64,000 nt of DNA from Armatimonadota bacterium (GTDB lineage Bacteria > Armatimonadota > UBA5829 > DTJY01): assembly GCA_023511795.1 (NCBI GenBank), contig JAIMAU010000001.1, forward strand, positions 574,384 through 638,383. Reading direction: 5' to 3'. Under the pieces are notes generated by a model. It ran no database searches, had not been told where the DNA came from, and saw nothing but the letters and a program-made list of their open reading frames with translations. The translations under genes were made by a program, and so were the position numbers. Positions 1-64,000 of the stretch are shown piece by piece (the first letter of the stretch is position 1; each line of letters opens with the position of its first letter).

Positions 1-42
1 ATTGCTCGGGCGGCACTAGGCAACCGCAGTAATTCTTTCCCA

Positions 43-58
43 TGGCACACAAATTGCT
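43..58 (+). promoter_or_regulatory. sigma-54 (RpoN) type promoter upstream of flgB
   Basis: The -24 element TGGCAC (43-48) and the -12 element TTGCT (54-58) place GG and GC exactly 10 nt apart, as RpoN promoters require. The predicted transcript would start near position 69, about 30 nt before the flgB ATG. The same signature recurs before the operon at 9416 and before the gene at 36771. Confidence 0.75.
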
Positions 59-100
59 GTAAATACGTTGCCCATCGAACAAAGGCAGGTAGAGGTAGAT

Positions 101-487
101 ATGGTACGCAGTTTCTTCTCAGATTTAACGACTGTAATGCTGGCTAAATGCTTGGATGCTTGTGGCCTAAGACAGCGCGTCATTGCCAATAATATCGCAA
201 ATGTTGAGACGCCTGGCTTCACGCGCTCAGAGGTGGCTTTCGAAAGCCGTCTTAAGGAGGCACTCGAAGCTACGAGCGAAGAATCAGCAATAAGCCTGAT
301 TGAGAAAATCCAGCCTGAAATTATACAGGATAACATTTCGCCAGCAAGACCAAATGGGAATAACGTCTCGATTGAGAAAGAAATGACTGATATGACGAAG
401 AACTCAGTGCAATATGAAGCTCTTGTTCAGCTAATGAACCTCAAAGCAGCCATGATTCGCATGGCAATGAATGAAGGGAGGCGTTAG
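101..487 (+). CDS. flgB: flagellar basal-body rod protein FlgB
   Basis: FlgB is a proximal rod subunit exported by the flagellar type III apparatus and assembled in the periplasm between the MS ring and the distal rod. The protein carries the N-terminal rod signature (residues RVIANNIANVETPGFTR) and the C-terminal heptad helix (NSVQYEALVQLMN) typical of rod and hook proteins. The ATG at 101 is preferred over the TTG at 68 because AGGTAGAGGT (87-96) lies just upstream and gives 128 residues, the usual FlgB length. It is the first gene of the operon, directly after the sigma-54 promoter. Confidence 0.93.
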   Translation: MVRSFFSDLTTVMLAKCLDACGLRQRVIANNIANVETPGFTRSEVAFESRLKEALEATSEESAISLIEKIQPEIIQDNISPARPNGNNVSIEKEMTDMTKNSVQYEALVQLMNLKAAMIRMAMNEGRR

Positions 488-489
488 CT

Positions 490-900
490 GTGGGTAGTTT
501 TTCCTCAATGGACATAAGTGCAACGGGACTTTTCGCCCAACGAGTTCGCTTGGATGCTATTGCCAACAATATTGCAAACGCAACGACCACCCGCACTGAG
601 AGAGGTGGACCGTATAAAAGGCTTGAGGTTATTTTCAAGGCTTCAAGTGGTCAGTTCGACCACTCAAACGCGGGTGTGCAGGTGGAATCAGTTGTAGAAA
701 GCAACGACCCACCTAAGATGATTTATGATCCCTCGCATCCCGATGCTGGGCCTGATGGAATGGTCGCCATGCCGAACGTGAATATTGTGGAGGAAATGGT
801 GGACCTGATTAGCGCAACAAGAGCTTATGAGGCGAATATCATGGCAATTAATGCAGCACGTTCTATGGTAAGCAAGGCTTTGGAGATCGGAAGAACATAA
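490..900 (+). CDS. flgC: flagellar basal-body rod protein FlgC
   Basis: FlgC is the second proximal rod subunit. The N-terminus contains the rod-family motif RLDAIANNIANATTTRT, and the C-terminus (NVNIVEEMVDLISATRAYEANIMAINA) is diagnostic for FlgC. The start is a GTG at 490 with GGGAGG eight bases upstream (476-481), only two bases after the flgB stop codon, so the two are translationally linked. The length of 136 residues is typical. Confidence 0.95.
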   Translation: MGSFSSMDISATGLFAQRVRLDAIANNIANATTTRTERGGPYKRLEVIFKASSGQFDHSNAGVQVESVVESNDPPKMIYDPSHPDAGPDGMVAMPNVNIVEEMVDLISATRAYEANIMAINAARSMVSKALEIGRT

Positions 901-909
901 TGGGGGCAA

Positions 910-1209
910 GTGATAGCCATGAGGATAGAAGGAATTGGTAGTGGAATTTCAAAAAATCCAGTTTCAATAACAGAAACCACCAATAAAGAAAGGAGTTTCG
1001 GGCAGTCGATAAGAGATGCGATTTCCGAGGTAAACCGTCTTCAAACGGAAGCAGACCAGCTCGCCAAAAAGCTTGCAGTAGGTGACGCTGTCGAGATACA
1101 CCAGGCGATGATTGCTATGCAGAAAGCAAGCACCGCACTGCAGTTCACTGTTCAAGTTAGGAACAAGATTATAGAGGCTTATCAAGAAATTATGAGGATG
1201 CAAGTCTGA
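910..1209 (+). CDS. fliE: flagellar hook-basal body protein FliE
   Basis: FliE is a small adaptor joining the MS ring to the rod and one of the first axial substrates to be exported. The C-terminal half (VGDAVEIHQAMIAMQKAS, then LQFTVQVRNKIIEAYQEIMRMQV) matches the FliE signature closely. Translation could start at the GTG at 910 or the ATG at 919. A GGGGG tract at 902-906 is close to the GTG and rather far from the ATG, so the exact start is unsettled. The product is about 99 residues and sits between flgC and fliF as in most flagellar operons. Confidence 0.93.
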   Translation: MIAMRIEGIGSGISKNPVSITETTNKERSFGQSIRDAISEVNRLQTEADQLAKKLAVGDAVEIHQAMIAMQKASTALQFTVQVRNKIIEAYQEIMRMQV

Positions 1210-1224
1210 AGAGGTAAGTAACTA

Positions 1225-2772
1225 ATGGAGCAATTGGCTAAATTTGGTCCGTTTCAAGCTGTCGGAAAGTTTTGGAATGCTCTGACAGGCACTCAGCGTT
1301 TCATAAGCGTTGTTTTTATCTCAACGAGTGTGGTTTTACTCATTGTTGTATCAGTTTTAGCCACAAGGCCAAGGATGGAGGTACTTTTTGCTGGGTTGGA
1401 ATCCACTGATGCCGGCGCAATTGTCTCCAAGCTTCAGGAAAAAGGAATTCCTTATGAGATTAGCGGCGGCGGCTCTGTTATCAAAGTACCTGAGCGGAGC
1501 GTTCATGAGATGCGTTTGGCTATGGCGACTCAGGGCTTGCCTCAAGGTGGGAACGTTGGATTTGAAATCTTTGACAAGACAACCTTTGGGATGACGGAGT
1601 TTTCGCAGCGCCTGAATTACCAGCGTGCGTTGCAGGGTGAACTAAGTCGAACAATTAGCCAGCTTGATATGGTTGATCAGGCAAGAGTTCATATTTCTAT
1701 CCCGGAGCCAAGTGTTTTTAAGAAAGACAATAAAGAGGCGTCGGCATCTGTGGTAGTCAAGCTGCGCCCTGGCGGGAGGTTGGAATCTGAGCAGGTAGCT
1801 GGCATAGTGCATCTCGTTGCGTCCGCAGTTTCCGGGTTAGACGCAGACCATGTGACTGTTATTGATACCCATGGCAATGTACTCTCAGAGGCTGGTGAGT
1901 CTAAAACCGGAATTGACCCTCGACTTAGTGCTTCTCAATCTCAGCTCAAGAGGAACTACGAACGCCAAGTTGAGAAGGACCTTCAGGCCATGCTTGACCG
2001 TGTTGTTGGACCCAACAAAGCAGTTGTAAAGGTAAATGCAAGGATGAACTTTGATCGCCGTGAAACAAGCAGCGAAACTTATATTCCAGTGGGAAATGGC
2101 AGAGGCATTCTTTTGAGCGAGGAGCACGAAGAAGAAACGTATGGCGGCAATTCCGGGACTGTGGGCGGTGTTGTTGGAATAACAGGCAATGTTCGGCCCT
2201 CCGTTTCGAGGACCGTTGGGCAAAATGCAGGCTATTCGCGCATTCAAACAAGCAACAAATACCAGGTTTCCAAGACAACTGAGCATGTAATTAGGGCGGC
2301 TGGATCGGTGGAGCAGCTTTCCGTTGCTGTAATGCTTGATCAGAAAGTTGATGCATCAAGGATACCAGCTATTCAAAGTGCTGTTGAAGCAGCGGTCGGC
2401 GCAGATTCTAAGAGAGGTGATAGGGTAATCGTACAGAGCATACCCTTTGATGATTCGGCAACAAAACTGGAGAAAGAAATGGATGCAGCAGCAGCAAAGC
2501 AAAACTATCTGTCAATTGGGAAAAGCATTCTTGGGGTACTCCTCCTCTTTGGATTCCTTTTCTTCTTGAAGCGGACTGTTAGTCAAATCAAGGTTAGCAT
2601 TCCCGAACCACCGATGCCATCAACTGCGTCGCCTCAAACAGCTCAGGTCTTGATCGGCAAAGAATACATGACACCTCAGTCGGTTCCAAATGAGGCGATA
2701 ATACAAAATATTGGGCAAAAGAGTCCTGAAGAAGTAGCCCAAGTTATTAAATCGTGGATTTCAAAATCATAA
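1225..2772 (+). CDS. fliF: flagellar MS-ring protein FliF
   Basis: FliF forms the inner-membrane MS ring on which the rod, the export gate and the C ring are built. The 515-residue protein has an N-terminal membrane segment (about 23-46), the periplasmic ring-building domains (YscJ-like domain, motif GMTEFSQRLNYQRALQGEL) and a second membrane segment (about 428-448). A short cytoplasmic tail ends in SPEEVAQVIKSWI, the FliG-binding peptide. The ATG at 1225 follows a GAGGTAAG ribosome-binding site. FliG follows after 12 bases. Confidence 0.97.
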   Translation: MEQLAKFGPFQAVGKFWNALTGTQRFISVVFISTSVVLLIVVSVLATRPRMEVLFAGLESTDAGAIVSKLQEKGIPYEISGGGSVIKVPERSVHEMRLAMATQGLPQGGNVGFEIFDKTTFGMTEFSQRLNYQRALQGELSRTISQLDMVDQARVHISIPEPSVFKKDNKEASASVVVKLRPGGRLESEQVAGIVHLVASAVSGLDADHVTVIDTHGNVLSEAGESKTGIDPRLSASQSQLKRNYERQVEKDLQAMLDRVVGPNKAVVKVNARMNFDRRETSSETYIPVGNGRGILLSEEHEEETYGGNSGTVGGVVGITGNVRPSVSRTVGQNAGYSRIQTSNKYQVSKTTEHVIRAAGSVEQLSVAVMLDQKVDASRIPAIQSAVEAAVGADSKRGDRVIVQSIPFDDSATKLEKEMDAAAAKQNYLSIGKSILGVLLLFGFLFFLKRTVSQIKVSIPEPPMPSTASPQTAQVLIGKEYMTPQSVPNEAIIQNIGQKSPEEVAQVIKSWISKS

Positions 2773-2784
2773 GGTTGGTGTGCT

Positions 2785-3837
2785 GTGACTACGCAAGATT
2801 CATTAAATGGTCTTCAAAAAGCATCTATTCTATTGATGTCGTTGGGTGCCTCTGCATCCGCGGAGATACTAAAGCACTTAAGTGAGCAAGAAATCGAAAT
2901 GCTCACAAGAGCGATTGTTCAAACTGAGCGTGTCGATCAAGAGGTCCGTGACATGGTGCTAGAAGAATTCCAGCGCGAACTTGCAGTTGCAGAGACCTCT
3001 TTGACCGGCGGCAAAGATTTTGCGGCACAAGTGCTCGAGCAGGCATTAGGCCAAGAGAAAGCAAGCAAACTTATCACACATTCAAGTAAGTCAACTTCTG
3101 GAAATACGCTCCAGTCAATTTGGGACATAGAGCCGGAAAAATTGGCAAAAACAATTGGCAACGAACACCCCCAAATTGTTTCTTTGCTGCTCCTGAACCT
3201 CCCGCCAAATACTGCAGCAGGGGTACTCTCAAAGCTTGATCCAGAATATCAAGTGGAGGTAGCTACTCGCATATGTACGATGGCCGAAGTGGATCCTGGG
3301 GTCATAGCAGAAATTGAGGCTGCATTGAGGCCCAAAGAGTCAGGCACAGCTGTTGAAGAAGTAGAGCTGTTGTCTGGTCCAGCTGCCCTTGTTGATATTC
3401 TGAATAACGTTGACCGCGTAACTGAGCGAGCTGTTCTCGAGGCAATGAACGCCAGGGATGAAGCTACGTGGCAGCAAGTTCGCAGGATGATGTTCCTATT
3501 TGAGGATATTGTAAAGCTCAGCGATAGGTCTGTACAGCTGGTGCTGAGGGAGATCGACCAGGATGACTTGCGCCTTGCTGTAAAGGGTTGTCAGGATGAA
3601 ATAAAAGAAGTCATATTTCGCAACATGTCTGAGCGTGCAGCAGAGAGTTTGAAGGAAGACCTTGAATTAATGGAAAAGGTCAAGCAAAAGGACATAGACG
3701 AAGCCCAACAGAGGATTGCCTCGGTGGTCAGGCGGATGCTGGCTAGTGGCGAAATTACGCTTGATGAAGAGTTAGAGATGCCTGCAGAGGAATCGCTTAC
3801 TGAGGGAGACAAAGTTGAACAGCCTAATCAAAGCTAA
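2785..3837 (+). CDS. fliG: flagellar motor switch protein FliG
   Basis: FliG is the rotor protein of the C ring that couples MotA movement to rotation and switching. All three domains are present: an N-terminal FliF-binding domain (GLQKASILLMSLG), a middle domain with the EHPQ motif at residues 127-130, and a C-terminal charged torque helix region (VLREIDQDDLRLAVKG). The start is a GTG at 2785. The 350-residue protein is slightly longer than usual because of an acidic tail, whose coding end overlaps the start of fliH. Confidence 0.97.
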   Translation: MTTQDSLNGLQKASILLMSLGASASAEILKHLSEQEIEMLTRAIVQTERVDQEVRDMVLEEFQRELAVAETSLTGGKDFAAQVLEQALGQEKASKLITHSSKSTSGNTLQSIWDIEPEKLAKTIGNEHPQIVSLLLLNLPPNTAAGVLSKLDPEYQVEVATRICTMAEVDPGVIAEIEAALRPKESGTAVEEVELLSGPAALVDILNNVDRVTERAVLEAMNARDEATWQQVRRMMFLFEDIVKLSDRSVQLVLREIDQDDLRLAVKGCQDEIKEVIFRNMSERAAESLKEDLELMEKVKQKDIDEAQQRIASVVRRMLASGEITLDEELEMPAEESLTEGDKVEQPNQS

Positions 3838-4498
3838 AGTAGTTGCTCAATGCGAGCCAGTATACGTTGTTACTTGTGATACCGAAATAAAAAAGAGACG
3901 GAAAGGAAGTACTTCCTCGCCTCAGGACCAAGCTCGTGTGGTTGTGGAGAGTGCCAAAGAAGAAGCAGCACAAATTTTGGAGAATGCCAATCGCGAGGCA
4001 GAGGCAATCCGTGCGGCGGCTTACAATGAGGGTTACCAGGCTGGCCTTAGGGAGTTAAATGCTGAAAAGGAGGCTTTAGCTGAGCGAGCGGCTTTGGTAG
4101 AGAAGGAGGCAGAAAAACAGCTTGTTGAATTTTGGGCTGAAATTGAGCCCGAATTGCTGAAGCTTGCAGTAGAAATCGCAGAGAAAATTATACGTCATGA
4201 GCTGGCAGAGAATAATAAATACGTGCTTTCAACGGTCAAGACTGCACTTTACCAACTTCGGGACCGCCGAGAAATCAAGATAAGAGTTAATCCCAACGAT
4301 TACGAGTTAGTTCGCAGTCATAAAGATGAGCTCATTTGCTCGTTTGATGGGGTGCATGAATTGGAAATTATCGAAGACCGTCGAGTTGATCAGGGCGGAT
4401 GCGTTATAGAGTCGGCTAACGGAGAACTAGATGCGCGGATTGCCACACAGCTTGCCGAGGTAGAGCGAGCACTTATGGAGGCAGCACATAATGGCTAG
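3815..4498 (+). CDS. fliH: flagellar export apparatus stator protein FliH
   Basis: FliH is the peripheral stalk-like regulator of the FliI ATPase that links it to the C ring. The N-terminal half (about residues 35-105) is an Ala/Glu-rich amphipathic helix. The C-terminal half has the FliH/V-ATPase E-subunit fold signature (ELLKLAVEIAEKIIRHEL, then EIIEDRRVDQGGCVIES). A TTG at 3815 with GAGGGAG six bases upstream is the best start and lies inside the end of fliG. The last 8 nt overlap fliI. Length is 227 residues. Confidence 0.9.
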   Translation: MNSLIKAKVVAQCEPVYVVTCDTEIKKRRKGSTSSPQDQARVVVESAKEEAAQILENANREAEAIRAAAYNEGYQAGLRELNAEKEALAERAALVEKEAEKQLVEFWAEIEPELLKLAVEIAEKIIRHELAENNKYVLSTVKTALYQLRDRREIKIRVNPNDYELVRSHKDELICSFDGVHELEIIEDRRVDQGGCVIESANGELDARIATQLAEVERALMEAAHNG

Positions 4499-5831
4499 CA
4501 CCATTAGACGCCCCGACCTTCGCCGATACAGTCGGGTTGTGAGCAAGCTTAACACCATGAAACTAAATGGCAAGGTTAGCCAGGTTGTTGGCGTTGTTAT
4601 CGAATCTCGTGGCCCTGCTGCCCGACTAGGTGAGGTGTGCGAGATCTATGCCAGCAGGAACGCACCTCCAGTTCTTGCTGAGGTTGTAGGTTTCAAGGAG
4701 GATTCTGTTCTCTTGATGCCTCTTGGTGACATGGATGGGATTGCTCTCGGAAGCGATGTCATTGCAAGGGGAACCTCCCTAAAGGTTAAGGTCGGCGAGG
4801 ACCTGCTTGGAAGAGTACTTGACGGACTTGGGAGGCCAATTGACGGTGGCGGGCCGATTACGGTGGAGAACGAGCTTCTTGTTAATAGAATGCCGCCGCC
4901 CGCTCTCGAACGCCGGCGGATTCTAGACCGATTGGCATTTGGAATAAGAGCGATTGATGGTCCTTTGGTTTGCGGTAGAGGCCAAAGGATAGGAATATTC
5001 GCAGGCAGCGGCGTGGGAAAAAGTACGCTTCTCGGTATGATTGCACGAAATACAGAAGCTGATGTGAACGTGATTGCTTTGGTAGGCGAGCGTGGCCGCG
5101 AGGTGCGGGATTTCCTCGAAAAGGATCTTGGGCCGGAAGGTCTTGCTAGGTCGGTTGTTGTTGTTGCAACGTCGGACCAAAACGCTGTTGTCCGCTTGAA
5201 GGGTGCTCTGGTGGCTACAACAATCGCAGAGTATTTTCGCGATAAAGGCAAAGAGGTCATGCTTATGATGGACTCGATTACAAGAGTTGCTTGGGCGCAG
5301 CGTGAGATAGGTTTAGCAGTTGGTGAGCCACCTACAACGAGGGGATACACGCCGTCGGTTTTCGCTTTGCTACCGAAACTATTGGAACGCTCTGGGACCG
5401 CAGCCGTAGGTTCAATCACAGGTTTGTATACAGTTCTTGTGGAAGGCGACGATATGAACGAGCCAGTTGCGGATTCTGTAAGGAGCATTCTTGACGGTCA
5501 CATTGTACTTTCGAGGGATCTGGCAAATCGGAACCACTATCCTGCGATTGATGTGCTTGCAAGTGTTAGTAGGTTGATGCCAGACATCGCCTCAAAGGAG
5601 CATTTGGAGGCAGCTGGTAAGCTAAGAGATTTACTAGCAACCTATCGGTCGGCTGAGGATCTAATCAACATAGGCGCGTATGTTGATGGTAGCAATCCAA
5701 AGATTGACGAGGCTAAACGCAAGATAGATGATGTGAATAATTTTCTTATACAGGCCACATATGAGGATGCTCCGTTTGATGAGACGGTATCTGCATTAAT
5801 AAACCTTACGAGGAGTGAGGAAAAGGCATAA
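4491..5831 (+). CDS. fliI: flagellum-specific ATP synthase FliI
   Basis: FliI is the hexameric ATPase of the flagellar type III export apparatus, homologous to F1-ATPase beta. Walker A (GSGVGKST) is at residues 172-179, and the Walker B region (VMLMMDSITR) is followed by the FliI-typical AVGEPPTTRGYTPSVF segment. The ATG at 4491 overlaps the fliH stop by 8 nt, consistent with coupled translation of the FliH-FliI complex. The 446-residue length is normal. Confidence 0.98.
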   Translation: MASTIRRPDLRRYSRVVSKLNTMKLNGKVSQVVGVVIESRGPAARLGEVCEIYASRNAPPVLAEVVGFKEDSVLLMPLGDMDGIALGSDVIARGTSLKVKVGEDLLGRVLDGLGRPIDGGGPITVENELLVNRMPPPALERRRILDRLAFGIRAIDGPLVCGRGQRIGIFAGSGVGKSTLLGMIARNTEADVNVIALVGERGREVRDFLEKDLGPEGLARSVVVVATSDQNAVVRLKGALVATTIAEYFRDKGKEVMLMMDSITRVAWAQREIGLAVGEPPTTRGYTPSVFALLPKLLERSGTAAVGSITGLYTVLVEGDDMNEPVADSVRSILDGHIVLSRDLANRNHYPAIDVLASVSRLMPDIASKEHLEAAGKLRDLLATYRSAEDLINIGAYVDGSNPKIDEAKRKIDDVNNFLIQATYEDAPFDETVSALINLTRSEEKA

Positions 5832-5893
5832 GCAAAAAGTTATCCGTAAGCTGAAAAATGATAACCTATTCTTCAAACGCCAGGTGATAAGTT

Positions 5894-6370
5894 ATGAAAA
5901 GCTTTCGGTTTAATCTCCAGAAGGTTCTTAGCTACCGTGAGAACGTGGAAGAAATCCTTTTAGCTGAATTGGCGGCAATTAAGGCGGCATATGACCGTGA
6001 GCTTGGACGGCTGAGCGAAATCACCGCTGCGAGGGATATGTTTCATGATGCTATGAAGAGAGAGCTTGCGTATGGGGATCCTGAGTACATCCGAAGGGCT
6101 TATCACTATCTTCAGGACTTGTCAAAGCAAGTTGATGCTCAGCAGATTACGGTACACAGACTTGCTGTTGAGAAGGAAGTGAAAACAGCGGAGGTTATTA
6201 AGGCATCTCAGGATCGAAAAATATTAGAGAAGTTGCGTGAGTATAAAGCAGCCGAGCATAAACAAGAGTTGCTCAGGGAGGAACAGAAATTCCTGGATGA
6301 AGTTGCTGGAAACAAGTACGTGCGAAGACGAGCAACGAAAAGGCCCATGGGGTGGAAAAATGAATCTTGA
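5894..6370 (+). CDS. fliJ: flagellar export protein FliJ
   Basis: FliJ is the central coiled-coil stalk of the FliI hexamer and an escort for export chaperones. The 158-residue protein starts with the family pattern [14 protein letters not shown] and continues as one long charged helical hairpin without membrane segments. Its ATG at 5894 follows CCAGGTGATAAGTT. The end of the gene overlaps the lytic transglycosylase start by 11 nt. The call rests on the N-terminal motif, the coiled coil and the position after fliI. Confidence 0.88.
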
Positions 6371-6887
6371 AAATGTTGAAGCAGTAAAAGCCCGAATAGC
6401 AGAAATTCGCAAAAGATTTGTGGACCCGATGGAAAGATTTTCCCAATCGTCGCATTGTGCGTTTGAATGTTTACTCAAGCGCGCCAAGGTTTCCAATGTA
6501 CCAGTTTGCCCGGAGGATTTAGAGCCGCTAATTAATCGAGCTGCTGAAAAATATGGCATTGATTCCTCAATAATCAAAGCAATTATCAGCGTGGAATCGG
6601 GGTTCTCCCAGGTAGCAGTTTCGAGAGTCGGGGCGGTAGGTTTGATGCAGCTAATGCCTGGTACTGCTCGTGCTCTAGGCGTTGACCCTAGCGATCCAGC
6701 GCAGAATATAGAAGGCGGGACTAGGTATTTAAGGCAGCAGCTTGATCGTTTTGGAACATTGGAAAAAGCATTGGCGGCATATAACGCTGGTCCTGGCGCA
6801 GTTTTAAGGTATGGGGGAATCCCACCTTACACGGAAACTCGAAACTACGTTGAGGCTGTGTTGCGAAGGATTGATTTTTATCGCTAG
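6360..6887 (+). CDS. flagellar-operon lytic transglycosylase (SLT family)
   Basis: This is a soluble-lytic-transglycosylase-type peptidoglycan cleaver of 175 residues. The catalytic Glu is E79 in SVESGFSQ, followed by [10 protein letters not shown] (94-103) and AYNAGPGAV (140-148), all hallmarks of SLT/MltE-type enzymes. The ATG at 6360 follows GGGGTGG and overlaps the fliJ stop. No signal peptide is visible, so export may use the flagellar route. The FlgJ at 32031 lacks a muramidase domain, so this enzyme probably opens the wall for the growing rod (inference). Confidence 0.9.
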
Positions 6888-6898
6888 TTAGTTTTTTG

Positions 6899-6930
6899 GC
6901 AGGGGTTGTTTTGCCTTAATGACCCCCTGC
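6899..6930 (+). repeat. hairpin between the transglycosylase gene and fliK
   Basis: GCAGGGG (6899-6905) pairs with CCCCTGC (6924-6930) around an 18-nt loop. A short T-run precedes rather than follows the stem on this strand, so it is not a typical intrinsic terminator. It may be a processing or mRNA-stabilising element within the operon. Confidence 0.4.
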
Positions 6931-6967
6931 TTGAGGAAAAACAATAAACGAAGGGAGGTAAAGTGTC

Positions 6968-8686
6968 ATAGAGGAAATAGCGAGTACAATTAACGAAGTG
7001 GCTTTGCCAAGTGGAGTCCCGATGCCTCGGGGACAGCCGAATAGCACCCCGAAAGATGCCGTTCAGTCTGCACCGCCATTTGAGTTAATTGTGGCACACT
7101 TGATGGGCGGCTCAGACGCTGCGGTGGAGACAGATGAGGAAAGGGCTGGACAGCAGGTGTCCGACGTTGGCAATGGTGGAGATGAGATCGCCGGCCAACC
7201 ATCCAAAACGATGGATGCAAGCCTTCAAATCGAGTTCCTGCTGGGGTCCTTCAGAGAAGCGGTTGGCGAAGCAGTTCCATTAGAAAGCGAAAAGAATAAA
7301 ACGCTGGTTTTTGGTGCAAAGCAGGGTTGCATGCTACCGAAAATGTTGGGGATTGAGCCTAGCTTAACATCAGAAAAGCCAGTGTCTGCTTTGCTTTCAA
7401 AGACTGCCTCGCTACGTATTCCAACGCCACAAGCGCCAGATGCGGCACGGCTTTCTAGCGGTACCGAAATCGCGATGGATAGAGTGCCTGGCGAATTGGC
7501 GGCTATTCAGCCCACGTCTTGGTCTGGCATTGCGGATGTCCGTAGGTTACTTAACCTACCAGACGGCATTCAAGTTAGAGATGGAGAGGCAACTCCACAG
7601 CTGTCGTTTCCCAAATCGGATTCAGGGCAAAATTCCTATCCGATTCGGGATACCCTGCTAGAAATGCTGGGACCTAAACTAACTTTGACCTGCAATGCGC
7701 CTCGTCCATTGCAACTCGATGGTTCTGCAATGCTGGAGAGTGTCCCGGTTTTTCTTCAAACAGGGCAGACTAGAGAGCTGGCTGCGTTTATGAATGTGCA
7801 CTCAGATAGCATAGAAAAGACAAGCCTGGCCAGTCAATTTGCTGTGCATGAGGTACATGAGTCGGCATTAGCGGCTGCTTTCTCCAATGTACAAAACACC
7901 GCTGAGGTTGCCACTCCAGGTAGCAGTACAGCAAGGAGCAAGGAAGATAAGGTAGTGGGACGAGCGTTTAAAGGTACGCTAGTTGATGCCCAAATCCTAG
8001 ATGAACAGGCTTTGGTTAGCCCTAGTAAGCAGGAAAGCCGCATCGTAGCGGAATCAATGATAGTGGATGCGTTGCAGGATTCTAACCCTAAGGATAAGTC
8101 TGCCATCTTTAGCAAGGAAGTGACCGACAGACAAAAGGATGGTGTGGTAGGTCAGGTGGCGAGAGAGGTGCCAGCTGGAGTTAATATCCAAGGCGACCAG
8201 CTGGTGAGACCTTTTGAAAGGTTGAACGGCCATGTACCGCCTGAGCCATTGCTGAGAGCGCATATCATTCACCAGATTGTCAGGGCTGCAAGGATGCATG
8301 TCTCCGATTCTACAGCTGACATTACGTTGCGGTTGGATCCGCCTAACCTAGGAATTGTGCATCTGAACGTAGTGGCAGAAAAGGGCATGGTAACTGCCAA
8401 TATAAGAGTTGGCACAGAAGCAGTCAGACAGGCGCTTGAGGCGGACCTCTCGATGTTAAGAGAGTCATTAACCAATGCGGGCATTCATGTGGATGCAATA
8501 TCAGTCACGATTGGCGATGATATGACTCCTGGTTGGAATTGGCAGCTTGGCGAGCATGGAAATGCTCGAAATTATAGTGCTCAAACCACCGGAAAGCATG
8601 CGGCAATTTCTAGGGAAGCCGACGTTGAGACTGTTCAAAATGGAATGCGTGCAGTTTCCGTTGGTAGATTCGACTATCTGGCGTAG
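6968..8686 (+). CDS. fliK: flagellar hook-length control protein FliK
   Basis: FliK is the exported molecular ruler that sets hook length and switches export specificity at FlhB. The conserved C-terminal core (about the last 140 residues, with ADITLRLDPPNLGIVHLNVV and the following amphipathic helices) is clear. The long N-terminal two thirds is low-similarity and Ser/Gln/Ala-rich, as usual. The start is problematic. A strong GGGAGG (6953-6958) lies nine bases before an in-frame ATA at 6968 with no stop in between, while the first standard start is a GTG at 6998 with no ribosome-binding site. I place the start at 6968 provisionally; the GTG form has 562 residues. Confidence 0.85.
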   Translation: MEEIASTINEVALPSGVPMPRGQPNSTPKDAVQSAPPFELIVAHLMGGSDAAVETDEERAGQQVSDVGNGGDEIAGQPSKTMDASLQIEFLLGSFREAVGEAVPLESEKNKTLVFGAKQGCMLPKMLGIEPSLTSEKPVSALLSKTASLRIPTPQAPDAARLSSGTEIAMDRVPGELAAIQPTSWSGIADVRRLLNLPDGIQVRDGEATPQLSFPKSDSGQNSYPIRDTLLEMLGPKLTLTCNAPRPLQLDGSAMLESVPVFLQTGQTRELAAFMNVHSDSIEKTSLASQFAVHEVHESALAAAFSNVQNTAEVATPGSSTARSKEDKVVGRAFKGTLVDAQILDEQALVSPSKQESRIVAESMIVDALQDSNPKDKSAIFSKEVTDRQKDGVVGQVAREVPAGVNIQGDQLVRPFERLNGHVPPEPLLRAHIIHQIVRAARMHVSDSTADITLRLDPPNLGIVHLNVVAEKGMVTANIRVGTEAVRQALEADLSMLRESLTNAGIHVDAISVTIGDDMTPGWNWQLGEHGNARNYSAQTTGKHAAISREADVETVQNGMRAVSVGRFDYLA

Positions 8687-8698
8687 GAGGAATTGCGA

Positions 8699-9103
8699 AT
8701 GATAACCCCTGTAGCTGAGATTAACGGGGCGAGTAACGCAAATATGAAAGCGGCTGTGGAAAAGCCGCTCGACCGCGATGCCTTCTTGAAGCTGCTTATC
8801 ACCCAATTGAGATATCAGGATCCGCTTAGGCCGATGGAAGACAAAGAGTTCATTGCGCAATTAGCTCAGTTTTCAAGCCTAGAGCAAATGCAAAATATGA
8901 ACAAAAGCTTGGAGGCTTTTCTTCAAAATCAAACGGCTTTCCAAGCTATCGGCCTCATAGGTCATGTTGTAGAAGGAATCGATCCTAGAGGCGGAGAGAA
9001 GGTAAATGGCGTCGTGAAGAGCATTCGTTTTGACGGTAGCACAATACTTCTCAAAGTCAATGATCGCGAACTGCCTCTCGGCGCAATAAGCCTAGTACAG
9101 TAG
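8699..9103 (+). CDS. flgD: flagellar hook assembly scaffold protein FlgD
   Basis: FlgD caps the growing hook and guides FlgE assembly. The protein contains the family signature DRDAFLKLLITQLRYQDPLRPMEDKEF with the following helix FIAQLAQFSSLEQMQNMN. At 134 residues it is a short form with only a minimal C-terminal beta domain. The ATG at 8699 is preferred over the TTG at 8693 because AGGAGG (8685-8690) is eight bases upstream. It is the last gene before a strong terminator. Confidence 0.95.
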   Translation: MITPVAEINGASNANMKAAVEKPLDRDAFLKLLITQLRYQDPLRPMEDKEFIAQLAQFSSLEQMQNMNKSLEAFLQNQTAFQAIGLIGHVVEGIDPRGGEKVNGVVKSIRFDGSTILLKVNDRELPLGAISLVQ

Positions 9104-9122
9104 GGCTATAATATGCTGGACC

Positions 9123-9162
9123 GACACCCGAGTACGCTCATGTACTCGGGTGTCCTTTTTCT
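9123..9162 (+). terminator. rho-independent terminator after flgD
   Basis: A 13-bp perfect stem (GACACCCGAGTAC at 9123-9135 with GTACTCGGGTGTC at 9142-9154) around the loop GCTCAT is followed directly by CTTTTTCT. This is a textbook intrinsic terminator and marks the end of the flgB-flgD operon. The rest of the 9163-9340 gap shows no gene. Confidence 0.92.
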
Positions 9163-9340
9163 CCCCATCCCATGTGAATTATTCCCAACCTTTGTTGCCA
9201 CTCAAATATAGAATTTCGGCGCTGATTTCCAACGGTAGTAAGATGTTCATCCTATCGCTTAGGAAGACATCCTTCATATATGGGTGAAGTAAGCGTAAAG
9301 TGCGACTCTTCTTTTTGCCTGTTAAAGAGCAAGCGGCTGC

Positions 9341-9356
9341 TGGCACGGAAATTGCT
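9341..9356 (+). promoter_or_regulatory. sigma-54 promoter of the cheX/flgE/mot/fli operon
   Basis: TGGCACGGAAATTGCT matches the RpoN consensus TGGCACG-N4-TTGCW essentially perfectly, with GG (9342-9343) and GC (9354-9355) 10 nt apart. Transcription would begin near 9367, about 50 nt before the first gene at 9416. It follows the terminator of the preceding operon. Confidence 0.88.
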
Positions 9357-9415
9357 GTTAATGTGGCGGCGACGCGTCGTAATACCTGTCGGCAGGAGAT
9401 CCGGGAGGAGATTGT

Positions 9416-9877
9416 TTGAAAGTCGAGTATGTTAACCCATTTGTAGAGGCATCATGCTCCGTGTTGGAGCATGTTTCGGGCGCATTAGTCAAGCCTGGTG
9501 ATTTGTGCCTGCTTGGAAACCCTTTTGGTGTTGCTAGCATCAACATAGCCACAAGAGTTGAAGGAGCTCTTTGCGGCATTGTGGTTCATAGCATGACAGG
9601 TTTGACTGCTCGGCAGCTTGTAAGCCGCATAACTGGAAAGCAGTGTCAGGGCGTTGGCAGGGTGATGTGCGCAGGCTTAACCCAGCTTGGAATGATGTTT
9701 GTTGAGGTTGCTGGCAGGACGCTAGCGAAATACGGCTATCCCTGTGGACTCAGCAGCCCTACCATTTTCCATGGGCTGAATGTGGAGTTCATGTCTGAAT
9801 CGCCTGCTTTGAATATACCGCTAGAGACGGGAGCTGGCGAGGTAAATGTGAGTGTGGCGGTGAGAGGTGATGAGTAA
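9416..9877 (+). CDS. CheX-like protein lacking the catalytic Glu/Asn pair
   Basis: The 153-residue protein resembles CheX of the CheC/CheX/FliY family, CheY-P phosphatases of the chemotaxis system. The start (MKVEYVNPFVEASCSVLEHV) matches the CheX N-terminus, and a second CheX-like helix runs from about residue 83 to 106. Active CheX has Glu and Asn three residues apart on that helix; here the equivalent positions are Gln90 and Met93, so phosphatase activity is unlikely. The start is a TTG with GGGAGGAG (9403-9410) five bases upstream. It heads the second flagellar operon. A structural or regulatory role in the flagellum is inference. Confidence 0.78.
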   Translation: MKVEYVNPFVEASCSVLEHVSGALVKPGDLCLLGNPFGVASINIATRVEGALCGIVVHSMTGLTARQLVSRITGKQCQGVGRVMCAGLTQLGMMFVEVAGRTLAKYGYPCGLSSPTIFHGLNVEFMSESPALNIPLETGAGEVNVSVAVRGDE

Positions 9878-10250
9878 AATCACTCCAGGAGTACAAATAG
9901 AACGCTCAAGTCTAGGGAGACCTGTGCCGATTCGACATGGTAAAGCAAATCATGGTGGTTTTGCTTCGGCATTGGCTAAAGAAAGCGAGCGTCTGGAAGG
10001 GTTGAAGATTTCCTCGCATGCCCAAAAAAGGCTCAACTCCTCAAACGTTGCTTTGTCGGAGTCGGATATTCGGCGCATTGATGGGGCTGTTCAGCGCGCC
10101 AGTGAAAAAGGCGCAAATCAGTCGCTAATAATGCTTGATAATCTGGCTCTTATTGTGAGTGTCAAAAATCGCGTCGTCATTACAGCAATTGATGAAGCTC
10201 GCAACAAAGAGGGAATCTTCACGAATATAGATAGCGTGGTAATCGCTTAA
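9870..10250 (+). CDS. flagellar operon protein, TIGR02530 family
   Basis: This small protein belongs to the conserved family found next to flgD and flgE in many flagellar operons. Recognisable segments are SSHAQKRLNSSNVALSES, then DGAVQRASEKGANQSLIML and VKNRVVITAIDE ending with IFTNIDSVVI. Its molecular role is not established; the location suggests hook assembly. The ATG at 9870 overlaps the CheX-like stop codon by 8 nt, so the two are co-translated. Length is 126 residues. Confidence 0.88.
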   Translation: MSKITPGVQIERSSLGRPVPIRHGKANHGGFASALAKESERLEGLKISSHAQKRLNSSNVALSESDIRRIDGAVQRASEKGANQSLIMLDNLALIVSVKNRVVITAIDEARNKEGIFTNIDSVVIA

Positions 10251-10296
10251 GGAGGTGAGGTTCGGACCAGGAAAACTTACGTTCACAAAATATGTT

Positions 10297-10326
10297 CGGG
10301 GTCGGACCTCTGCTGAGGAGACCCCG
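10297..10326 (+). repeat. stable hairpin in the flgE leader
   Basis: CGGGGTC (10297-10303) pairs with GACCCCG (10320-10326), enclosing a second stem CCTC/GAGG with loop TGCT. The element sits in the 148-nt gap upstream of flgE and has no T-run, so it is not an intrinsic terminator. An octamer-like TCGGACC occurs both before it (10262-10268) and inside it (10302-10308) and could form alternative pairings. Confidence 0.5.
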
Positions 10327-10398
10327 TGTCGCTTGATAGGCGAGCGGTACACAAAGTCAAGCTCATTTATCGAGTTTCTTCAGGAGGTCAATTAGAGC

Positions 10399-11649
10399 AT
10401 GATTCAAGCGATGTACAATGGTGTCTCGGGCTTACGAGCTCACAAGACACAAATGGACGTAATTAGTAACAATGTCGCAAATATCAATACGGTTGGCTTT
10501 AAAGCTTGCAGAGTGAACTTTAGAGAGATGCTTAGCCAAACTATAAGAGGGGCAACCGCACCAAAATCTGGCGGATTGGGTGGAACAGACCCTGTCCAGA
10601 TAGGGTTGGGAACGAGTATAGGCAGTATTGATACTCTCTATTCCCAAGGTTCTCTCATTGCTACCGGGAAGGCTACCGATGTGGCAATTGAGGGTAGCGG
10701 TTTCTTCATTCTTACTGATGGCCAAAGCAAATACTATACCAGAGATGGGTCTTTCCAGCTTGACTCTGAAGGCTATCTGGTGTCATCTGGTTCGGGTATG
10801 AAGGTTCTAGGCTGGGCGGCTGATCCAAATACAGGGGAAATAAACACAACCTCCCCTGTAACGTTTGAATCAGCGATACGCCTTCCTGTAGGTCAGCTAG
10901 TGATTTCACGACAGACAACCTCCATAACTTATGGAGGAAACTTAGATGCAGGTTCTGAGGCTGGACAGGGCTATACCATAAGCGTTGAGATATATGACTC
11001 GCTGGGTGCGCCTCATACGCTTACGGTACTTTTCACAAAAACCACAAATGATGGTGAATGGACATGGGAAGCTGGAAGTCCTGATGCCGAACCAAGTTCG
11101 TCTGTCGGAAGCGGAACTATAGTTTTTGATTCATCTGGTAACTGCACAACAGCGACGGGTAATATCTCGCTAACATTGGCATTTCCAAATGGAGCGAGTA
11201 GCCCAATTTCAGCTACGCTTGATTTTAGGGGCATTACTCAATTGGCAGGAGAGACTACCATTTGCCCGACGTCGCAGAACGGCCTACCACTAGGCGGTTT
11301 GGATAGTTTTACAATTGGCAAGGACGGCGTCATATCGGGGTTTTTCACAAATGGTATGTGTAGTCCTCTCGGACAGATTGCCCTTGCCCAGTTCAGTAAC
11401 CCATCGGGTCTGAGCCGCGTTGGCGGCAACCTGTTGGTTGAGACCAGCAATTCTGGACTACCACAGATTGGCCAAGCATCGGTCGGTAGCTTAGGGAATA
11501 TCACTGCTGGTTTCCTGGAGTCATCTAATGTGGATTTGCCAACCGAGTTTGCCAATATGATAGTTGCGCAGAGAGGTTTTCAGGCAAACTCAAGAATAAT
11601 TACAACCGCAGACGAGATACTTCAGGAATTGGTGCAGCTTAAGCGATAG
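10399..11649 (+). CDS. flgE: flagellar hook protein FlgE
   Basis: FlgE builds the hook, the universal joint between rod and filament. The N-terminal rod/hook motif (MDVISNNVANINTVGFKA) and the C-terminal signature (VDLPTEFANMIVAQRGFQANSRIITTADEILQELV) are both complete, with a central D1/D2 hook domain between them (416 residues). The ATG at 10399 follows AGGAGGTCAATTAGAGC. It is preceded by a structured 148-nt spacer and followed by a hairpin. Confidence 0.96.
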   Translation: MIQAMYNGVSGLRAHKTQMDVISNNVANINTVGFKACRVNFREMLSQTIRGATAPKSGGLGGTDPVQIGLGTSIGSIDTLYSQGSLIATGKATDVAIEGSGFFILTDGQSKYYTRDGSFQLDSEGYLVSSGSGMKVLGWAADPNTGEINTTSPVTFESAIRLPVGQLVISRQTTSITYGGNLDAGSEAGQGYTISVEIYDSLGAPHTLTVLFTKTTNDGEWTWEAGSPDAEPSSSVGSGTIVFDSSGNCTTATGNISLTLAFPNGASSPISATLDFRGITQLAGETTICPTSQNGLPLGGLDSFTIGKDGVISGFFTNGMCSPLGQIALAQFSNPSGLSRVGGNLLVETSNSGLPQIGQASVGSLGNITAGFLESSNVDLPTEFANMIVAQRGFQANSRIITTADEILQELVQLKR

Positions 11650-11687
11650 CGCTGTGGTATTTGCCTTTCGCCGGGCATAATCGGTAG

Positions 11688-11712
11688 GGGGTGGAATTCA
11701 AAATTCCACCCC
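11688..11712 (+). repeat. perfect 11-bp hairpin between flgE and flbD
   Basis: GGGGTGGAATT (11688-11698) and AATTCCACCCC (11702-11712) form a perfect stem with the loop CAA. No T-run follows, so it is more likely an mRNA-stabilising or partial-attenuation element downstream of the highly expressed hook gene than a full terminator. Confidence 0.55.
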
Positions 11713-11746
11713 TGCGATTAGCCTTGATGAAAGTAAGGTGTTGCAA

Positions 11747-11977
11747 ATGATTGCTGTGAAGCTAATAAACGGCACGGAAATAATTTTGAATTCTGATCTT
11801 ATAGAGTTCATAGAAGCAACGCCGGATACGGTAATCTCGCTTTCGAACGGAAAGAAAATGATTGTTAAAGAATCCGTGTCTGAGGTTGTTGAAAAAATTA
11901 TAAATTTTCGAAGGCAGATTGGCATTACCATTAAGGGATTAAAGGTTGCCGAATCTTCGTGCGTTGATGAGGACTAA
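11747..11977 (+). CDS. flbD: flagellar FlbD family protein (small form)
   Basis: This small protein of 76 residues belongs to the short FlbD family (YlzI-like) that lies between flgE and motA or fliL in many flagellar operons. It begins MIAVKLINGTEIILNSDLIEFIE and contains ETTPDT-like and LSNGKK segments typical of the family. It is unrelated to the Caulobacter transcription factor of the same name. The ATG at 11747 follows TAAGGTG, whereas the longer reading frame would need a GTG at 11738 without a ribosome-binding site. Function is unknown. Confidence 0.9.
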   Translation: MIAVKLINGTEIILNSDLIEFIEATPDTVISLSNGKKMIVKESVSEVVEKIINFRRQIGITIKGLKVAESSCVDED

Positions 11978-11995
11978 ATAAAGGGCAGATGAATA

Positions 11996-12781
11996 ATGGA
12001 TATTGCTACCGTAGTTGGTTTAATTCTCGCATGGGGAGCAATACTAACTGCATTGATAATGGAGGGTGGTAAGGTTACAGACCTTATCAACCCTTCTGCG
12101 TTTGTTTTAGTTGCCTTGGGTACAGCAGGTGCAACTACAATCTCGTTTTCAATGAAGCATATTCTAAGTTTGCCAGGTGTTATTCGCAACGCATTTTTTA
12201 GCAAAGAAACTGACATGCGGGAGATTATCAATACCATGGTGGAATTTGCCCGTTTGGCACGTCGTGAAGGCATACTTGTTCTCGAGCAAGAAGCCATGAA
12301 CCTTGATAACAAGTTTTTGCAAATGGGCATCCAGCTTGTGGTTGATGGCACACCATCTGAGATGGTTCGGGAAATTCTAGAGACCGAAATAGCTTCACTT
12401 GAGGAGAGACACAAGGTTGGTGAGAGCATTTTCTCCACTATGGGTGGATTTTCACCTACCCTTGGCATTATTGGTACGGTCATGGGTCTTATTCACATGC
12501 TTGCCAGTTTGGACGAGCCAGGAAGAATGGGACCCGCAATTGCCGCTGCATTCATTGCAACTTTATATGGTGTTTCGTTTGCAAATTTAATCTTTCTTCC
12601 CATTGGTTCGAAGCTTAAGGTGCGGACGGCCGAAGAGGTTACTACTTATGAGATGATGATTGAAGGCATTTTGTCAATTCAAGCGGGTGACAATCCAAGA
12701 ATGGTAGAAGCAAAGATGATGGCTTACCTCCCACCTAAGCTCAGGCAGAACGTGACCACACATGCAGCAAGTCAGGAGTAA
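11996..12781 (+). CDS. motA: flagellar motor stator protein MotA
   Basis: MotA is the pentameric cytoplasmic-membrane stator subunit that pushes on FliG, driven by ion flow through MotAB. The 261-residue protein has four membrane segments (about 2-22, 32-52, 145-167 and 180-200). It has the conserved cytoplasmic loop with ARREGILVLEQEA and the conserved channel region SPTLGIIGTVMGLI. MotB follows one base after its stop codon. Confidence 0.95.
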   Translation: MDIATVVGLILAWGAILTALIMEGGKVTDLINPSAFVLVALGTAGATTISFSMKHILSLPGVIRNAFFSKETDMREIINTMVEFARLARREGILVLEQEAMNLDNKFLQMGIQLVVDGTPSEMVREILETEIASLEERHKVGESIFSTMGGFSPTLGIIGTVMGLIHMLASLDEPGRMGPAIAAAFIATLYGVSFANLIFLPIGSKLKVRTAEEVTTYEMMIEGILSIQAGDNPRMVEAKMMAYLPPKLRQNVTTHAASQE

Positions 12782-12782
12782 G

Positions 12783-13646
12783 ATGGAACGTCGTCGTAAA
12801 TCATCTGGAGGAGAAGGTGGCGGAGGCGGCCATGACGGAGGCGGCACTCTCCGTTGGTTGCTTACCTATGCAGATATGATTACGTTGTTAATGGCTTTCT
12901 TTATTATGCTCTATTCGATGTCAATTTTGAATTTGAATAAGTTTCGCCAGGTGGCTATCTCAATTAGAAGTGGTTTTGGTGGGTTTGCGGAAGGACAAGG
13001 CAAATCTATTCTTGGAACAAGCGGACAATTTAGTGTGAAGCCGAGCCCAATAATAGGAGAAAGTGTGGGCGTGCCCTGGAAGGTAGTAAAGAAAATCCAG
13101 CGGTTTGTGCAAGAAGAAGACTTAGGCAAGTCAGTTAGATTGCGCGCAGATGAGAGAGGGTTAATTGTTAGCTTGGCTACCGATGAGATTATGTTTGCTA
13201 AGGGAAGTGCAGAGTTGTCACCCAAGGCAAAGGAAATAATTGGGGTTGTCGCTGATGTCCTTAAAGACATACCAAACTCAATTCGTGTCGAAGGGCATGC
13301 CTGTAACTTGCCTGTCTCATCAGCAAAATATCCATCAAATTGGGAGCTTTCAACGGCACGTGCTACGACTGTCGTTCGATACTTAATCGAAGTGCTTGGT
13401 TTCCCGGCAGACAGGCTTTCGGCGGCTGGTTATGCCGATACTAAGCCTATTGCACCCAATAATTGCGAGGCAAACCGCGCACTAAACAGGCGTGTGGATA
13501 TAGTAGTGCTAAATTCCGAATGGGAACAGCCAAGGGAGGAATCCAATGAGCATCGTAAACGAGAAGTCGGGAAGGTTGCAGATAGCAATAATAATCGCGG
13601 TGGTGCTGGCATTGGTTCTAGGAGCAGGGGCGTTCACGTTCACTAA
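12783..13646 (+). CDS. motB: flagellar motor protein MotB with overlapping C-terminal tail
   Basis: MotB anchors the stator to peptidoglycan and carries the ion-binding Asp. A Gly-rich N-terminus is followed by the single membrane helix with Asp31 (TYADMITLLMAFFIMLYSMS) and an OmpA-like domain (IRVEGHACNLP, then ELSTARATTVVRYL and NRALNRRVDIVV). The ATG at 12783 has AGGAG (12775-12779) before it, and the 20-nt longer version is not supported. The reading frame continues 33 codons past the fliL start (13546), giving a 101-nt out-of-frame overlap and a basic, unconserved tail. Confidence 0.93.
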   Translation: MERRRKSSGGEGGGGGHDGGGTLRWLLTYADMITLLMAFFIMLYSMSILNLNKFRQVAISIRSGFGGFAEGQGKSILGTSGQFSVKPSPIIGESVGVPWKVVKKIQRFVQEEDLGKSVRLRADERGLIVSLATDEIMFAKGSAELSPKAKEIIGVVADVLKDIPNSIRVEGHACNLPVSSAKYPSNWELSTARATTVVRYLIEVLGFPADRLSAAGYADTKPIAPNNCEANRALNRRVDIVVLNSEWEQPREESNEHRKREVGKVADSNNNRGGAGIGSRSRGVHVH

Positions 13647-14001
13647 AATAATCAAAAAACCAAGAGGTAAGGCAGCTCAAACAAAACCAGTAGAGCTTTC
13701 CGAATGGAAATTGCCTGAATTTATAGTGAATCTTGCAGACACCGACGAGCCACGCTACCTTAAAGTCGACTTGGTGCTTGAGGTTGAAGGAAAGTCCAAC
13801 AAAGGCGAGGAGGGTGGCAATGCTGAGGAGGCAAAGGCTAGGGATGCCATCATATCCGTATTGTCTCGAAAACATTTTTCAGAGTTACTGACAGAATCAG
13901 GCAAGAAACGCCTCAAATCAGAACTCAAGAATGCCCTCAATTCCAGATTAAAAGATATTGAAGTAGTAAATGTTTACTTTACTTCTTTTGCGATGCAATA
14001 G
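13546..14001 (+). CDS. fliL: flagellar basal body-associated protein FliL
   Basis: FliL is a single-pass membrane protein that surrounds or supports stator units. The 151-residue sequence has a membrane helix at about 11-33, a Lys/Pro-rich linker and the periplasmic FliL domain ending KDIEVVNVYFTSFAMQ, which matches the family C-terminus. The ATG at 13546 lies inside motB, five bases after AGGGAGGA (13533-13540), so the ribosome-binding site is also within motB. Confidence 0.92.
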   Translation: MSIVNEKSGRLQIAIIIAVVLALVLGAGAFTFTKIIKKPRGKAAQTKPVELSEWKLPEFIVNLADTDEPRYLKVDLVLEVEGKSNKGEEGGNAEEAKARDAIISVLSRKHFSELLTESGKKRLKSELKNALNSRLKDIEVVNVYFTSFAMQ

Positions 14002-14021
14002 CTAACGATTGGGTTAGTTGG

Positions 14022-14037
14022 CCTGCCATTTAGCAGG
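14022..14037 (+). promoter_or_regulatory. hairpin covering the fliM ribosome-binding site
   Basis: CCTGC (14022-14026) pairs with GCAGG (14033-14037). The right arm contains the AGG of the fliM ribosome-binding site AGGAAAG, so the hairpin could limit FliM translation unless ribosomes from upstream unfold it. The stem is short, so this is tentative. Confidence 0.3.
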
Positions 14038-14045
14038 AAAGAATT

Positions 14046-15029
14046 ATGAAGAAACAGTTTGTGAAAAAAGAAGCGGATATCTGCTCAGGGACTATGAGCA
14101 AGTCAAGCGAAGGTGCTGTTGGAACGCCGGAGGTGCGACCATATGACTTTGTGCACCCTGATAAGCTTTCAAAGTCGAACCTTCGAGCTCTTAGGCTCGT
14201 GTTTTCAGGTTTAGAGCGCCCATGGACAGCAACTATTTCGACAAAGCTTAGAACCGAGACCCAAGCAAGCCTATTGTCCTTTGAGCAGATGCCGTTCAGT
14301 AAATATGCAGAGTCTGTATCAGAAAACACTGTTTTCTTCACTATTGTAATGCCGCCGCTCCGCGGATATGCAATTGTCGACATCTCTCCAGAGTTTGCAT
14401 TGAAGTTGATCGACCGACTAGCAGGTGGCAAGGGTGAAATGCTACGTCAAGTCAGGGGGCTCACTGAAATTGAACGGCGAATTACTGGACGTTTTATTAG
14501 CAGTCTGATGCCAGGTCTTATTGATGCTTGGAAGCCTGTAACTAGCGTGGAAGCCGTCATTTCAGAATCTTTCTCATCGGTGGAAGATATTGAAATTGAG
14601 CCACAGGAATTAGTGTTGGTTGTGGGTATGGCATTGAATTCCGCTTTGGGTGAACATCAAATTAAAATTGTCTTGCCAGTTAGCTCTCTTGACCCTGTGC
14701 TTAAGTTATTAGACCCACAGAGGTGGTTAAAGAGTGAAGCTTCAGATAAGTCAACTCCTACGCAAACCCTGGCTGTTTTGCTTAATGATATTCCCATACC
14801 TGCATCTGTCCAATTGGGTCGGGCACAAGTCAGTGTTCAGGATGTATTAGATATGGAAGTCGGAGATGTAGTAAGGCTTGACAGCAAGGTAAATGATCCG
14901 CTCTTAGTTCGAATCGGCGATGAGGTAAGGTTCCTTGCGAGGCCTGGTCTCGTAGGTAAGCGTGTATCAGTTCAGGTTATTGATAAGATTGAGCAATGCA
15001 TGGAGAAATGCGCTGTTTCAGAATCATAA
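14046..15029 (+). CDS. fliM: flagellar motor switch protein FliM without canonical CheY-binding peptide
   Basis: FliM forms the middle of the C ring and normally binds CheY-P through an N-terminal EIDALL-type peptide. The middle CheC-like domain is clear (LSKSNLRALRLVFSGLER, then FSKYAESVSENTVFF and LTEIERRITGRF), as is the C-terminal SpoA/FliN-like domain (VQLGRAQVSVQDVLDMEVGDVV). The first 25 residues have only a weak KKEADIC segment and no EIDALL motif. An in-frame stop at 14031 excludes a longer upstream start. Length is 327 residues. Confidence 0.93.
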   Translation: MKKQFVKKEADICSGTMSKSSEGAVGTPEVRPYDFVHPDKLSKSNLRALRLVFSGLERPWTATISTKLRTETQASLLSFEQMPFSKYAESVSENTVFFTIVMPPLRGYAIVDISPEFALKLIDRLAGGKGEMLRQVRGLTEIERRITGRFISSLMPGLIDAWKPVTSVEAVISESFSSVEDIEIEPQELVLVVGMALNSALGEHQIKIVLPVSSLDPVLKLLDPQRWLKSEASDKSTPTQTLAVLLNDIPIPASVQLGRAQVSVQDVLDMEVGDVVRLDSKVNDPLLVRIGDEVRFLARPGLVGKRVSVQVIDKIEQCMEKCAVSES

Positions 15030-15056
15030 TCACAACAAACAAAAGAGGTAAAGAAT

Positions 15057-15524
15057 ATGAGCCAACAAGAAGAAAGAGCCCAAAAAAGCGAAGTAGTTGA
15101 ACAGCCACCTACGGAAGAGGCAATTCATGCTAATAACTCAATTGAATCACCGAAGGTTGAGCTATCCGTAGTAGAAGGAAATGCTGAGGAGGAAAATTCT
15201 TCGGGCAGCTCGGTACGGCCGGTACGTTTTGGCCAAATTTCGCCGACTGCGGGTGTAGGCGGTCAGAGTTCAATAGACCTTATCCTTGATGTCAGTTTGG
15301 ATTTGAGTGTGGAACTTGGGCGAACTAACATCCCAGTGCGTGATGTTCTTCAACTTGGCCCGGGTTCGATAATCGAACTTGACAAGTTAGCGGGAGAGCC
15401 GGTCGATATCATGGTTAACGGCAAGTTGATTGCAAGGGGCGAGGTTGTTGTCATTGATGAAAACTTTGGTGTTCGGTTAACGGAAATTGCAAGTTGCTCG
15501 GAGCGATTGCTCAAAGCTGCGTAG
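15057..15524 (+). CDS. fliN: flagellar motor switch protein FliN
   Basis: FliN forms the base ring of the C ring and docks FliH during export. The C-terminal SpoA domain (about 80-150: ILDVSLDLSVELGRTNIPVRDVLQLGPGSIIELDK and then VNGKLIARGEVVVIDENFGVRLTEI, shown here by its key segments) is highly typical. The first 75 residues are acidic and low in complexity. It is a true FliN and not the FliY form, because no CheC phosphatase domain is attached. The start is the ATG at 15057 after AGAGGTAAAG. Confidence 0.95.
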   Translation: MSQQEERAQKSEVVEQPPTEEAIHANNSIESPKVELSVVEGNAEEENSSGSSVRPVRFGQISPTAGVGGQSSIDLILDVSLDLSVELGRTNIPVRDVLQLGPGSIIELDKLAGEPVDIMVNGKLIARGEVVVIDENFGVRLTEIASCSERLLKAA

Positions 15525-15534
15525 AGGTGTTAGG

Positions 15535-16461
15535 ATGAAAACTCTGCTTGTTGTAAAGTGCCTGTTATATGTGCTGATGGCTGCATGTTCTTGTGGACGT
15601 GTGCTTTCTGCAGGTGCGGCAGAAAGCCAAGGAATAAATGATAGCGGAGCGGCATTGACGACAGCAATTGATGCCCAGGCAGATAATGCGACCTCAGATA
15701 ACTTGGATTCATTGGATAAATCATCTCAGGAAACGCCGGTCATCATCCCAATAATTCCAGAAGATAAAAAAGCTACACCAGCAGTTTCTGTCAGCGAGGT
15801 AACCGAACCTCGAAAAGCAAAAGAAGAAGGCAGGCGAAGCAAGCCTGTTCGGCGTGCGCCACTGTACCCAGCAAGTGTGGTTGTGCAAATAAATGACTCG
15901 CAAACTTCGAAAAGGGCAGAGCCTTCACCGTATGTTATTGAAAAGAAGCGCCCAGATAAGATAGCACTCCTTTCAAATTACCAAAGAACTAATCGAGAGC
16001 CTGCCAAGAAGGAGACATCTACCATTGCTGTTGTTCTCTCCATGGTACTCAAGCTCTCTATAGTTTTAGGGCTTGCATATTTTACAATTTTGCTATTGAA
16101 ATGGGTTTCATCGCGAAGAAACCTGTTGCCTAACAACCATGATTTAAAGATGGTTGCATCAGCTAAACTTTCAGCAAATAGTACTCTGCACATTGTTAAT
16201 GTAAGAGGGAAAAGCCTTTTAATAGGGTGCGGTGGAGGCCAAGTGAGTCTTCTATGTGATCTGGGGGACGTATCTGAAGAAGGGTTGTCTCAATCTAACG
16301 GTCTTTTTATGGAGTATCTTGAGAAATACTCGAAGGAAGAAGCGCGACATGGTCCTGCTGGGAGGATTGCTGGCCTCTTGCGGGACTGCACGGCATATCT
16401 GCGCGAGCGTAGTCATGTCTTTGCCAGAGCGTCAGGTAGAGGTGTGAATGATGAGGGCTAG
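15535..16461 (+). CDS. fliO: flagellar biosynthetic protein FliO-like
   Basis: FliO helps assemble the FliP core of the export gate. The 308-residue protein has an N-terminal hydrophobic signal-like segment (about 1-30), a low-complexity Ser/Lys/Glu linker, and a membrane helix near residues 162-190. The cytoplasmic FliO domain ([29 protein letters not shown] in part) follows. The ATG at 15535 follows AGAGGTGTTAGG and is preferred over an upstream GTG at 15487 that would run into fliN. It overlaps fliP by 14 nt. Divergent in sequence but in the FliO position. Confidence 0.82.
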
Positions 16462-17194
16462 GATTTTGACGGCAGGGTATGCGCTGTTTGGCTTTTTCGG
16501 TACCGCAGCGGCAGAGCCCGTAATTCCAAAGCTAAATATTGGCATCGAGGCGGCAAACAGTCCCCAAGATGTTTCTGTGAGCCTGCAAATCCTTCTAATC
16601 CTTACGGTTCTGTCGCTTGCGCCGGCAATGCTAATCATGCTGACATCGTTTACAAGAATCGTAATCGTTCTCTCATTCACTAGGAGTGCGCTTGGTACTG
16701 CTCAGGTGCCGCCAAATTCGGTACTGATTGGATTAGCGCTTTTCCTTACCTTTTTTACTATGGCGCCGATATTTATTAATATAAACGACGCGGCACTCCA
16801 GCCGTACCTGCATAGGGAAATAAGCTTCGATGAGGCACTTGACCGCGCGTCCTCGCCAATAAGGGATTTCATGTTCGCTCAGGTAAGAGAGAAAGATATC
16901 GCGCTTTTCGTAAATCTTGCGCGTATTGAGCAGCCGAATAGTGAATCTGATGTGCCAATGTACGTGCTTATTCCTGCATTTTTAATTAGCGAACTATATA
17001 AGGCTTTCAGCATTGGATTCATGATCTTCATCCCATTCTTGGTAATAGACATGGTTATTGCAGTAACCCTGATGTCTATGGGCATGATGATGCTTCCGCC
17101 CGTGGTGATCTCGCTTCCTTTTAAAATTTTGCTTTTTGTGCTTGTAGATGGTTGGCACTTAATCGCTCAATCGCTCACAATGAGCTTTCACTGA
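16448..17194 (+). CDS. fliP: flagellar export gate protein FliP
   Basis: FliP is the pentameric core of the export gate. A cleavable signal peptide (about 1-22, ending TAAAEP) is followed by membrane helices with the FliP motifs [27 protein letters not shown] in segments, [16 protein letters not shown], and the C-terminal [15 protein letters not shown]. The start at 16448 overlaps the fliO end, with GTAGAGG just upstream. Length is 248 residues. Confidence 0.97.
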
Positions 17195-17204
17195 GGTGTA
17201 GACT

Positions 17205-17474
17205 ATGACTGATTCAAACGTTCTGAGTATTGCACAACATGCATTGACTTTGGCGGTTGCCATATCTGCGCCAATTTTGGGTGCTGGATTGGTAGTGGGC
17301 TTGGTAGTAAGCATTTTCCAGGCTGCCACACAAATACATGAAATGACAATAACATTTATACCAAAAATTCTGGCAGTTGCAGCGGCCTTGACTGCTTGTG
17401 GGCCGTGGATGGTGCGGCAGGTTGTAGATTTCACTACTGTTTTGTTTCAAAGCATACCAACGATGGTGAGATAG
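17205..17474 (+). CDS. fliQ: flagellar export gate protein FliQ
   Basis: FliQ is an 89-residue gate protein with two membrane helices (about 14-38 and 50-75) that wraps around the FliPR core. The typical segments GLVVSIFQAATQIHEMTITFIPKI and the C-terminal FTTVLFQSIP are present. The ATG at 17205 follows TGAGGTGTAGACT, 10 nt after fliP, and its stop codon directly abuts the fliR start. Confidence 0.96.
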   Translation: MTDSNVLSIAQHALTLAVAISAPILGAGLVVGLVVSIFQAATQIHEMTITFIPKILAVAAALTACGPWMVRQVVDFTTVLFQSIPTMVR

Positions 17475-18257
17475 ATGGACCTAGCATCGTTTAGCTTGGA
17501 GAGGCTTGAAACATTTGTATTGATTCTCTCGCGCACAGCGGGGATATTTGCCATAACGCCACTGTTTGGCTCAAATCAGGTGCCTTTACAGATACGTGTT
17601 GCAATGGCGGTGGGACTTGCAATTGTATTCATGCCTCTCTACCGGCTTAATGGAGTGCTAGCATCCGATGCCCTTCAAATGGCGTTGCTAATTGGGAAAG
17701 AGACATTGGTTGGATTAGTAATCGGATTCGTAGCTACGTTGGTACTAACGACTGTTCAAATAGCAGGTGAATTCATAGATATGCAGTCGGGATTTAGTTT
17801 TGCAAGCATGGTTGACCCGGTCAATGGAACGCATACTGCCGTGGTAGCAAGACTTCATTATTTGATTGCTGGCCTTTTGTTTTTTGTGACTAACGCCCAC
17901 CATGTGATGATTCAAGGCCTTGCAGATAGCTTCAGTCTGGTTCCAATTGGCCAATTAGTCATAAATTCGGCTGTGGCTAATGGAGTTATGGATTTGTTTG
18001 TCCATTTATTTATGGTTGCGATTCGTATTGCCATGCCAGTCCTTAGCGCTGTTTTTCTTGCTGATATATCGTTGGCGCTAATTGCTCGGGCTGTTCCCCA
18101 GATGAATGTGCTCATAGTGGGTTTCCCCTTGAAGATTGGGGTTGGCCTCGTTGGCATTCTTGTTGCTTTGCCGATCATAATGGCTTCTGCTCAGGGATTA
18201 TTTGGTGATATATACAGTCAGACGGGGAGTATTCTTCGCCTGTTTGTTGGTCAATAG
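17475..18257 (+). CDS. fliR: flagellar export gate protein FliR
   Basis: FliR is the single-copy lid subunit of the export gate core. It is a hydrophobic 260-residue protein with about six membrane helices and family motifs SRTAGIFAITPLFGSNQVP near the start, GEFIDMQSGFSFASMVDP in the middle, and ARAVPQMNVLIVGFPLKIGVGL near the end. The ATG immediately follows the fliQ stop, so translation is probably coupled. Confidence 0.96.
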   Translation: MDLASFSLERLETFVLILSRTAGIFAITPLFGSNQVPLQIRVAMAVGLAIVFMPLYRLNGVLASDALQMALLIGKETLVGLVIGFVATLVLTTVQIAGEFIDMQSGFSFASMVDPVNGTHTAVVARLHYLIAGLLFFVTNAHHVMIQGLADSFSLVPIGQLVINSAVANGVMDLFVHLFMVAIRIAMPVLSAVFLADISLALIARAVPQMNVLIVGFPLKIGVGLVGILVALPIIMASAQGLFGDIYSQTGSILRLFVGQ

Positions 18258-18279
18258 GCACAGCTAGGAGAATTTAGGA

Positions 18280-19356
18280 ATGGCTTCACAAGACAGGACC
18301 GAACCTGCAACCCCGCGAAGGCGGGAGGAAGCAAGGCAAGAGGGCAAAGTTGCCAAAAGCATGGACGTCAATTCTGTTGTTGTCCTGCTTGCTGGGATTC
18401 TCCTCCTGAAAGTTGCCGGGCCATATATGCTAAGAGGATTGATGGCAATTGCCACGGATGCATTTTCTCACTTGCATTCTCGCGAAATAACTATGAGCAA
18501 TATTGGAACATATTTAGCGTCATATGGAGTTCGCGGAGCGCTTATCTGTCTTCCTTTGGCGATTGGGTTAGGTGCAGTAGGCATAGCGTCTAATGTGATG
18601 CAAGTCGGCCTAAAAGTTACACCAAAGGTGCTAAATCCCGATTTGAATAGGCTCAATCTGGTGCAGGGGATTGCAAGGTTGTTTTCATGGCGCTGTGGTG
18701 TAGAAATCATAAAGCTAGTGGCTAAAGTAGGCATTGTTGCTTGGGTTGTTTATGCTTCTTTAAAAAACCAATATTTCTTGCTCGTAAATTTGGCGGGTAT
18801 GCCTCTTGTCAGCGGTTTTCTTCTAGTAGGGAGCCTCTGCTGGCAGCTTGTTTTGCGAGCATGGATTGTTATGTTGGCAATGGCAGTTTTCGATTTTATA
18901 TATCAGCGCTTTCAATTCGAACAAAGCATGAAGATGACCAAACAAGAGGTTAAGGATGAGTACCGGCGTTCGGAAGGAGACCCTTACATAAAGGCAAGGA
19001 TTAGACAGCGCCAAAGGGAGATAGCTCGCGGACGAATGTTCCTTGATGTTGCGAGGGCAGATGTAGTGATTACCAACCCAGTTCACCTGGCAGTGGCGTT
19101 AAGATACGACTCGGCTGAGATGGCTGCGCCAACCGTTGTTGCCAAGGGCCAACGGCTCATTGCTGAGAAGATCAAGGCCATCGCCGAAGCACATTGCGTT
19201 CCAATAATTGAAAACCCGCCGGTCGCAAGGTTGCTATATAAGACTGTCGAAGTCGGTCAACAGATACCCGAAAGCTTGTATCAAGCAGTTGCTGAGATTC
19301 TAGCTTATGTATACAGAATGAGCGAGAGAACTGATAACAGGCACGCGGCTGCCTAA
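18280..19356 (+). CDS. flhB: flagellar export switch protein FlhB
   Basis: FlhB closes the export gate and switches substrate specificity after self-cleavage. Four membrane helices (about 31-49, 85-110, 140-160 and 180-205) are followed by a cytoplasmic domain with the autocleavage motif Asn-Pro-Val-His at residues 266-269, an NPTH variant still expected to cleave between Asn and Pro. The N-terminus (QDRTEPATPRRREEARQEGKVAKS) is diagnostic. Length is 358 residues. Confidence 0.97.
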   Translation: MASQDRTEPATPRRREEARQEGKVAKSMDVNSVVVLLAGILLLKVAGPYMLRGLMAIATDAFSHLHSREITMSNIGTYLASYGVRGALICLPLAIGLGAVGIASNVMQVGLKVTPKVLNPDLNRLNLVQGIARLFSWRCGVEIIKLVAKVGIVAWVVYASLKNQYFLLVNLAGMPLVSGFLLVGSLCWQLVLRAWIVMLAMAVFDFIYQRFQFEQSMKMTKQEVKDEYRRSEGDPYIKARIRQRQREIARGRMFLDVARADVVITNPVHLAVALRYDSAEMAAPTVVAKGQRLIAEKIKAIAEAHCVPIIENPPVARLLYKTVEVGQQIPESLYQAVAEILAYVYRMSERTDNRHAAA

Positions 19357-19424
19357 TGTGTTTTCGTTCTCCCAAGCAATAGCGCAATTTAGGATGATAA
19401 GATGAGGGCGGAAAAGGACTAATT

Positions 19425-21515
19425 ATGGCAACAGTTATAGCACCTCGGAAGCCATTAGGGCTTCAAACAATAACCAAATACAGCGATTATCTTGTTGCTT
19501 TCACTGCTGTCATCGTCGTGGGAATGCTGATAATGCCAATTCCTGCGTGGTTGCTCGACGTCTTACTAACACTAAACATTGCAATGGCGATGACCGTTTT
19601 GCTGGCAACAATCTATACTCCACAGCCGCTTGAGTTTGCTTCTTTTCCGTCTATGCTTTTGGTTACTACGCTTTTCCGTCTTGCCCTCAACATTTCAGCC
19701 GCAAGACTAGTACTGCTTAGCGGTTCTGCCGGGGCACTCATTTCGGCATTTGGTACGGTTGTTGTCGGCGGTAACTACGTTGTCGGTGTTGTTATTTTTA
19801 TTATTATTGTAATTATCCAATTCATAGTCATAACCAACGGCACAGGTCGAGTTGCTGAAGTTGCTGCAAGGTTTACGCTAGATGCAATGCCAGGAAAGCA
19901 AATGGCTATTGATGCGGACCTCAATGCCGGCATTATTGATGAAGAGGAAGCTCAAGCTCGCCGAAAAGCAGTCGCACGAGAGGCTGACTTTTATGGTGCC
20001 ATGGATGGTGCAAGCAAGTTCGTTCGGGGGGATGCTCTTGCCGCAGTTGTCATGATAATAATCAACATCCTTGGCGGAGTCATGATTGGCGTACTTCAAC
20101 GGCATATGAACTTTATAACCGCTCTCCAAAACTATACGCTATTGACAATTGGTGTGGGTCTTGTTACGCAAATACCCTCTTTGCTAGTGTCGACCGCGAC
20201 AGGCTTAATGGTTACAAAGGTATCATCAGAAAGCAATCTGGGTAGCGAATTAACTTCACAAATGCTTGGCCAGCCAAAAGCAGTTTGGATTACATCAGCA
20301 ATATGTGCAATACTCGCATTAATTCCGGGGCTTCCAAAAATGCCATTTATTCTTGCTGGTTTATTTGGAATTGGTTTGGCATTCTTAATCAAGGGGCAAG
20401 CGCAACCTCGCACTGAGGAGCAGAAGGAAATCATAACTCCAAGGCCCCCTGAATCCATGACAGATTTGCTTGCGGTTGATCCTATTGAGGTTGAGCTAGG
20501 ATATGGTTTAATACCACTAGCTGATCCAAAGCAAGGTGGCGACCTCCTAGATAGAATCACTGCAGTACGAAGGCAGGCAGCGCTCGAACTTGGTCTTCTT
20601 GTTCCTGCAATTAGAGTTAGAGATAATATGCAGCTTAAACCGAACGCCTACTCAGTTAAGCTTCGCGGTATCGAGATTGGCACAGGCGAAGTATATTCCG
20701 GCCAGTTGTTAGCGATGAACCCTGGGACGGCGACTGCTGAGCTCCATGGTATAGAAACTGTTGAACCAGCCTTCGGACTTCCAGCGATTTGGATCTCCGA
20801 ACTCCAACAGACAGAAGCTGAGATGGCCGGCTATACGGTTGTTGATCCACTAACCGTTATGATTACACACCTAAGTGAACTTATTAAGAAACATGCGGCG
20901 GAAATTTTGACGCGACAAGACACGCAAACGCTAATAGACACTGTTAAGGAGAAGTCGCCTGCAGTTGTTGAAGAACTTGTTCCAAATCTTCTGAGCATCG
21001 GTGACATCCAGAAAGTCCTCCAAAACTTGCTATCAGAGCGGGTCTCAATCCGAGATCTGGGTGTCATTTTAGAAGCGCTAGCCGATGGTGCACGGCTTAC
21101 AAAAGATGCCGATTTGTTGACTGAGTATGTGCGCCAGGCTCTTTGCAGGCAAATTAGCAAACAATATCAGTCGCCAGAAGGTTGTATTCATGTAATTACC
21201 CTTGACCCGGCTGTCGAACAGATACTTGCAGAAGGTATTCGTCAGACGGATACGGGTTACCAATTGGTTCTAGAGCCGCGAATTGCCCAGCGAATTCTTG
21301 AAGAGACTCGGAACCAAGCAGAGCGAATGGCAGCGTTAGGATATCAACCTGTCATTCTCTGCTCGCCTAAGGTGAGGATTCACTTTAGGCGGCTTATTGA
21401 ACGAATGGCTCCAACGCTAGCTGTTTTGTCGTTCAATGAGCTAAGTCCAGGTACCAAACTTGAAACACAGGGAATGGTGAGCCTGGCGAATGAAAGTTCT
21501 TATGCAGTAAAGTGA
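19425..21515 (+). CDS. flhA: flagellar export protein FlhA
   Basis: FlhA forms the nonameric ring that receives cargo and couples export to ion flow. The N-terminal 330 residues contain about eight membrane helices and the FHIPEP-family block (GNYVVGVVIFIIIVIIQF, then NGTGRVAEVAARFTLDAMPGK). The C-terminal cytoplasmic domain (about 345-690) ends with YQPVILCSPKVRIHFRRL. Length is 696 residues. It follows flhB after 68 nt and a change to a weaker upstream signal; the window has no flhF or flhG. Confidence 0.97.
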   Translation: MATVIAPRKPLGLQTITKYSDYLVAFTAVIVVGMLIMPIPAWLLDVLLTLNIAMAMTVLLATIYTPQPLEFASFPSMLLVTTLFRLALNISAARLVLLSGSAGALISAFGTVVVGGNYVVGVVIFIIIVIIQFIVITNGTGRVAEVAARFTLDAMPGKQMAIDADLNAGIIDEEEAQARRKAVAREADFYGAMDGASKFVRGDALAAVVMIIINILGGVMIGVLQRHMNFITALQNYTLLTIGVGLVTQIPSLLVSTATGLMVTKVSSESNLGSELTSQMLGQPKAVWITSAICAILALIPGLPKMPFILAGLFGIGLAFLIKGQAQPRTEEQKEIITPRPPESMTDLLAVDPIEVELGYGLIPLADPKQGGDLLDRITAVRRQAALELGLLVPAIRVRDNMQLKPNAYSVKLRGIEIGTGEVYSGQLLAMNPGTATAELHGIETVEPAFGLPAIWISELQQTEAEMAGYTVVDPLTVMITHLSELIKKHAAEILTRQDTQTLIDTVKEKSPAVVEELVPNLLSIGDIQKVLQNLLSERVSIRDLGVILEALADGARLTKDADLLTEYVRQALCRQISKQYQSPEGCIHVITLDPAVEQILAEGIRQTDTGYQLVLEPRIAQRILEETRNQAERMAALGYQPVILCSPKVRIHFRRLIERMAPTLAVLSFNELSPGTKLETQGMVSLANESSYAVK

Positions 21516-21523
21516 GGTAGCAA

Positions 21524-22552
21524 GTGTTTTGGCGCAAGAAAACTGAAGACAGGGTGAATATCTTTTCCCTCGTGAGGGTCAACGACAGAATTCAATTGAA
21601 AGTCTATGGACGCGCATATCTAAGTCGTGTTGAAGATATTCGAGGGCAGGAGCTGTTTGTTGGCGCCCCTGTGGAGCAGAACCGAGTAAGGATGTTACCG
21701 ACAGGACGTGAGGTCACGGTTAGCTTGTTTGCAGTTCATGGACTGCAACAATTCTCTGCCGTCGTTGTTCGCATGGAAACAAACCGAATCCCACTTGTTG
21801 TCTTGTCGAATTTCAAGGCGATAGGCACAGTTCAACGAAGAGAGTATGTTAGGGTGCTGCAGAAGCTTCCTATACGTTATAGGCCACTTTCGGGTCCTAA
21901 GGGTGGTGGGCCTTGGTTCAATGGAATAACGAACGACTTGAGCGGCGGCGGGGTCCAGTTGACTGTAAGACATTGTGGACTAGAGGTTGGAGATCTCTTG
22001 GAGATAGAACTCTTTTTGCCCGGAGAGGAACCTATTAGTGCGGTTGGACAGGTCGTCCGTTCAACGCAGGGTTATTTTTCAATACTCAGCGGTCAGACAA
22101 TTGGCATTAAGTTTACAGAAATAGATTCGGCAGAGCGCGACCGAATTGTCCGTTATGTCTTCAAAAAGCAATCAGAGATGCTTGATTCGCGCCGTAGTTT
22201 TGTTCGCGTAAGGCAGCGTGTGGAAGTTTCCTACAGACGCTCAAACAAACATTCATTTGAGAGAGGATACACTCTGGATATGAGCACGGGTGGCTTGCGG
22301 TTGGTGGCTTTGTCAGGTGAGAGTTTCAACACAGGTGATATCCTCGATATTTGGATTGTTCTTTCCAACTCGACAATTATCGGAGCAACCGGTGAAGTTG
22401 TCTGGGTAGGGAATGGAAAAGAAACTTCAGCTCAGGAACAGCAAATAGGTATAAAATTTACCAAGATTGATTCAGAATCAAGGGCTTTGCTTGCTGATTT
22501 TCTTTCTGGCGCACGGACGGAAGATAACCAGCTGGATGATAAGGCAGCATAG
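21524..22552 (+). CDS. YcgR-like protein with two PilZ domains
   Basis: This is a probable c-di-GMP receptor acting on the flagellar motor. An N-terminal beta domain (about 10-100, YcgR-N-like) is followed by a first PilZ domain with RREYVR at 105-110 and NDLSGGG at 137-143. A second PilZ domain has RRSFVR at 223-228 and DMSTGG at 252-257. Both copies keep the c-di-GMP-binding Arg and Asp/Asn-x-Ser-x-x-Gly motifs. The GTG start at 21524 is six bases after GAGG and 9 nt after flhA. Two intact PilZ domains in one YcgR-like protein is unusual. Confidence 0.88.
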   Translation: MFWRKKTEDRVNIFSLVRVNDRIQLKVYGRAYLSRVEDIRGQELFVGAPVEQNRVRMLPTGREVTVSLFAVHGLQQFSAVVVRMETNRIPLVVLSNFKAIGTVQRREYVRVLQKLPIRYRPLSGPKGGGPWFNGITNDLSGGGVQLTVRHCGLEVGDLLEIELFLPGEEPISAVGQVVRSTQGYFSILSGQTIGIKFTEIDSAERDRIVRYVFKKQSEMLDSRRSFVRVRQRVEVSYRRSNKHSFERGYTLDMSTGGLRLVALSGESFNTGDILDIWIVLSNSTIIGATGEVVWVGNGKETSAQEQQIGIKFTKIDSESRALLADFLSGARTEDNQLDDKAA

Positions 22553-22564
22553 GACTGAAGAACT

Positions 22565-22786
22565 ATGGATGGATTTTATCAGTTGGTGTGCCTGCTGATA
22601 TCGCTTGCAGGTTTCATGATAGTCATAGGGGTCCTGCTAATACGAGGTGAGCCTATTCTTGTCACCGCAGTTAAGGGCGTGCTGGCTTTTGTGGCGCTCA
22701 AAATTATTCTAGGTGTATTAAGCAAGCTTTTTAACGCAGTAGCCTGCTCTGAAAACACCAACGAAAGAAACAGGAATGAAACCTAG
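22565..22786 (+). CDS. small two-helix membrane protein, unknown function
   Basis: A 73-residue protein with two hydrophobic helices (about 4-27 and 32-58) and a charged, Asn/Glu-rich tail. It has no family I can name. The start ATG at 22565 follows AGGACTGAAG, 12 nt after the PilZ gene, and fliA follows closely, so it is part of the operon. A role in the motor or export apparatus is only inferred from position. Confidence 0.7.
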   Translation: MDGFYQLVCLLISLAGFMIVIGVLLIRGEPILVTAVKGVLAFVALKIILGVLSKLFNAVACSENTNERNRNET

Positions 22787-22811
22787 ATAGACTTTGTGGA
22801 GGTTTGCGAAC

Positions 22812-23585
22812 TTGCCAAAGACAGACCTTCTGTGGAAACGATACAAGCAGGGTAGGGATTTAGATGCGCGAGAGCAATTGATTCTAAACTATGCGTATCT
22901 GGCAAAGTATGTTGTTGACCGTATGACTGTTCGGCCAAGTGCGGTTATGGATTACGACGACTTGCTTGGGCATGCCGTCGTTGGGCTTATCGATGCTGTA
23001 GAGAAGTTCGACCCCTCTAGGGACGTCAAATTTGAAACCTATGCCGTAACTCGAATTAGAGGGGCCGTACTTGATGCGATCAAAAGTCTTGATTGGATGC
23101 CTAGAACCATTCGTTCACTGGAGCAAGAGCTTAGACAAACGTTCGCACGCTTAGAAGCAGAACTTGGCCGCCCAGCAACTGATCAAGAGGTCGCTTCATC
23201 ACTTGGAATAACTGTTGATGCTCTGAATGAACGACTTGCGGATATAGCTCAGTCGGCGCTTCTCTCGTTTGAAGAGCTCTTATCTTTTAGAGAAGAGAAT
23301 TTTGGCGAAAGTGGTATCTATTCCTTAAACGACCCCTCGGACGACCCCATTTTGGCTGCCGAGTTGAATGAACGAAGCAAGCTACTTGCTAAGGCAATTA
23401 CCGACCTTCCCGAAAAAGAAAAGCTTGTAATTAGCTTATACTATAATGACGGGTTGACGCTAAAAGAGATTGCAAAAGTCCTAGGCGTCACTGAATCAAG
23501 AGTCTGCCAATTGCATTCCAAAGCGGTTGTAAGGCTGCAAGGGAAATTGGCAAGGTATGCTGATTTGCTTGTTGCCGCGGCATAA
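22812..23585 (+). CDS. fliA: RNA polymerase sigma factor for flagellar operon, FliA (sigma-28)
   Basis: FliA directs late flagellar transcription and is held inactive by FlgM (31593). Region 2 (AYLAKYVVDRM, then FETYAVTRIRGAVLDAIKSLDWMPRTIR in segments), region 3 and region 4 helix-turn-helix (GLTLKEIAKVLGVTESRVCQLHSKAV in segments) are intact. A TTG at 22812, nine bases after GGAGG (22798-22802), is the best start. The TTG at 22794 precedes that ribosome-binding site. Length is 257 residues. Confidence 0.95.
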   Translation: MPKTDLLWKRYKQGRDLDAREQLILNYAYLAKYVVDRMTVRPSAVMDYDDLLGHAVVGLIDAVEKFDPSRDVKFETYAVTRIRGAVLDAIKSLDWMPRTIRSLEQELRQTFARLEAELGRPATDQEVASSLGITVDALNERLADIAQSALLSFEELLSFREENFGESGIYSLNDPSDDPILAAELNERSKLLAKAITDLPEKEKLVISLYYNDGLTLKEIAKVLGVTESRVCQLHSKAVVRLQGKLARYADLLVAAA

Positions 23586-23601
23586 CGTGGAGGTGTTCAA
23601 G

Positions 23602-23892
23602 GTGGATGTTCGTGCGTCAGATACTTCAAACTTGGCGGCTCAACAGGTTGAATTAAAGCGTGGGGAACCGGTCAGGGAACGTTTACATGGACAGGTTCAT
23701 GATCCATTTGCAGCTCACGCGGCGGCTCAAGTCGACGGACAAGTATCACGTCCAAAATTGTCTAAAGAACTCAGGAGAGGCAAGAAAAACGAAGAACATA
23801 CAAGAAACCAATTTTCAGTAGAGCAGGAATCCGAACAATCCAATGTGTCCGAAACAGAGATTGAACACCATGTTCTTGATGTGAGGGTATAA
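23602..23892 (+). CDS. small charged protein downstream of fliA, unknown
   Basis: A hydrophilic 96-residue protein rich in Glu, Gln, His and Lys with no membrane segment and no domain I recognise. The GTG at 23602 lies eight bases after GGAGG (23589-23593); the longer reading frame from 23557 would overlap fliA and has no signal. It is co-oriented with fliA and the next gene and probably belongs to the same transcript. Confidence 0.6.
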   Translation: MDVRASDTSNLAAQQVELKRGEPVRERLHGQVHDPFAAHAAAQVDGQVSRPKLSKELRRGKKNEEHTRNQFSVEQESEQSNVSETEIEHHVLDVRV

Positions 23893-23899
23893 GAAGTAT

Positions 23900-24181
23900 A
23901 TGAACGAAGGTTGGTTCACATTTTGTTTGGTGGCTGCCATAATCTTGTGTTCTGGGTGCGTTCTTGTAGCTGCAATTATGCGAACAGTTGCTGTCCAGCG
24001 TCAACGCGAAGCACTCATAACCGATAACCTGCGAGCGCTCGAAGAATCCACTGTCTTCTTGATAGAGCAATTGAGGTCAGAAACCGAACGAATGATTGCA
24101 GAAGTTGAGCAACGGAGGAAAGTTCTCGCTGAATTAATCGCAGAGTTTGACAAACAGCTTTCAGTAATCGCTAGAAAATGA
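23900..24181 (+). CDS. single-pass membrane protein with coiled coil (SwrB-like position)
   Basis: The 93-residue protein has an N-terminal membrane helix (about 6-28) and a cytoplasmic coiled coil (about 32-90) rich in Glu, Arg and Leu heptads. Position and architecture recall SwrB/YlxL, which follows sigD in Bacillus and promotes export-apparatus maturation, but I see no sequence motif proving homology. It is the last gene of the plus-strand flagellar run and converges on the FliT-like gene 11 nt away. Confidence 0.7.
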   Translation: MNEGWFTFCLVAAIILCSGCVLVAAIMRTVAVQRQREALITDNLRALEESTVFLIEQLRSETERMIAEVEQRRKVLAELIAEFDKQLSVIARK

Positions 24182-24192
24182 GCAATATTTTC

Positions 24193-24645
24193 CTAAAGTA
24201 TATTATCTAGAAAGCGTGAACTTTGCATTTGGGGTTGCTTTTCGTATGTTTTAATGAGACTGCGGTGTTGTCTCAGCCTTGCCAGGTTTTTTCTGTATTC
24301 GCCAAGCAGTGCGTGTAAAGCATCTTCACAGGCAGCTTGCTTCTCCATCAGCGATTTTAGACCAGTGGATACCTGCTCTATTATTTGCTCCAAATGGGGA
24401 TGCTTGTTGATACCGTCTTGGCTCCGAGTTGGCAGTCGTTTGGCGATTGATTGCAGTTGATTTGAACACCGCTTGATTTCTTCACATGCCTGGGCTCTTT
24501 CTTCAAGTATGCTCGCAACAGAGCCAATATCTGAATTGCTAATTTTCACCATGAGTTGCAAAGACAAATCGCACGCTCGTTGCAAATGCCGGTCGAACTT
24601 AATTCCGATTTGAATTGCTTCTTGAATAGCGTCTGCGGTGGTCAT
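24193..24645 (-). CDS. FliT/FlgN-like flagellar chaperone (putative)
   Basis: An all-helical 150-residue protein of high Gln, Leu and Lys content, placed directly after fliS with an ATGA stop-start overlap. FliT-type chaperones (for FliD) occupy this position in many genomes and share only helical character, so the call is from context. No catalytic motif or membrane segment is present. It is the last gene of the minus-strand run. Confidence 0.6.
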   Translation of the reverse strand: MTTADAIQEAIQIGIKFDRHLQRACDLSLQLMVKISNSDIGSVASILEERAQACEEIKRCSNQLQSIAKRLPTRSQDGINKHPHLEQIIEQVSTGLKSLMEKQAACEDALHALLGEYRKNLARLRQHRSLIKTYEKQPQMQSSRFLDNIL

Positions 24646-25052
24646 GCTGCCTTTGCCTCTAGTTTAGACTGGCCAGAGCGTGCAAGCAATTCGGCTTCTG
24701 CCCAAGTTTGCCTAAGTTCAGAAAGAATTTGGATTACTTCTTCCAAAGCCCTTTGGTCGTCTTTTATATTGGCATGCGTGAGACGGTCGAATATATAGGA
24801 ATATAGGCTATAAAGGTTTTCGGCAAGCTGGCGGTCAACATTCATATCAAGGCTTGAAATAAGTTCTAGAACGATATTTTGCACTTTACGTATATTCTCG
24901 CTTTGCTGGTCCAGCTTACCTTCTTTCATCTTTTCAGCTGCCGTTTTGGCAAATCTGATAGCCGCATCGTAAGCCATGAGGAGTAGTTTGCCAGGGGATG
25001 CGGTTTTGAATTGGTTTTCTACATATTGCGAGTATGGACTGTTTACTGACAT
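24642..25052 (-). CDS. fliS: flagellin export chaperone FliS
   Basis: FliS binds the C-terminus of flagellin in the cytoplasm and delivers it to FlhA. The 136-residue helical protein contains the family signature YVENQFKTASPGKLLLMAYDAAIRFAKTA in segments, and NVDRQLAENLYSLYSYIFDRL. It lies between fliD and the FliT-like gene. The ATG at 25052 follows AGAGGCAGG. Confidence 0.95.
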   Translation of the reverse strand: MSVNSPYSQYVENQFKTASPGKLLLMAYDAAIRFAKTAAEKMKEGKLDQQSENIRKVQNIVLELISSLDMNVDRQLAENLYSLYSYIFDRLTHANIKDDQRALEEVIQILSELRQTWAEAELLARSGQSKLEAKAA

Positions 25053-25081
25053 GGCATCCTGCCTCTTTGCTCCTATAAAGT

Positions 25082-27055
25082 TTATTTCCAGCCGTTTGCT
25101 ATTTGTGCTAGCTGGCCTGCAAGAAATTGCCCCTGCGATTGCAGTTTGTTGAGAGCATTCTCCATAGCCGTGAATTTAGCCACAAGTTGCTCTTCTTTTG
25201 CTGCTATTCTCTTTTCTAATTCAGCGATGTAATCGTTTATATCCTTTATCTGAGAATTAATTGTGTCTTGAGCAGCGTCTATTGCTCCAGTATCTGCCGA
25301 TGTGATAAAGCTTAGGTAGTCGGACAAAATTGCCCCGACTCCTTTTGTAAAGTAGATAACCCCATAGTTTCCTGGGGTAGTCGCGGTAATTTTAATCTTT
25401 AATCCTTCGGTGTTTTCGTTGCCTACATTACCAGTTAGGTATTGCCCATTTCCAGTCGCTGGTTCGCCGTTGATTGTGCCCGCAACATCTGTGCCGGCAG
25501 CACCTGTTCCAGTTCCTGCCTCGCCATCGTAGTCATCCTGAGTGACCAATACATTACCCAAGCCAGATGTTATCTGCCCCGGCTGGGTATTAGAGAGGTT
25601 CGAAACGGCATTGATCGAAAGGTTACCATATCCAACCCTGGTGAGTGTAAGGTAATCTCCTGTCCCTTGGCCGTTGATGTCAGTCCTTGACGCAATGACG
25701 CCAGTTTGGGAGGAGTACTCGTTAATTTTTGCGACTACCTGTTCAGCACTCATACCGGTTGTGAGCTTTATGATAGTATTGTTAATGGTGATTTCTTCAT
25801 CTTGTGTGAGGACGCCGATTTGAGCAACGCCAGCAGTTATCCGTGATTGCGTTGCCACAGCTGTGACGACAATTTCATATCCGTTGGTGCCTGATATTTT
25901 TGTCTTTTCGGTGGACGAGACGTATGATATTGCTCCATTAGTTGTATACCCAACAGCGGCAAAAAGGCGCTTGATGGTGTCTAAATTGTTTTTTAGGGCT
26001 TCATCCAATTTAGTCTCATCAATCAAAAGCTTATTGTCGCTGGTTGTGGATGTTATTCCTATCTGTGAGAGCAATTTTACAGATTGGCTCAATCCTTCAA
26101 TAGGTTTACCTACTCTTGTTGCAAGGTCCGACTGGATTAGTTGCAAAGATGAATCCGAGAAGAGTGCCCCGCCAGAATTGGTCTCAATATTGTATTTAAA
26201 TTGCTGGTTAATATAATCCATCAGGTTGTTGTATTGGTCAACAAAGTCCTTGATGGATTGTTTCACAGCGTTTGTATTGTTTTCTATTGTAATTGTGATG
26301 GCCTTTGTTGGGTCGGCCTTTTGCAAGTTAAGGGTCACACCTGGAATGAGGTCTGTGATGGTATTGCTACTTTTGTAAACGGTGATCTCCGAACCGGCGC
26401 CGTCACCAAGTGTTAAACTAGCATCTTGCGCTGACTGCAAGTCAGTGAAAGTTGGCAAAGTCCCGGTAACATTGAGGGTAATTGCGCCGACCGTGCCAGT
26501 TTTGTTGCTGGTTATTACCAGACGATAAGGGTTAGTTTCTGAACCATCGTTTATAATGCTAGCAGTCACGCCCGCATTTGAATTATTGATGGCATTGCGT
26601 ATTCCAGCAAGGGTGTTATTTGTTTCATCAATTGTGATTTGAACTGGAGCGCTTGTTCCTACGGCTATGGTAATTGTTCCTGTCCCAACACTAGTTGTAG
26701 TCGTATCTGCAAATCCTTCGGTTTTAAGCTGATGTGCGCGGGCAAGAGTATTAACCTTAAGATAATAGGTTCCTGTTTGTGCTGAGGAGGAAGCAGAGCC
26801 GCGAATTATATCTTCATCGCTTGAGATGAGGCTCTTTGCGTCAAAGGTTGAGCTAAGGGCTAAAGAATCGGCTTTTGTTTTAAGAGCGAGTATACGTGTA
26901 TTCGCTTCCTGCCATGCGGCAAGTTTTGAGTTCAGGGTCGCTCTTTGCGCTTCCAGTCGTTTTATAGGTATTCGTTCAATCTCAATAAGTTTTGCAATAA
27001 TCTCGTCCGTTTTTAACCCTGATATTATGCCATTTATTGACGCTGTCCCTGGCAT
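25082..27055 (-). CDS. fliD: flagellar filament capping protein FliD
   Basis: FliD caps the filament and folds incoming flagellin. The N-terminal region (GLKTDEIIAKLIEIERIP, FliD-N) and the C-terminal coiled-coil region (INDYIAELEKRIAAKEEQLVAKFTAMENAL in segments) are standard. A large Thr/Gly-rich middle part (about 390-560) makes the protein longer (657 residues) than many homologues and may expose adhesin-like loops. It lies downstream of flagellin on the same strand, separated by a strong hairpin. Confidence 0.95.
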   Translation of the reverse strand: MPGTASINGIISGLKTDEIIAKLIEIERIPIKRLEAQRATLNSKLAAWQEANTRILALKTKADSLALSSTFDAKSLISSDEDIIRGSASSSAQTGTYYLKVNTLARAHQLKTEGFADTTTTSVGTGTITIAVGTSAPVQITIDETNNTLAGIRNAINNSNAGVTASIINDGSETNPYRLVITSNKTGTVGAITLNVTGTLPTFTDLQSAQDASLTLGDGAGSEITVYKSSNTITDLIPGVTLNLQKADPTKAITITIENNTNAVKQSIKDFVDQYNNLMDYINQQFKYNIETNSGGALFSDSSLQLIQSDLATRVGKPIEGLSQSVKLLSQIGITSTTSDNKLLIDETKLDEALKNNLDTIKRLFAAVGYTTNGAISYVSSTEKTKISGTNGYEIVVTAVATQSRITAGVAQIGVLTQDEEITINNTIIKLTTGMSAEQVVAKINEYSSQTGVIASRTDINGQGTGDYLTLTRVGYGNLSINAVSNLSNTQPGQITSGLGNVLVTQDDYDGEAGTGTGAAGTDVAGTINGEPATGNGQYLTGNVGNENTEGLKIKITATTPGNYGVIYFTKGVGAILSDYLSFITSADTGAIDAAQDTINSQIKDINDYIAELEKRIAAKEEQLVAKFTAMENALNKLQSQGQFLAGQLAQIANGWK

Positions 27056-27117
27056 TCTCCAGCTCCAATTGTTTAAGAATTAGTGGAAGTACCAATGCTA
27101 ACTTTATCGTGTAGTGG

Positions 27118-27141
27118 CGTGGCCGCCTCATGGCGGCCACG
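27118..27141 (-). repeat. strong hairpin between flagellin and fliD
   Basis: A perfect 10-bp stem (27118-27127 with 27132-27141, CGTGGCCGCC and its complement) with a 4-nt loop lies 25 nt after the flagellin stop. On the minus strand no T-run follows, so it is probably a partial terminator or 3' stabiliser that raises flagellin mRNA over fliD. Confidence 0.65.
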
Positions 27142-27165
27142 TTGTTATTTGGTGAGCTTTAGGCG

Positions 27166-27981
27166 CTACCTGATTAGTGCCAGTAGCGCTTGTGGCGCTG
27201 CGTTCGCCTGCGTAAGCATTGCAACGCCAGCCTGCAGTAGAATCTGGTTGCGTGTAAACGCTACCATTTCTGCTGCCATGTCGCTGTCTCTGATCGAGCT
27301 TTCGGATGCGGCGATGTTTTCCTTCGCTACGCCAAGGGACGCTATGTTGGACTCGAGGTCCTTTTGTGCCGCACCTAACTGGGCTCTCATTGTAGATACC
27401 GTGTTTATTGCGGTATCAAGTAGTGAGATAGCGCCCTGAGCGTCAGTAGTAACATCTATTGAAGCTACACCCAGAGCTTCTGCAGAGACGTTTTCAATGC
27501 TTATGGTTGTCGTCTGGTTGGCGTTTGCACCTACCTGGAAAACTAAACCGCTAGCAGTGCCATCCAACAGCTTCTTCGTGCCGAACTGCGTGTTCGCAGA
27601 AATTCGGTTAAGAGCTGATATCGCAGAATCAATCTGCGTCTGGTCTGCTTGCAAAGCGGTTTCATCGTTTGCACCTTCGTTTGCCGCGTGCAGTGCCAGG
27701 TTGCGCATTGTGCGAAGCAGGTTCTGGACTTCGGCCAGAGCACCCTCAGCTGTCTTTATCATATTGACTGCATCGCTTGAGTTTGCTATTGCCTGGCCGA
27801 GACCACTAATCTGGCTGCGCAGGTTTTCAGAAATTGCCAGTCCTGCTGGGTCATCTGCTGCTCGGTTGATTCTAAAACCAGATGACAACCGTTCGATTGA
27901 CGCAGCTAATGCAGAGTCAGTGCCCTGCAACTGACGGTGCGCATTGAGCGCTGCTGCATTCAGGTTGATCCGTAAAGACAT
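27166..27981 (-). CDS. hag/fliC: flagellin (filament subunit)
   Basis: This 271-residue flagellin consists almost only of the D0/D1 domains: the N-terminal LRINLNAAALNAHRQL and SGFRINRAADDPAGLAISENLRSQI segments, a short central region (about 130-185) rich in Thr, Ala and Ser, and a C-terminal domain ending LTQANAAPQALLALI. The missing D2/D3 is typical of minimal flagellins. The ATG follows AAGGAGGAGGATAGAAC, a strong ribosome-binding site with overlapping GGA motifs. A long structured leader precedes it and FliW is encoded next to it. Confidence 0.96.
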   Translation of the reverse strand: MSLRINLNAAALNAHRQLQGTDSALAASIERLSSGFRINRAADDPAGLAISENLRSQISGLGQAIANSSDAVNMIKTAEGALAEVQNLLRTMRNLALHAANEGANDETALQADQTQIDSAISALNRISANTQFGTKKLLDGTASGLVFQVGANANQTTTISIENVSAEALGVASIDVTTDAQGAISLLDTAINTVSTMRAQLGAAQKDLESNIASLGVAKENIAASESSIRDSDMAAEMVAFTRNQILLQAGVAMLTQANAAPQALLALIR

Positions 27982-28319
27982 GTTCTATCCTCCTCCTTGA
28001 AGTTTTTGTCCTTTGGACTTTGGAGCATCCTGCTTCATTTTAGCCGGCTGAGTAGTGCAGCCGATTCCGACCGCCGGCTATCAGCACGTTGCTATTATCG
28101 GAATCGGATTTTCTCATGGGCGCACACTCATGGGTCATGTTGCGCCCAAACTGCACATACGCATCACTCTCCTTTCGAAAGCAATGTTTTGCGTCTCCAA
28201 GTTAAATTGCTGATTTTTGCTTTTTATCTTTGCAAGTACTATTACGGATGTTACTTCCAAGTTCTTATTCCATAATTGAGCAAATATTTGTGATATTTAT
28301 CTAGCTTAATAAATAACTT
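27982..28319 (-). promoter_or_regulatory. long structured flagellin 5' leader region
   Basis: This 338-nt gap has no gene but clear RNA structure on the minus strand. Two exact inverted repeats interleave: 10 bp (28061-28070 with 28098-28107) and 8 bp (28041-28048 with 28073-28080), giving a pseudoknot-like or mutually exclusive arrangement. Further upstream, GGGCGCA and TGCGCCC (28118-28124 and 28141-28147) pair. A small GTCC-AAA-GGAC hairpin precedes the ribosome-binding site. The tandem GGA at the ribosome-binding site fits CsrA control, and FliW lies upstream, but no csrA is in the window. No confident promoter was found. Confidence 0.55.
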
Positions 28320-28784
28320 TTAGGCTGCTTTGGCCAGGCAATTAGAGCTCTCTTCCTTTGGAATTTCGCCGATTACATGTTTTGTTCCATATCGCTCATC
28401 ATCAAGAACTATTTGGCGTGCATGAAGCGTGCGAGCATTGATTACTATTGGCCCAAGTAGGTTGGTTGTAATTCTGCCATTTTCCCTGTCAACCGTTACA
28501 GTGGTTAGCATTACAGCCTCAGTTGCCTCCTTGAGGTCTAGTGATGCTACTTGGTCATCATTAAGAACTATTTCGTAATCGGGAAAGAAGTCAGTTGGAT
28601 TGATTACAATGAATGCCACAGCAGGGTCATCCACTGCCTGAAGCCATTTGAATGGCGTATCGGTTCGGTCATGCAATAATACATACCGCGTGCATGCCGG
28701 GAAGCCAAGCATTCCATCTGGCATGTTTACAATAGAATCCTTGGAAACTTCCACAGTTCCGAATCTCGTTGTTTCAATTTTCAT
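28320..28784 (-). CDS. fliW: flagellar assembly factor FliW
   Basis: FliW antagonises CsrA and, when free of flagellin, permits flagellin translation, closing a homeostatic loop. The 154-residue protein has typical segments: MKIETTRFGTVEV, NMPDGMLGFPACTRYVLL, and FIVINPTDFFPDYEIVL. It sits between flgL and flagellin on the same strand as in Bacillus-type clusters. Confidence 0.95.
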   Translation of the reverse strand: MKIETTRFGTVEVSKDSIVNMPDGMLGFPACTRYVLLHDRTDTPFKWLQAVDDPAVAFIVINPTDFFPDYEIVLNDDQVASLDLKEATEAVMLTTVTVDRENGRITTNLLGPIVINARTLHARQIVLDDERYGTKHVIGEIPKEESSNCLAKAA

Positions 28785-28809
28785 GTATTAATACTCCTTC
28801 CTCAGCAAG

Positions 28810-29724
28810 CTACTTAAGGAAATCTGCCAGCGTAAGATTCATTATTCTGCCAGCAGTTGCAATTGCTGCCTGATAAACGTTCTCCCGGGTACGAAGATCT
28901 ACAATCGCTTCTGCAAGATCCGCATCCTCAGTTTTCGATAACAGTTCCGACATAGTTACTTTAGAATTAAGCAGTGCTTCATTTGTCGCTTCGAGCCTAC
29001 TCAAGCTTGCACCCACTTTTGACCTTACTGCTATTGCATTATCAAGAAGTGCATCGATGTCGGCTATCCTTGCGGAAATTGCTTTGCAGTCTCCGGCGAG
29101 TACTTCTTCTTTAAGCAAACGTATTGTTTCAAATATATCGGGCGAGCTTGGAACTGCAATGCTGCCCATATTTAGCACCATATCTCCCGTCACACCAGCG
29201 GGGATTGATATGCCAGGACCAACTCGGATAAAAAGCTGATTGCTATTTCCTTGATATATATATGGCGGCTGACCTGCTGGATTACTGATTATCGGCGTCT
29301 TGTCACTTAAGCTTCCTGCAAAAATGTATTTGCCTAAGCATTGTGTGTTTGCTAAATCAGCAATTTCGGATGAAACGTGGTCCAGCTGTGCCGCTACTGC
29401 CATTTTTGCTTCGTCGGTTATACTTGCGTTTGCTGATGTCATAGCTAGCGACCTCACGGTGCGGATAGCTGAAACTATCGAGTCGAGAGCACTGCATGTT
29501 ATCGATAGTCTATTTCGTGCGATGTCGGTATTTCTTGTATACTGCTCAATCGAAGCAATGGATGATCGCAATCCCAGTGCTCGTCCGGTTCCCACAACAT
29601 CGTCTGATGGCAGCCTTATGCGCTTTCCTGAGGAAGCTCTATCCTGTGCTTTTAGAAGAGCCTCGGAGTTTGTCATGAGATTCATTCGCACTGTTTCAGC
29701 TACCATCCCAAGTGTGAGTCGCAT
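28810..29724 (-). CDS. flgL: flagellar hook-associated protein FlgL
   Basis: FlgL is the second hook-filament junction protein (HAP3). The N-terminal flagellin-like helix (MRLTLGMVAETVRMNLMTNSEALLKAQDRASSGKRI in segments) and the C-terminal helix (EDADLAEAIVDLRTRENVYQAAIATAGRIM in segments) flank a short central domain; 304 residues is normal. It lies 5 nt after flgK, with GGGAGGTAAG as ribosome-binding site, so the two are cotranslated. Confidence 0.95.
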   Translation of the reverse strand: MRLTLGMVAETVRMNLMTNSEALLKAQDRASSGKRIRLPSDDVVGTGRALGLRSSIASIEQYTRNTDIARNRLSITCSALDSIVSAIRTVRSLAMTSANASITDEAKMAVAAQLDHVSSEIADLANTQCLGKYIFAGSLSDKTPIISNPAGQPPYIYQGNSNQLFIRVGPGISIPAGVTGDMVLNMGSIAVPSSPDIFETIRLLKEEVLAGDCKAISARIADIDALLDNAIAVRSKVGASLSRLEATNEALLNSKVTMSELLSKTEDADLAEAIVDLRTRENVYQAAIATAGRIMNLTLADFLK

Positions 29725-29729
29725 GGTAC

Positions 29730-31121
29730 TTACCTCCCGCTAATCCCCATTTGCCTTATTATGGTATCAAGCATTTCGTCCATAACGCTGATGATTCGTG
29801 CAGCGGCATTATAAGCCTGTTGGTATTTGATCATGTTCACCATTTCTTCGTCGATTGATACGCCTGACATGGATGACCTTTGCAGCTTTAATTGATGGGT
29901 GGAAAGCTCTTGGACGCTGTGTTGGGTTTTTGCTTCTCGTGCATTCGCGCCGATGCGGGCGATTAGGCTGTTGTAGGCATCTCCAACTGTTTTCCCATCG
30001 ATAACTGGCTGGTTGCGGAGGTCCGAGATATTTAGGGCAATAGAATTGTCAGCAATGGTTCCGCTTGTGCCTGTTGCAACCATTCTTGGGTCAGAAATCA
30101 GAGACCACTCTACCTCAATGTTGGATGCATTGCGGCCGGAAGCGAAAAAGTTGCCTGCGGGATTGCCATTAGGTAAGCGCCCTTCAGAATATATTGCGTT
30201 TACTGCTTCTATCAATCCACTAGCAATAGTATTCAGCGAATCAATGCACTCCTGGATTGTTGTGTCTCGAACATATAGTAGGCCTTTTATCTGGCCGCCA
30301 TTTATCAAAACTTGCGAATTGTCATTACTCCAAACTATGTCCGACCATGCTCCGGTGCCCTGAACGACTGATATCTCGTTAACATGTGTACCTTGCACCA
30401 GGTTTTTGCCACCTATTGAAAGCATTAGTTCAGAGCCATTGAGCCCATGTACTTCGACACGCACGAATTTTGAGAGCTCTTCAATCAGCAAAGCTCGTCG
30501 GTCAAGCAGGTCGTTTGGGCTATTGCCGGCGCTCACCACACCAGTGATTTCGTTGTTAATTTTCGCTATCTCTTGGGCTAACGTATTTACCTGTGCAACG
30601 CAGTCTGCAATGGTCTGGTCTGTGTGTTTTTGAAGGCTGAGCAAGTCGCCATAAAGCTTTCGCATACGGTCGGCCAATGCAACGCCTGCGTCCACTACAG
30701 CAGAGCGCGCTGGCAGACTGTCGGGACTGGAGGCTAGTTCTTCCCAAGAATTCCAAAATTGATCAAGCACTCCCGAAAGCCCCATGCTTCCTGGCTCACC
30801 GAAAATTGATTCTATCTGCCCCAAGGCTTCATTCCTTGATTGCCACATGCCAAGTTGGTCAGTAGCACGCCGGATTAGCCCATCTAAATAGTCCGTTTGA
30901 GCGCGCCTGATTGTTTGGATAACGACGCCTGTGCCGAATTGTGGAATGATACCTCCACCGAGGGCATACGAACCTTGTGCAGGATTGTTGGTGACAAAAA
31001 TTGGTTCCTGACGCCGATAGCCTTCAGTGTTGGCATTGGCAATGTTGTGCCCCGTCACATTCAGTGCATATTGTTGAGCGCGAAGAGCACTAACGGCTAT
31101 ATCAAGCCCAGAAAACGACAA
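29730..31121 (-). CDS. flgK: flagellar hook-associated protein FlgK
   Basis: FlgK is the first hook-filament junction protein (HAP1). It begins with the rod/hook motif ALNVTGHNIANANTEGYRRQ and ends with the FlgK signature SIDEEMVNMIKYQQAYNAAARIISVMDEMLD in segments. At 463 residues it has a normal central domain. The start codon is a TTG at 31121, six bases after GGAGG. It follows flgN, its probable chaperone. Confidence 0.95.
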   Translation of the reverse strand: MSFSGLDIAVSALRAQQYALNVTGHNIANANTEGYRRQEPIFVTNNPAQGSYALGGGIIPQFGTGVVIQTIRRAQTDYLDGLIRRATDQLGMWQSRNEALGQIESIFGEPGSMGLSGVLDQFWNSWEELASSPDSLPARSAVVDAGVALADRMRKLYGDLLSLQKHTDQTIADCVAQVNTLAQEIAKINNEITGVVSAGNSPNDLLDRRALLIEELSKFVRVEVHGLNGSELMLSIGGKNLVQGTHVNEISVVQGTGAWSDIVWSNDNSQVLINGGQIKGLLYVRDTTIQECIDSLNTIASGLIEAVNAIYSEGRLPNGNPAGNFFASGRNASNIEVEWSLISDPRMVATGTSGTIADNSIALNISDLRNQPVIDGKTVGDAYNSLIARIGANAREAKTQHSVQELSTHQLKLQRSSMSGVSIDEEMVNMIKYQQAYNAAARIISVMDEMLDTIIRQMGISGR

Positions 31122-31134
31122 TTTTTACCTCCAG

Positions 31135-31578
31135 TTAAACCTTCTTATCTAGCAAGAGCGCTCCGTTCCACTCACCCTCGTTAGCTGCGCGCTGCTCAGT
31201 AATGAGTTTTGAAAGCAGCTCAAGTGAGAATCGTGTGTATACTATAGAATTTCTGAGTAGTTCGGTGTTAGCGGCGACTAATGATTGAAGCCTTTGAGCT
31301 ACTTCGGCTGTTTCATGACGAATTGCGCTAAGTCTCTTATCGTCATATCTCGCTTTTTCCTGAGCAAGAAGATTTGTAATGGCTTTTTCTCGCCGAGCCA
31401 GTTTGTCCAAGTTGAGCAAAACGGAATCATGCTTGCGCACGTTCTCAGCAAGTTTCTCGTGCATGCCATCCTTGAGAATAGATTGTTGTTCTTTTGAAAG
31501 ATTTATCAATTCATGTAGTTTCTCAAGCTTTTGCTCTGCTGTTGCAATCAATTCATCCCTCAGGCGTTCCGAGTCCAT
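31135..31578 (-). CDS. flgN: FlgN-like export chaperone for FlgK/FlgL
   Basis: A helical 147-residue protein with long heptad runs (LRDELIATAEQKLEKLHELINLSKEQQSILK in segments), typical of FlgN chaperones that hold hook-associated proteins before export. The assignment relies on helical pattern, length and its canonical place between flgM and flgK. The ATG at 31578 is preceded by GGGAGAATTAAC. No membrane helix. Confidence 0.85.
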   Translation of the reverse strand: MDSERLRDELIATAEQKLEKLHELINLSKEQQSILKDGMHEKLAENVRKHDSVLLNLDKLARREKAITNLLAQEKARYDDKRLSAIRHETAEVAQRLQSLVAANTELLRNSIVYTRFSLELLSKLITEQRAANEGEWNGALLLDKKV

Positions 31579-31592
31579 GTTAATTCTCCCAC

Positions 31593-31886
31593 TTACTTTA
31601 TTCTGCCTTGGAATATGTCAGTCAGTATTCGACGTGCAAGCTCATCCTCATTCACTGCATATTTGCCAAATTGAATTCTGCTTTTGATATCAGCTATGAC
31701 GTCATCGCGAACACTTGGCAGTTTTGCAATAACTTGCTTAATTTTCTGCATTTCTGTTGCCTGTTTTGAAAGGATTAGCTTATCTGGATGCGACGAAGGA
31801 ACAACCTCGGATATTGGCCTAATTGTATTGACTTTATGCGTATGCAATTCGAGAACTTTATGGATTTGACTGTTTGAAATATGCAT
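31593..31886 (-). CDS. flgM: anti-sigma-28 factor FlgM
   Basis: FlgM binds and inhibits FliA until it is exported through the completed hook. The 97-residue protein has the FlgM layout: a disordered, polar N-terminal half and a C-terminal helical half (ATEMQKIKQVIAKLPSVRDDVIADIKSRIQFGKY in segments). The start is the ATG at 31886, eight bases after AAAGGG; the reading frame from 31895 (GTG) is less likely. A sigma-28-type promoter lies about 50 nt upstream. Confidence 0.9.
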   Translation of the reverse strand: MHISNSQIHKVLELHTHKVNTIRPISEVVPSSHPDKLILSKQATEMQKIKQVIAKLPSVRDDVIADIKSRIQFGKYAVNEDELARRILTDIFQGRIK

Positions 31887-31935
31887 CGTACACACCCTTT
31901 GGGGTTGCCAATTTAGTTACTCTTTTCCAAGATAT

Positions 31936-31962
31936 GTTTCGACTCTTTTCACCAAAACTTTA
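31936..31962 (-). promoter_or_regulatory. sigma-28 (FliA) type promoter of flgM
   Basis: On the minus strand TAAAGTTT (31955-31962), an exact match to the FliA -35 consensus, is followed after 11 nt by GTCGAAAC (31936-31943), which matches five of eight positions of the -10 consensus GCCGATAA. The spacing is the classical one. It would start a transcript through flgM, flgN, flgK, flgL and fliW. Confidence 0.65.
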
Positions 31963-32030
31963 GCGTTTTTTAATATTGCAAGCGATTGCCTAGTAAATTA
32001 AGACCCACCTAGGTTTTATCCAACCCTTGC

Positions 32031-32324
32031 TTAGTCCTTGTTATTATGAGTTTTCGATAGCTGGGTATATAGCATGTCTGCTATGCCCAGAGGGTTTGTA
32101 AGAGAAATCTGCTTGGCTATTTCCTCGTCAAGCATGCTATTGAAAAGTTCTTCTTCGCGCCTGTCGCCAAACAAATCGGTTTTAGGAATTGACTGGCGCA
32201 TTATTGTCAGGAGTTGGTGGATAAGAACGGATTCAAACTCCTTACATGCTTTCCTCAACTTCTGCTCGTTGCTTACGACTGCTGATGTATTTGACTTACT
32301 TATTGGTAGGTTGTTAACGCGCAT
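32031..32324 (-). CDS. flgJ: flagellar rod-binding protein FlgJ (single-domain)
   Basis: FlgJ is a rod-capping protein. Only the N-terminal rod-binding domain is present (KLRKACKEFESVLIHQLLTIMRQS, then GIADMLYTQL); the C-terminal muramidase found in gamma-proteobacteria is absent, giving 97 residues. The lytic transglycosylase at 6360 probably supplies the missing activity. The ATG at 32324 is preferred over the TTG at 32345 because of a CGAGG site eight bases upstream. Confidence 0.9.
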   Translation of the reverse strand: MRVNNLPISKSNTSAVVSNEQKLRKACKEFESVLIHQLLTIMRQSIPKTDLFGDRREEELFNSMLDEEIAKQISLTNPLGIADMLYTQLSKTHNNKD

Positions 32325-32350
32325 GAGAATGGCCTCGCTTTGCAAATTGG

Positions 32351-33454
32351 TTATATAATCTCAAGCTCTGCATGAAGTGCACCTGCCTGCTTGAGAGCCT
32401 GAAGAATAGCTACAATATCTCTGGGTGTTACCTTAAGTTCGTTCAATGCTTGCACAAGTTGCCTTAAAGTTGAGCCTGGCTGGAGATTGATCAAATATCC
32501 GCGTTCTTCCTTTACATCAACCGTAGTTTGCTCAACAACTGCTGTTTCGCCTTTCTTGGCGAATGGACCGGGTTGAGAAACTTGCTTTTCTGTCTTTATC
32601 TCAATGCTTAAATTGCCATGTGATATAGCAACTGGCGACAACTTGACTCCACCGCCAATGATGACTGTTCCGGTGCGTTCATTTACAATGACTTTTGCCA
32701 CCTCAGCTTCGACAACCGAAAGCTCACCAACGTCGGCAATTGTTCTTATCACATCTTGTTCTCCTGCTTTAACCTGGACTGTTGCTGCGTCCAAAGCTGT
32801 AGCCGTGCCTGCCCCAAGCTTGTTGCTTACTGCTTCAGCGATACGGACTGCTGTGGTGAAGTCGGGGTTGTTCAGCAATATATTGATACAGCCGTCATCA
32901 ACAAGCGTCGTTGGGACCGCCTGCTCGATGATTGCTCCGCCGGGAATGCGCCCTACGGTAGTGTGGTTTTTCGTTATGCTGGTGCCGCCTCCACCTGCGG
33001 TGAACCCACCGACTGAAACTGGGCCTTGGGCAACTGCATAAACTAAACCATTGGCTGCTTGAAGTGGAGTCTGTAGTAATGTGCCGCCTTGGAGCGTGCG
33101 GGCATCTCCTAATGAGGAAACTGTTACGTCAATTTTGCTTCCTGGGCGAACAAAGGGCGGAAGGTCAGCTGTAACCATGACAGCAGCTACATTCTTCACT
33201 TTCATCTTATCTGGCGGCACACTAATGCCAAATTTTTGAAGCATATTGGCTACAGACTGGGCAGTGAAAAGTGTTTGCTGGGTGTCGCCAGAACCATCAA
33301 GACCTACTACTAGCCCGTAGCCGAAGAGCTGATTGCTTCTGGCTCCTTCAATTCGGGCAATATCCTTAATCTTCACAGTTTGCTCGGCTATTGCCATTTC
33401 TAGCGTCAAGATAATCAAAAAAGCAAAGCATATCTTAGCCATAGTGCGATTCAT
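32351..33454 (-). CDS. flgI: flagellar P-ring protein FlgI
   Basis: FlgI forms the periplasmic P ring around the rod in peptidoglycan. A signal peptide (about 1-23) is followed by the highly conserved FlgI core (DIARIEGARSNQLFGYGLVVGLDGSGD in segments, and ADLPPFVRPGSKIDVTVSSLGDA). The 367-residue length is standard. Its presence with flgH indicates an outer membrane. Confidence 0.97.
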   Translation of the reverse strand: MNRTMAKICFAFLIILTLEMAIAEQTVKIKDIARIEGARSNQLFGYGLVVGLDGSGDTQQTLFTAQSVANMLQKFGISVPPDKMKVKNVAAVMVTADLPPFVRPGSKIDVTVSSLGDARTLQGGTLLQTPLQAANGLVYAVAQGPVSVGGFTAGGGGTSITKNHTTVGRIPGGAIIEQAVPTTLVDDGCINILLNNPDFTTAVRIAEAVSNKLGAGTATALDAATVQVKAGEQDVIRTIADVGELSVVEAEVAKVIVNERTGTVIIGGGVKLSPVAISHGNLSIEIKTEKQVSQPGPFAKKGETAVVEQTTVDVKEERGYLINLQPGSTLRQLVQALNELKVTPRDIVAILQALKQAGALHAELEII

Positions 33455-33488
33455 AATGCTTCCTCCATCAACAAGGTCGTAAGCCGGT

Positions 33489-34070
33489 CTAGAATAAAAA
33501 CCTCAGTATCTTGCTAATAAAACCTTCTTTTGTACGGTTACCTACCGGGCCTTTGCCAATGGTTTCAATCCTAACATCAGCCAAATTAGTTGAAAGTACT
33601 GTGTTATCAGACCTGATGTCTTGAGGCCGAACAATCCCCGTCAGAATTATGGTTTGTTTATCACCATTCATGTTGAGCGATCGCTCGGCTTTAATTTCGA
33701 GATTGCCGTTCTTTTGAACATTTGTTACGGTAGCAGCAAGTCGGGTCTCGAACTTGTTGCTTACCACGCTTTCGCCGGACGTCGAGCTATTCTGTGATGA
33801 AGTATAGCCAAGCTCGGGAACCAATTTCAGAAATGGACCAATGCCTGCTGCATTGTCATGCTCAAGGCTCTTGTCAAAGCTTTGTCCAGCTTTTTGTGAA
33901 GCGGCGGACTGTTCAACGATTAATACTGTAATTAAATCGCCAACCTTGCTTGGCCTTAAATCAGCAAAGAGGCTTTTCTCCGTTGGCTGCCATAGTGAAT
34001 CAGCACAGAGAGATGTGATTGTAGCTATAAGCAAAACAATACTTAAAAATGCGAATCTTCTGAGTAACAT
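33489..34070 (-). CDS. flgH: flagellar L-ring protein FlgH
   Basis: FlgH forms the outer-membrane L ring. The 193-residue protein has an N-terminal signal sequence ending at TSLCADSLW; the Cys could be lipidated, though the lipobox (Leu at -1) is atypical. Conserved segments are SLFADLRPSKVGDLITVLIVE in parts, and NGNLEIKAERSLNMNGDKQTIILTGIVRPQDI in parts. It lies between flgA and flgI. Confidence 0.95.
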   Translation of the reverse strand: MLLRRFAFLSIVLLIATITSLCADSLWQPTEKSLFADLRPSKVGDLITVLIVEQSAASQKAGQSFDKSLEHDNAAGIGPFLKLVPELGYTSSQNSSTSGESVVSNKFETRLAATVTNVQKNGNLEIKAERSLNMNGDKQTIILTGIVRPQDIRSDNTVLSTNLADVRIETIGKGPVGNRTKEGFISKILRFLF

Positions 34071-34072
34071 TG

Positions 34073-35047
34073 CTACGTCCTCCTGTCAAGTGAAATCTCG
34101 ATAATCCCAGGTGCGGTTACTGTCCCGCGGACTTCTTGGGAGTCTCTAAACAATCTAACTTTAATGCGGTCGCCAATGCGGCCTTCTTGCACAGCAACGC
34201 CTTTGTCGCTCACACTGACTGCTCCGTTGTTTACAAAAACAATCACTGCGTCGCCTGATTTAATTACTGGAGGGGATGCTATCCATCCTCGACGAAGTAC
34301 CGAACCCTGTGGAATTGGCACACATGCACTCCATCCTGCTTCTGGCTTGCCAATTATAATGTCATTTGGAAGGTTGGTTATGTCTCGTTCTTCAAGCGAG
34401 ATATTTGACGCATCTAACTCTTCATCTTTTGCGATGGTTTTTGTCGCTACCGGCACTTGTGCGATAACTTTGATTAGAGCTGGGACGTAGACCGTCCGGT
34501 AAGTTCTGCCATCAATTACTATCTCGATGGGAACATTCACGCGACCTTTTAGTTGTTTATTTGAGGATTTGACTCTTAGTTCAAGTTTGCCGATTGGGAC
34601 TTCCTGGTCAGTTGGCAATCGAACGATTTCTGCTGATGCAACGCCAGGCAAATCTTCCTTTTTAGATACGTATTCCCGAACAGCATCAAAAAGCATTTCA
34701 CCAGTAACGAGTAACGCCCGCCTTTTTATGCTAACCAAATCAGGGCAAAGAAACACAATTGAGTTACTCCAAAGGCCAACCCGTCGAAGAGCGGTAGTAA
34801 TCTGTGAGCGTGTCAGTTCTCGAGACTTGCCAGGGAGTGGTGAGCAACATATAACGGTTTTCTTTGCTTTTTCAGCAAATGCTTGGTCATCCACTTTTAT
34901 TGTTGCAATGTCCCCGAGAGTGATGGTTTGGCTTTCCACTTCACAGGAAGGTCTGACTTGTATGGTTAGTTGCGGCGTTGCGATTGCTGGAACGATGGCC
35001 AACATTAACCCCAAAATTAGCACATATTTGGTAATTTGCTTGGACAT
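34073..35047 (-). CDS. flgA: flagella basal body P-ring formation protein FlgA
   Basis: FlgA is the periplasmic chaperone for FlgI. A signal peptide (about 1-24) is followed by a region with repeated beta structure and a C-terminal SAF domain (VPVATKTIAKDEELDASNISLEERDI in segments, then GDAVIVFVNNGAVSVSDKGVAVQEG in segments). At 324 residues it is longer than the E. coli protein (about 219). The stop lies 3 nt before the flgH start. Confidence 0.93.
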   Translation of the reverse strand: MSKQITKYVLILGLMLAIVPAIATPQLTIQVRPSCEVESQTITLGDIATIKVDDQAFAEKAKKTVICCSPLPGKSRELTRSQITTALRRVGLWSNSIVFLCPDLVSIKRRALLVTGEMLFDAVREYVSKKEDLPGVASAEIVRLPTDQEVPIGKLELRVKSSNKQLKGRVNVPIEIVIDGRTYRTVYVPALIKVIAQVPVATKTIAKDEELDASNISLEERDITNLPNDIIIGKPEAGWSACVPIPQGSVLRRGWIASPPVIKSGDAVIVFVNNGAVSVSDKGVAVQEGRIGDRIKVRLFRDSQEVRGTVTAPGIIEISLDRRT

Positions 35048-35053
35048 TTATCG

Positions 35054-35842
35054 TTACCGCCTCAAATTGTTTGCGATGCTCAGCATGTCATCTGCTGTTT
35101 GGATAGCCTTGGAATTGACCTCGTAGGCACGTTGAGCGACAATCATGTTGACCATTTCCTCGACAACCTTTACGTTGGACATCTCAACAAACCCATGGGC
35201 AATTGTTCCAAGCCCATTGAGACCAGGTGTGTCTACTATCGGTTCGCCCGAAGCGGCTGTTGGTGCCAAAAGATTGCGGCCAAGGTTATTCAGACCTGCT
35301 GGATTGATGAATTTAGCTATCTGTATCTGCCCCAGCTCCTGAGGGGTAGTTTGGCCAGCCATTGTGACAGATACTGTTCCATCTGAACCAATGCTGATGC
35401 TTGTTGCTTCGGCTGGGATTGTAATTTCTGGGTCGAGAGGATACCCATCTGCTGTGACTATGCGACCTTGCGAGTCTAGCTTGAATGTGCCATCCCGAGT
35501 ATAGGCAGTGGTTCCATTGGGAAGCAGTACTTGGAAAAATCCATCACCTTCAATCACAAGATCTAGCGGATTGTTGGTCTGCTGGAAATCACCCTGCGAG
35601 AATATTCTGGTAATCGCAGCTGGTCTTGTGCCAAGGCCAACTTGGATGCCTGTAGGAACCATTGATCCTTGGGCTTCCGTTGTGCCTGCAGTCCTAAGCG
35701 TCTGATAAAGAAGATCTTGGAAATCAACCCGGCTCTTTTTAAATCCTGGTGTGTTTACGTTAGCCAGATTGTTTGAGATTACATCAATGTTTAGCTGTTG
35801 TGCTGCCATGCCGGTTGCGGCGGTCCACAGCGATCTTATCAT
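35054..35842 (-). CDS. flgG: flagellar distal rod protein FlgG
   Basis: FlgG is the distal rod subunit. It begins [31 protein letters not shown] in two family segments and ends [35 protein letters not shown]-type helix, all characteristic of FlgG; the 262-residue length is exact for the family. The start overlaps no neighbour; flgF lies 12 nt upstream. Confidence 0.96.
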
Positions 35843-35854
35843 TGCTCAATCCTC

Positions 35855-36535
35855 CTAAACTGTTCTAGGCATTTGGTTGATGACTTTGTCGAGTGTTTGG
35901 TCTATCGATTGGATGACTTTTTGATTTGCTTCGTATGTTCGTAACGCGCTAATCATAGAGACCATCTCAAGTACGACGTTAACATTCGAACCTTCTAAAC
36001 TTCCCTGTATAACTTTTCCCGGGGTATTTGAACTATCGGTGTGAATGCGAAGCTTGTTAACAATTGTGCCGCTAACTTTCACGTTCCCTTCGGGTTCCAC
36101 CGACCAATTATCACTGGTTATTGTTATCGGCCCATTTTCGCCAAGAACGAGGTTTCCTTCTTGTGTAACCAACTGCCCGGCCTGATTGAGCTTGAAATTT
36201 CCACTTCTTGTAATAATTTCGCCGGTGGGTGTACTAACTACGAAAAAACCAGGGCCATCAATTGCCAAGTTAGTCTTAGATTCCGTGTCAATCATCTGAC
36301 CAATGGTTTCGTCTTGCTTGGTGTTAAGTATTGGGATTACACATTTGACTTGGGTGGCAGATGGTCGAGACTCAGCACCATGAGCGTTTGAGAGTTCAGC
36401 TATAAAATTGGAAAATGAAACCCGCGTGCGTTTGAATCCTGGAGTGCTTACGTTTGCTAAGTTGTTTGAGATAATATCTTGTTGGTCCAGTTGCGCTATC
36501 ATTGCTGACGCAGATGCATATAAACCCTGAATCAC
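35855..36535 (-). CDS. flgF: flagellar rod protein FlgF
   Basis: FlgF is a proximal rod subunit of the FlgG family. It has the N-terminal signature [20 protein letters not shown] and the C-terminal helix EGSNVNVVLEMVSMISALRTYEANQKVIQSID in segments. At 226 residues it is a little short. It opens the minus-strand flagellar run. A weak sigma-54-like sequence on the minus strand (36594-36607, -12 element TTGA instead of TTGC) lies upstream. Confidence 0.93.
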   Translation of the reverse strand: MIQGLYASASAMIAQLDQQDIISNNLANVSTPGFKRTRVSFSNFIAELSNAHGAESRPSATQVKCVIPILNTKQDETIGQMIDTESKTNLAIDGPGFFVVSTPTGEIITRSGNFKLNQAGQLVTQEGNLVLGENGPITITSDNWSVEPEGNVKVSGTIVNKLRIHTDSSNTPGKVIQGSLEGSNVNVVLEMVSMISALRTYEANQKVIQSIDQTLDKVINQMPRTV

Positions 36536-36664
36536 TTTGCGTTACCTCCGCATTACTTTTCGACCGTCTGGCGGTGTAACTTTAGCGGTATTTTCAAATG
36601 TCTTGCCAGTAGCCAAATTCCATAAGTTCAATGTCGTTTAGGCAAATGATGCCCTACAATTCCC

Positions 36665-36680
36665 TGGCATAGTAATTGCT
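36665..36680 (+). promoter_or_regulatory. sigma-54 type promoter of the glycosyltransferase block
   Basis: TGGCATAGTAATTGCT (36665-36680) has GG (36666-36667) and GC (36678-36679) exactly 10 nt apart with good flanking agreement to the RpoN consensus. Transcription would begin near 36691 and read into the phosphatase at 36771. It lies in the divergent gap between flgF and the sugar genes. Confidence 0.7.
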
Positions 36681-36770
36681 GTATATTCAGTGCTCTGAAT
36701 GCTATCGAAAGGTGCTGCTTGCATTAAGAACGGTAACTAATAAGTATGTGGGGAGATATTCTCCAGGCAA

Positions 36771-37265
36771 ATGGATATTAGGCGGCATTCTGATTACAAA
36801 CCTATAAAAATTGCTTTCTTCGATGTGGACGGCGTCCTTACGGATGGAACAAAGTTCTATCACGAAGACGGCACAGTTTCTAAGCTTTTTCACGACCAAG
36901 ATAGCACAGGCTTGCGAATGTTAACCCAAAATGGGGTGGAGGTCATTATAATTTCCGCCGATGAGCGCGTTAATAGAAATTGGGCGGAACATCAAAGCCT
37001 GCCTTTCTATTGCACAGCTGACAAGGCAGAAACCGTAGCAGAGTTATTGGACAAGAAGGGATATGATGGCAAATCGGCGGCTTTTGTGGGAGATGACCTG
37101 AGGGATCTTGAAGCCATGAAGCTTGTTAGATATTCAATGGCGCCTGCAAATGCATCGCAGCAAGTGCGTCGAGTGGCGAGGTTTCGGCTTCGCCGTGCCG
37201 GTGGCTCGGGTGCTGGGCGTGAGGCGGCAGAATTAATTTTGCGGATAAACCGTTTTATTTTTTAG
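36771..37265 (+). CDS. KdsC-family HAD phosphatase
   Basis: A 164-residue HAD hydrolase without cap domain, of the KdsC (3-deoxy-manno-octulosonate 8-phosphate phosphatase) type. Catalytic Asp18 and Asp20 are in FFDVDGVLTDG, Ser62 in motif II, and Asp108/Asp109 of GDDLRD in motif IV. The C-terminal GGSGAGREAAELIL is typical of tetrameric KdsC-like enzymes. No kdsA or kdsB is in the window, so the substrate is probably another sugar phosphate. With the kinase/nucleotidyltransferase fusion that follows, it may prepare an activated sugar (inference). Confidence 0.85.
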   Translation: MDIRRHSDYKPIKIAFFDVDGVLTDGTKFYHEDGTVSKLFHDQDSTGLRMLTQNGVEVIIISADERVNRNWAEHQSLPFYCTADKAETVAELLDKKGYDGKSAAFVGDDLRDLEAMKLVRYSMAPANASQQVRRVARFRLRRAGGSGAGREAAELILRINRFIF

Positions 37266-37331
37266 AAATATCGCTTGTTACTGCGATTGAATATGTGGTG
37301 TTCTAAATTTCAGGAAGTAAAGGAGTAGCCA

Positions 37332-39101
37332 ATGAGAAGCGTGGTGTTGCTCGCGGCAGGAATGGGAACAAGGCTTGGCTCAATGACAGAAAAGTTGCCC
37401 AAATGCCTTATTCCATTTAATGGTAAAACGCTTCTAGAGTACACCATTGAGAAGCTCCTACGCTTTAACTTTGATAATATCGTGGTAGTTGCTGGTTATC
37501 GCCATGAACAAGTGCGCCGGATTGTTCCGGATATCTTGGTGAACGAGGATTATGCCACCACCCAGCCTCCTTATTCCCTCCGTATAGGTCTTGAAAGAGT
37601 CCCTCATGGACCTGTTCTTGTCATGGATGCGGATATTTATTTCGAGGATCGTGTGCTCGAGGAAATTCTCAAAATGGGGGACAGGTCTTTTGTTATTACC
37701 TACACTGCCGAATCTAAGCTGGAGCCAGGTAGCCGTGTGAATGTTAAAGATGGTCGAGTCGTTCAAATCGGACGCTATATTTCACCCTTATTCCCTTGGC
37801 AAATCCACAGCGGGATTACTCATATTAGTTCGGCCGACTTTGATTACTACAAGTATCTTGCCAATCAGGATACATTCCGCACAACCGAAATGCATGTTCT
37901 TTTGAATGAATTGTGCAAGAAAAGACCAATTCTTGCTATCAATATGGAGAAAGCAAGGGTTGAGCGAAAAACAGGGGATATCTTTCTCGATGGAGGTTCA
38001 TTTTCTGACGTATTAGTGACCGAGGAGGACAATATAATAAGGAAGGAAAGCGCGAAGGATACGGAAAGGCTAATAAACGAGATATATTATCTCCGTGATT
38101 TGCCTGAAGACCTTCGGCCCTATTTTACAGAGCTTTTGGATTACAGCGTCGAAGGACCAGTTGTTTGGTATACGATGCCACATTATCCTCAGCCTTCGCT
38201 TAAGAAGCTTATTCTTTCAGGCCAGTTTACCGCACTTGATGCAGTAGAAGTTCTTACTAGAATAGTTAAATTCCTAGTTGAAAAGGTCTACGTGCTGCGT
38301 CGTATCGATGCCCCGGCAAGCTACACTGCTTCTGTGCACTTTAATAGGGTTGATGTTCGCCGTGAAATGGCTTTAAAGCGAGCTCCAATATTAAAGCAGG
38401 TTTTTGGGGCAAAGCATTACATAATTAACGGCTTGGAGTATGAGAATCCGTTTGACATAATCGAAAAGATTAGAACTCGTGTAAAATTGGTGAGCACTCT
38501 TCAACCGCCGTATCTGTGCATGATTCACGGCGATCCACATTTCGACAACCTGCTGATTGACACGTCGCAGACGCCTTGCGGTTTTCGCCTGGTAGACCCG
38601 AAGGGTTTCTGTGCCGGAGACCCCATGTACGATATATCTAAGCTTTTCCATGATTTTCAAGGTCTTTACGACTTTATATATGAATACATGTTTGATTTGA
38701 ATTGGCAACTGCAAGGTGATGTTTTTGAAGCCGAATTCCAAATTCATAACTGTGCCGCGCTTCGAGAGTTTCAAAAGATTAATGAATATTTCCCAACAAT
38801 TGTTTCACAGTTTTTTGAGAGCGACCCAAACTGGTATTTGCGCATGAAATTCATTGAGGCAATTCATTTTAATTGCCTTCAGCCGTTTCATATTAAAGGA
38901 GATGGCATAGAGTCGAAAGCAATTGCTATGTTTCTTGTTGGCGTTCAGCAGATGAACAACTTTTGGGAAATGGTCCCACCCGACCTCAAGAAGGAAGATA
39001 TGAAGTATAAGTTGGTTAATATCAACACTATTGAGGACTTTACATACGCACGAAGCCTGATTAAGTCAGATTTGAATGAAGAACAAGCAAAAGCAGCTTG
39101 A
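37332..39101 (+). CDS. nucleotidyltransferase fused to APH/choline-kinase-like domain
   Basis: A bifunctional 589-residue cytosolic enzyme. Residues 1-220 form an NTP transferase with the G-x-G-T-R loop (10-14) and metal-binding Asp99/Asp101 (LVMDAD). This resembles LicC or sugar-1-phosphate nucleotidyltransferases. Residues about 225-560 form a phosphotransferase (APH family) with the catalytic HGDPHFDN (399-406) and DPKG (422-425). Such a fusion can phosphorylate a small molecule or sugar and then activate it with a nucleotide. Sequence alone does not give the substrate. Lies 66 nt after the phosphatase. Confidence 0.88.
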   Translation: MRSVVLLAAGMGTRLGSMTEKLPKCLIPFNGKTLLEYTIEKLLRFNFDNIVVVAGYRHEQVRRIVPDILVNEDYATTQPPYSLRIGLERVPHGPVLVMDADIYFEDRVLEEILKMGDRSFVITYTAESKLEPGSRVNVKDGRVVQIGRYISPLFPWQIHSGITHISSADFDYYKYLANQDTFRTTEMHVLLNELCKKRPILAINMEKARVERKTGDIFLDGGSFSDVLVTEEDNIIRKESAKDTERLINEIYYLRDLPEDLRPYFTELLDYSVEGPVVWYTMPHYPQPSLKKLILSGQFTALDAVEVLTRIVKFLVEKVYVLRRIDAPASYTASVHFNRVDVRREMALKRAPILKQVFGAKHYIINGLEYENPFDIIEKIRTRVKLVSTLQPPYLCMIHGDPHFDNLLIDTSQTPCGFRLVDPKGFCAGDPMYDISKLFHDFQGLYDFIYEYMFDLNWQLQGDVFEAEFQIHNCAALREFQKINEYFPTIVSQFFESDPNWYLRMKFIEAIHFNCLQPFHIKGDGIESKAIAMFLVGVQQMNNFWEMVPPDLKKEDMKYKLVNINTIEDFTYARSLIKSDLNEEQAKAA

Positions 39102-39125
39102 GAATACCAAAACGGAGAAGTGCGA

Positions 39126-42100
39126 ATGGTAGAAAAAAAGGTTCTAGGAAGGCATGAGAGAAGAGTAGCTTGTTATGCGACGTTACCGTTCCAATTGCGG
39201 TCTCTCAAACCAATCGCTGATGGATTTGAGGATTCACTTATTAGCTATAGTCATAAGGAGATAATGGATTGGCAGCCAGATGTTATTATTACTGCCGATG
39301 TCTCACAGTTGCCTCTTTTTCGTGAGTACTGCGATGCCCACAATGTCTTATTAATAGGTATGAGACATGGTCCAGCTACAAAATACACTTCTCCTGAAAA
39401 AGAATACTCCGTCGCAGACTATGTTTGCGCCAGCGATTGGGATGTGGACGATTTTACGAAGGCTGATGTTAGACCGAAACGAGGTTTCTTGCTTACCGGC
39501 AATCCCTGGGTAGACGACGTATTCAAAATTCCCGAGCGCAAACTTTGTAAGGATGCTCCTACAATTCTTTTTGCTCCAACCTATAATCCTGAAGTCAGCG
39601 CGGCTAAGTTTTTCGAAGATAAGCTTGCAAATCTTATCCATTCGGTATATCCAAAAAGTAAAATCATTATCAAACCGCATCCTGCTATTCTACAATATGA
39701 CCATCCGTATGTTGTTCAACACCGCGAAATATTTCGCCGATGGATTAGACAGTGGCTTGCTATATGCCAGGATTCGAATCTTGTTTCATTGATTGATGAC
39801 CCCACAGCATCAATTAGTCGGTTCTTTCCAGATGCGGATATTCTAATTTCTGATGGCTCATCGTTAATATTTGAGTTCATGGTGCTAAATCGCCCAATTC
39901 TTTTGTATACGAGCCCTGAGAAAGTAGGAATATGGGAGTATGATTCAAGGGCGCTTGGCAATGCCTGGCGCGATGTGGGAACGGAGTTCACTACGCGAGA
40001 GGAGTTCATTTTTGCTTTAAAGAACGCTTTTGTCAATCATTCCGAAAAACACAGCGCAAAGCAGAAGCAGTACACAAATATTCTTTATGGCAACTACCAA
40101 GATGGGCGATCAACAGAACGAGTAATCCAAAGCATCAAAAATCTGCCTTATCTGGATATAGCGCTTCTAGCGGACAAAAATGCAAGCCATGTAAGAGAGT
40201 TCAGCGAAGGGTTGAGCAATATTCTCAGGAATAGCACCATACATGTTCTTGAAAACATAGAACCTGAGGAAAAAGACTTTCAGCTAAATGCCTTTTTTGA
40301 GAAGAGCGATTCACAGTTTGTTATGGTGATTGATTATGATGGGGGAAAGAAGTTGCAATGTGCAGATTTCGTTAGCCGTTCGCTACAAATTATGTCGCAA
40401 GACGAATCAATTGCAGCTGCCGGCAGGTTGGTAGATGGGTGGATTGAACGCAGTTTTGCAATTTTTGATAGAAAAAAGGTCTTGGGCGTGGGTGGATTCT
40501 CCAAGTCAGATTCTGACTTATGCATGAGGCTTTTAGAGAAAGGTTGGAAAGTAATCTCTGCATGGGACGATAGACCGGTGATTAGATTTGAAAGCGGCTT
40601 TTATGATGAGGAATACGGCGTGCGGTGGATGGCAGAAGAAGCAGTTATGCGTGTTGGATGGAGTGTGTGCAACGTTAAGAAATTCCCACCTTTATGCCTC
40701 ACATTCGATGTTGTGTGTTCGAATTCCAAACATTATCCAAACTTCCCATTTAACCTAAAAATATGCGAAGGCGATGCAACAATTAAAGAAATTCGCTTTG
40801 ATAAGTCCTATAAGAAAGAAAAAGTTGAGATTTTGCTTCCTTGTATTACAGGACCCCATATTCTTCGATTTATAAGCGATGAGTCCTATGTCCCTCGCGA
40901 GATTGGCATAAACGGCGACCCTAGAAGGCTTTCAGTAATGGTTAACAATGTAAAACTAAATGAGCAATTCCTACATAAACATATACAGACTGAATGCCCA
41001 GTTCGTTTAATTGCCTTCTACTTGCCGCAGTTTCATCCCATACCTGAAAACGATAAGTGGTGGGGAAAAGGCTTTACGGATTGGGATAATGTTCAAAAAG
41101 CTAAACCATTATTTAAGGGACACTACCAACCACACGTGCCCGCAGACTTAGGTTATTATGACCTTCGTAACCCTGAAGTTCGTGAAGCGCAAGCTGAAAT
41201 GGCAAAAAAATATGGGATAGAAGGCTTTTGTTACTGGCATTATTGGTTCAATGGAAAAATGCTGCTAGAGAGACCATTTAATGAGGTGCTTGAGTCTGGA
41301 GAGCCTGATTTTCCCTTCTGTCTTGCGTGGGCTAATGAGAATTGGACGCGAAATTGGGATGGGCATGAAAACCTAATTCTTCAGCCTCAGGAGTATGGTG
41401 GAGAGGCTGATGATATTGCTCATTTCGAATGGTTGCTAAAGGCATTTAGAGACCCACGATACATTAAAGTAGATGGGAAGCCCTTATTCCTTATATACAG
41501 ACCCATGGATATCCCAAATGTTGAAAAAACGCTTGCATTGTGGCGGCAGTTAGCTAGGAGTTCTGGGTTGCAAGGCTTGTATGTAACCGCCATCAGAATC
41601 AGTCTCGACAAAACGGTAGACGGGTACTGGTTAAAGCAAGGTTTCGATGCTGAGCTACTATTTCAGCCATCTTTTGGAAAGCTGTGGGATAAATATGGAG
41701 CGGGTGAACTCCCGGGGGTTCTTAATAAATATGGCGAGGGTGATGGCGAGCCTGGGCTTATTTTGAATTACAATGACGCGTGGCGTGTAATGGCTGGCAT
41801 GGAAGGCAACTGTTTGCGAACAGTAGTGCCTTCTTGGGATAACACTCCACGTAGAAAATATGGGGCTTTCATTCTAAGAGATTCTACGCCTAAGGCATAT
41901 GGCGAGTGGCTAAAACTTGAAATTGAGCGTGTGAGCAGTAGGCCTCCAGAACAGCGGATTGTCTTTATCAATGCTTGGAATGAATGGGGTGAGGGTAATC
42001 ATTTGGAGCCAGATGTTCGCTTCGGGCATGGCTACCTCGAGGCTACCAAGCGAGCAATTATTGGTGTTCAAACAGCAAGGCTTTATTCAGTGGGTAGGTT

Positions 42101-44408
42101 GCACGAAGCTGTTTCACTACTAGAAGAGCATATCATGGCAGATCAGAATGATGCTCAGGCATATAACGACCTTGGCGTCCTGTACTTCGAAAAAGGCGAA
42201 ATTGAGAAAGCGCAATATTGCCTTGAGAAATCGCTTGCGCTAGATGGGACCGATGATACTGTTCGGAAAAACCTTATGGACCTTTATCTTGCTTGCGGGC
42301 AATCGGAAAGAGTAGCAAGGCTAACTAGCAATGCCCAAGAGGATTCTAACTATCCGAGCTGCAAGTCTGCCAGGCCTAGGATAATTGCAATACTTGCCGC
42401 TTACAATGAAGGCGACGTTATATACCATGTAATTCGGGATTTAATCGAACAAGATATTGAAGTATACCTTCTAAACCATCATTCAACAGACAACACAGTT
42501 GAAGAAGCATCAAAATGGTTGGGCAAAGGTCTTATAGGCATAGAATTGTTTCCTGAAGAGAGTGGTCTCGACATTCCAAATGATGTATTTGCTCTGCGCT
42601 ATATTCTTATGCGCAAGGAGCAGCTTGTTCGAAAATTTGGTCCTGGTTGGTACATCAACGCAGATGCAGATGAGTTCCGCGAGTCGCCCTGGCCTGGCCT
42701 GAATCTTCGCGAGGGAATCGAACGTGTAGACGCATTGGGATACAATACAATCAATTTTGCAATTTTTGATTTTAAGCCAACTGATAATTCATTTGTGCCT
42801 GGAGATGATGTCCGCAAATACTTGACCGGTTACTCCGCACCTGCTGTTTCGTGGGACAAAATGCAGGCAAGATGTTGGAAGTATTGGGGCCAGGATTTCA
42901 AACTTTGGCATACCGGTGGCCATCTAGTTCAATTCGAAGGTAGGCGTGTGTTTCCCATCCCGTTTATCCTCAGGCATTACCCAATTAGAAGCGAAGCACA
43001 TGGGGAGACTAAGATATTCGGCCAACGGAAAAACCGCTTTGATGAAAATGAAAAAGCCGCTAACTGGCATGTACAATATGACGATATCACTCGAGAAAAT
43101 AAGAGATTCCTGTGGGACAAGTCCCAGCTTACCCAATATAACAGAGACGAAGTATGCCGCCAAATCCATAAAAGATTCGCTGGTTTGGAACTATCTGAGG
43201 ATAATAGCGAAATAAGGATTGCAATTGTAGTTCTAGTCCATAACCAGCTCGATGACACAAGAAAGTGCCTGGAGAGCATAAGGCGACATACAAACCTGCC
43301 GTATGAGCTTGTGGTGGTGGATAATGGCTCCACAGATGGCACAGAGCAGTATCTTGATGAGATTAAGACCAAATGGAATTCAAAACATTGCAGGGCAATC
43401 AAAGTCATACGCCATGAGACTAATCTTGGTTATGCGGCAGGCAACAACTCAGGTATTTTGGCCTCTGAGGGTGCATATGTTGTTATTCTAAACAACGATA
43501 CAGTAGTTACTCCTGGTTGGCTTGAGCGCCTGGTTAGATGTGCGGATGATGACCCACGCATTGGTATTGTTGGGCCTGTGAGCAATAATGTCTCAGGTTC
43601 TCAACATGTCGAGAGCGTTGATTATGACCAGTCTACTCTAAAGGGGCTTGATGAATTCGCCGAGAAGTGGGCTGCTTTGCATGATAGGCAGATTAGACCA
43701 ATAACGAGAGTTGTTGGTTTCTGTATGTTGATAAAACGTGAGGTAATCGAAACAATCGGCGGCTTTGACCCAAGATTTGGGATAGGTAACTTCGAGGATG
43801 ATGATTTTTCAATTCGTGCCGCAATTGCAGGATATCATTCTGTAATAGGGCAGGACTGTTTTATTCACCACACTGGCAGTCGAACTTTTGTTGGTCAAAA
43901 GATTGATCATAATGCGCTTATGCGAAAAAATTGGGACCTTTTTAAAGCAAAGTGGGGTATACCAGCTGAACTACCTTTAGGTGTACCGTACAACATGTCA
44001 TTTCTTCTAAAGCAAACGTTCGATCCGGAGCGCCATCGTTGCCCACTGGAAATCTCGAGTTCATCTCTTGTGTGGTTTGTTGCACCAGAGTGGGATAAGT
44101 TCGAAACATGGTGTCCGGTAATTGAAGAATATTTACGCTCAGATGTATCAAAAAAAGATGCGCTTCTTAGCATGTATGCTGGACCACGCACAGCAAGTGA
44201 TTCAAGTGCGGCAGCCGAACTGGTGGCTGATTTTTTGGCAAAACTGGGTATCGATGAGGGTCAAGCTCCTGACATTGAAATAACAGAAGAGCTTCCTAAA
44301 AGCGGAAATGTGCAAATTATACTGTCGAACGGCAGGTTGGATGAATTTTTGCAATTTCAGTACCCTGGCCAATGCGTTCGCATAGATGAATTGCGGAAGG
44401 CAGCGTAG
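39126..44408 (+). CDS. giant multidomain glycosyltransferase (about 1760 residues)
   Basis: Domains in order: CDP-glycerol glycerophosphotransferase-like GT-B (about 1-340, with IIIKPHPAI and [11 protein letters not shown]); a degenerate GT2-like segment (about 345-505); a WbsX/GH99-like domain (about 625-980, [20 protein letters not shown] in part, and [17 protein letters not shown]); TPRs (about 990-1065); a GT2-like domain (about 1085-1350, ADADE at 1181-1185); a second GT2 domain (about 1365-1620, [10 protein letters not shown] and LNNDT); and a C-terminal tail. Each domain would add or process glycan units, so one polypeptide may build a whole oligosaccharide. ATG 39126 follows GGAG; position after the sigma-54 promoter suggests flagellin or surface glycosylation. 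Confidence 0.88.
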   Translation: [1760 protein letters not shown]

Positions 44409-44459
44409 TTAGGCATGACAACATAATAGTTGATTTTGTGTCGGAGGCGAGATATTAAA

Positions 44460-46688
44460 ATGCCTTTACGAGTTACAAAAGCCAAGACAGTCGGTAATGA
44501 GAAACAGTTGGGGCTTGATGCACTAAGAGAAAAACGGTGGGCCGAGGCGGCCGACTATTTGGAAAAAGCACTCAATGGTTCGCCCTCAGATGTTGAAATT
44601 ATGAATGCACTGGCAGTCGCATATAGTGCCCTGGGCAACGGTAAAGCTGCTCGCACAATACTTGGGCAGGCAGTTCGGGTGTCGCCAGAGTGTCCCGAAA
44701 CATATAAAAATCTTGCAGTGCTACTTGCGCGCGAGGGCAGGGTATTAGAAGCGGCGGATAATGCTTGTCAAGCAGTCGAACTTTCTCCTTCTAATCCAGA
44801 AAATGTCCGAGTGCTTCGAGATGTACAAGAACTGGTTCGGAAACTTTCACATTCGACAAAGAAAGAAAAAAAGTTAAACCGGCGTATTGGAGGACCAACG
44901 CGCACTGAGATTAATGAGCGCCTTGCCAAGATTAATTCAGTTATTAAAAAGGCACAGTCTATTAGCGAACAAGTGCCTACTCTTTCACTATGCATGATTG
45001 TAAAGAACGAAGAAGCAAATCTCGGTTCTTGTCTGCGGAGTGTAAAGGGCATTGTGAATGAAATAATCATTGTTGATACCGGGTCAACAGACCGCACGCC
45101 CGAGATTGCACAATCTTATGGGGCAAAGGTTTATCATTTTCCATGGACTGATAACTATGCTGAAGCTCGGAATAAGTCATTAAGCTATGCAAATGGAACG
45201 TGGATTCTCATACTGGATGCTGATGAGCAGCTTGATAAATCTGCAGGCCCAGTAATTCTTAAGGCAATAAAAGAACCCGTTGCGGATGCGTTTGCATTGC
45301 TTTTCCACAACTATATGTCCGAAAATCAAGGTCCAGATATGTTTATCCATCGTACTTGCCGGTTGTTCCGCAACAAGCTCGAATATCGGTATGAAGGACG
45401 AGTGCATGAACGTATAGTCCCTTCTATTGAGCGGTCGGGTGGGAAAATGGCATATCTCGATGCGGTAATCCACCATTTTGGCTATATGCCTGCTGTAATG
45501 TTGGAACGTTGCAAGCATGAGCGGTATGTTCGCCTTCTTGAAGCAGACCTTGCAGAGAACCCAAATGACCCATATTGCCTCTACAATCTAGCTTCTGTCT
45601 ACATAACAAAAGGCAACTATAAGGAGGCGCTTGGATATCTTAAGAAGGCTGAAGAATATATTTCGCGGAGTCATGAATTTGCCGCCGCCACTTATTCACA
45701 TATGGCTCATGCCTTTTGTGAACTTGGGAGTCCAGAAGAGGCTATAAATGCATTGGAGCGGGCGCAAAATAAAGGCATATGTCATCCTGAATTGAATTTT
45801 GCGAAGGGGAATGCTCTTCTAGGCCTTGGGAGATATGCAGAAGCAATCACTGAGTTCGTATCTGCTGTCCAGCTCGGCCAAAGTAATAGATGGGTAGGCG
45901 ATCCTGGTGCGTTTGGATATAAGGCATATTTTGGAATAGCTAGTGCTTGCATGGGATTGCAAGATTACCAGAAGGCTGCTGAATATGCCGAGCTGGTGGT
46001 GAAAGAAAACCCTGGTGACGCTAAGGCACATGAACTCCTAACCATTGCCTATCTTCGTTTGGGAAATACAGCTCAAGCTGAAAAACATGGAAAGGAGTGG
46101 CTTCGATTATCGCCGGGTGATGCCCGGGCAGTGATGGGTTTCGCCCAGGTTTTGCAGGCAAGCGGTCAATTTAAGGAGGCAAGGAATCTCTATGTTTCGC
46201 TTCTAGATTTGGATTGCGAAGCCGCTGAGCTTCATTTCAACCTGGGTGTTTGTGCAGAGGCACTTAATGAGCTTGAAGATGCTAGTCGGCATTTTACTAG
46301 GGCGATTGAATTGCAGCCTGATTTTGTCGAGGCGCATACCAACTTAGGACGGTGTCACGCGAAACAAGGGCGAATCTCTGAAGCGCTTGCTTGTTTTGCA
46401 CATGCTGTGGAAATAGACCCGGGGTATGCAAATGCTTATTTTAATGCAGGGGATATTCTGTATTCGGCTGGCCGCTATGAGGATGCTATAAATGTCTATC
46501 AGAATGGCTTGATGTGTTATCCAAATAACCCGGCCGCATTCCTTGCCATAGGAAATTGCTACTTCCGCATGGGGGCGTATGAAGCCGCTATTATGGGTTA
46601 TCGCCAAGCTTTGGTTCTTCGCCCGAATTACCCTGAGGCCGAAGCTAATCTTTCTAAGGCTCTACAGCATGTAAAATCCTCGGTTTAA
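44460..46688 (+). CDS. TPR-GT2-TPR glycosyltransferase (SunS-like)
   Basis: N-terminal TPRs (about 5-130) are followed by a GT2 domain (about 170-370). That domain has LSLCMIVKNEEANLGSCLRS in part, VDTGSTDRTPEIA, LDADEQLDKSAG, and GRVHERIVP, in the arrangement of SunS-type protein glycosyltransferases. Eight or more TPRs follow (about 380-740). TPR-linked GT2 enzymes often modify proteins, so a peptide acceptor such as flagellin is plausible but unproven. The ATG at 44460 follows GGAGGCGAG; the longer frame from 44430 (TTG) lacks a ribosome-binding site. Confidence 0.88.
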   Translation: MPLRVTKAKTVGNEKQLGLDALREKRWAEAADYLEKALNGSPSDVEIMNALAVAYSALGNGKAARTILGQAVRVSPECPETYKNLAVLLAREGRVLEAADNACQAVELSPSNPENVRVLRDVQELVRKLSHSTKKEKKLNRRIGGPTRTEINERLAKINSVIKKAQSISEQVPTLSLCMIVKNEEANLGSCLRSVKGIVNEIIIVDTGSTDRTPEIAQSYGAKVYHFPWTDNYAEARNKSLSYANGTWILILDADEQLDKSAGPVILKAIKEPVADAFALLFHNYMSENQGPDMFIHRTCRLFRNKLEYRYEGRVHERIVPSIERSGGKMAYLDAVIHHFGYMPAVMLERCKHERYVRLLEADLAENPNDPYCLYNLASVYITKGNYKEALGYLKKAEEYISRSHEFAAATYSHMAHAFCELGSPEEAINALERAQNKGICHPELNFAKGNALLGLGRYAEAITEFVSAVQLGQSNRWVGDPGAFGYKAYFGIASACMGLQDYQKAAEYAELVVKENPGDAKAHELLTIAYLRLGNTAQAEKHGKEWLRLSPGDARAVMGFAQVLQASGQFKEARNLYVSLLDLDCEAAELHFNLGVCAEALNELEDASRHFTRAIELQPDFVEAHTNLGRCHAKQGRISEALACFAHAVEIDPGYANAYFNAGDILYSAGRYEDAINVYQNGLMCYPNNPAAFLAIGNCYFRMGAYEAAIMGYRQALVLRPNYPEAEANLSKALQHVKSSV

Positions 46689-46765
46689 ACCAAACCCGAA
46701 GGTTTTTCTCCCGCCAGTGTTTAATAAATTTGCGGTTAATGTAATTCATCCGTGGACTGATTAAA

Positions 46766-47707
46766 ATGGAACGCCGCGAATTAGGGAGAACAGGTATCTG
46801 GGTGTCAAGGCTTGCCTTCGGGACGCTGCCTTTCAAACTTCACGAAATGCCAATTAGCGATGGCGCGGAGCTTCTTGTTGCCGCGGCAGAAATGGGCATC
46901 AATTTTTTTGACCTCGCAGAAATTTACGGTTCGTATCCTCACATGCAGAAGGCACTTAAGCATATGGAGTTACCTCCTATAATTGCCGCCAAGTCCATGG
47001 CAAAGGATGCAAGCTCCATGATCACATCAATCAATACTGCACTTCGAGAAATTGGCGTACCAAGGCTTGACATTTTCAAGCTTCATAACGTTGATAGCGT
47101 CGAGGACTTGAATAGTAGATTGCCTGCGTGGGAAGAGCTAGTTAAGGCTAAATCAAAGGGATTAATTCGTGCAATCGGTGTGTCTACACATTCCTGCCGC
47201 GTGCTAGAGGAAATCATTAGTTGGCCTGAGTTGGATGTTGTTCTAGTGGTTTTTAATAGAGGTTTTAAGGGTGTTGTAGAGGGAACAATGGCAGAGATGC
47301 TGGATGGCATCAAGGCAGCTCATAGCGCTGGCAAGGGTGTCTACATTATGAAGGCGCTTGGCGGTGGACTACTGTATGCGAATGCTAGGGAAGCTTTGGA
47401 ATTCGCATTTAGCGTTGAAGAAGCTGATTCGGTCGCCGTCGGAATGCATAGCCTCCAAGAAGTAATATACAATGTTGCTGTGTGCAAGGGCGAGGCTGTT
47501 CCGCCTTCCGTCGAAACGAGTCTAAAGCAGCGTAAAAGACGCTGGCATGTTCGTCCATTCTGTCGAGGTTGTGGGGCTTGCATATCCGCTTGCCGTTATG
47601 GAGCGCTCCGCATGGGTGAGAAAACGCCAGTTGTGGATGAGGAGAAGTGCATACTGTGTGGATATTGCGGCTTCGAATGTCCTGCGATGGCGATTAAAAT
47701 ATTGTAG
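46766..47707 (+). CDS. aldo/keto reductase with C-terminal 2[4Fe-4S] ferredoxin
   Basis: Residues 1-250 form an aldo/keto reductase barrel with the catalytic tetrad Asp49, Tyr54, Lys76 and His107. Residues 262-313 add two [4Fe-4S] clusters (C266, C269, C272, C276 and C295, C298, C301, C305). Such fusions are common in anaerobes and microaerophiles and may take electrons from ferredoxin rather than only NADPH. Substrate unknown. It follows the TPR-glycosyltransferase after 77 nt and probably begins another transcription unit. Confidence 0.9.
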   Translation: MERRELGRTGIWVSRLAFGTLPFKLHEMPISDGAELLVAAAEMGINFFDLAEIYGSYPHMQKALKHMELPPIIAAKSMAKDASSMITSINTALREIGVPRLDIFKLHNVDSVEDLNSRLPAWEELVKAKSKGLIRAIGVSTHSCRVLEEIISWPELDVVLVVFNRGFKGVVEGTMAEMLDGIKAAHSAGKGVYIMKALGGGLLYANAREALEFAFSVEEADSVAVGMHSLQEVIYNVAVCKGEAVPPSVETSLKQRKRRWHVRPFCRGCGACISACRYGALRMGEKTPVVDEEKCILCGYCGFECPAMAIKIL

Positions 47708-47816
47708 GCGACTAATTTTTAAAAAGGTCTTTTTGCAAACAAGACAGAGGACTAAAAGCATCCAGTGGCATGCGCTCCTGCTTTGTCTTCGTTTAACTTG
47801 ATAAGAACCGATAAAC

Positions 47817-47845
47817 TCGTCATTTTGGAGTGGACTTGTTATAAT
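47817..47845 (+). promoter_or_regulatory. sigma-70-like promoter before the isomerase gene
   Basis: TATAAT at 47840-47845 is preceded after 17 nt by TCGTCA (47817-47822), four of six matches to TTGACA. It lies 30 nt before the ATG at 47875. Confidence 0.45.
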
Positions 47846-47874
47846 ATGCGAGTCATACCAAGTTGGAGATGCCA

Positions 47875-48690
47875 ATGAAATTTTCGATTTGCAACGAGCT
47901 TTTTGAAAATTGGCCTATAGAGAAAGTATTCGTTACTGCTGCCGAAATCGGATACGATGGCGTTGAGATTGCTCCGTTCACTCTCGCGTCATCGGTTTAC
48001 GAGATCACAGATGTACGACGCCGAGAGATTGTTCGAGCTGCCGCTGATGCTGGTGTTGAGATCGTTGGGCTTCACTGGTTGCTAGTGAAACCAGAAGGAT
48101 TGCATATCAGTCATCCCGATGCAGATGTTCGTAGGCGAACGCGTGACTACCTTGATGCGCTGATTTGCTTGTGCAGTGATCTCGGCGGTCGCGTTCTCAT
48201 TTTTGGCTCGCCAAAGCAGAGGAACGTGCACGAAAGCCTAACTTACGAGCAAGCTTGGAATTATGCACGTGAAACATTTTCGCATTGTGCGGAAAAGGCA
48301 CAGGAAAATGACGTCTACCTTTGCATAGAGGCGTTACCTCCGCGGGAGACCAACTTCATAAACACAGTTGAGGAAGCGCTGGCAATGGTTCGTGCGGTTG
48401 GTAAGCCTAACTTTCGCACAATGGTTGATGTAAAAAGCATGTGTTCTGAGGGACGGTCAATACCGGAGATTGTTTGTAGTGCAGGTGAACATATTATGCA
48501 TGTTCATGCTAATGACGCAAGTGGACGAGGGCCTGGGATGGGCGACACAGATTTTCACGTTGTGTCGTCAGCCCTTCGCGAAATCAGGTATAATGGCTAT
48601 GTTTCAGTAGAGGTTTTCGATTACAAGCCCGACCCAATAACAATTGCAAAGCAAAGTTTAGCTTATTTGAGGGAAACGTTTGGTTGTTAA
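47875..48690 (+). CDS. sugar phosphate isomerase/epimerase (AP-endonuclease-2-type TIM barrel)
   Basis: A 271-residue protein of the xylose-isomerase-like TIM-barrel family. The N-terminal strand KFSICNELFENWPIEKVF, EIGYDGVEIAPF, and metal-binding acidic residues in CIEALPP, VDVKSM and HVHANDASGRGPGMGDTDF are all present. These enzymes isomerise or epimerise sugars or inositol derivatives. Start ATG 47875 follows GGAG at 47865-47868; ATG 47869 and TTG 47863 are possible but poorly placed. Confidence 0.88.
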   Translation: MKFSICNELFENWPIEKVFVTAAEIGYDGVEIAPFTLASSVYEITDVRRREIVRAAADAGVEIVGLHWLLVKPEGLHISHPDADVRRRTRDYLDALICLCSDLGGRVLIFGSPKQRNVHESLTYEQAWNYARETFSHCAEKAQENDVYLCIEALPPRETNFINTVEEALAMVRAVGKPNFRTMVDVKSMCSEGRSIPEIVCSAGEHIMHVHANDASGRGPGMGDTDFHVVSSALREIRYNGYVSVEVFDYKPDPITIAKQSLAYLRETFGC

Positions 48691-48708
48691 ATATTCACTG
48701 AGAATTTA

Positions 48709-48730
48709 TCTCTTCCAGTAATAGAAGAGA
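48709..48730 (+). repeat. hairpin upstream of cysS
   Basis: TCTCTTC (48709-48715) pairs with GAAGAGA (48724-48730) around an 8-nt loop, in the 71-nt gap between the isomerase gene and cysS. AT-rich sequence follows but no continuous T-run. It may be a weak terminator or leader stem. Confidence 0.35.
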
Positions 48731-48761
48731 ATTGAAAACTTAATTTTGAGATGATTCAGCC

Positions 48762-50141
48762 ATGACTATCAGATTCTTCAATACGCTAACCCGCGAAAAA
48801 GACGAATTTCGAGCAATAAATGACATGAAGGTTGGACTCTATACCTGTGGGCCAACCGTATATGACTTCGCCCATATTGGAAACTGGCGCACCTACTTAT
48901 TCGAAGATATTCTTCGGCGACACCTCGAATACCGCGGTTTCGAGGTAACACACGTGATGAATATCACGGATGTCGACGACAAGACAATACGTGGCGCTAG
49001 GGAAAAAGGCATAAGTCTCAACGAGTATACTCTTCCATTCATTAAGGCTTTTTATGAGGACAGGGACCATCTAAACATCGAGCCGGCGCATGTATATCCC
49101 AGGGCGACCGAGCACATTCAGGAGATGGTTGCTCTGATAAAGAAGCTTCTTGACAAAGGTATAGCATATAAAGCTGAAGACGGCTCGATTTACTACGACA
49201 TCTCAAAATTTCCTGGATACGGCAAACTTTCTCATTTTAAGATAGGAGAGTTGAAAGCTGGCGCTCGGGTTAGCTCCGATGAATATGAAAAAGAACAAGT
49301 CTCCGATTTTGCTCTTTGGAAGGCTTGGGATGAGGCAGACGGCAATGTATATTGGGACACTGAGCTTGGAAGAGGCCGACCCGGTTGGCATATCGAATGT
49401 TCAGCAATGAGCATGAAGTATTTGGGCGAAACGTTTGACATTCATACCGGCGGCGTTGATAACATCTTTCCACATCATGAAAACGAAATAGCCCAGTCTG
49501 AGGCTGCAACCGGAAAACCATTCGTCAACTATTGGCTTCATTCAGAACATCTCCTCGTAGAAAATCGCAAAATGAGCAAATCACTTGGCAATTTCTACAC
49601 GCTTAGAGATGTAATGGCTCGAGGATATGATCCACTGGCGTTTAGGTATTTGGTCCTTGGCGCACATTATCGGTCAAAATTGAACTTCACTTGGCAGGCA
49701 CTGGATGCTGCTAAAACAGCGCTTGAGAACTTATATGAATTCGTAGCGCGACTCGATAGGGAAAACCCAACTGGCCTTGATGACGCGGTTGTGCGCTGGA
49801 CGAGAGCGTTTGATGAAGCAATGGATGACGATTTGAATACGCCGGTTGCGCTAGCTGCGGTTTTTAGCTTGATTAAAGAGGTCAATATTCACGGCCGTGG
49901 TGGTCGGGAAGTCTTCGCTGCAATGGTGAACTTTGACCGAATCCTAGGTCTCAAACTTGCCGAGCGAGGGATGCCTGTTGAAGTGGAAATACCCTCGGAT
50001 ATAATAAGACTCGTCGAAGAACGTCAGAAGGCAAGAAAGGCACGCGATTTTGCTGCCGCCGACCGCATCCGCGATGAGATTCTAGCTGCCGGATACATTG
50101 TAGAGGATACCCCCGAGGGCCCTAGAGTAAAGAAGAAATAG
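48762..50141 (+). CDS. cysS: cysteinyl-tRNA synthetase
   Basis: CysS charges tRNA-Cys. Class I motifs are complete: HIGN (38-41) and KMSKS (270-274), with zinc ligands Cys29, Cys213, His238 and Glu242 for cysteine selection. The C-terminal helical domain and anticodon part (RQKARKARDFAAADRIRDEI in part) are present. Length is 459 residues. It is a housekeeping gene within a sugar-metabolism block, and may form an operon with the PIG-L-like deacetylase that follows. Confidence 0.97.
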   Translation: MTIRFFNTLTREKDEFRAINDMKVGLYTCGPTVYDFAHIGNWRTYLFEDILRRHLEYRGFEVTHVMNITDVDDKTIRGAREKGISLNEYTLPFIKAFYEDRDHLNIEPAHVYPRATEHIQEMVALIKKLLDKGIAYKAEDGSIYYDISKFPGYGKLSHFKIGELKAGARVSSDEYEKEQVSDFALWKAWDEADGNVYWDTELGRGRPGWHIECSAMSMKYLGETFDIHTGGVDNIFPHHENEIAQSEAATGKPFVNYWLHSEHLLVENRKMSKSLGNFYTLRDVMARGYDPLAFRYLVLGAHYRSKLNFTWQALDAAKTALENLYEFVARLDRENPTGLDDAVVRWTRAFDEAMDDDLNTPVALAAVFSLIKEVNIHGRGGREVFAAMVNFDRILGLKLAERGMPVEVEIPSDIIRLVEERQKARKARDFAAADRIRDEILAAGYIVEDTPEGPRVKKK

Positions 50142-50209
50142 GGGGTTTACAATTTTTTTAACCATGGGCTCCAAGGGATAATAGAGCAGTATGTTTGAGG
50201 AGGCTAATT

Positions 50210-50911
50210 ATGCGGATTTTAGCAGTTGGGGCGCATCCCGACGATATAGAAATCCTATGCGCTGGCACACTTGCTAAATATGCAAGCCAAGGCCATGACA
50301 TTATTATGTGCCATGCATGTATTGGGGATAAAGGGCATTTCCACATCCCAAATGATGAGCTTGCGAAAATTAGGTGCAAAGAGGCTCAGCTATCGGCAAG
50401 CAGGATTGGAGCTGAGAGCATATCGCTGGGCATACCAGACTGTGAAATTTTCAATAATCGAGAGACGTTGGCGGTATTCATTGATATGATTCGCGTAACC
50501 AAGCCCGACTTAATAATTACGCACTCGCCAACTGACTATATGCCTGACCATTGCGTAGTTAGTGGCTTGGTTTATGATGCATCTTTCCATGCCTCGTTAC
50601 CTAATTGGAAGACAGAGCACGAATATCACGACAAAGTTCCACCGGTTATCTATATGGATAACGTTGCTGGGGTGGACTTTGAACCAGGTGAATATGTGGA
50701 TATTACGGATTTTATTGAAAAAAAGAAGGAAATGATGATGTGTCATCAAAGTCAAGTCGTCTGGCTAAAAGAGCACGATAACTTAGATGTTATTCAGTTC
50801 ATAGAAGATTGCGCTAAGTTTCGAGGATGGCAGTGTGGTGTTCAATACGCGGAAGCTTTCCGTACTGTCAACCGCTGGCCTAGACTGAGGACTCAGCGGT
50901 TGCTGCCTTGA
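50210..50911 (+). CDS. PIG-L/LmbE family deacetylase
   Basis: A zinc-dependent N-acetyl-sugar deacetylase of 233 residues. The zinc site AHPDD (8-12) and a second His in PDHCVVSG are present, as in MshB, BshB and PIG-L. GAGGAGG precedes the ATG at 50210; the reading frame from 50195 starts inside that ribosome-binding site. It stands next to cysS, as BshB1-type genes (bacillithiol) sometimes do, but DegT and Gfo/Idh genes follow, so an amino-sugar role is equally likely. Confidence 0.9.
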   Translation: MRILAVGAHPDDIEILCAGTLAKYASQGHDIIMCHACIGDKGHFHIPNDELAKIRCKEAQLSASRIGAESISLGIPDCEIFNNRETLAVFIDMIRVTKPDLIITHSPTDYMPDHCVVSGLVYDASFHASLPNWKTEHEYHDKVPPVIYMDNVAGVDFEPGEYVDITDFIEKKKEMMMCHQSQVVWLKEHDNLDVIQFIEDCAKFRGWQCGVQYAEAFRTVNRWPRLRTQRLLP

Positions 50912-50986
50912 TTTTATACGTTTGGAGAGAGGTTTTTCCCAATCCAACATTTTATTTGATTTAATTTCAATATTGGAGGTACAGCT

Positions 50987-52252
50987 ATGTCAGCGGATAA
51001 ACTAGCAATCAATGGCGGAACGCCTGTTAGAACAGCTCCATTTCCACCATGGCCCTATTTTTGGGATGATATGAAAGCTGCTGTAAAGGAAGTGCTGGAT
51101 AGCGGAAAAGTCAACTACTGGACAGGCTTTCGCGGAATGGAGTTCCAGAAGCGATATGCTGATTACTGCGGAGTTAAGCATGCAATAATGTTAAATTCTG
51201 GCACGAGCGCACTGCATGTGGCATATGCCGCCGCAGGAATTGGTCCCGGAGACGAAGTCATAGTTCCATCTTATACTTTTATTGCCACTGCTGCTGCTGT
51301 TTTGCACCAGAATGCTATCCCAATTTTCGCTGATGTTGAGGAAAAGACGTGGAACATTGATCCAAAATCGGTTGAAGCCCTCATTACTGAGCGCACGAAG
51401 GCCATTGTGCCTGTTCATCTTCATGGTCATCCAGCAGACATGGATGCAATTAACGCAATTGCCGCAAAGCACGGATTAGTTGTGATAGAGGATGCTGCTC
51501 AGGCACACGGCGCTGAGTATAAGGGTAAGAAAATAGGTTCCCTTGGAGATTTGGCAGCATTCAGCTTTTGCCAGGACAAAATTATCACAACTGGCGGCGA
51601 AGGCGGGGCAGTGACTACTGACGATGATGATTATGCTGAAATTGCGCGCAGCTTCAAAGACCATGGTTATTGGGAAGAAGAGCGTAAGGACCTTCTCCAG
51701 ATGGAGGCACTCTATCCATATATCCACCACCGGATGGGATTTAACTACCGCATGACTGAAATGCAAACAGTTATTGGAATGGCAGCCCTTGAGCGTCTTG
51801 ATGAATGGGTTGAAAAGCGACGGGCTAATGCTCATTTCCTAACTAAGCGGTTGTTAGAGATTCCACAGGTCGAGCCGCCGTATGAGTCTCCAGATGTAAA
51901 GCATGCGTTCTATAAGTATGCTTTCAAGATTAAACCTGAGATGCTGAATTGCACGAGAGACGAATTTATCCATGCTCTACGTGCCGAAGGTATTCCTTGT
52001 GTTGCTGGTGTTCCGCCGGAAAACTACAAAGAAGAAGTTTTCCTAAAAATGGTTGGTTATGGAAATACCAAGTGCCCGTTTAAGTGTCCGTGGTACAAAG
52101 GTAACGTAGATTATAGCAAGGTTGACTGCCCAACTGCACGAAGGATTGGCATGCAGACCATTTGGCTGTTGGTGCATCCAACAATAGATGAGCAATGTCT
52201 TGAAGACATGGCAACTGCTGTCGCTAAGGTTGCGACGGCTTATGCAAAGTAA
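50987..52252 (+). CDS. DegT/DnrJ/EryC1/StrS-family PLP aminotransferase
   Basis: A 421-residue PLP enzyme. The PLP lysine is Lys198 (SFCQDKIITTGGEGG), with Asp169 in VIEDAAQAHG and the N-terminal LNSGTSALHVAY phosphate-binding loop. Family members transaminate keto-sugars or scyllo-inosose in nucleotide-sugar and aminocyclitol pathways. GGAGG precedes the ATG by about ten bases. A terminator follows at 52270. Confidence 0.93.
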   Translation: MSADKLAINGGTPVRTAPFPPWPYFWDDMKAAVKEVLDSGKVNYWTGFRGMEFQKRYADYCGVKHAIMLNSGTSALHVAYAAAGIGPGDEVIVPSYTFIATAAAVLHQNAIPIFADVEEKTWNIDPKSVEALITERTKAIVPVHLHGHPADMDAINAIAAKHGLVVIEDAAQAHGAEYKGKKIGSLGDLAAFSFCQDKIITTGGEGGAVTTDDDDYAEIARSFKDHGYWEEERKDLLQMEALYPYIHHRMGFNYRMTEMQTVIGMAALERLDEWVEKRRANAHFLTKRLLEIPQVEPPYESPDVKHAFYKYAFKIKPEMLNCTRDEFIHALRAEGIPCVAGVPPENYKEEVFLKMVGYGNTKCPFKCPWYKGNVDYSKVDCPTARRIGMQTIWLLVHPTIDEQCLEDMATAVAKVATAYAK

Positions 52253-52269
52253 ATGGAGTTAAAAGAAGC

Positions 52270-52294
52270 GGGGGTTTAACCCCCTCTAATTTTT
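52270..52294 (+). terminator. rho-independent terminator after the DegT aminotransferase
   Basis: GGGGG (52270-52274) pairs with CCCCC (52280-52284) around TTTAA, followed by TCTAATTTTT. A second hairpin (52297-52332, GCCGAAGCAA with TTGC and TTCGGC) follows and precedes the next ribosome-binding site GGGAGG. Confidence 0.75.
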
Positions 52295-52296
52295 AG

Positions 52297-52332
52297 GCCG
52301 AAGCAAGCAAAAAGTTTTAGTTGCTTTTCGGC
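52297..52332 (+). repeat. leader hairpin before the Gfo/Idh gene
   Basis: GCCGAAGCAA (52297-52306) pairs with TTGC (52321-52324) plus TTCGGC (52327-52332). It ends a few bases before the GGGAGG (52335-52340) of the gene at 52350 and follows a terminator, so it may belong to the leader of a new transcript. Confidence 0.4.
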
Positions 52333-52349
52333 TTGGGAGGTTCCCTGAT

Positions 52350-53366
52350 ATGGAAAGAAAACTTGGTGCTGCGGTATGGGGCGCCGGATGGGTATCTGGT
52401 GAGCATATCAAAGCGTATAAGAACAATCCCTACTGCGAGGTAGTCGCCATTGGAAGCCGCAGGGCAGAGAGTGCGAGGGCAAAGGCGGCTGAGGCAAATA
52501 TTGAATGTACAATATATACCGACTATGATGAGCTACTGAAAGACGATCGGGTGGATATTGTTTCAATCTGCACTCCGAACGACTGCCATGCCATCGAGAC
52601 AATTAAGGCGGCTGAAGCTGGCAAGCATATCCTTATCGAAAAGCCGGTTGCTCTGAATCTTGATGACTTAGTCAAGATGCGAGGTGCTGTTCGAAAGGCC
52701 GGGGTGAAAACTGTCGTGAGTTTTGTTCTCCGATGGAATCCACTTTTTCAATGTATAAAGGGCTTGCAGAAGACTCCTGCAATTGGGCGCATCTTCTATG
52801 CTGAGGTGGATTATTGGCATCCTCTCGGCCGTTGGTATAAGGGATTTGATTGGGTAATTACCAAGGCGTCTGGCGGTAGCATGCTTTTAGCTGCAGGTTG
52901 TCATGCGGTTGATGCGATTAGGTATTTTGTTGAATCTGAGGTGGCGGAAGTAGCAGCATATTCAAACAATATGGGGCCTTGTGAATATGATGCAAATATC
53001 GTTGTTGCCATGAAGTTCCAGAATGGTACAATTGGCAAGGTCTCAGCGAGTTGGGATGTCGCTTCACCTTACATATTCAACATTGAGCTATTGGGAGAGA
53101 ATGGTACCATTCGAGACAACAAGCTTTTTTCAAAGACACTCCTCCCTGGCCAAACAAAGTTTTTGGAGATTCCAACTATTCTTCCCGACAGCGGAGACGT
53201 GACCCACCATCCGTTCCAGCCAGAAATTGACCATCTGGTTGAATGCATTCTCACGGATAGGGAATCTCATGTTAATCTAGACGATGCAGTAAAGACGCAC
53301 GAAGTTTGCATAGCGGCTGATATCTCTGCGGCAGAAGGTCGCCCTGTTAAATTGCCCCTGTTGTAG
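52350..53366 (+). CDS. Gfo/Idh/MocA-family oxidoreductase
   Basis: An NAD(P)-dependent dehydrogenase of 338 residues acting on sugars or inositols. The Rossmann loop VWGAGWVSGEH is near the N-terminus, the family motif EKPVA at about 96-100, and the C-terminal substrate domain contains GGSMLLAAGCHAVDAIRYF with the catalytic-type His. The GGGAGG precedes the ATG at 52350. It pairs with an MDR dehydrogenase 5 nt downstream. Confidence 0.93.
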   Translation: MERKLGAAVWGAGWVSGEHIKAYKNNPYCEVVAIGSRRAESARAKAAEANIECTIYTDYDELLKDDRVDIVSICTPNDCHAIETIKAAEAGKHILIEKPVALNLDDLVKMRGAVRKAGVKTVVSFVLRWNPLFQCIKGLQKTPAIGRIFYAEVDYWHPLGRWYKGFDWVITKASGGSMLLAAGCHAVDAIRYFVESEVAEVAAYSNNMGPCEYDANIVVAMKFQNGTIGKVSASWDVASPYIFNIELLGENGTIRDNKLFSKTLLPGQTKFLEIPTILPDSGDVTHHPFQPEIDHLVECILTDRESHVNLDDAVKTHEVCIAADISAAEGRPVKLPLL

Positions 53367-53371
53367 TAGCC

Positions 53372-54394
53372 ATGAAACAAGTATTCATTAGTGGAGTTGG
53401 TGAAGTAGTTGTCAAAGAGGTTGAGGAACCGCCCCTCGTAGAAAATGGCATTTTGTGCCGAACAGCCTACTCTCTTATCAGCTCAGGAACGGAGACAATG
53501 GGTTTATTGGCACGGCGCAGGAACCCAGATCCAAATCGCCCCGACTCGAGTTTAGGATATTCGAATTCTGGCATTGTAGTTGGAGTCGGCTCGAAGGTTA
53601 CGGAGTTCTCTGTGGGGGACCGTGTCGGCAACTATGGAAGTCCCTCATGCTACGGCGGGCATGCTGAGGTTTGTTGTATTGGCCGCAACCTTGCCGTAAA
53701 GCTTCCTGAAAACGTTGGCCTTCGTGAGGCAGCATTCACGGGTTTAGGAGGGATAGCTGTGCAAGCCTTGCGGCGGGCGAACTTAACTTTTGGCGAAACC
53801 GCCGTTGTGATGGGATTAGGAGTTCTTGGTCAGTTAATTGCCCGAATTAGCCATGCTGTAGGTTATCGAACCTTAGCTACGGATTTCATTAAAACTCGGT
53901 TAAGCATTGCGGAGTCAAATGGAGTTCACGTGATAAGCGCAAATGAAGATTTCGTAACTGCGGTTATGGATTCAACAAATGGGCAAGGGGCAGATGCCGT
54001 TTTAATTGTTGTAGCCTCTGAGTCTTCGGAGCCAATAACTCAAGCGCTGAAAATGATACGCTTCGGCGGCCGTGTAGTCATGGTAGGCGTCGCGAAGATG
54101 GAAATTGACCGCAATCTCTTTTTTGCGAAAGAGGCGGATTTTGTAATTTCGCGCGCCGCAGGTCCAGGTAGATACGACCCGGTTTATGAACGTGATGGTG
54201 TAGACATGCCGCATCCATTTGTTAGATGGACCGAGGGCAGGAACCTTGGTGAGTTTATTCGCCTGGTGGCTGAGAAGCGTGTTCGAGTAGATGACCTTAT
54301 TAGCCATGAATTTCCTGTTGAAGATGCGGCAAAAGCTTATGATCAGATATTGAACCACCCGCAGGAAACGCTCGGGGTTTTGTTGAAGTATTAG
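53372..54394 (+). CDS. MDR (zinc-less alcohol dehydrogenase-like) protein
   Basis: A medium-chain dehydrogenase of 340 residues. The usual catalytic zinc cysteine is replaced by SLISSGTET at about 36, a pattern seen in MDR proteins that pair with Gfo/Idh enzymes in sugar or cell-surface glycan clusters. The NAD site GLGVLGQ is at about 153. It begins 5 nt after the Gfo/Idh gene and ends 2 nt before the ABC gene, so all are cotranslated. Substrate unknown. Confidence 0.9.
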   Translation: MKQVFISGVGEVVVKEVEEPPLVENGILCRTAYSLISSGTETMGLLARRRNPDPNRPDSSLGYSNSGIVVGVGSKVTEFSVGDRVGNYGSPSCYGGHAEVCCIGRNLAVKLPENVGLREAAFTGLGGIAVQALRRANLTFGETAVVMGLGVLGQLIARISHAVGYRTLATDFIKTRLSIAESNGVHVISANEDFVTAVMDSTNGQGADAVLIVVASESSEPITQALKMIRFGGRVVMVGVAKMEIDRNLFFAKEADFVISRAAGPGRYDPVYERDGVDMPHPFVRWTEGRNLGEFIRLVAEKRVRVDDLISHEFPVEDAAKAYDQILNHPQETLGVLLKY

Positions 54395-54396
54395 CA

Positions 54397-56943
54397 ATGT
54401 CAAGTAAAGTAGTCCAATTTCTTCTCCTCTTAAAACAAAATGTAGAAAATCGAATACTGCTAGCGTTTAATTCTTGTCTCGTGAAAGATTTGTCGTTTAT
54501 CAAGAAACTCTCGTTCATACTGCTGTTATGCCTTGCGGTTGAGATTGCATACGCAAAGGTTGATAAGAAAGACCAGATTGTCCTAACTGTTCATCGTCTT
54601 CCACTTAAAGAAGCTAGAAGTGTTCCAGATAAAGCAAACTGGGCTATTGTCCAACGCTTCATGGAGCTTCACCCAAATATCAAGCTCGAGGGTTTCCGTG
54701 GGCTTACTGCGCCTGGACTCGATATGGAGGTCGGCCCTCTTCTCGCGATGGCGGGTGGGGTCGCTCCAGATGTACTCTACGTCAATTTTCGTATCTCCGA
54801 CAGCTACATCCAGCAAAAGTTTCTCTATCCTCTCGACGAGTATGTTGAAAAATGGGCGAAAGAGGAGAATTTGGATGAGTTAATTTACCCTCCTGTTTGG
54901 CAAGTAATCAAACGCAATGGACACATCTGGGCGATTCCTTATCAGACTTATGTGATGACTTTACAATATCGCAAAGATTTGTTTCGCGAAGCTGGCCTCG
55001 ATCCAGAAAGACCTCCCAGGAATTGGGATGAACTTTTTGAGTATGCCAAGAAGCTAACAATTCCTGAGAAAGGTCAATATGGTATGGCGCTTTTTGCAGG
55101 TCCCCATTCGGCTTGGTGGTTTATAGATCTCCTATGGTCGGCAGGCGGTGAAGCGGTGGCCCAGGACGAAAACGGAAATTGGCGTGCTGTTTTCAACGAC
55201 GAGGCGGCGGTTACTGCTCTGAAGTTTTACCAGAAGCTAGGACGTGCGCGCTGGACGAGAAATGGCAAAACTTACCGCGGTGTGGCTTATCGCGATACAG
55301 ATTACGGCAAACTTTGGCAGTTGGGCAAAATAGGTATGGTTTTCGGTTATATAAATGACCAAATGATTGCCAATGTCAATCCAAATCTGATTGGCATTGC
55401 CCCTGTTCCTGTTGGTCCCTCTGGTGAGCGCGGTAACGAGCTTAATTGTGCTATGATGGGTATCAACGCAATGGTTAAGGATAAGCGGGTGCGTGATGCC
55501 GCTTGGGAGTATATTAAGTTTTGGGCTAGCGATGAGGCAGCTCGAATCAGATGCAAAGTCTATGTTGAGTCAGGCTTTGCTCGATTTATTGCACCTAAGT
55601 ATCTGAAGAAATACGGCTATACTCAATATCTTAAGGAGGTGCCGAAAGGCTGGTCAGAAACCCTCGAAGAGGCACTTCGCTCAGGGCGTCCTGAACCATA
55701 TGGGCGTAACTGCGAGAACATCTATCAGGAGATGACGCCGCCTCTTGATGCTGTATGGTTAAGCGACCGGACCGACTATAAGAGGCTACTCGATAATGCT
55801 GTTGCCCACTGCAATGAAAAGTTAATGGGTGTAGTTGACCCCAAAATACTAACCGTGAGGCGTCGTGTTGCGTGGGTGGTTGTTATTGCTCTTTTTATTA
55901 TCTTTTCGTTAGTGTTTTGCTTTGTGATTAAAAGCTTCAGCAAGGATTATGAATCCCCACACCAAATAACTGTAAAAAGGAAAAAGTCTCGTTGGGTGAA
56001 ATACAAGCGAACTGCTTTTGCGTTTTTGTTGATGTCTCCTGCCTTAGTCTCAGTTGCACTGTGGGCATACTATCCTCTACTTCGTGGCTCAGTAATGGCA
56101 TTTCAAGATTATCGAATAGTAGCTGGCACTAGGTGGGTCGGACTCGATAATTTTAGCGAGGTCTTATTCACGCCGCAGGTATGGAAATCATTTTGGAACA
56201 GCTTTGTGTTTATGCTTCTTTCTTTGGGCCTTGGATTCTTTAGCCCAATTATCTTAGCGCTAATGCTTCATGAAGTACCAAAAGGCAAGATGCTCTTCCG
56301 AACGCTGTATTACCTGCCCGCGGTAACAACAGGCCTTGTGATCATGTTTTTATGGAAATTCTTTTACAATCCAAGTCCGGCTGGGTTGCTAAACCAGCTT
56401 TTGCTTAATATAAACGACTACGTCATAAAACATCTGAACTCTGCTATGGCGATTATGCATATCCCTGCGAAAATTCCGTTGTTCGAACCATTGACTTGGT
56501 TGCAAGATCCAAGGCTTGCAATGTTGTGTGTGGTACTCCCGATTATATGGGCGCATGTTGGGCCAGGGTGCATTATTTACCTCGCTGCGTTGAAAAGCGT
56601 GCCTGAAGACGTATATGAAGCTGCTGACCTCGATGGAGCAGGGGTGCTCCAAAAAATTAGGCATATCACAATTCCATATTTAAGGCCGTTGATAATAATC
56701 AACTTTGTTGGTGCGTTTATACATGCATTTCGATCATTCGATTTCATATTTGTAATGACGGGCGGAGGCCCAATGCATGCTACACATGTCGCTGGGCTAG
56801 AAATTTGGTATAACGCGTTTCTTTACCTAAAATTCGGATACGCAGTTGCAATGGCTTGGTTAATGGGATCGTTTCTTGTAGGGTTTACAGTTTTTCAGTT
56901 GAGAATTCTCTCGCGTCTCCAGTTCAAGACCGCAGGCGCATGA
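54397..56943 (+). CDS. fused ABC sugar-binding protein and MalF-type permease
   Basis: The 848-residue protein combines two importer parts. A hydrophobic signal segment (about 32-52) precedes an extracellular or periplasmic sugar-binding domain (about 55-480: QRFMELHPNIKLEGFRG, GHIWAIPYQTYVMTLQYRKDLF in part). A membrane helix (about 487-510) leads to a MalF-type permease (about 540-845) with the EAA loop VYEAADLDGAG near residue 740. Fusion of the binding protein to the permease makes it a tethered receptor. No ATPase is encoded nearby. No clear ribosome-binding site is seen, and the start is provisional (GTG 54481 possible). Confidence 0.88.
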   Translation: MSSKVVQFLLLLKQNVENRILLAFNSCLVKDLSFIKKLSFILLLCLAVEIAYAKVDKKDQIVLTVHRLPLKEARSVPDKANWAIVQRFMELHPNIKLEGFRGLTAPGLDMEVGPLLAMAGGVAPDVLYVNFRISDSYIQQKFLYPLDEYVEKWAKEENLDELIYPPVWQVIKRNGHIWAIPYQTYVMTLQYRKDLFREAGLDPERPPRNWDELFEYAKKLTIPEKGQYGMALFAGPHSAWWFIDLLWSAGGEAVAQDENGNWRAVFNDEAAVTALKFYQKLGRARWTRNGKTYRGVAYRDTDYGKLWQLGKIGMVFGYINDQMIANVNPNLIGIAPVPVGPSGERGNELNCAMMGINAMVKDKRVRDAAWEYIKFWASDEAARIRCKVYVESGFARFIAPKYLKKYGYTQYLKEVPKGWSETLEEALRSGRPEPYGRNCENIYQEMTPPLDAVWLSDRTDYKRLLDNAVAHCNEKLMGVVDPKILTVRRRVAWVVVIALFIIFSLVFCFVIKSFSKDYESPHQITVKRKKSRWVKYKRTAFAFLLMSPALVSVALWAYYPLLRGSVMAFQDYRIVAGTRWVGLDNFSEVLFTPQVWKSFWNSFVFMLLSLGLGFFSPIILALMLHEVPKGKMLFRTLYYLPAVTTGLVIMFLWKFFYNPSPAGLLNQLLLNINDYVIKHLNSAMAIMHIPAKIPLFEPLTWLQDPRLAMLCVVLPIIWAHVGPGCIIYLAALKSVPEDVYEAADLDGAGVLQKIRHITIPYLRPLIIINFVGAFIHAFRSFDFIFVMTGGGPMHATHVAGLEIWYNAFLYLKFGYAVAMAWLMGSFLVGFTVFQLRILSRLQFKTAGA

Positions 56944-57012
56944 GAAATATTTGTTATTTGGTAGTTGCCAATTATTCAGTTTAGCAACTGATGTCATTAG
57001 AGGCTTTGCCAT

Positions 57013-58866
57013 ATGCCTATTATCACTGTAGTTGGTAGAAAACAGAGAAAGATTCGCATACTTATAGCCGCACTTTATATAATACTTTCGGCTGGAGCAG
57101 TGACAATGGTTTATCCATTCTTGCTGATGGTTTCGACTTCGTTTACTAGTCCAGTCGACCAAAACCAGTTTCGGATTATTCCGCGTTATTTTTATTCAGA
57201 AGATGAACTCTATCGCAAATATGTCGAAGCGAAGTATGGCGAGGAAATCGTCAAATATAACGCATGGCTCGGCGAAGACCTTTCAACATTTGAGGAACTT
57301 CAGCCGCCTAAGAATGTGAACCGCCGGTTTGTGGAAGAGTGGCGGCAATTTAAGAACTCACTCCCAATTGACCATATGATGCTTGCCCACTCGTTTTCGC
57401 TTTCCAGAATAACGCCCGAAATAGTCTATAAATACAGAAACTTCTTGAAAGAAAAGTTTAGTGGTGATTTGGAAAGGTTCAATAAAACCTATATCGAGGC
57501 AAACGAGACTTGGATGGAAGTTCAGATGCCCGTCGAGGACTGGACTCAGCGCAATTTTATACCTGAGCAAACCAAAAAATATCGGGAGTTTTTTAAATTT
57601 AAAAAGTCACAAGCGCCACGTTATTTGATTACGGTCTCGGTCGATGGTCTTTTTCAAGAATACCTTAGGTTGAGCTGTGGGGATATAAATACCATCAACA
57701 AAGCGCTTGGCAGCCACTATAAAAAGCGCGCGGATATCCATCTAACTGCTCGGGTTCCAAACTCACCCATGGCGGACGAATGGGAAAGCTTTGTCAGAAA
57801 AGAATGTCCTGTCCATTTTATTCGAATAGATGCCGCCGCAACGCCGCTATTCCAAAGTTTTTTGAGGAAGAAATATGGAACAGTTGCTTATCTTAATAAA
57901 GCATACAGAACTAATTTAAGTTCGTTTGAACAGGTAAGTCTCCCTCAGAAGCCGCCCAAGAGCGGCATGTTGCTAGTAGACTGGATTGAGTTCCTCCAGA
58001 GTGCTGTTCCAATCAAGATGGTGGAACTTCAGTCGCCAGAAGTGCTTTTTAGGGCTCATCTGGCTAATAAGTTTGGGACAATCGAAAAGATGAACAAGAC
58101 ACTAGGCACTAGGTTTGCTTCTTTCCAAGCGGTTGCGCCGCCCTATGCTGAAAACGACTTGGTTGAGCTTTTAGAAAATACAAGCGCAATTCGCCGCGAA
58201 TTCATTGTGCGCAACTATCGCGAGGTTATTGATTATATAGCGCTTCATGGTAGGGCTCTAATCAATACGGCAATTCTGTGTATTGCACTAGTGCTAACAA
58301 CTTTGACCGTCAATCCGCTTTGTGCCTATGCACTTTCGCGTTTTAACCTCAAATCTACATACAAGATTTTGCTTTTCTTGCTGGCTACAATGGCATTTCC
58401 AGCAGAGGTGAGTGCAATCCCGAGCTTCCTGCTTATCAAGGAGCTCCATCTGCTGGGCACCTATTGGGCGATAATATTGCCCGGCTTGGCAAATGGATAC
58501 TCGATTTTCTTGCTCAAGGGATTTTTTGATAGTTTGCCAAAGGAGCTTTATGAAGCGGCTGTGATGGATGGGGCTACTGAGATGCAAATGTACCGAAAAA
58601 TTACCTTACAGCTATCAAAGCCAGTGCTGGCGGTGATAGCTCTAGGAGCATTCACAGCTGCATATGGTTCGTTTATGTGGGCTTTCCTCGTATTGCAAAA
58701 TCCCAAAATGTGGACGCTGATGGTTTGGCTATATCAAATGCAGATTTGGGCGCCTCAGTTTTTGGTCTATGCGGGGCTGGTGCTGGCCGCAATCCCAACA
58801 TTACTCGTTTTCATTTTCTGCCAAAATATAATAATGAGGGGAATAATTGTTCCTTCGGAGAAATAA
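57013..58866 (+). CDS. MalG-type ABC permease with five extracytoplasmic repeats
   Basis: The 617-residue protein is a MalG-like sugar permease interrupted by a large insertion. Membrane helix 1 (about 15-42) is followed by about 365 residues outside the membrane, then the remaining five helices with the EAA loop YEAAVMDGAT near 517. The insertion contains five repeats of about 66-74 residues (near 67-99, 141-173, 214-248, 280-311, 346-377). Their core is [YF]-x3-L-x-KYG-x2-x-x-N then SF-x2-V-x2-P. The pattern recalls segments in GH42-like glycosidases. It is the permease partner of the preceding fusion. Confidence 0.88.
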   Translation: MPIITVVGRKQRKIRILIAALYIILSAGAVTMVYPFLLMVSTSFTSPVDQNQFRIIPRYFYSEDELYRKYVEAKYGEEIVKYNAWLGEDLSTFEELQPPKNVNRRFVEEWRQFKNSLPIDHMMLAHSFSLSRITPEIVYKYRNFLKEKFSGDLERFNKTYIEANETWMEVQMPVEDWTQRNFIPEQTKKYREFFKFKKSQAPRYLITVSVDGLFQEYLRLSCGDINTINKALGSHYKKRADIHLTARVPNSPMADEWESFVRKECPVHFIRIDAAATPLFQSFLRKKYGTVAYLNKAYRTNLSSFEQVSLPQKPPKSGMLLVDWIEFLQSAVPIKMVELQSPEVLFRAHLANKFGTIEKMNKTLGTRFASFQAVAPPYAENDLVELLENTSAIRREFIVRNYREVIDYIALHGRALINTAILCIALVLTTLTVNPLCAYALSRFNLKSTYKILLFLLATMAFPAEVSAIPSFLLIKELHLLGTYWAIILPGLANGYSIFLLKGFFDSLPKELYEAAVMDGATEMQMYRKITLQLSKPVLAVIALGAFTAAYGSFMWAFLVLQNPKMWTLMVWLYQMQIWAPQFLVYAGLVLAAIPTLLVFIFCQNIIMRGIIVPSEK

Positions 58867-58913
58867 TATAGTAAATCCTGGTTGTTTAAGTTACTTGTAT
58901 TTAGAGAACTACT

Positions 58914-59930
58914 ATGCCTTCTAAACTACGCACTGGCAAGCTGCCACATGACTTGCTTGCAAAGATGCTGTCTAAGATTGACCTAGATGAACGGGTTGTC
59001 GTTGGTCCGGCAGTTGGAGTAGATGCGGCAGTAATAGATTATGGCAACCGATTGCTTGTAACAAAGACCGACCCGATTACCTTCGCCACTGATTTAATCG
59101 GTTGGTATGCGGTGAATATTAACGCAAACGACATCGCAGTGATGGGCGCCACGCCAAAGTGGATGTTAGCGACTGTCCTTCTTCCTGTAGGTGTTTCTTC
59201 GGAGACTGTAGAGCAGATTTTTAATCAAATACTTTCAGCGTGTGAAGAATTGCAGATAAGCGTTATTGGGGGGCACACTGAGATAACGCATGACCTCAGT
59301 CGCCCAATCGTCGTAGGTTGCATGCTTGGTGAAACTGACCGATCAAGTTTAGTTACTAGCTCGGGTGCCAAAGTAGGCGATGACATAATAATCACAAAAG
59401 GTATTGCAATCGAAGGAACGGCAATTTTAGCGCGCGAAGCGTATGACCGACTTAGGGAGATGTGGTTTACTAAACAATTTCTGAAACGAGCTGCCAACTT
59501 TCTCTTTGACCCGGGTATTAGCGTGGTGAAAGACGCAAGGATTGCAGTAGAATCGGTCAAGGTGAATGCAATGCATGACCCGACGGAAGGAGGACTTGCT
59601 ACTGGTTTGATGGAGATAGCGCAAGCATCGGGACTTGGAATCGAAGTCGAAAAAGACGCCATTCCAGTGATACCCGAAACGCAAAGCCTTTGTCGCGAGT
59701 TGGGTCTCGACCCGCTTGGTTTGATTGCGTCCGGCTGCCTAATCCTTGCAGTTTCTCCTTCCGATACCCCGCGTCTTCTCGATGCCTTTGGACAGGCAGG
59801 AATACGAGCCAATGTGATTGGGAAAATGATGCCAAAAGAACACGGCTTAAAAATGCGTACTCCCAGGGGCATTGCTGATTTACCTTCATTTGCAAGGGAT
59901 GAAATAGCCCGATTTTTCGAGGAGATGTGA
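58914..59930 (+). CDS. AIR synthase-related protein (HypE/ThiL/SelD superfamily)
   Basis: An ATP-binding protein of 338 residues of the PurM-like superfamily. Features are GVDAAVID, a Gly-rich ISVIGGHTEITHDLSRPIVVG region typical of HypE-like proteins, and the C-terminal MHDPTEGGLATGLMEIA. It lacks the C-terminal Cys of HypE, and no hydrogenase genes are nearby. Related proteins are often annotated hydrogenase maturation factor without evidence. Function unknown. Confidence 0.85.
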   Translation: MPSKLRTGKLPHDLLAKMLSKIDLDERVVVGPAVGVDAAVIDYGNRLLVTKTDPITFATDLIGWYAVNINANDIAVMGATPKWMLATVLLPVGVSSETVEQIFNQILSACEELQISVIGGHTEITHDLSRPIVVGCMLGETDRSSLVTSSGAKVGDDIIITKGIAIEGTAILAREAYDRLREMWFTKQFLKRAANFLFDPGISVVKDARIAVESVKVNAMHDPTEGGLATGLMEIAQASGLGIEVEKDAIPVIPETQSLCRELGLDPLGLIASGCLILAVSPSDTPRLLDAFGQAGIRANVIGKMMPKEHGLKMRTPRGIADLPSFARDEIARFFEEM

Positions 59931-60034
59931 AAATCTATTTCAAACCACGGTATTCTTCAATTTTGCACGCAACCTCCGGAAGTCGCAAATATTTCCACCT
60001 TATTTCCGACTGAAAGAGACTGTGCAATTGCTAA

Positions 60035-60229
60035 TTACTTGTATATCTGCGCAAATCTTTTAAACGAACGGTCCCAAGTCTTTTCTACGTCATCCGGGAA
60101 TGCGCAAGCCGGTAGCTGGTTATTGCTGAGGTGGTAGCGCAGGCACTCACAGCAATTTCCTTTTCGTGAACAACTTGGATAGCTACAATTGCAGAATTCA
60201 AGGTTGGTACTCATTTTTGGGCAAGACAT
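60035..60229 (-). CDS. small Cys-rich protein, DUF6485-like
   Basis: The 64-residue protein has six to seven conserved-looking Cys residues (CNCSYPSCSRKGNCCECLRYH, with a further Cys in LPACAFPDD) and matches the small zinc- or metal-binding-like DUF6485 family in order and spacing. The AGGAGG site precedes the ATG at 60229. It lies between two larger genes and is transcribed from the same strand as the GH94 gene. Function unknown. Confidence 0.8.
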   Translation of the reverse strand: MSCPKMSTNLEFCNCSYPSCSRKGNCCECLRYHLSNNQLPACAFPDDVEKTWDRSFKRFAQIYK

Positions 60230-60343
60230 ATTGTAAAAACCTCCTAGTTCGATATTGCTAGGCTAATTCTACCAGAAGGCTGCCCAGTGTACAATATTCC
60301 TTCCGCTTTCTTCAAAAGTTATTCTTCTGGGAGTGGTGTTTTT

Positions 60344-62782
60344 CTACCCCATTATGACGTGGACCTTATGTACGCCGCTTGTGAAAACCGGAAGGGTATT
60401 TCCAGTAATTGGCTTTCCATCTACTTGGATGCTTTTGATTCCATGCTGCACATGATTTGGATTTTGTACCTCAATTTCATAAATCGCTCCCCTAAATTTT
60501 CGCATAACGCTGAAGGAATCCCAATCATGCGGAATACAAGGGTCAATAGTGAGACCATCATACGTAGGGCGAACACCGAGAATCCAATCGAGACCATCGC
60601 GATACATCCAGACTGCTGAACCTGTCAGCCATGAGTGGCTTGCTTCACCAAAGGTTGGATGATCAGGACTAGTAACATATTCTGAATACACATATGGTTC
60701 CATTCGGTAAATATCTGGGTCGTATGCTTGGTTGATTGGAATGGTTTTCTTGAAATACTCATACGCTCTGTCGCCATTTCCGATAACACATTCGGCAAGA
60801 ATTGCCCATGCAGCAGGATGATTGAAAATTGCACCATTCTCCTTCTTGCCAGGTACACATCTTGTCGCAAGTCCAATCCTTGAGTCTACCTTTGTATAAG
60901 CTGGATGCAAAATCTTAGGCCCTCTTGGTGTATTTAGGTATTTGTAGACGGAATCCATAGTCATGCTAGCGCGGTCCTCCGAGGCAATGCCGCTAATTAC
61001 AGCCCATGTTGTTGACTCCAAGAATATACGGCCTTCCTCGTTGGTATGTGAACCAATTACGCCGCCGTCATCTCTTGTTCCGCGTATATACCACTTTCCA
61101 TCCCAGCAGTATTTATTTAGCGCATCGGCGATTTGAGCATATTCTGTGCGGTACTGTTTTGCTTTGTTCAGGATTTCGGCGTGGCCAAGTCCTATGTTTG
61201 AAGAAATTTCTTTAGATGAGGCGCATCTTTCTAGCAATTCCGCGGCTTCTCTTAAAATATAGCATAAAAACTCAGCAACCCACATGCTTTCGCCAATTCC
61301 CTCTCTGCCGACATAATCGAGTGTATCGTTCCAGTCGCCTGGCCCAAATTTTGGTAGGTGTCTGGGTGTTAGGTTGCTTAATGGATAATCGATTGCCCGA
61401 ATTAGATGCTCGAGAACTGTTGCCTCACCTTCGTCGTGGAACGGTACAACTTTTTGGAGAAAGCCAAAGTCACCTGTTTCTTTTAGGTATGCAACGATGG
61501 CGAATGGAAGCCACAAAGGTGTGTCCGAGTGGCCCGTTTTTTCACCTTGACCAGTGAGGCGGAAGTAATTATGGAGTGTGCTTCCATCGGCAAATTGGTG
61601 GGAAAGGACTTCGCAAATGCGCTCAGCAACAACTTGGGGTTCGGCCATTAAAGGGCCGAGGAGGTCTTGGCATTGGTCACGGATACCTGTTCCAAATAGC
61701 AGGCCGCCGTGGTAATAGCCGGCCGTGCGGTGCATGTGAAAAGTTACCCATGCTTGGCGCTTTGCCCAGAAATTAAGCATGAGGTTCATTTCGTGGTCCG
61801 GCGTAGTCACTTTGGCAACCGAGAGGTAGTTATCCCAATATGCCTTCAATTCTTTGAAGGCAGTGCTGACATTCTGTAAATCCCGATATTTATTAGCAAT
61901 TGGTGGAGCAAGACTATCGTAGCCATCCCGATTTACAATTCCTAATAGAATAGCAAATTCTTTTGTCTCACCTGGATTAAGCATTATTTCACTGTGAAGA
62001 GCTGCGCATGCATCGCCAGCGGTGATTTCGGTGTTCCTGCTTCTGCCTTCCTCTACTGTAATTGGATTTGACTCAGAACGCCAAAGGCCAATGAAAGCAT
62101 CTTTTTTTCCATCGAAACCTTTCACTGGCAGGGATGAGGCAAAGAAGACGTACTTATTCCAGGCTTGATTGGGCTGTTTGACGGTCGCGCCTCGATAAGT
62201 AACCCAGTAGTTTTTAGTCGTATACAGCAAATCGTTTTCTTTATCGAATTTAACAACATTGAAATGTTGGTCGTTTGGTTGATTAATAAGGTCTACTAGC
62301 GCATGTCCTAAGCAGAGCTCGACATAAGAGAAAACATCCGCCCTAAAAGCCTTGTTTGTATTGTTTTTGAGAGTAACGCGCCAAATTTCGAGATCGTCCT
62401 CGAGTGGTACAAAATAGAGGACTTTGCTGCGGATGCCCCTGTATTCTTGTTCTATGGATGTGTAGCCCATTCCGTGGCGGCATTCGTAGAAGTCAGGTTG
62501 TTTTCCTACCGGCTGCCACGTTAGAGACCAATATTCGCCATTTTCGTCGCGGATATATATATAGCGCCCTGGGCGATCCCAAGGTAGGCAGTTGTAACGC
62601 CAGCGGGTAATGCGAGAATCCTTTGGACAAATGTAAAAGCTATACCCACCGCCTGTGTTTGTTATGAGCCCAGTGTATCTTGTGTTAGAGATATAATTCA
62701 CCCACGGCGCCGGCGTATCTGGCTTAATAATTACAAATTCCTTGCCGTCTTCTGAGAAGTGGCCGTATTTCTCCAGCCCCAT
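60344..62782 (-). CDS. GH94 family glycoside phosphorylase (cellobiose/chitobiose phosphorylase-like)
   Basis: An 812-residue enzyme of family GH94, which cleaves beta-linked disaccharides with phosphate. The N-terminal beta-sandwich (about 1-310) is followed by an (alpha/alpha)6 barrel with GTGIRDQCQD (about 364-373) and the catalytic GDWND at 482-486 (Asp486 as the likely general acid), and a C-terminal beta domain. The MKTG-type substrate loop cannot tell cellobiose from chitobiose here. The ATG at 62782 follows TTTAGGAGG. The 114-nt gap to the Cys-rich gene holds no other gene. Confidence 0.93.
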   Translation of the reverse strand: MGLEKYGHFSEDGKEFVIIKPDTPAPWVNYISNTRYTGLITNTGGGYSFYICPKDSRITRWRYNCLPWDRPGRYIYIRDENGEYWSLTWQPVGKQPDFYECRHGMGYTSIEQEYRGIRSKVLYFVPLEDDLEIWRVTLKNNTNKAFRADVFSYVELCLGHALVDLINQPNDQHFNVVKFDKENDLLYTTKNYWVTYRGATVKQPNQAWNKYVFFASSLPVKGFDGKKDAFIGLWRSESNPITVEEGRSRNTEITAGDACAALHSEIMLNPGETKEFAILLGIVNRDGYDSLAPPIANKYRDLQNVSTAFKELKAYWDNYLSVAKVTTPDHEMNLMLNFWAKRQAWVTFHMHRTAGYYHGGLLFGTGIRDQCQDLLGPLMAEPQVVAERICEVLSHQFADGSTLHNYFRLTGQGEKTGHSDTPLWLPFAIVAYLKETGDFGFLQKVVPFHDEGEATVLEHLIRAIDYPLSNLTPRHLPKFGPGDWNDTLDYVGREGIGESMWVAEFLCYILREAAELLERCASSKEISSNIGLGHAEILNKAKQYRTEYAQIADALNKYCWDGKWYIRGTRDDGGVIGSHTNEEGRIFLESTTWAVISGIASEDRASMTMDSVYKYLNTPRGPKILHPAYTKVDSRIGLATRCVPGKKENGAIFNHPAAWAILAECVIGNGDRAYEYFKKTIPINQAYDPDIYRMEPYVYSEYVTSPDHPTFGEASHSWLTGSAVWMYRDGLDWILGVRPTYDGLTIDPCIPHDWDSFSVMRKFRGAIYEIEVQNPNHVQHGIKSIQVDGKPITGNTLPVFTSGVHKVHVIMG

Positions 62783-62907
62783 GAATTTCCTCCTAAATCA
62801 AATACTTGGAAAAGCGTACATCATGGGCGCACTTAAGTCAAGAATGCAGGATTCCTAAGCAACTTCGGCAAATATGTTCTTTGAAATTTAATGAGAGAGG
62901 GAATGCG

Positions 62908-63618
62908 ATGAATAAAGCCCAGGAATACTATCAAAAAATATCTGAAATTCTTGCAAAAATTAACGAGACTCAGGCAGAAAAGATTCAGGAAGCGGCTGAG
63001 ATAGTGACCGACTTGATAGCACGTGATGGCATCCTTTATCTTTTAGGCGGCGGGCACTCTTTGATGGTTGCAGCCGAAGCGTACCACCGCGCTGGAGGCC
63101 TTGCGCCGGTTGATATAATTCATGATAAAAGCTTCGGTAGAGCAGAGCGCTGTGAGGGGTATGCAAAGCAACTTTTGGATTGGTATGACCCACCTTCAGG
63201 TTCGGTTGTTATTATTATTTCGAATTCTGGGCGGAATGCTCTTGGAATCGAAATGGCACTTGAATGCAAAGCTCGCGGCATTAAGACCATTGCTATTACT
63301 TCACTTGCTCACTCCAAATCTGTAACTGCAAGACATCCTTCGGGCAAGCGACTTTTTGAGATTGCTGACATTGTTATAGATAACTGCGGCATTCCTGGCG
63401 ATGCCATTTTGGAAGTTGAAGGCCTTCCTGGGAGGATTTGTGCGACCTCTACCATTGCAGGTGCAATGATAGTAAATATGATAATGGCCCAGACTGTGGA
63501 GAACCTTATTAATCGCGGTATAGAGCCGCCAGTATTTATTAGCGCTAATGTTGAAGGCGGCGATGAGCATAACAAGAGAATTTTTAAAAAATACCAGAGG
63601 TTTATTAAGGGGTTGTAA
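62908..63618 (+). CDS. SIS-domain sugar isomerase-like protein
   Basis: A 236-residue SIS (sugar isomerase) protein of the UPF0309/GmhA-like type. Features are LYLLGGGHSLMVAAEAYHRAGG in part, and VVIIISNSGRNALGIEMAL, the phosphosugar-binding Ser/Thr cluster. The ATG at 62908 is preceded by AGAGAGGGA; a longer frame from 62806 has no ribosome-binding site. Its probable role is binding or isomerising a phosphorylated amino sugar, consistent with the nearby GH94 gene. Confidence 0.85.
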   Translation: MNKAQEYYQKISEILAKINETQAEKIQEAAEIVTDLIARDGILYLLGGGHSLMVAAEAYHRAGGLAPVDIIHDKSFGRAERCEGYAKQLLDWYDPPSGSVVIIISNSGRNALGIEMALECKARGIKTIAITSLAHSKSVTARHPSGKRLFEIADIVIDNCGIPGDAILEVEGLPGRICATSTIAGAMIVNMIMAQTVENLINRGIEPPVFISANVEGGDEHNKRIFKKYQRFIKGL

Positions 63619-63644
63619 AAGCATTGAGGGGAATAAAAGATACC

Positions 63645-64000
63645 ATGATTGTCTATGCATTTGGCCTATGCGTTATATTGATTTTGTCTCTTTCCACGAT
63701 AACTTTAGCCTATGATGCCTCGCCATTTGGCATCAATGGCTTAAAATTTGCGCATGCCTGCCATGACCCCAATTTGTGGTCAAATGCGGCTGTCAAAGCA
63801 AGAGTAATGAAGGAGGCAGGAATTTACTGGGACCGTTTGGAGATCTGGTGGGCTTCAGTCGAACCAGAGCAGGGGAAGTTTGATTGGAGCTATTATGACA
63901 AAGTCGCCAAATTCTATCGCGAGCGTGGCTTAAATGGTATTGTAATTCTTTGCTATTCGTCTGCATGGTCGAGGAATACCCCGCCTATCGATGATGCTGA
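63645..64000 (+). CDS. secreted glycosidase-like protein (cut by window end)
   Basis: The first 118 codons only are in the window. A signal peptide (about 1-22, hydrophobic LCVILILSLSTITLA) is followed by a TIM-barrel glycosidase start: MKEAGIYWDRLEIWWASVEPEQ in part, then GKFDWSYYDKVAKFY, as in GH5/GH39/GH42-type proteins. It continues beyond 64000, so length, catalytic acids and family are not determined. The ATG at 63645 follows GAGGGGAAT. Confidence 0.75.
   Translation, partial: MIVYAFGLCVILILSLSTITLAYDASPFGINGLKFAHACHDPNLWSNAAVKARVMKEAGIYWDRLEIWWASVEPEQGKFDWSYYDKVAKFYRERGLNGIVILCYSSAWSRNTPPIDDA

Follow-up and report, generated by a model that had tools for sequence, protein, structure and literature searches.

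A sigma-54-linked gene block with an FgtA-like transferase beside the flagellar genes of an Armatimonadota bacterium: a probable flagellin decoration system

The block and its flagellar neighbourhood

Four genes on the plus strand stand beside a flagellar gene region in the draft genome of an Armatimonadota bacterium (3.09 Mb), which raises the question of what they modify, by which chemistry, and under whose control they are expressed. The positions given here are those of the window, the whole 64-kb stretch of DNA that was analysed, unless a locus or residue number is stated. A preliminary description had read the block as a co-regulated glycosylation module, possibly for flagellin, consisting of a KdsC-like phosphatase, a kinase/nucleotidyltransferase fusion, a very long glycosyltransferase and a TPR-GT2 protein. 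The open reading frames and their domain calls agree with this order: P0001 (36771..37265, 164 aa), P0002 (37332..39101, 589 aa), P0003 (39120..44408, 1762 aa, possibly starting at the ATG at 39126) and P0004 (44430..46688, 752 aa, with a TTG start and its first ATG at 44460), all on the plus strand and separated by 66, 18 and 21 bp.

The flagellar identity of the neighbours was likewise confirmed. The block is divergent from flgF (35855..36535, minus strand), which opens the operon flgF-flgG-flgA-flgH-flgI-...-flgK-flgL-fliW-fliC-fliD, running from 36535 to 25082, and a gene for a FliA-like sigma factor is located at 22794-23585. Apart from FlgL, the only flagellin in the assembly is FliC (27166..27981, minus strand), a 271-aa protein whose short middle part is rich in Ser and Thr and which is the proposed target of the block. 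The GC content of the block (43-48%) is too close to that of the window (46%) to serve as a sign of recent transfer. In class relatives, the genes upstream of flgF are unrelated, so this exact position is not a conserved slot for glycosylation genes. Downstream of the block, at 46766-53366, lie genes for an aldo/keto reductase with a 4Fe-4S tail, a TIM-barrel epimerase-like protein, CysS, a PIG-L deacetylase, a DegT aminotransferase and a Gfo/Idh oxidoreductase, which look like a separate group.

The sigma-54 element and the regulation of the block

The block is preceded by the sigma-54 -24/-12 element TGGCATAGTAATTGCT (36665..36680, plus strand), which ends 90 bp before the first ATG of P0001. 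Its exact spacing was borne out, as was the occurrence of the same signature before the two plus-strand flagellar operons, namely TGGCACACAAATTGCT (43..58, plus strand), located between rpoN2 and flgB, and TGGCACGGAAATTGCT (9341..9356, plus strand), both of which are exact. However, the window contains seven exact TGGC-N7-TTGC cores, as opposed to about 1.6 expected from its composition, so that an exact core on its own has little weight as evidence. Of these cores, three stand directly before operons; the other four have no such position, and positions 6 and 7 of the 36665 motif are TA instead of the consensus CG. Both observations fit the alternative that the 36665 site does not function as a sigma-54 promoter and that the block is expressed constitutively or from a different promoter.

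The case for the site becomes stronger when its scoring rank, its conservation, the lack of a competing promoter and the linked regulators are considered. Both strands of 78 kb were scored with a hand-chosen weighting of the consensus, and the site shared fifth place. The intergenic region differs from that of the sister species G001 by 21 substitutions in 235 bp, and the site lies within a substitution-free run of 58 bp (36653-36710); a run of at least 58 bp covering the site has a probability of P = 0.012 if the substitutions are placed at random. A sigma-70-like promoter was not found on the plus strand of the intergenic region. The genome has two rpoN paralogues, and the order just before the window is a hybrid histidine kinase, an NtrC-type activator, a histidine kinase, a receiver protein and rpoN2 (rpoN2 region, L030:12900-14312), followed by the 43-58 site and flgB. 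The activator, three genes before rpoN2, is a sigma-54 activator with a receiver domain and a Fis-type HTH. In addition, GGGCATAAAAATTGCT, one base off the TGGC/TTGC core, is found about 100 bp before a related glycosyltransferase gene of the class relative G018. In view of this evidence, a non-functional 36665 site is improbable, and sigma-54 control of the block, including its presumed dependence on rpoN, is very plausible from the sequence. Two further sites were noted: TGGCATGGAAATTGCT, a sigma-54-like site near the start of the kinase gene upstream of rpoN2, and TGGCAAGACATTTGA (36608-36594, minus strand), a candidate sigma-54 site for flgF that was dropped, its -12 element being damaged in G001 (TTTGA to TTTAA).

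Such regulation has precedents. In Xanthomonas, RpoN2, encoded in the flagellar cluster, controls the flagellin glycosylation genes gigX1-10 (PMC8657755), and jhp0106 of H. pylori is a second case (PMC5368276). The RpoN2/FleQ regulon of Xanthomonas shares with this genome a second rpoN within the flagellar cluster (PMC8657755), whereas the gene order around rpoN is different, and the two are likened by layout.

The FgtA-like transferase P0003

The protein first described as a glycosyltransferase of about 1760 residues does contain GT2 and WbsX modules, but its N-terminal domain, which is of another kind, had been missed. Residues 15-377 form an FgtA/CDP-glycerol-phosphotransferase-like (Glyphos_transf) domain (PF04464, 7.7e-16), followed by a stretch with no domain assigned (378-625), WbsX (630-976), TPR (990-1065), a probable GT2-like domain read by eye (1080-1355) and a C-terminal GT2 (1367-1590). 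In a direct comparison, residues 15-377 are 48% identical to FgtA (PA1091) of Pseudomonas aeruginosa over 363 aa (E=1e-106), and the GT2 region also aligns with the GT2 of FgtA (22%, E=2e-8). When the first 527 residues were compared with plasmid records by tblastn, two matches were obtained, the best from P. aeruginosa with 50% over 349 aa (E = 3e-110). In that P. aeruginosa record, the order is flgBCDEFGHIJKL, a methyltransferase, a HAD, an NTP transferase, FgtA of 1694 aa, a B-type fliC, flaG and fliD, which fits the published description of PA1088-PA1091 (PMC11833859). NZ_CP131792.1 (L074), an 847-kb P. aeruginosa record labelled as a plasmid, carries a flg...fliC...fleQSR region with a B-type flagellin and may be part of a chromosome or a replicon with the wrong label.

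The homology to FgtA makes transfer of a phospho-group, with a CDP compound as its source, the most likely activity of the N-terminal domain of P0003. The label of a glycosyltransferase block is thus correct for the GT domains and misses the predicted phosphodiester chemistry. P0003 is a clear relative of FgtA, the enzyme that puts a phosphate-bearing sugar on the b-type flagellin of P. aeruginosa, and decoration of the flagellar filament is thus the very probable role of the block.

WbsX and PF04464 are families typical of surface polysaccharides, and WbsX and GT2 are common in the corresponding loci, so their presence here would also suit a block that serves the synthesis or decoration of a cell-surface polysaccharide (capsule, O-antigen or a teichoic-acid-like phosphoglycan) and adjoins the flagellar genes by chance. 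The presence of WbsX in 18 of the 28 class genomes was counted against a flagellin-specific reading, and the combination of HAD, kinase and NTP transferase recurs in capsule-like loci. However, none of the four genes encodes an export protein or a polymerase, and the best match to the phosphotransferase domain in the plasmid collection is FgtA from a flagellin locus, with 50% as opposed to 25% for the next. The homologues of P0004 and of the P0003 C-terminus described below also point to the flagellum. A surface polysaccharide as the product is therefore placed below flagellin in our ranking and appears quite improbable.

P0004 and a GT2 and TPR-GT2 pair in class relatives

P0004 contains a GT2 domain (PF00535, 1.2e-25) with TPRs on both sides. 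Its homologues are found in 12 of 19 class genomes with FlgI and in none of the nine without it (Fisher p=0.0017, which serves as a guide and not as a strict test, the genomes being related); the remaining seven of the 19 flagellated genomes have no homologue at the threshold applied. In class relatives, the P0003 C-terminal GT2 (53-57%) and P0004 (42-45%) have homologues that are fused to each other. In G012, the GT2 (53%) and P0004 (43%) homologues form one protein of 1400 aa exactly between fliW and fliC; G019 has the same fusion between these genes, spread over two contigs, and in G027 it adjoins fliW at a contig end. Homologues of both P0004 and the P0003 C-terminus lie inside the flagellar operon in the g10 species. 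In G018 (L093:4225-12282), a 2686-aa protein ends in a P0003-type GT2 (53%), with a full-length orthologue of P0004 (48%) after it, but the N-terminal domains of the 2686-aa protein differ from those of P0003 and comprise several GT2, radical SAM/SPASM, methyltransferase and GT1. Judged from these arrangements, the class appears to carry a constant flagellin pair of GT2 and TPR-GT2 with exchangeable partners.

A protein combining TPR and a glycosyltransferase is known from the flagellar system of Caulobacter in FlmG, whose TPR domain binds flagellin (PMC7591256). By analogy, the TPR parts of the block may bind flagellin as well. The resemblance is confined to this combination: FlmG has a GT-B transferase that works with pseudaminic acid, whereas in P0004 a GT2 takes the place of the FlmG-class GT-B domain after the TPR.

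P0001 and P0002, the putative precursor enzymes

P0001 is a KdsC-type HAD phosphatase according to its NCBIfam matches (NF058599, 1.9e-26; TIGR01670, 1.6e-25; both below the curated cut-offs) and its match to PDB 3mn1 (5.5e-23). A comparison with PA1089, the PSP/ThrH-like HAD of P. aeruginosa, gave no significant similarity and no recognisable homology beyond the HAD motif; the best match to PA1089 elsewhere in the genome is weak (E=2e-4). A PA1088-like SAM methyltransferase was not found among the four block genes, and the best match to PA1088 in the genome is weak (E=5e-5) and far from the block.

P0002 consists of a LicC-like cytidylyltransferase (residues 1-175) and an APH-type kinase (about 224-545), with the domain calls NTP_transf_3 and APH. 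The nucleotidyltransferase domain, which contains the motif LAAGMGTRL, is similar to PA1090 (31% over 144 aa, E=2e-12) and to LicC (1jyk, E=1e-11), and the catalytic motifs expected of an APH-type kinase are present in the C-terminal half (K238, E250, H399-G400-D401, N406 and D422). An AlphaFold2 model from four sequences reached a pLDDT of 48, and its APH matches in Foldseek, in line with Pfam, carry weak weight. A choline kinase/cytidylyltransferase of the LicCA type likewise combines an APH-type kinase with a LicC-like cytidylyltransferase, which here are one protein, but the domains are just distantly similar and the likeness is one of domain similarity.

A scan of the genome collection with the kinase alignment yielded only three loci, none of them flagellar. 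In distant bacteria, relatives of the kinase half are found in capsule-like loci, not beside flagella, where a separate HAD and NTP transferase adjoin them, so P0002 may derive from a capsule precursor set. Among these relatives (L025, L026, L033, L035, L075, L076), several have a degenerate nucleotidyltransferase-like N-terminal part.

A HAD, a kinase and a nucleotidyltransferase together follow the logic of NDP-heptose routes (HddA/GmhB/HddC), and the substrates of KdsC-type HADs are sugar-acid phosphates. The gene set of the block and the KdsC type of P0001 would thus also suit a system in which flagellin is glycosylated, while P0001 and P0002 yield an ordinary NDP-sugar as sugar donor and not a CDP-activated phospho-group. 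But HddA is a GHMP kinase, as opposed to the APH type of P0002, the nucleotidyltransferase half of P0002 is LicC-like, and a CDP-phospho donor would be required for the FgtA-like domain in any case, as CD0244 of Clostridioides difficile and FgtA suggest by analogy. On this evidence, an ordinary NDP-sugar as the product is rather unlikely, and we regard a CDP-activated precursor as the preferred reading.

Comparison with known phosphate-glycan flagellin systems

The known systems add a deoxyhexose- or GlcNAc-phosphate-(di)methylthreonine to flagellin (PMC11833859, PMC10714395, PMC4441256). In P. aeruginosa, mutants in the first three genes of PA1088-PA1091 are left with the deoxyhexose alone, and flagellin is unglycosylated in the fgtA mutant (PMC11833859). 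In C. difficile, CD0242 is proposed to make CDP-threonine and CD0244 to move phosphothreonine onto GlcNAc, while the role of the HAD CD0241 was called the most challenging prediction (PMC10714395). In a BLASTP survey from 2014, the flagella-linked type A set was confined to C. difficile and to PAO1-type strains of P. aeruginosa (PMC4441256).

The block shares with the b-type locus PA1088-PA1091 the phosphotransferase (48% identical), its joining with GT2 in one long protein, the company of NTP transferase and HAD genes, and the position beside flagellar genes. It differs in the KdsC-type HAD instead of the PSP/ThrH type, the fusion of the nucleotidyltransferase to an APH kinase, the lack of a methyltransferase, the insertion of WbsX, TPR and GT2 in the FgtA-like protein, and the additional TPR-GT2 protein; moreover, it is divergent from flgF, whereas the P. 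aeruginosa locus lies just before fliC. The type A locus CD0240-CD0244 resembles the block by its description, with a GT, a HAD, a LicC-like nucleotidyltransferase, a TagF-like phosphotransferase and a location in the flagellar region (PMC10714395, PMC4441256). Unlike the block, it consists of separate genes with a PSP/ThrH-like HAD and a methyltransferase, and a kinase is described neither for it nor for the b-type locus.

The TagF-like phosphotransferase, GT2, LicC-like nucleotidyltransferase and flagellar location of the FgtA b-type and type A systems are therefore all found here, but we do not assign the block to them in the strict sense, because two of their defining genes, for the PSP/ThrH-like HAD and the SAM methyltransferase, were looked for and not found in it. 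The block most likely works in the same way as these systems. The new protein architecture claimed in the preliminary description holds for the inserted WbsX/TPR/GT2 modules and for the fusion of kinase and cytidylyltransferase, but is overstated for the central fusion of phosphotransferase and GT2, which is already known from FgtA. Novelty, as far as the present comparisons reach, lies in the kinase fusion, the KdsC-type HAD, the inserted modules and the phylum of the host.

Proposed mechanism

The domains, homologies, gene order, promoter element, linked rpoN and activator genes and co-occurrence with flagella are directly observed, and they make it likely that the block is a sigma-54-controlled system for flagellin decoration that works like FgtA (b-type) of P. 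aeruginosa and type A of C. difficile. The earlier proposal of a co-regulated flagellin glycosylation module is thereby well supported, namely by the homology to FgtA, the adjacency to flgF-fliD, the linked rpoN and activator, and the GT modules of class relatives in the flagellar operon.

The putative order of steps would be as follows. A small compound with a hydroxyl group would be phosphorylated by the APH-type kinase half of P0002, and P0001, the KdsC-type HAD, would cleave off a phosphate at another point of this precursor route; CDP-X would then arise when the LicC-like half of P0002 joins the phosphate to CTP. P0004 and the GT2/WbsX modules of P0003 would glycosylate FliC in the cytoplasm prior to export, and the FgtA-like N-terminal domain of P0003 would transfer phospho-X from CDP-X to this predicted FliC glycan. 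The linked RpoN2 and NtrC-type activator would switch on transcription of the block together with the flagellar structural genes.

More tentatively, the group transferred could be a phosphodiester other than methylthreonine, a possibility that we consider open to considerable doubt. The kinase-cytidylyltransferase would in this case make an undescribed CDP-X, the FgtA-like enzyme would add phospho-X to a longer glycan that it partly builds itself, and the constant GT2 and TPR-GT2 pair would be combined with exchangeable decorating modules in the class.

Significance

An FgtA-like system is now found in Armatimonadota, where a comparison of 291 genomes from the phylum located the FgtA-like region in the two species of this genus and nowhere else. 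The restriction to one genus suggests horizontal transfer of the system. In the known systems, the making of the phosphorylated precursor is the step understood with the least certainty, as the assessment of CD0241 illustrates (PMC10714395); with the kinase fused to the cytidylyltransferase in P0002, this step would be assayable in one protein. Finally, the flagellar pair of GT2 and TPR-GT2 is joined to N-terminal partner domains that vary between genera.
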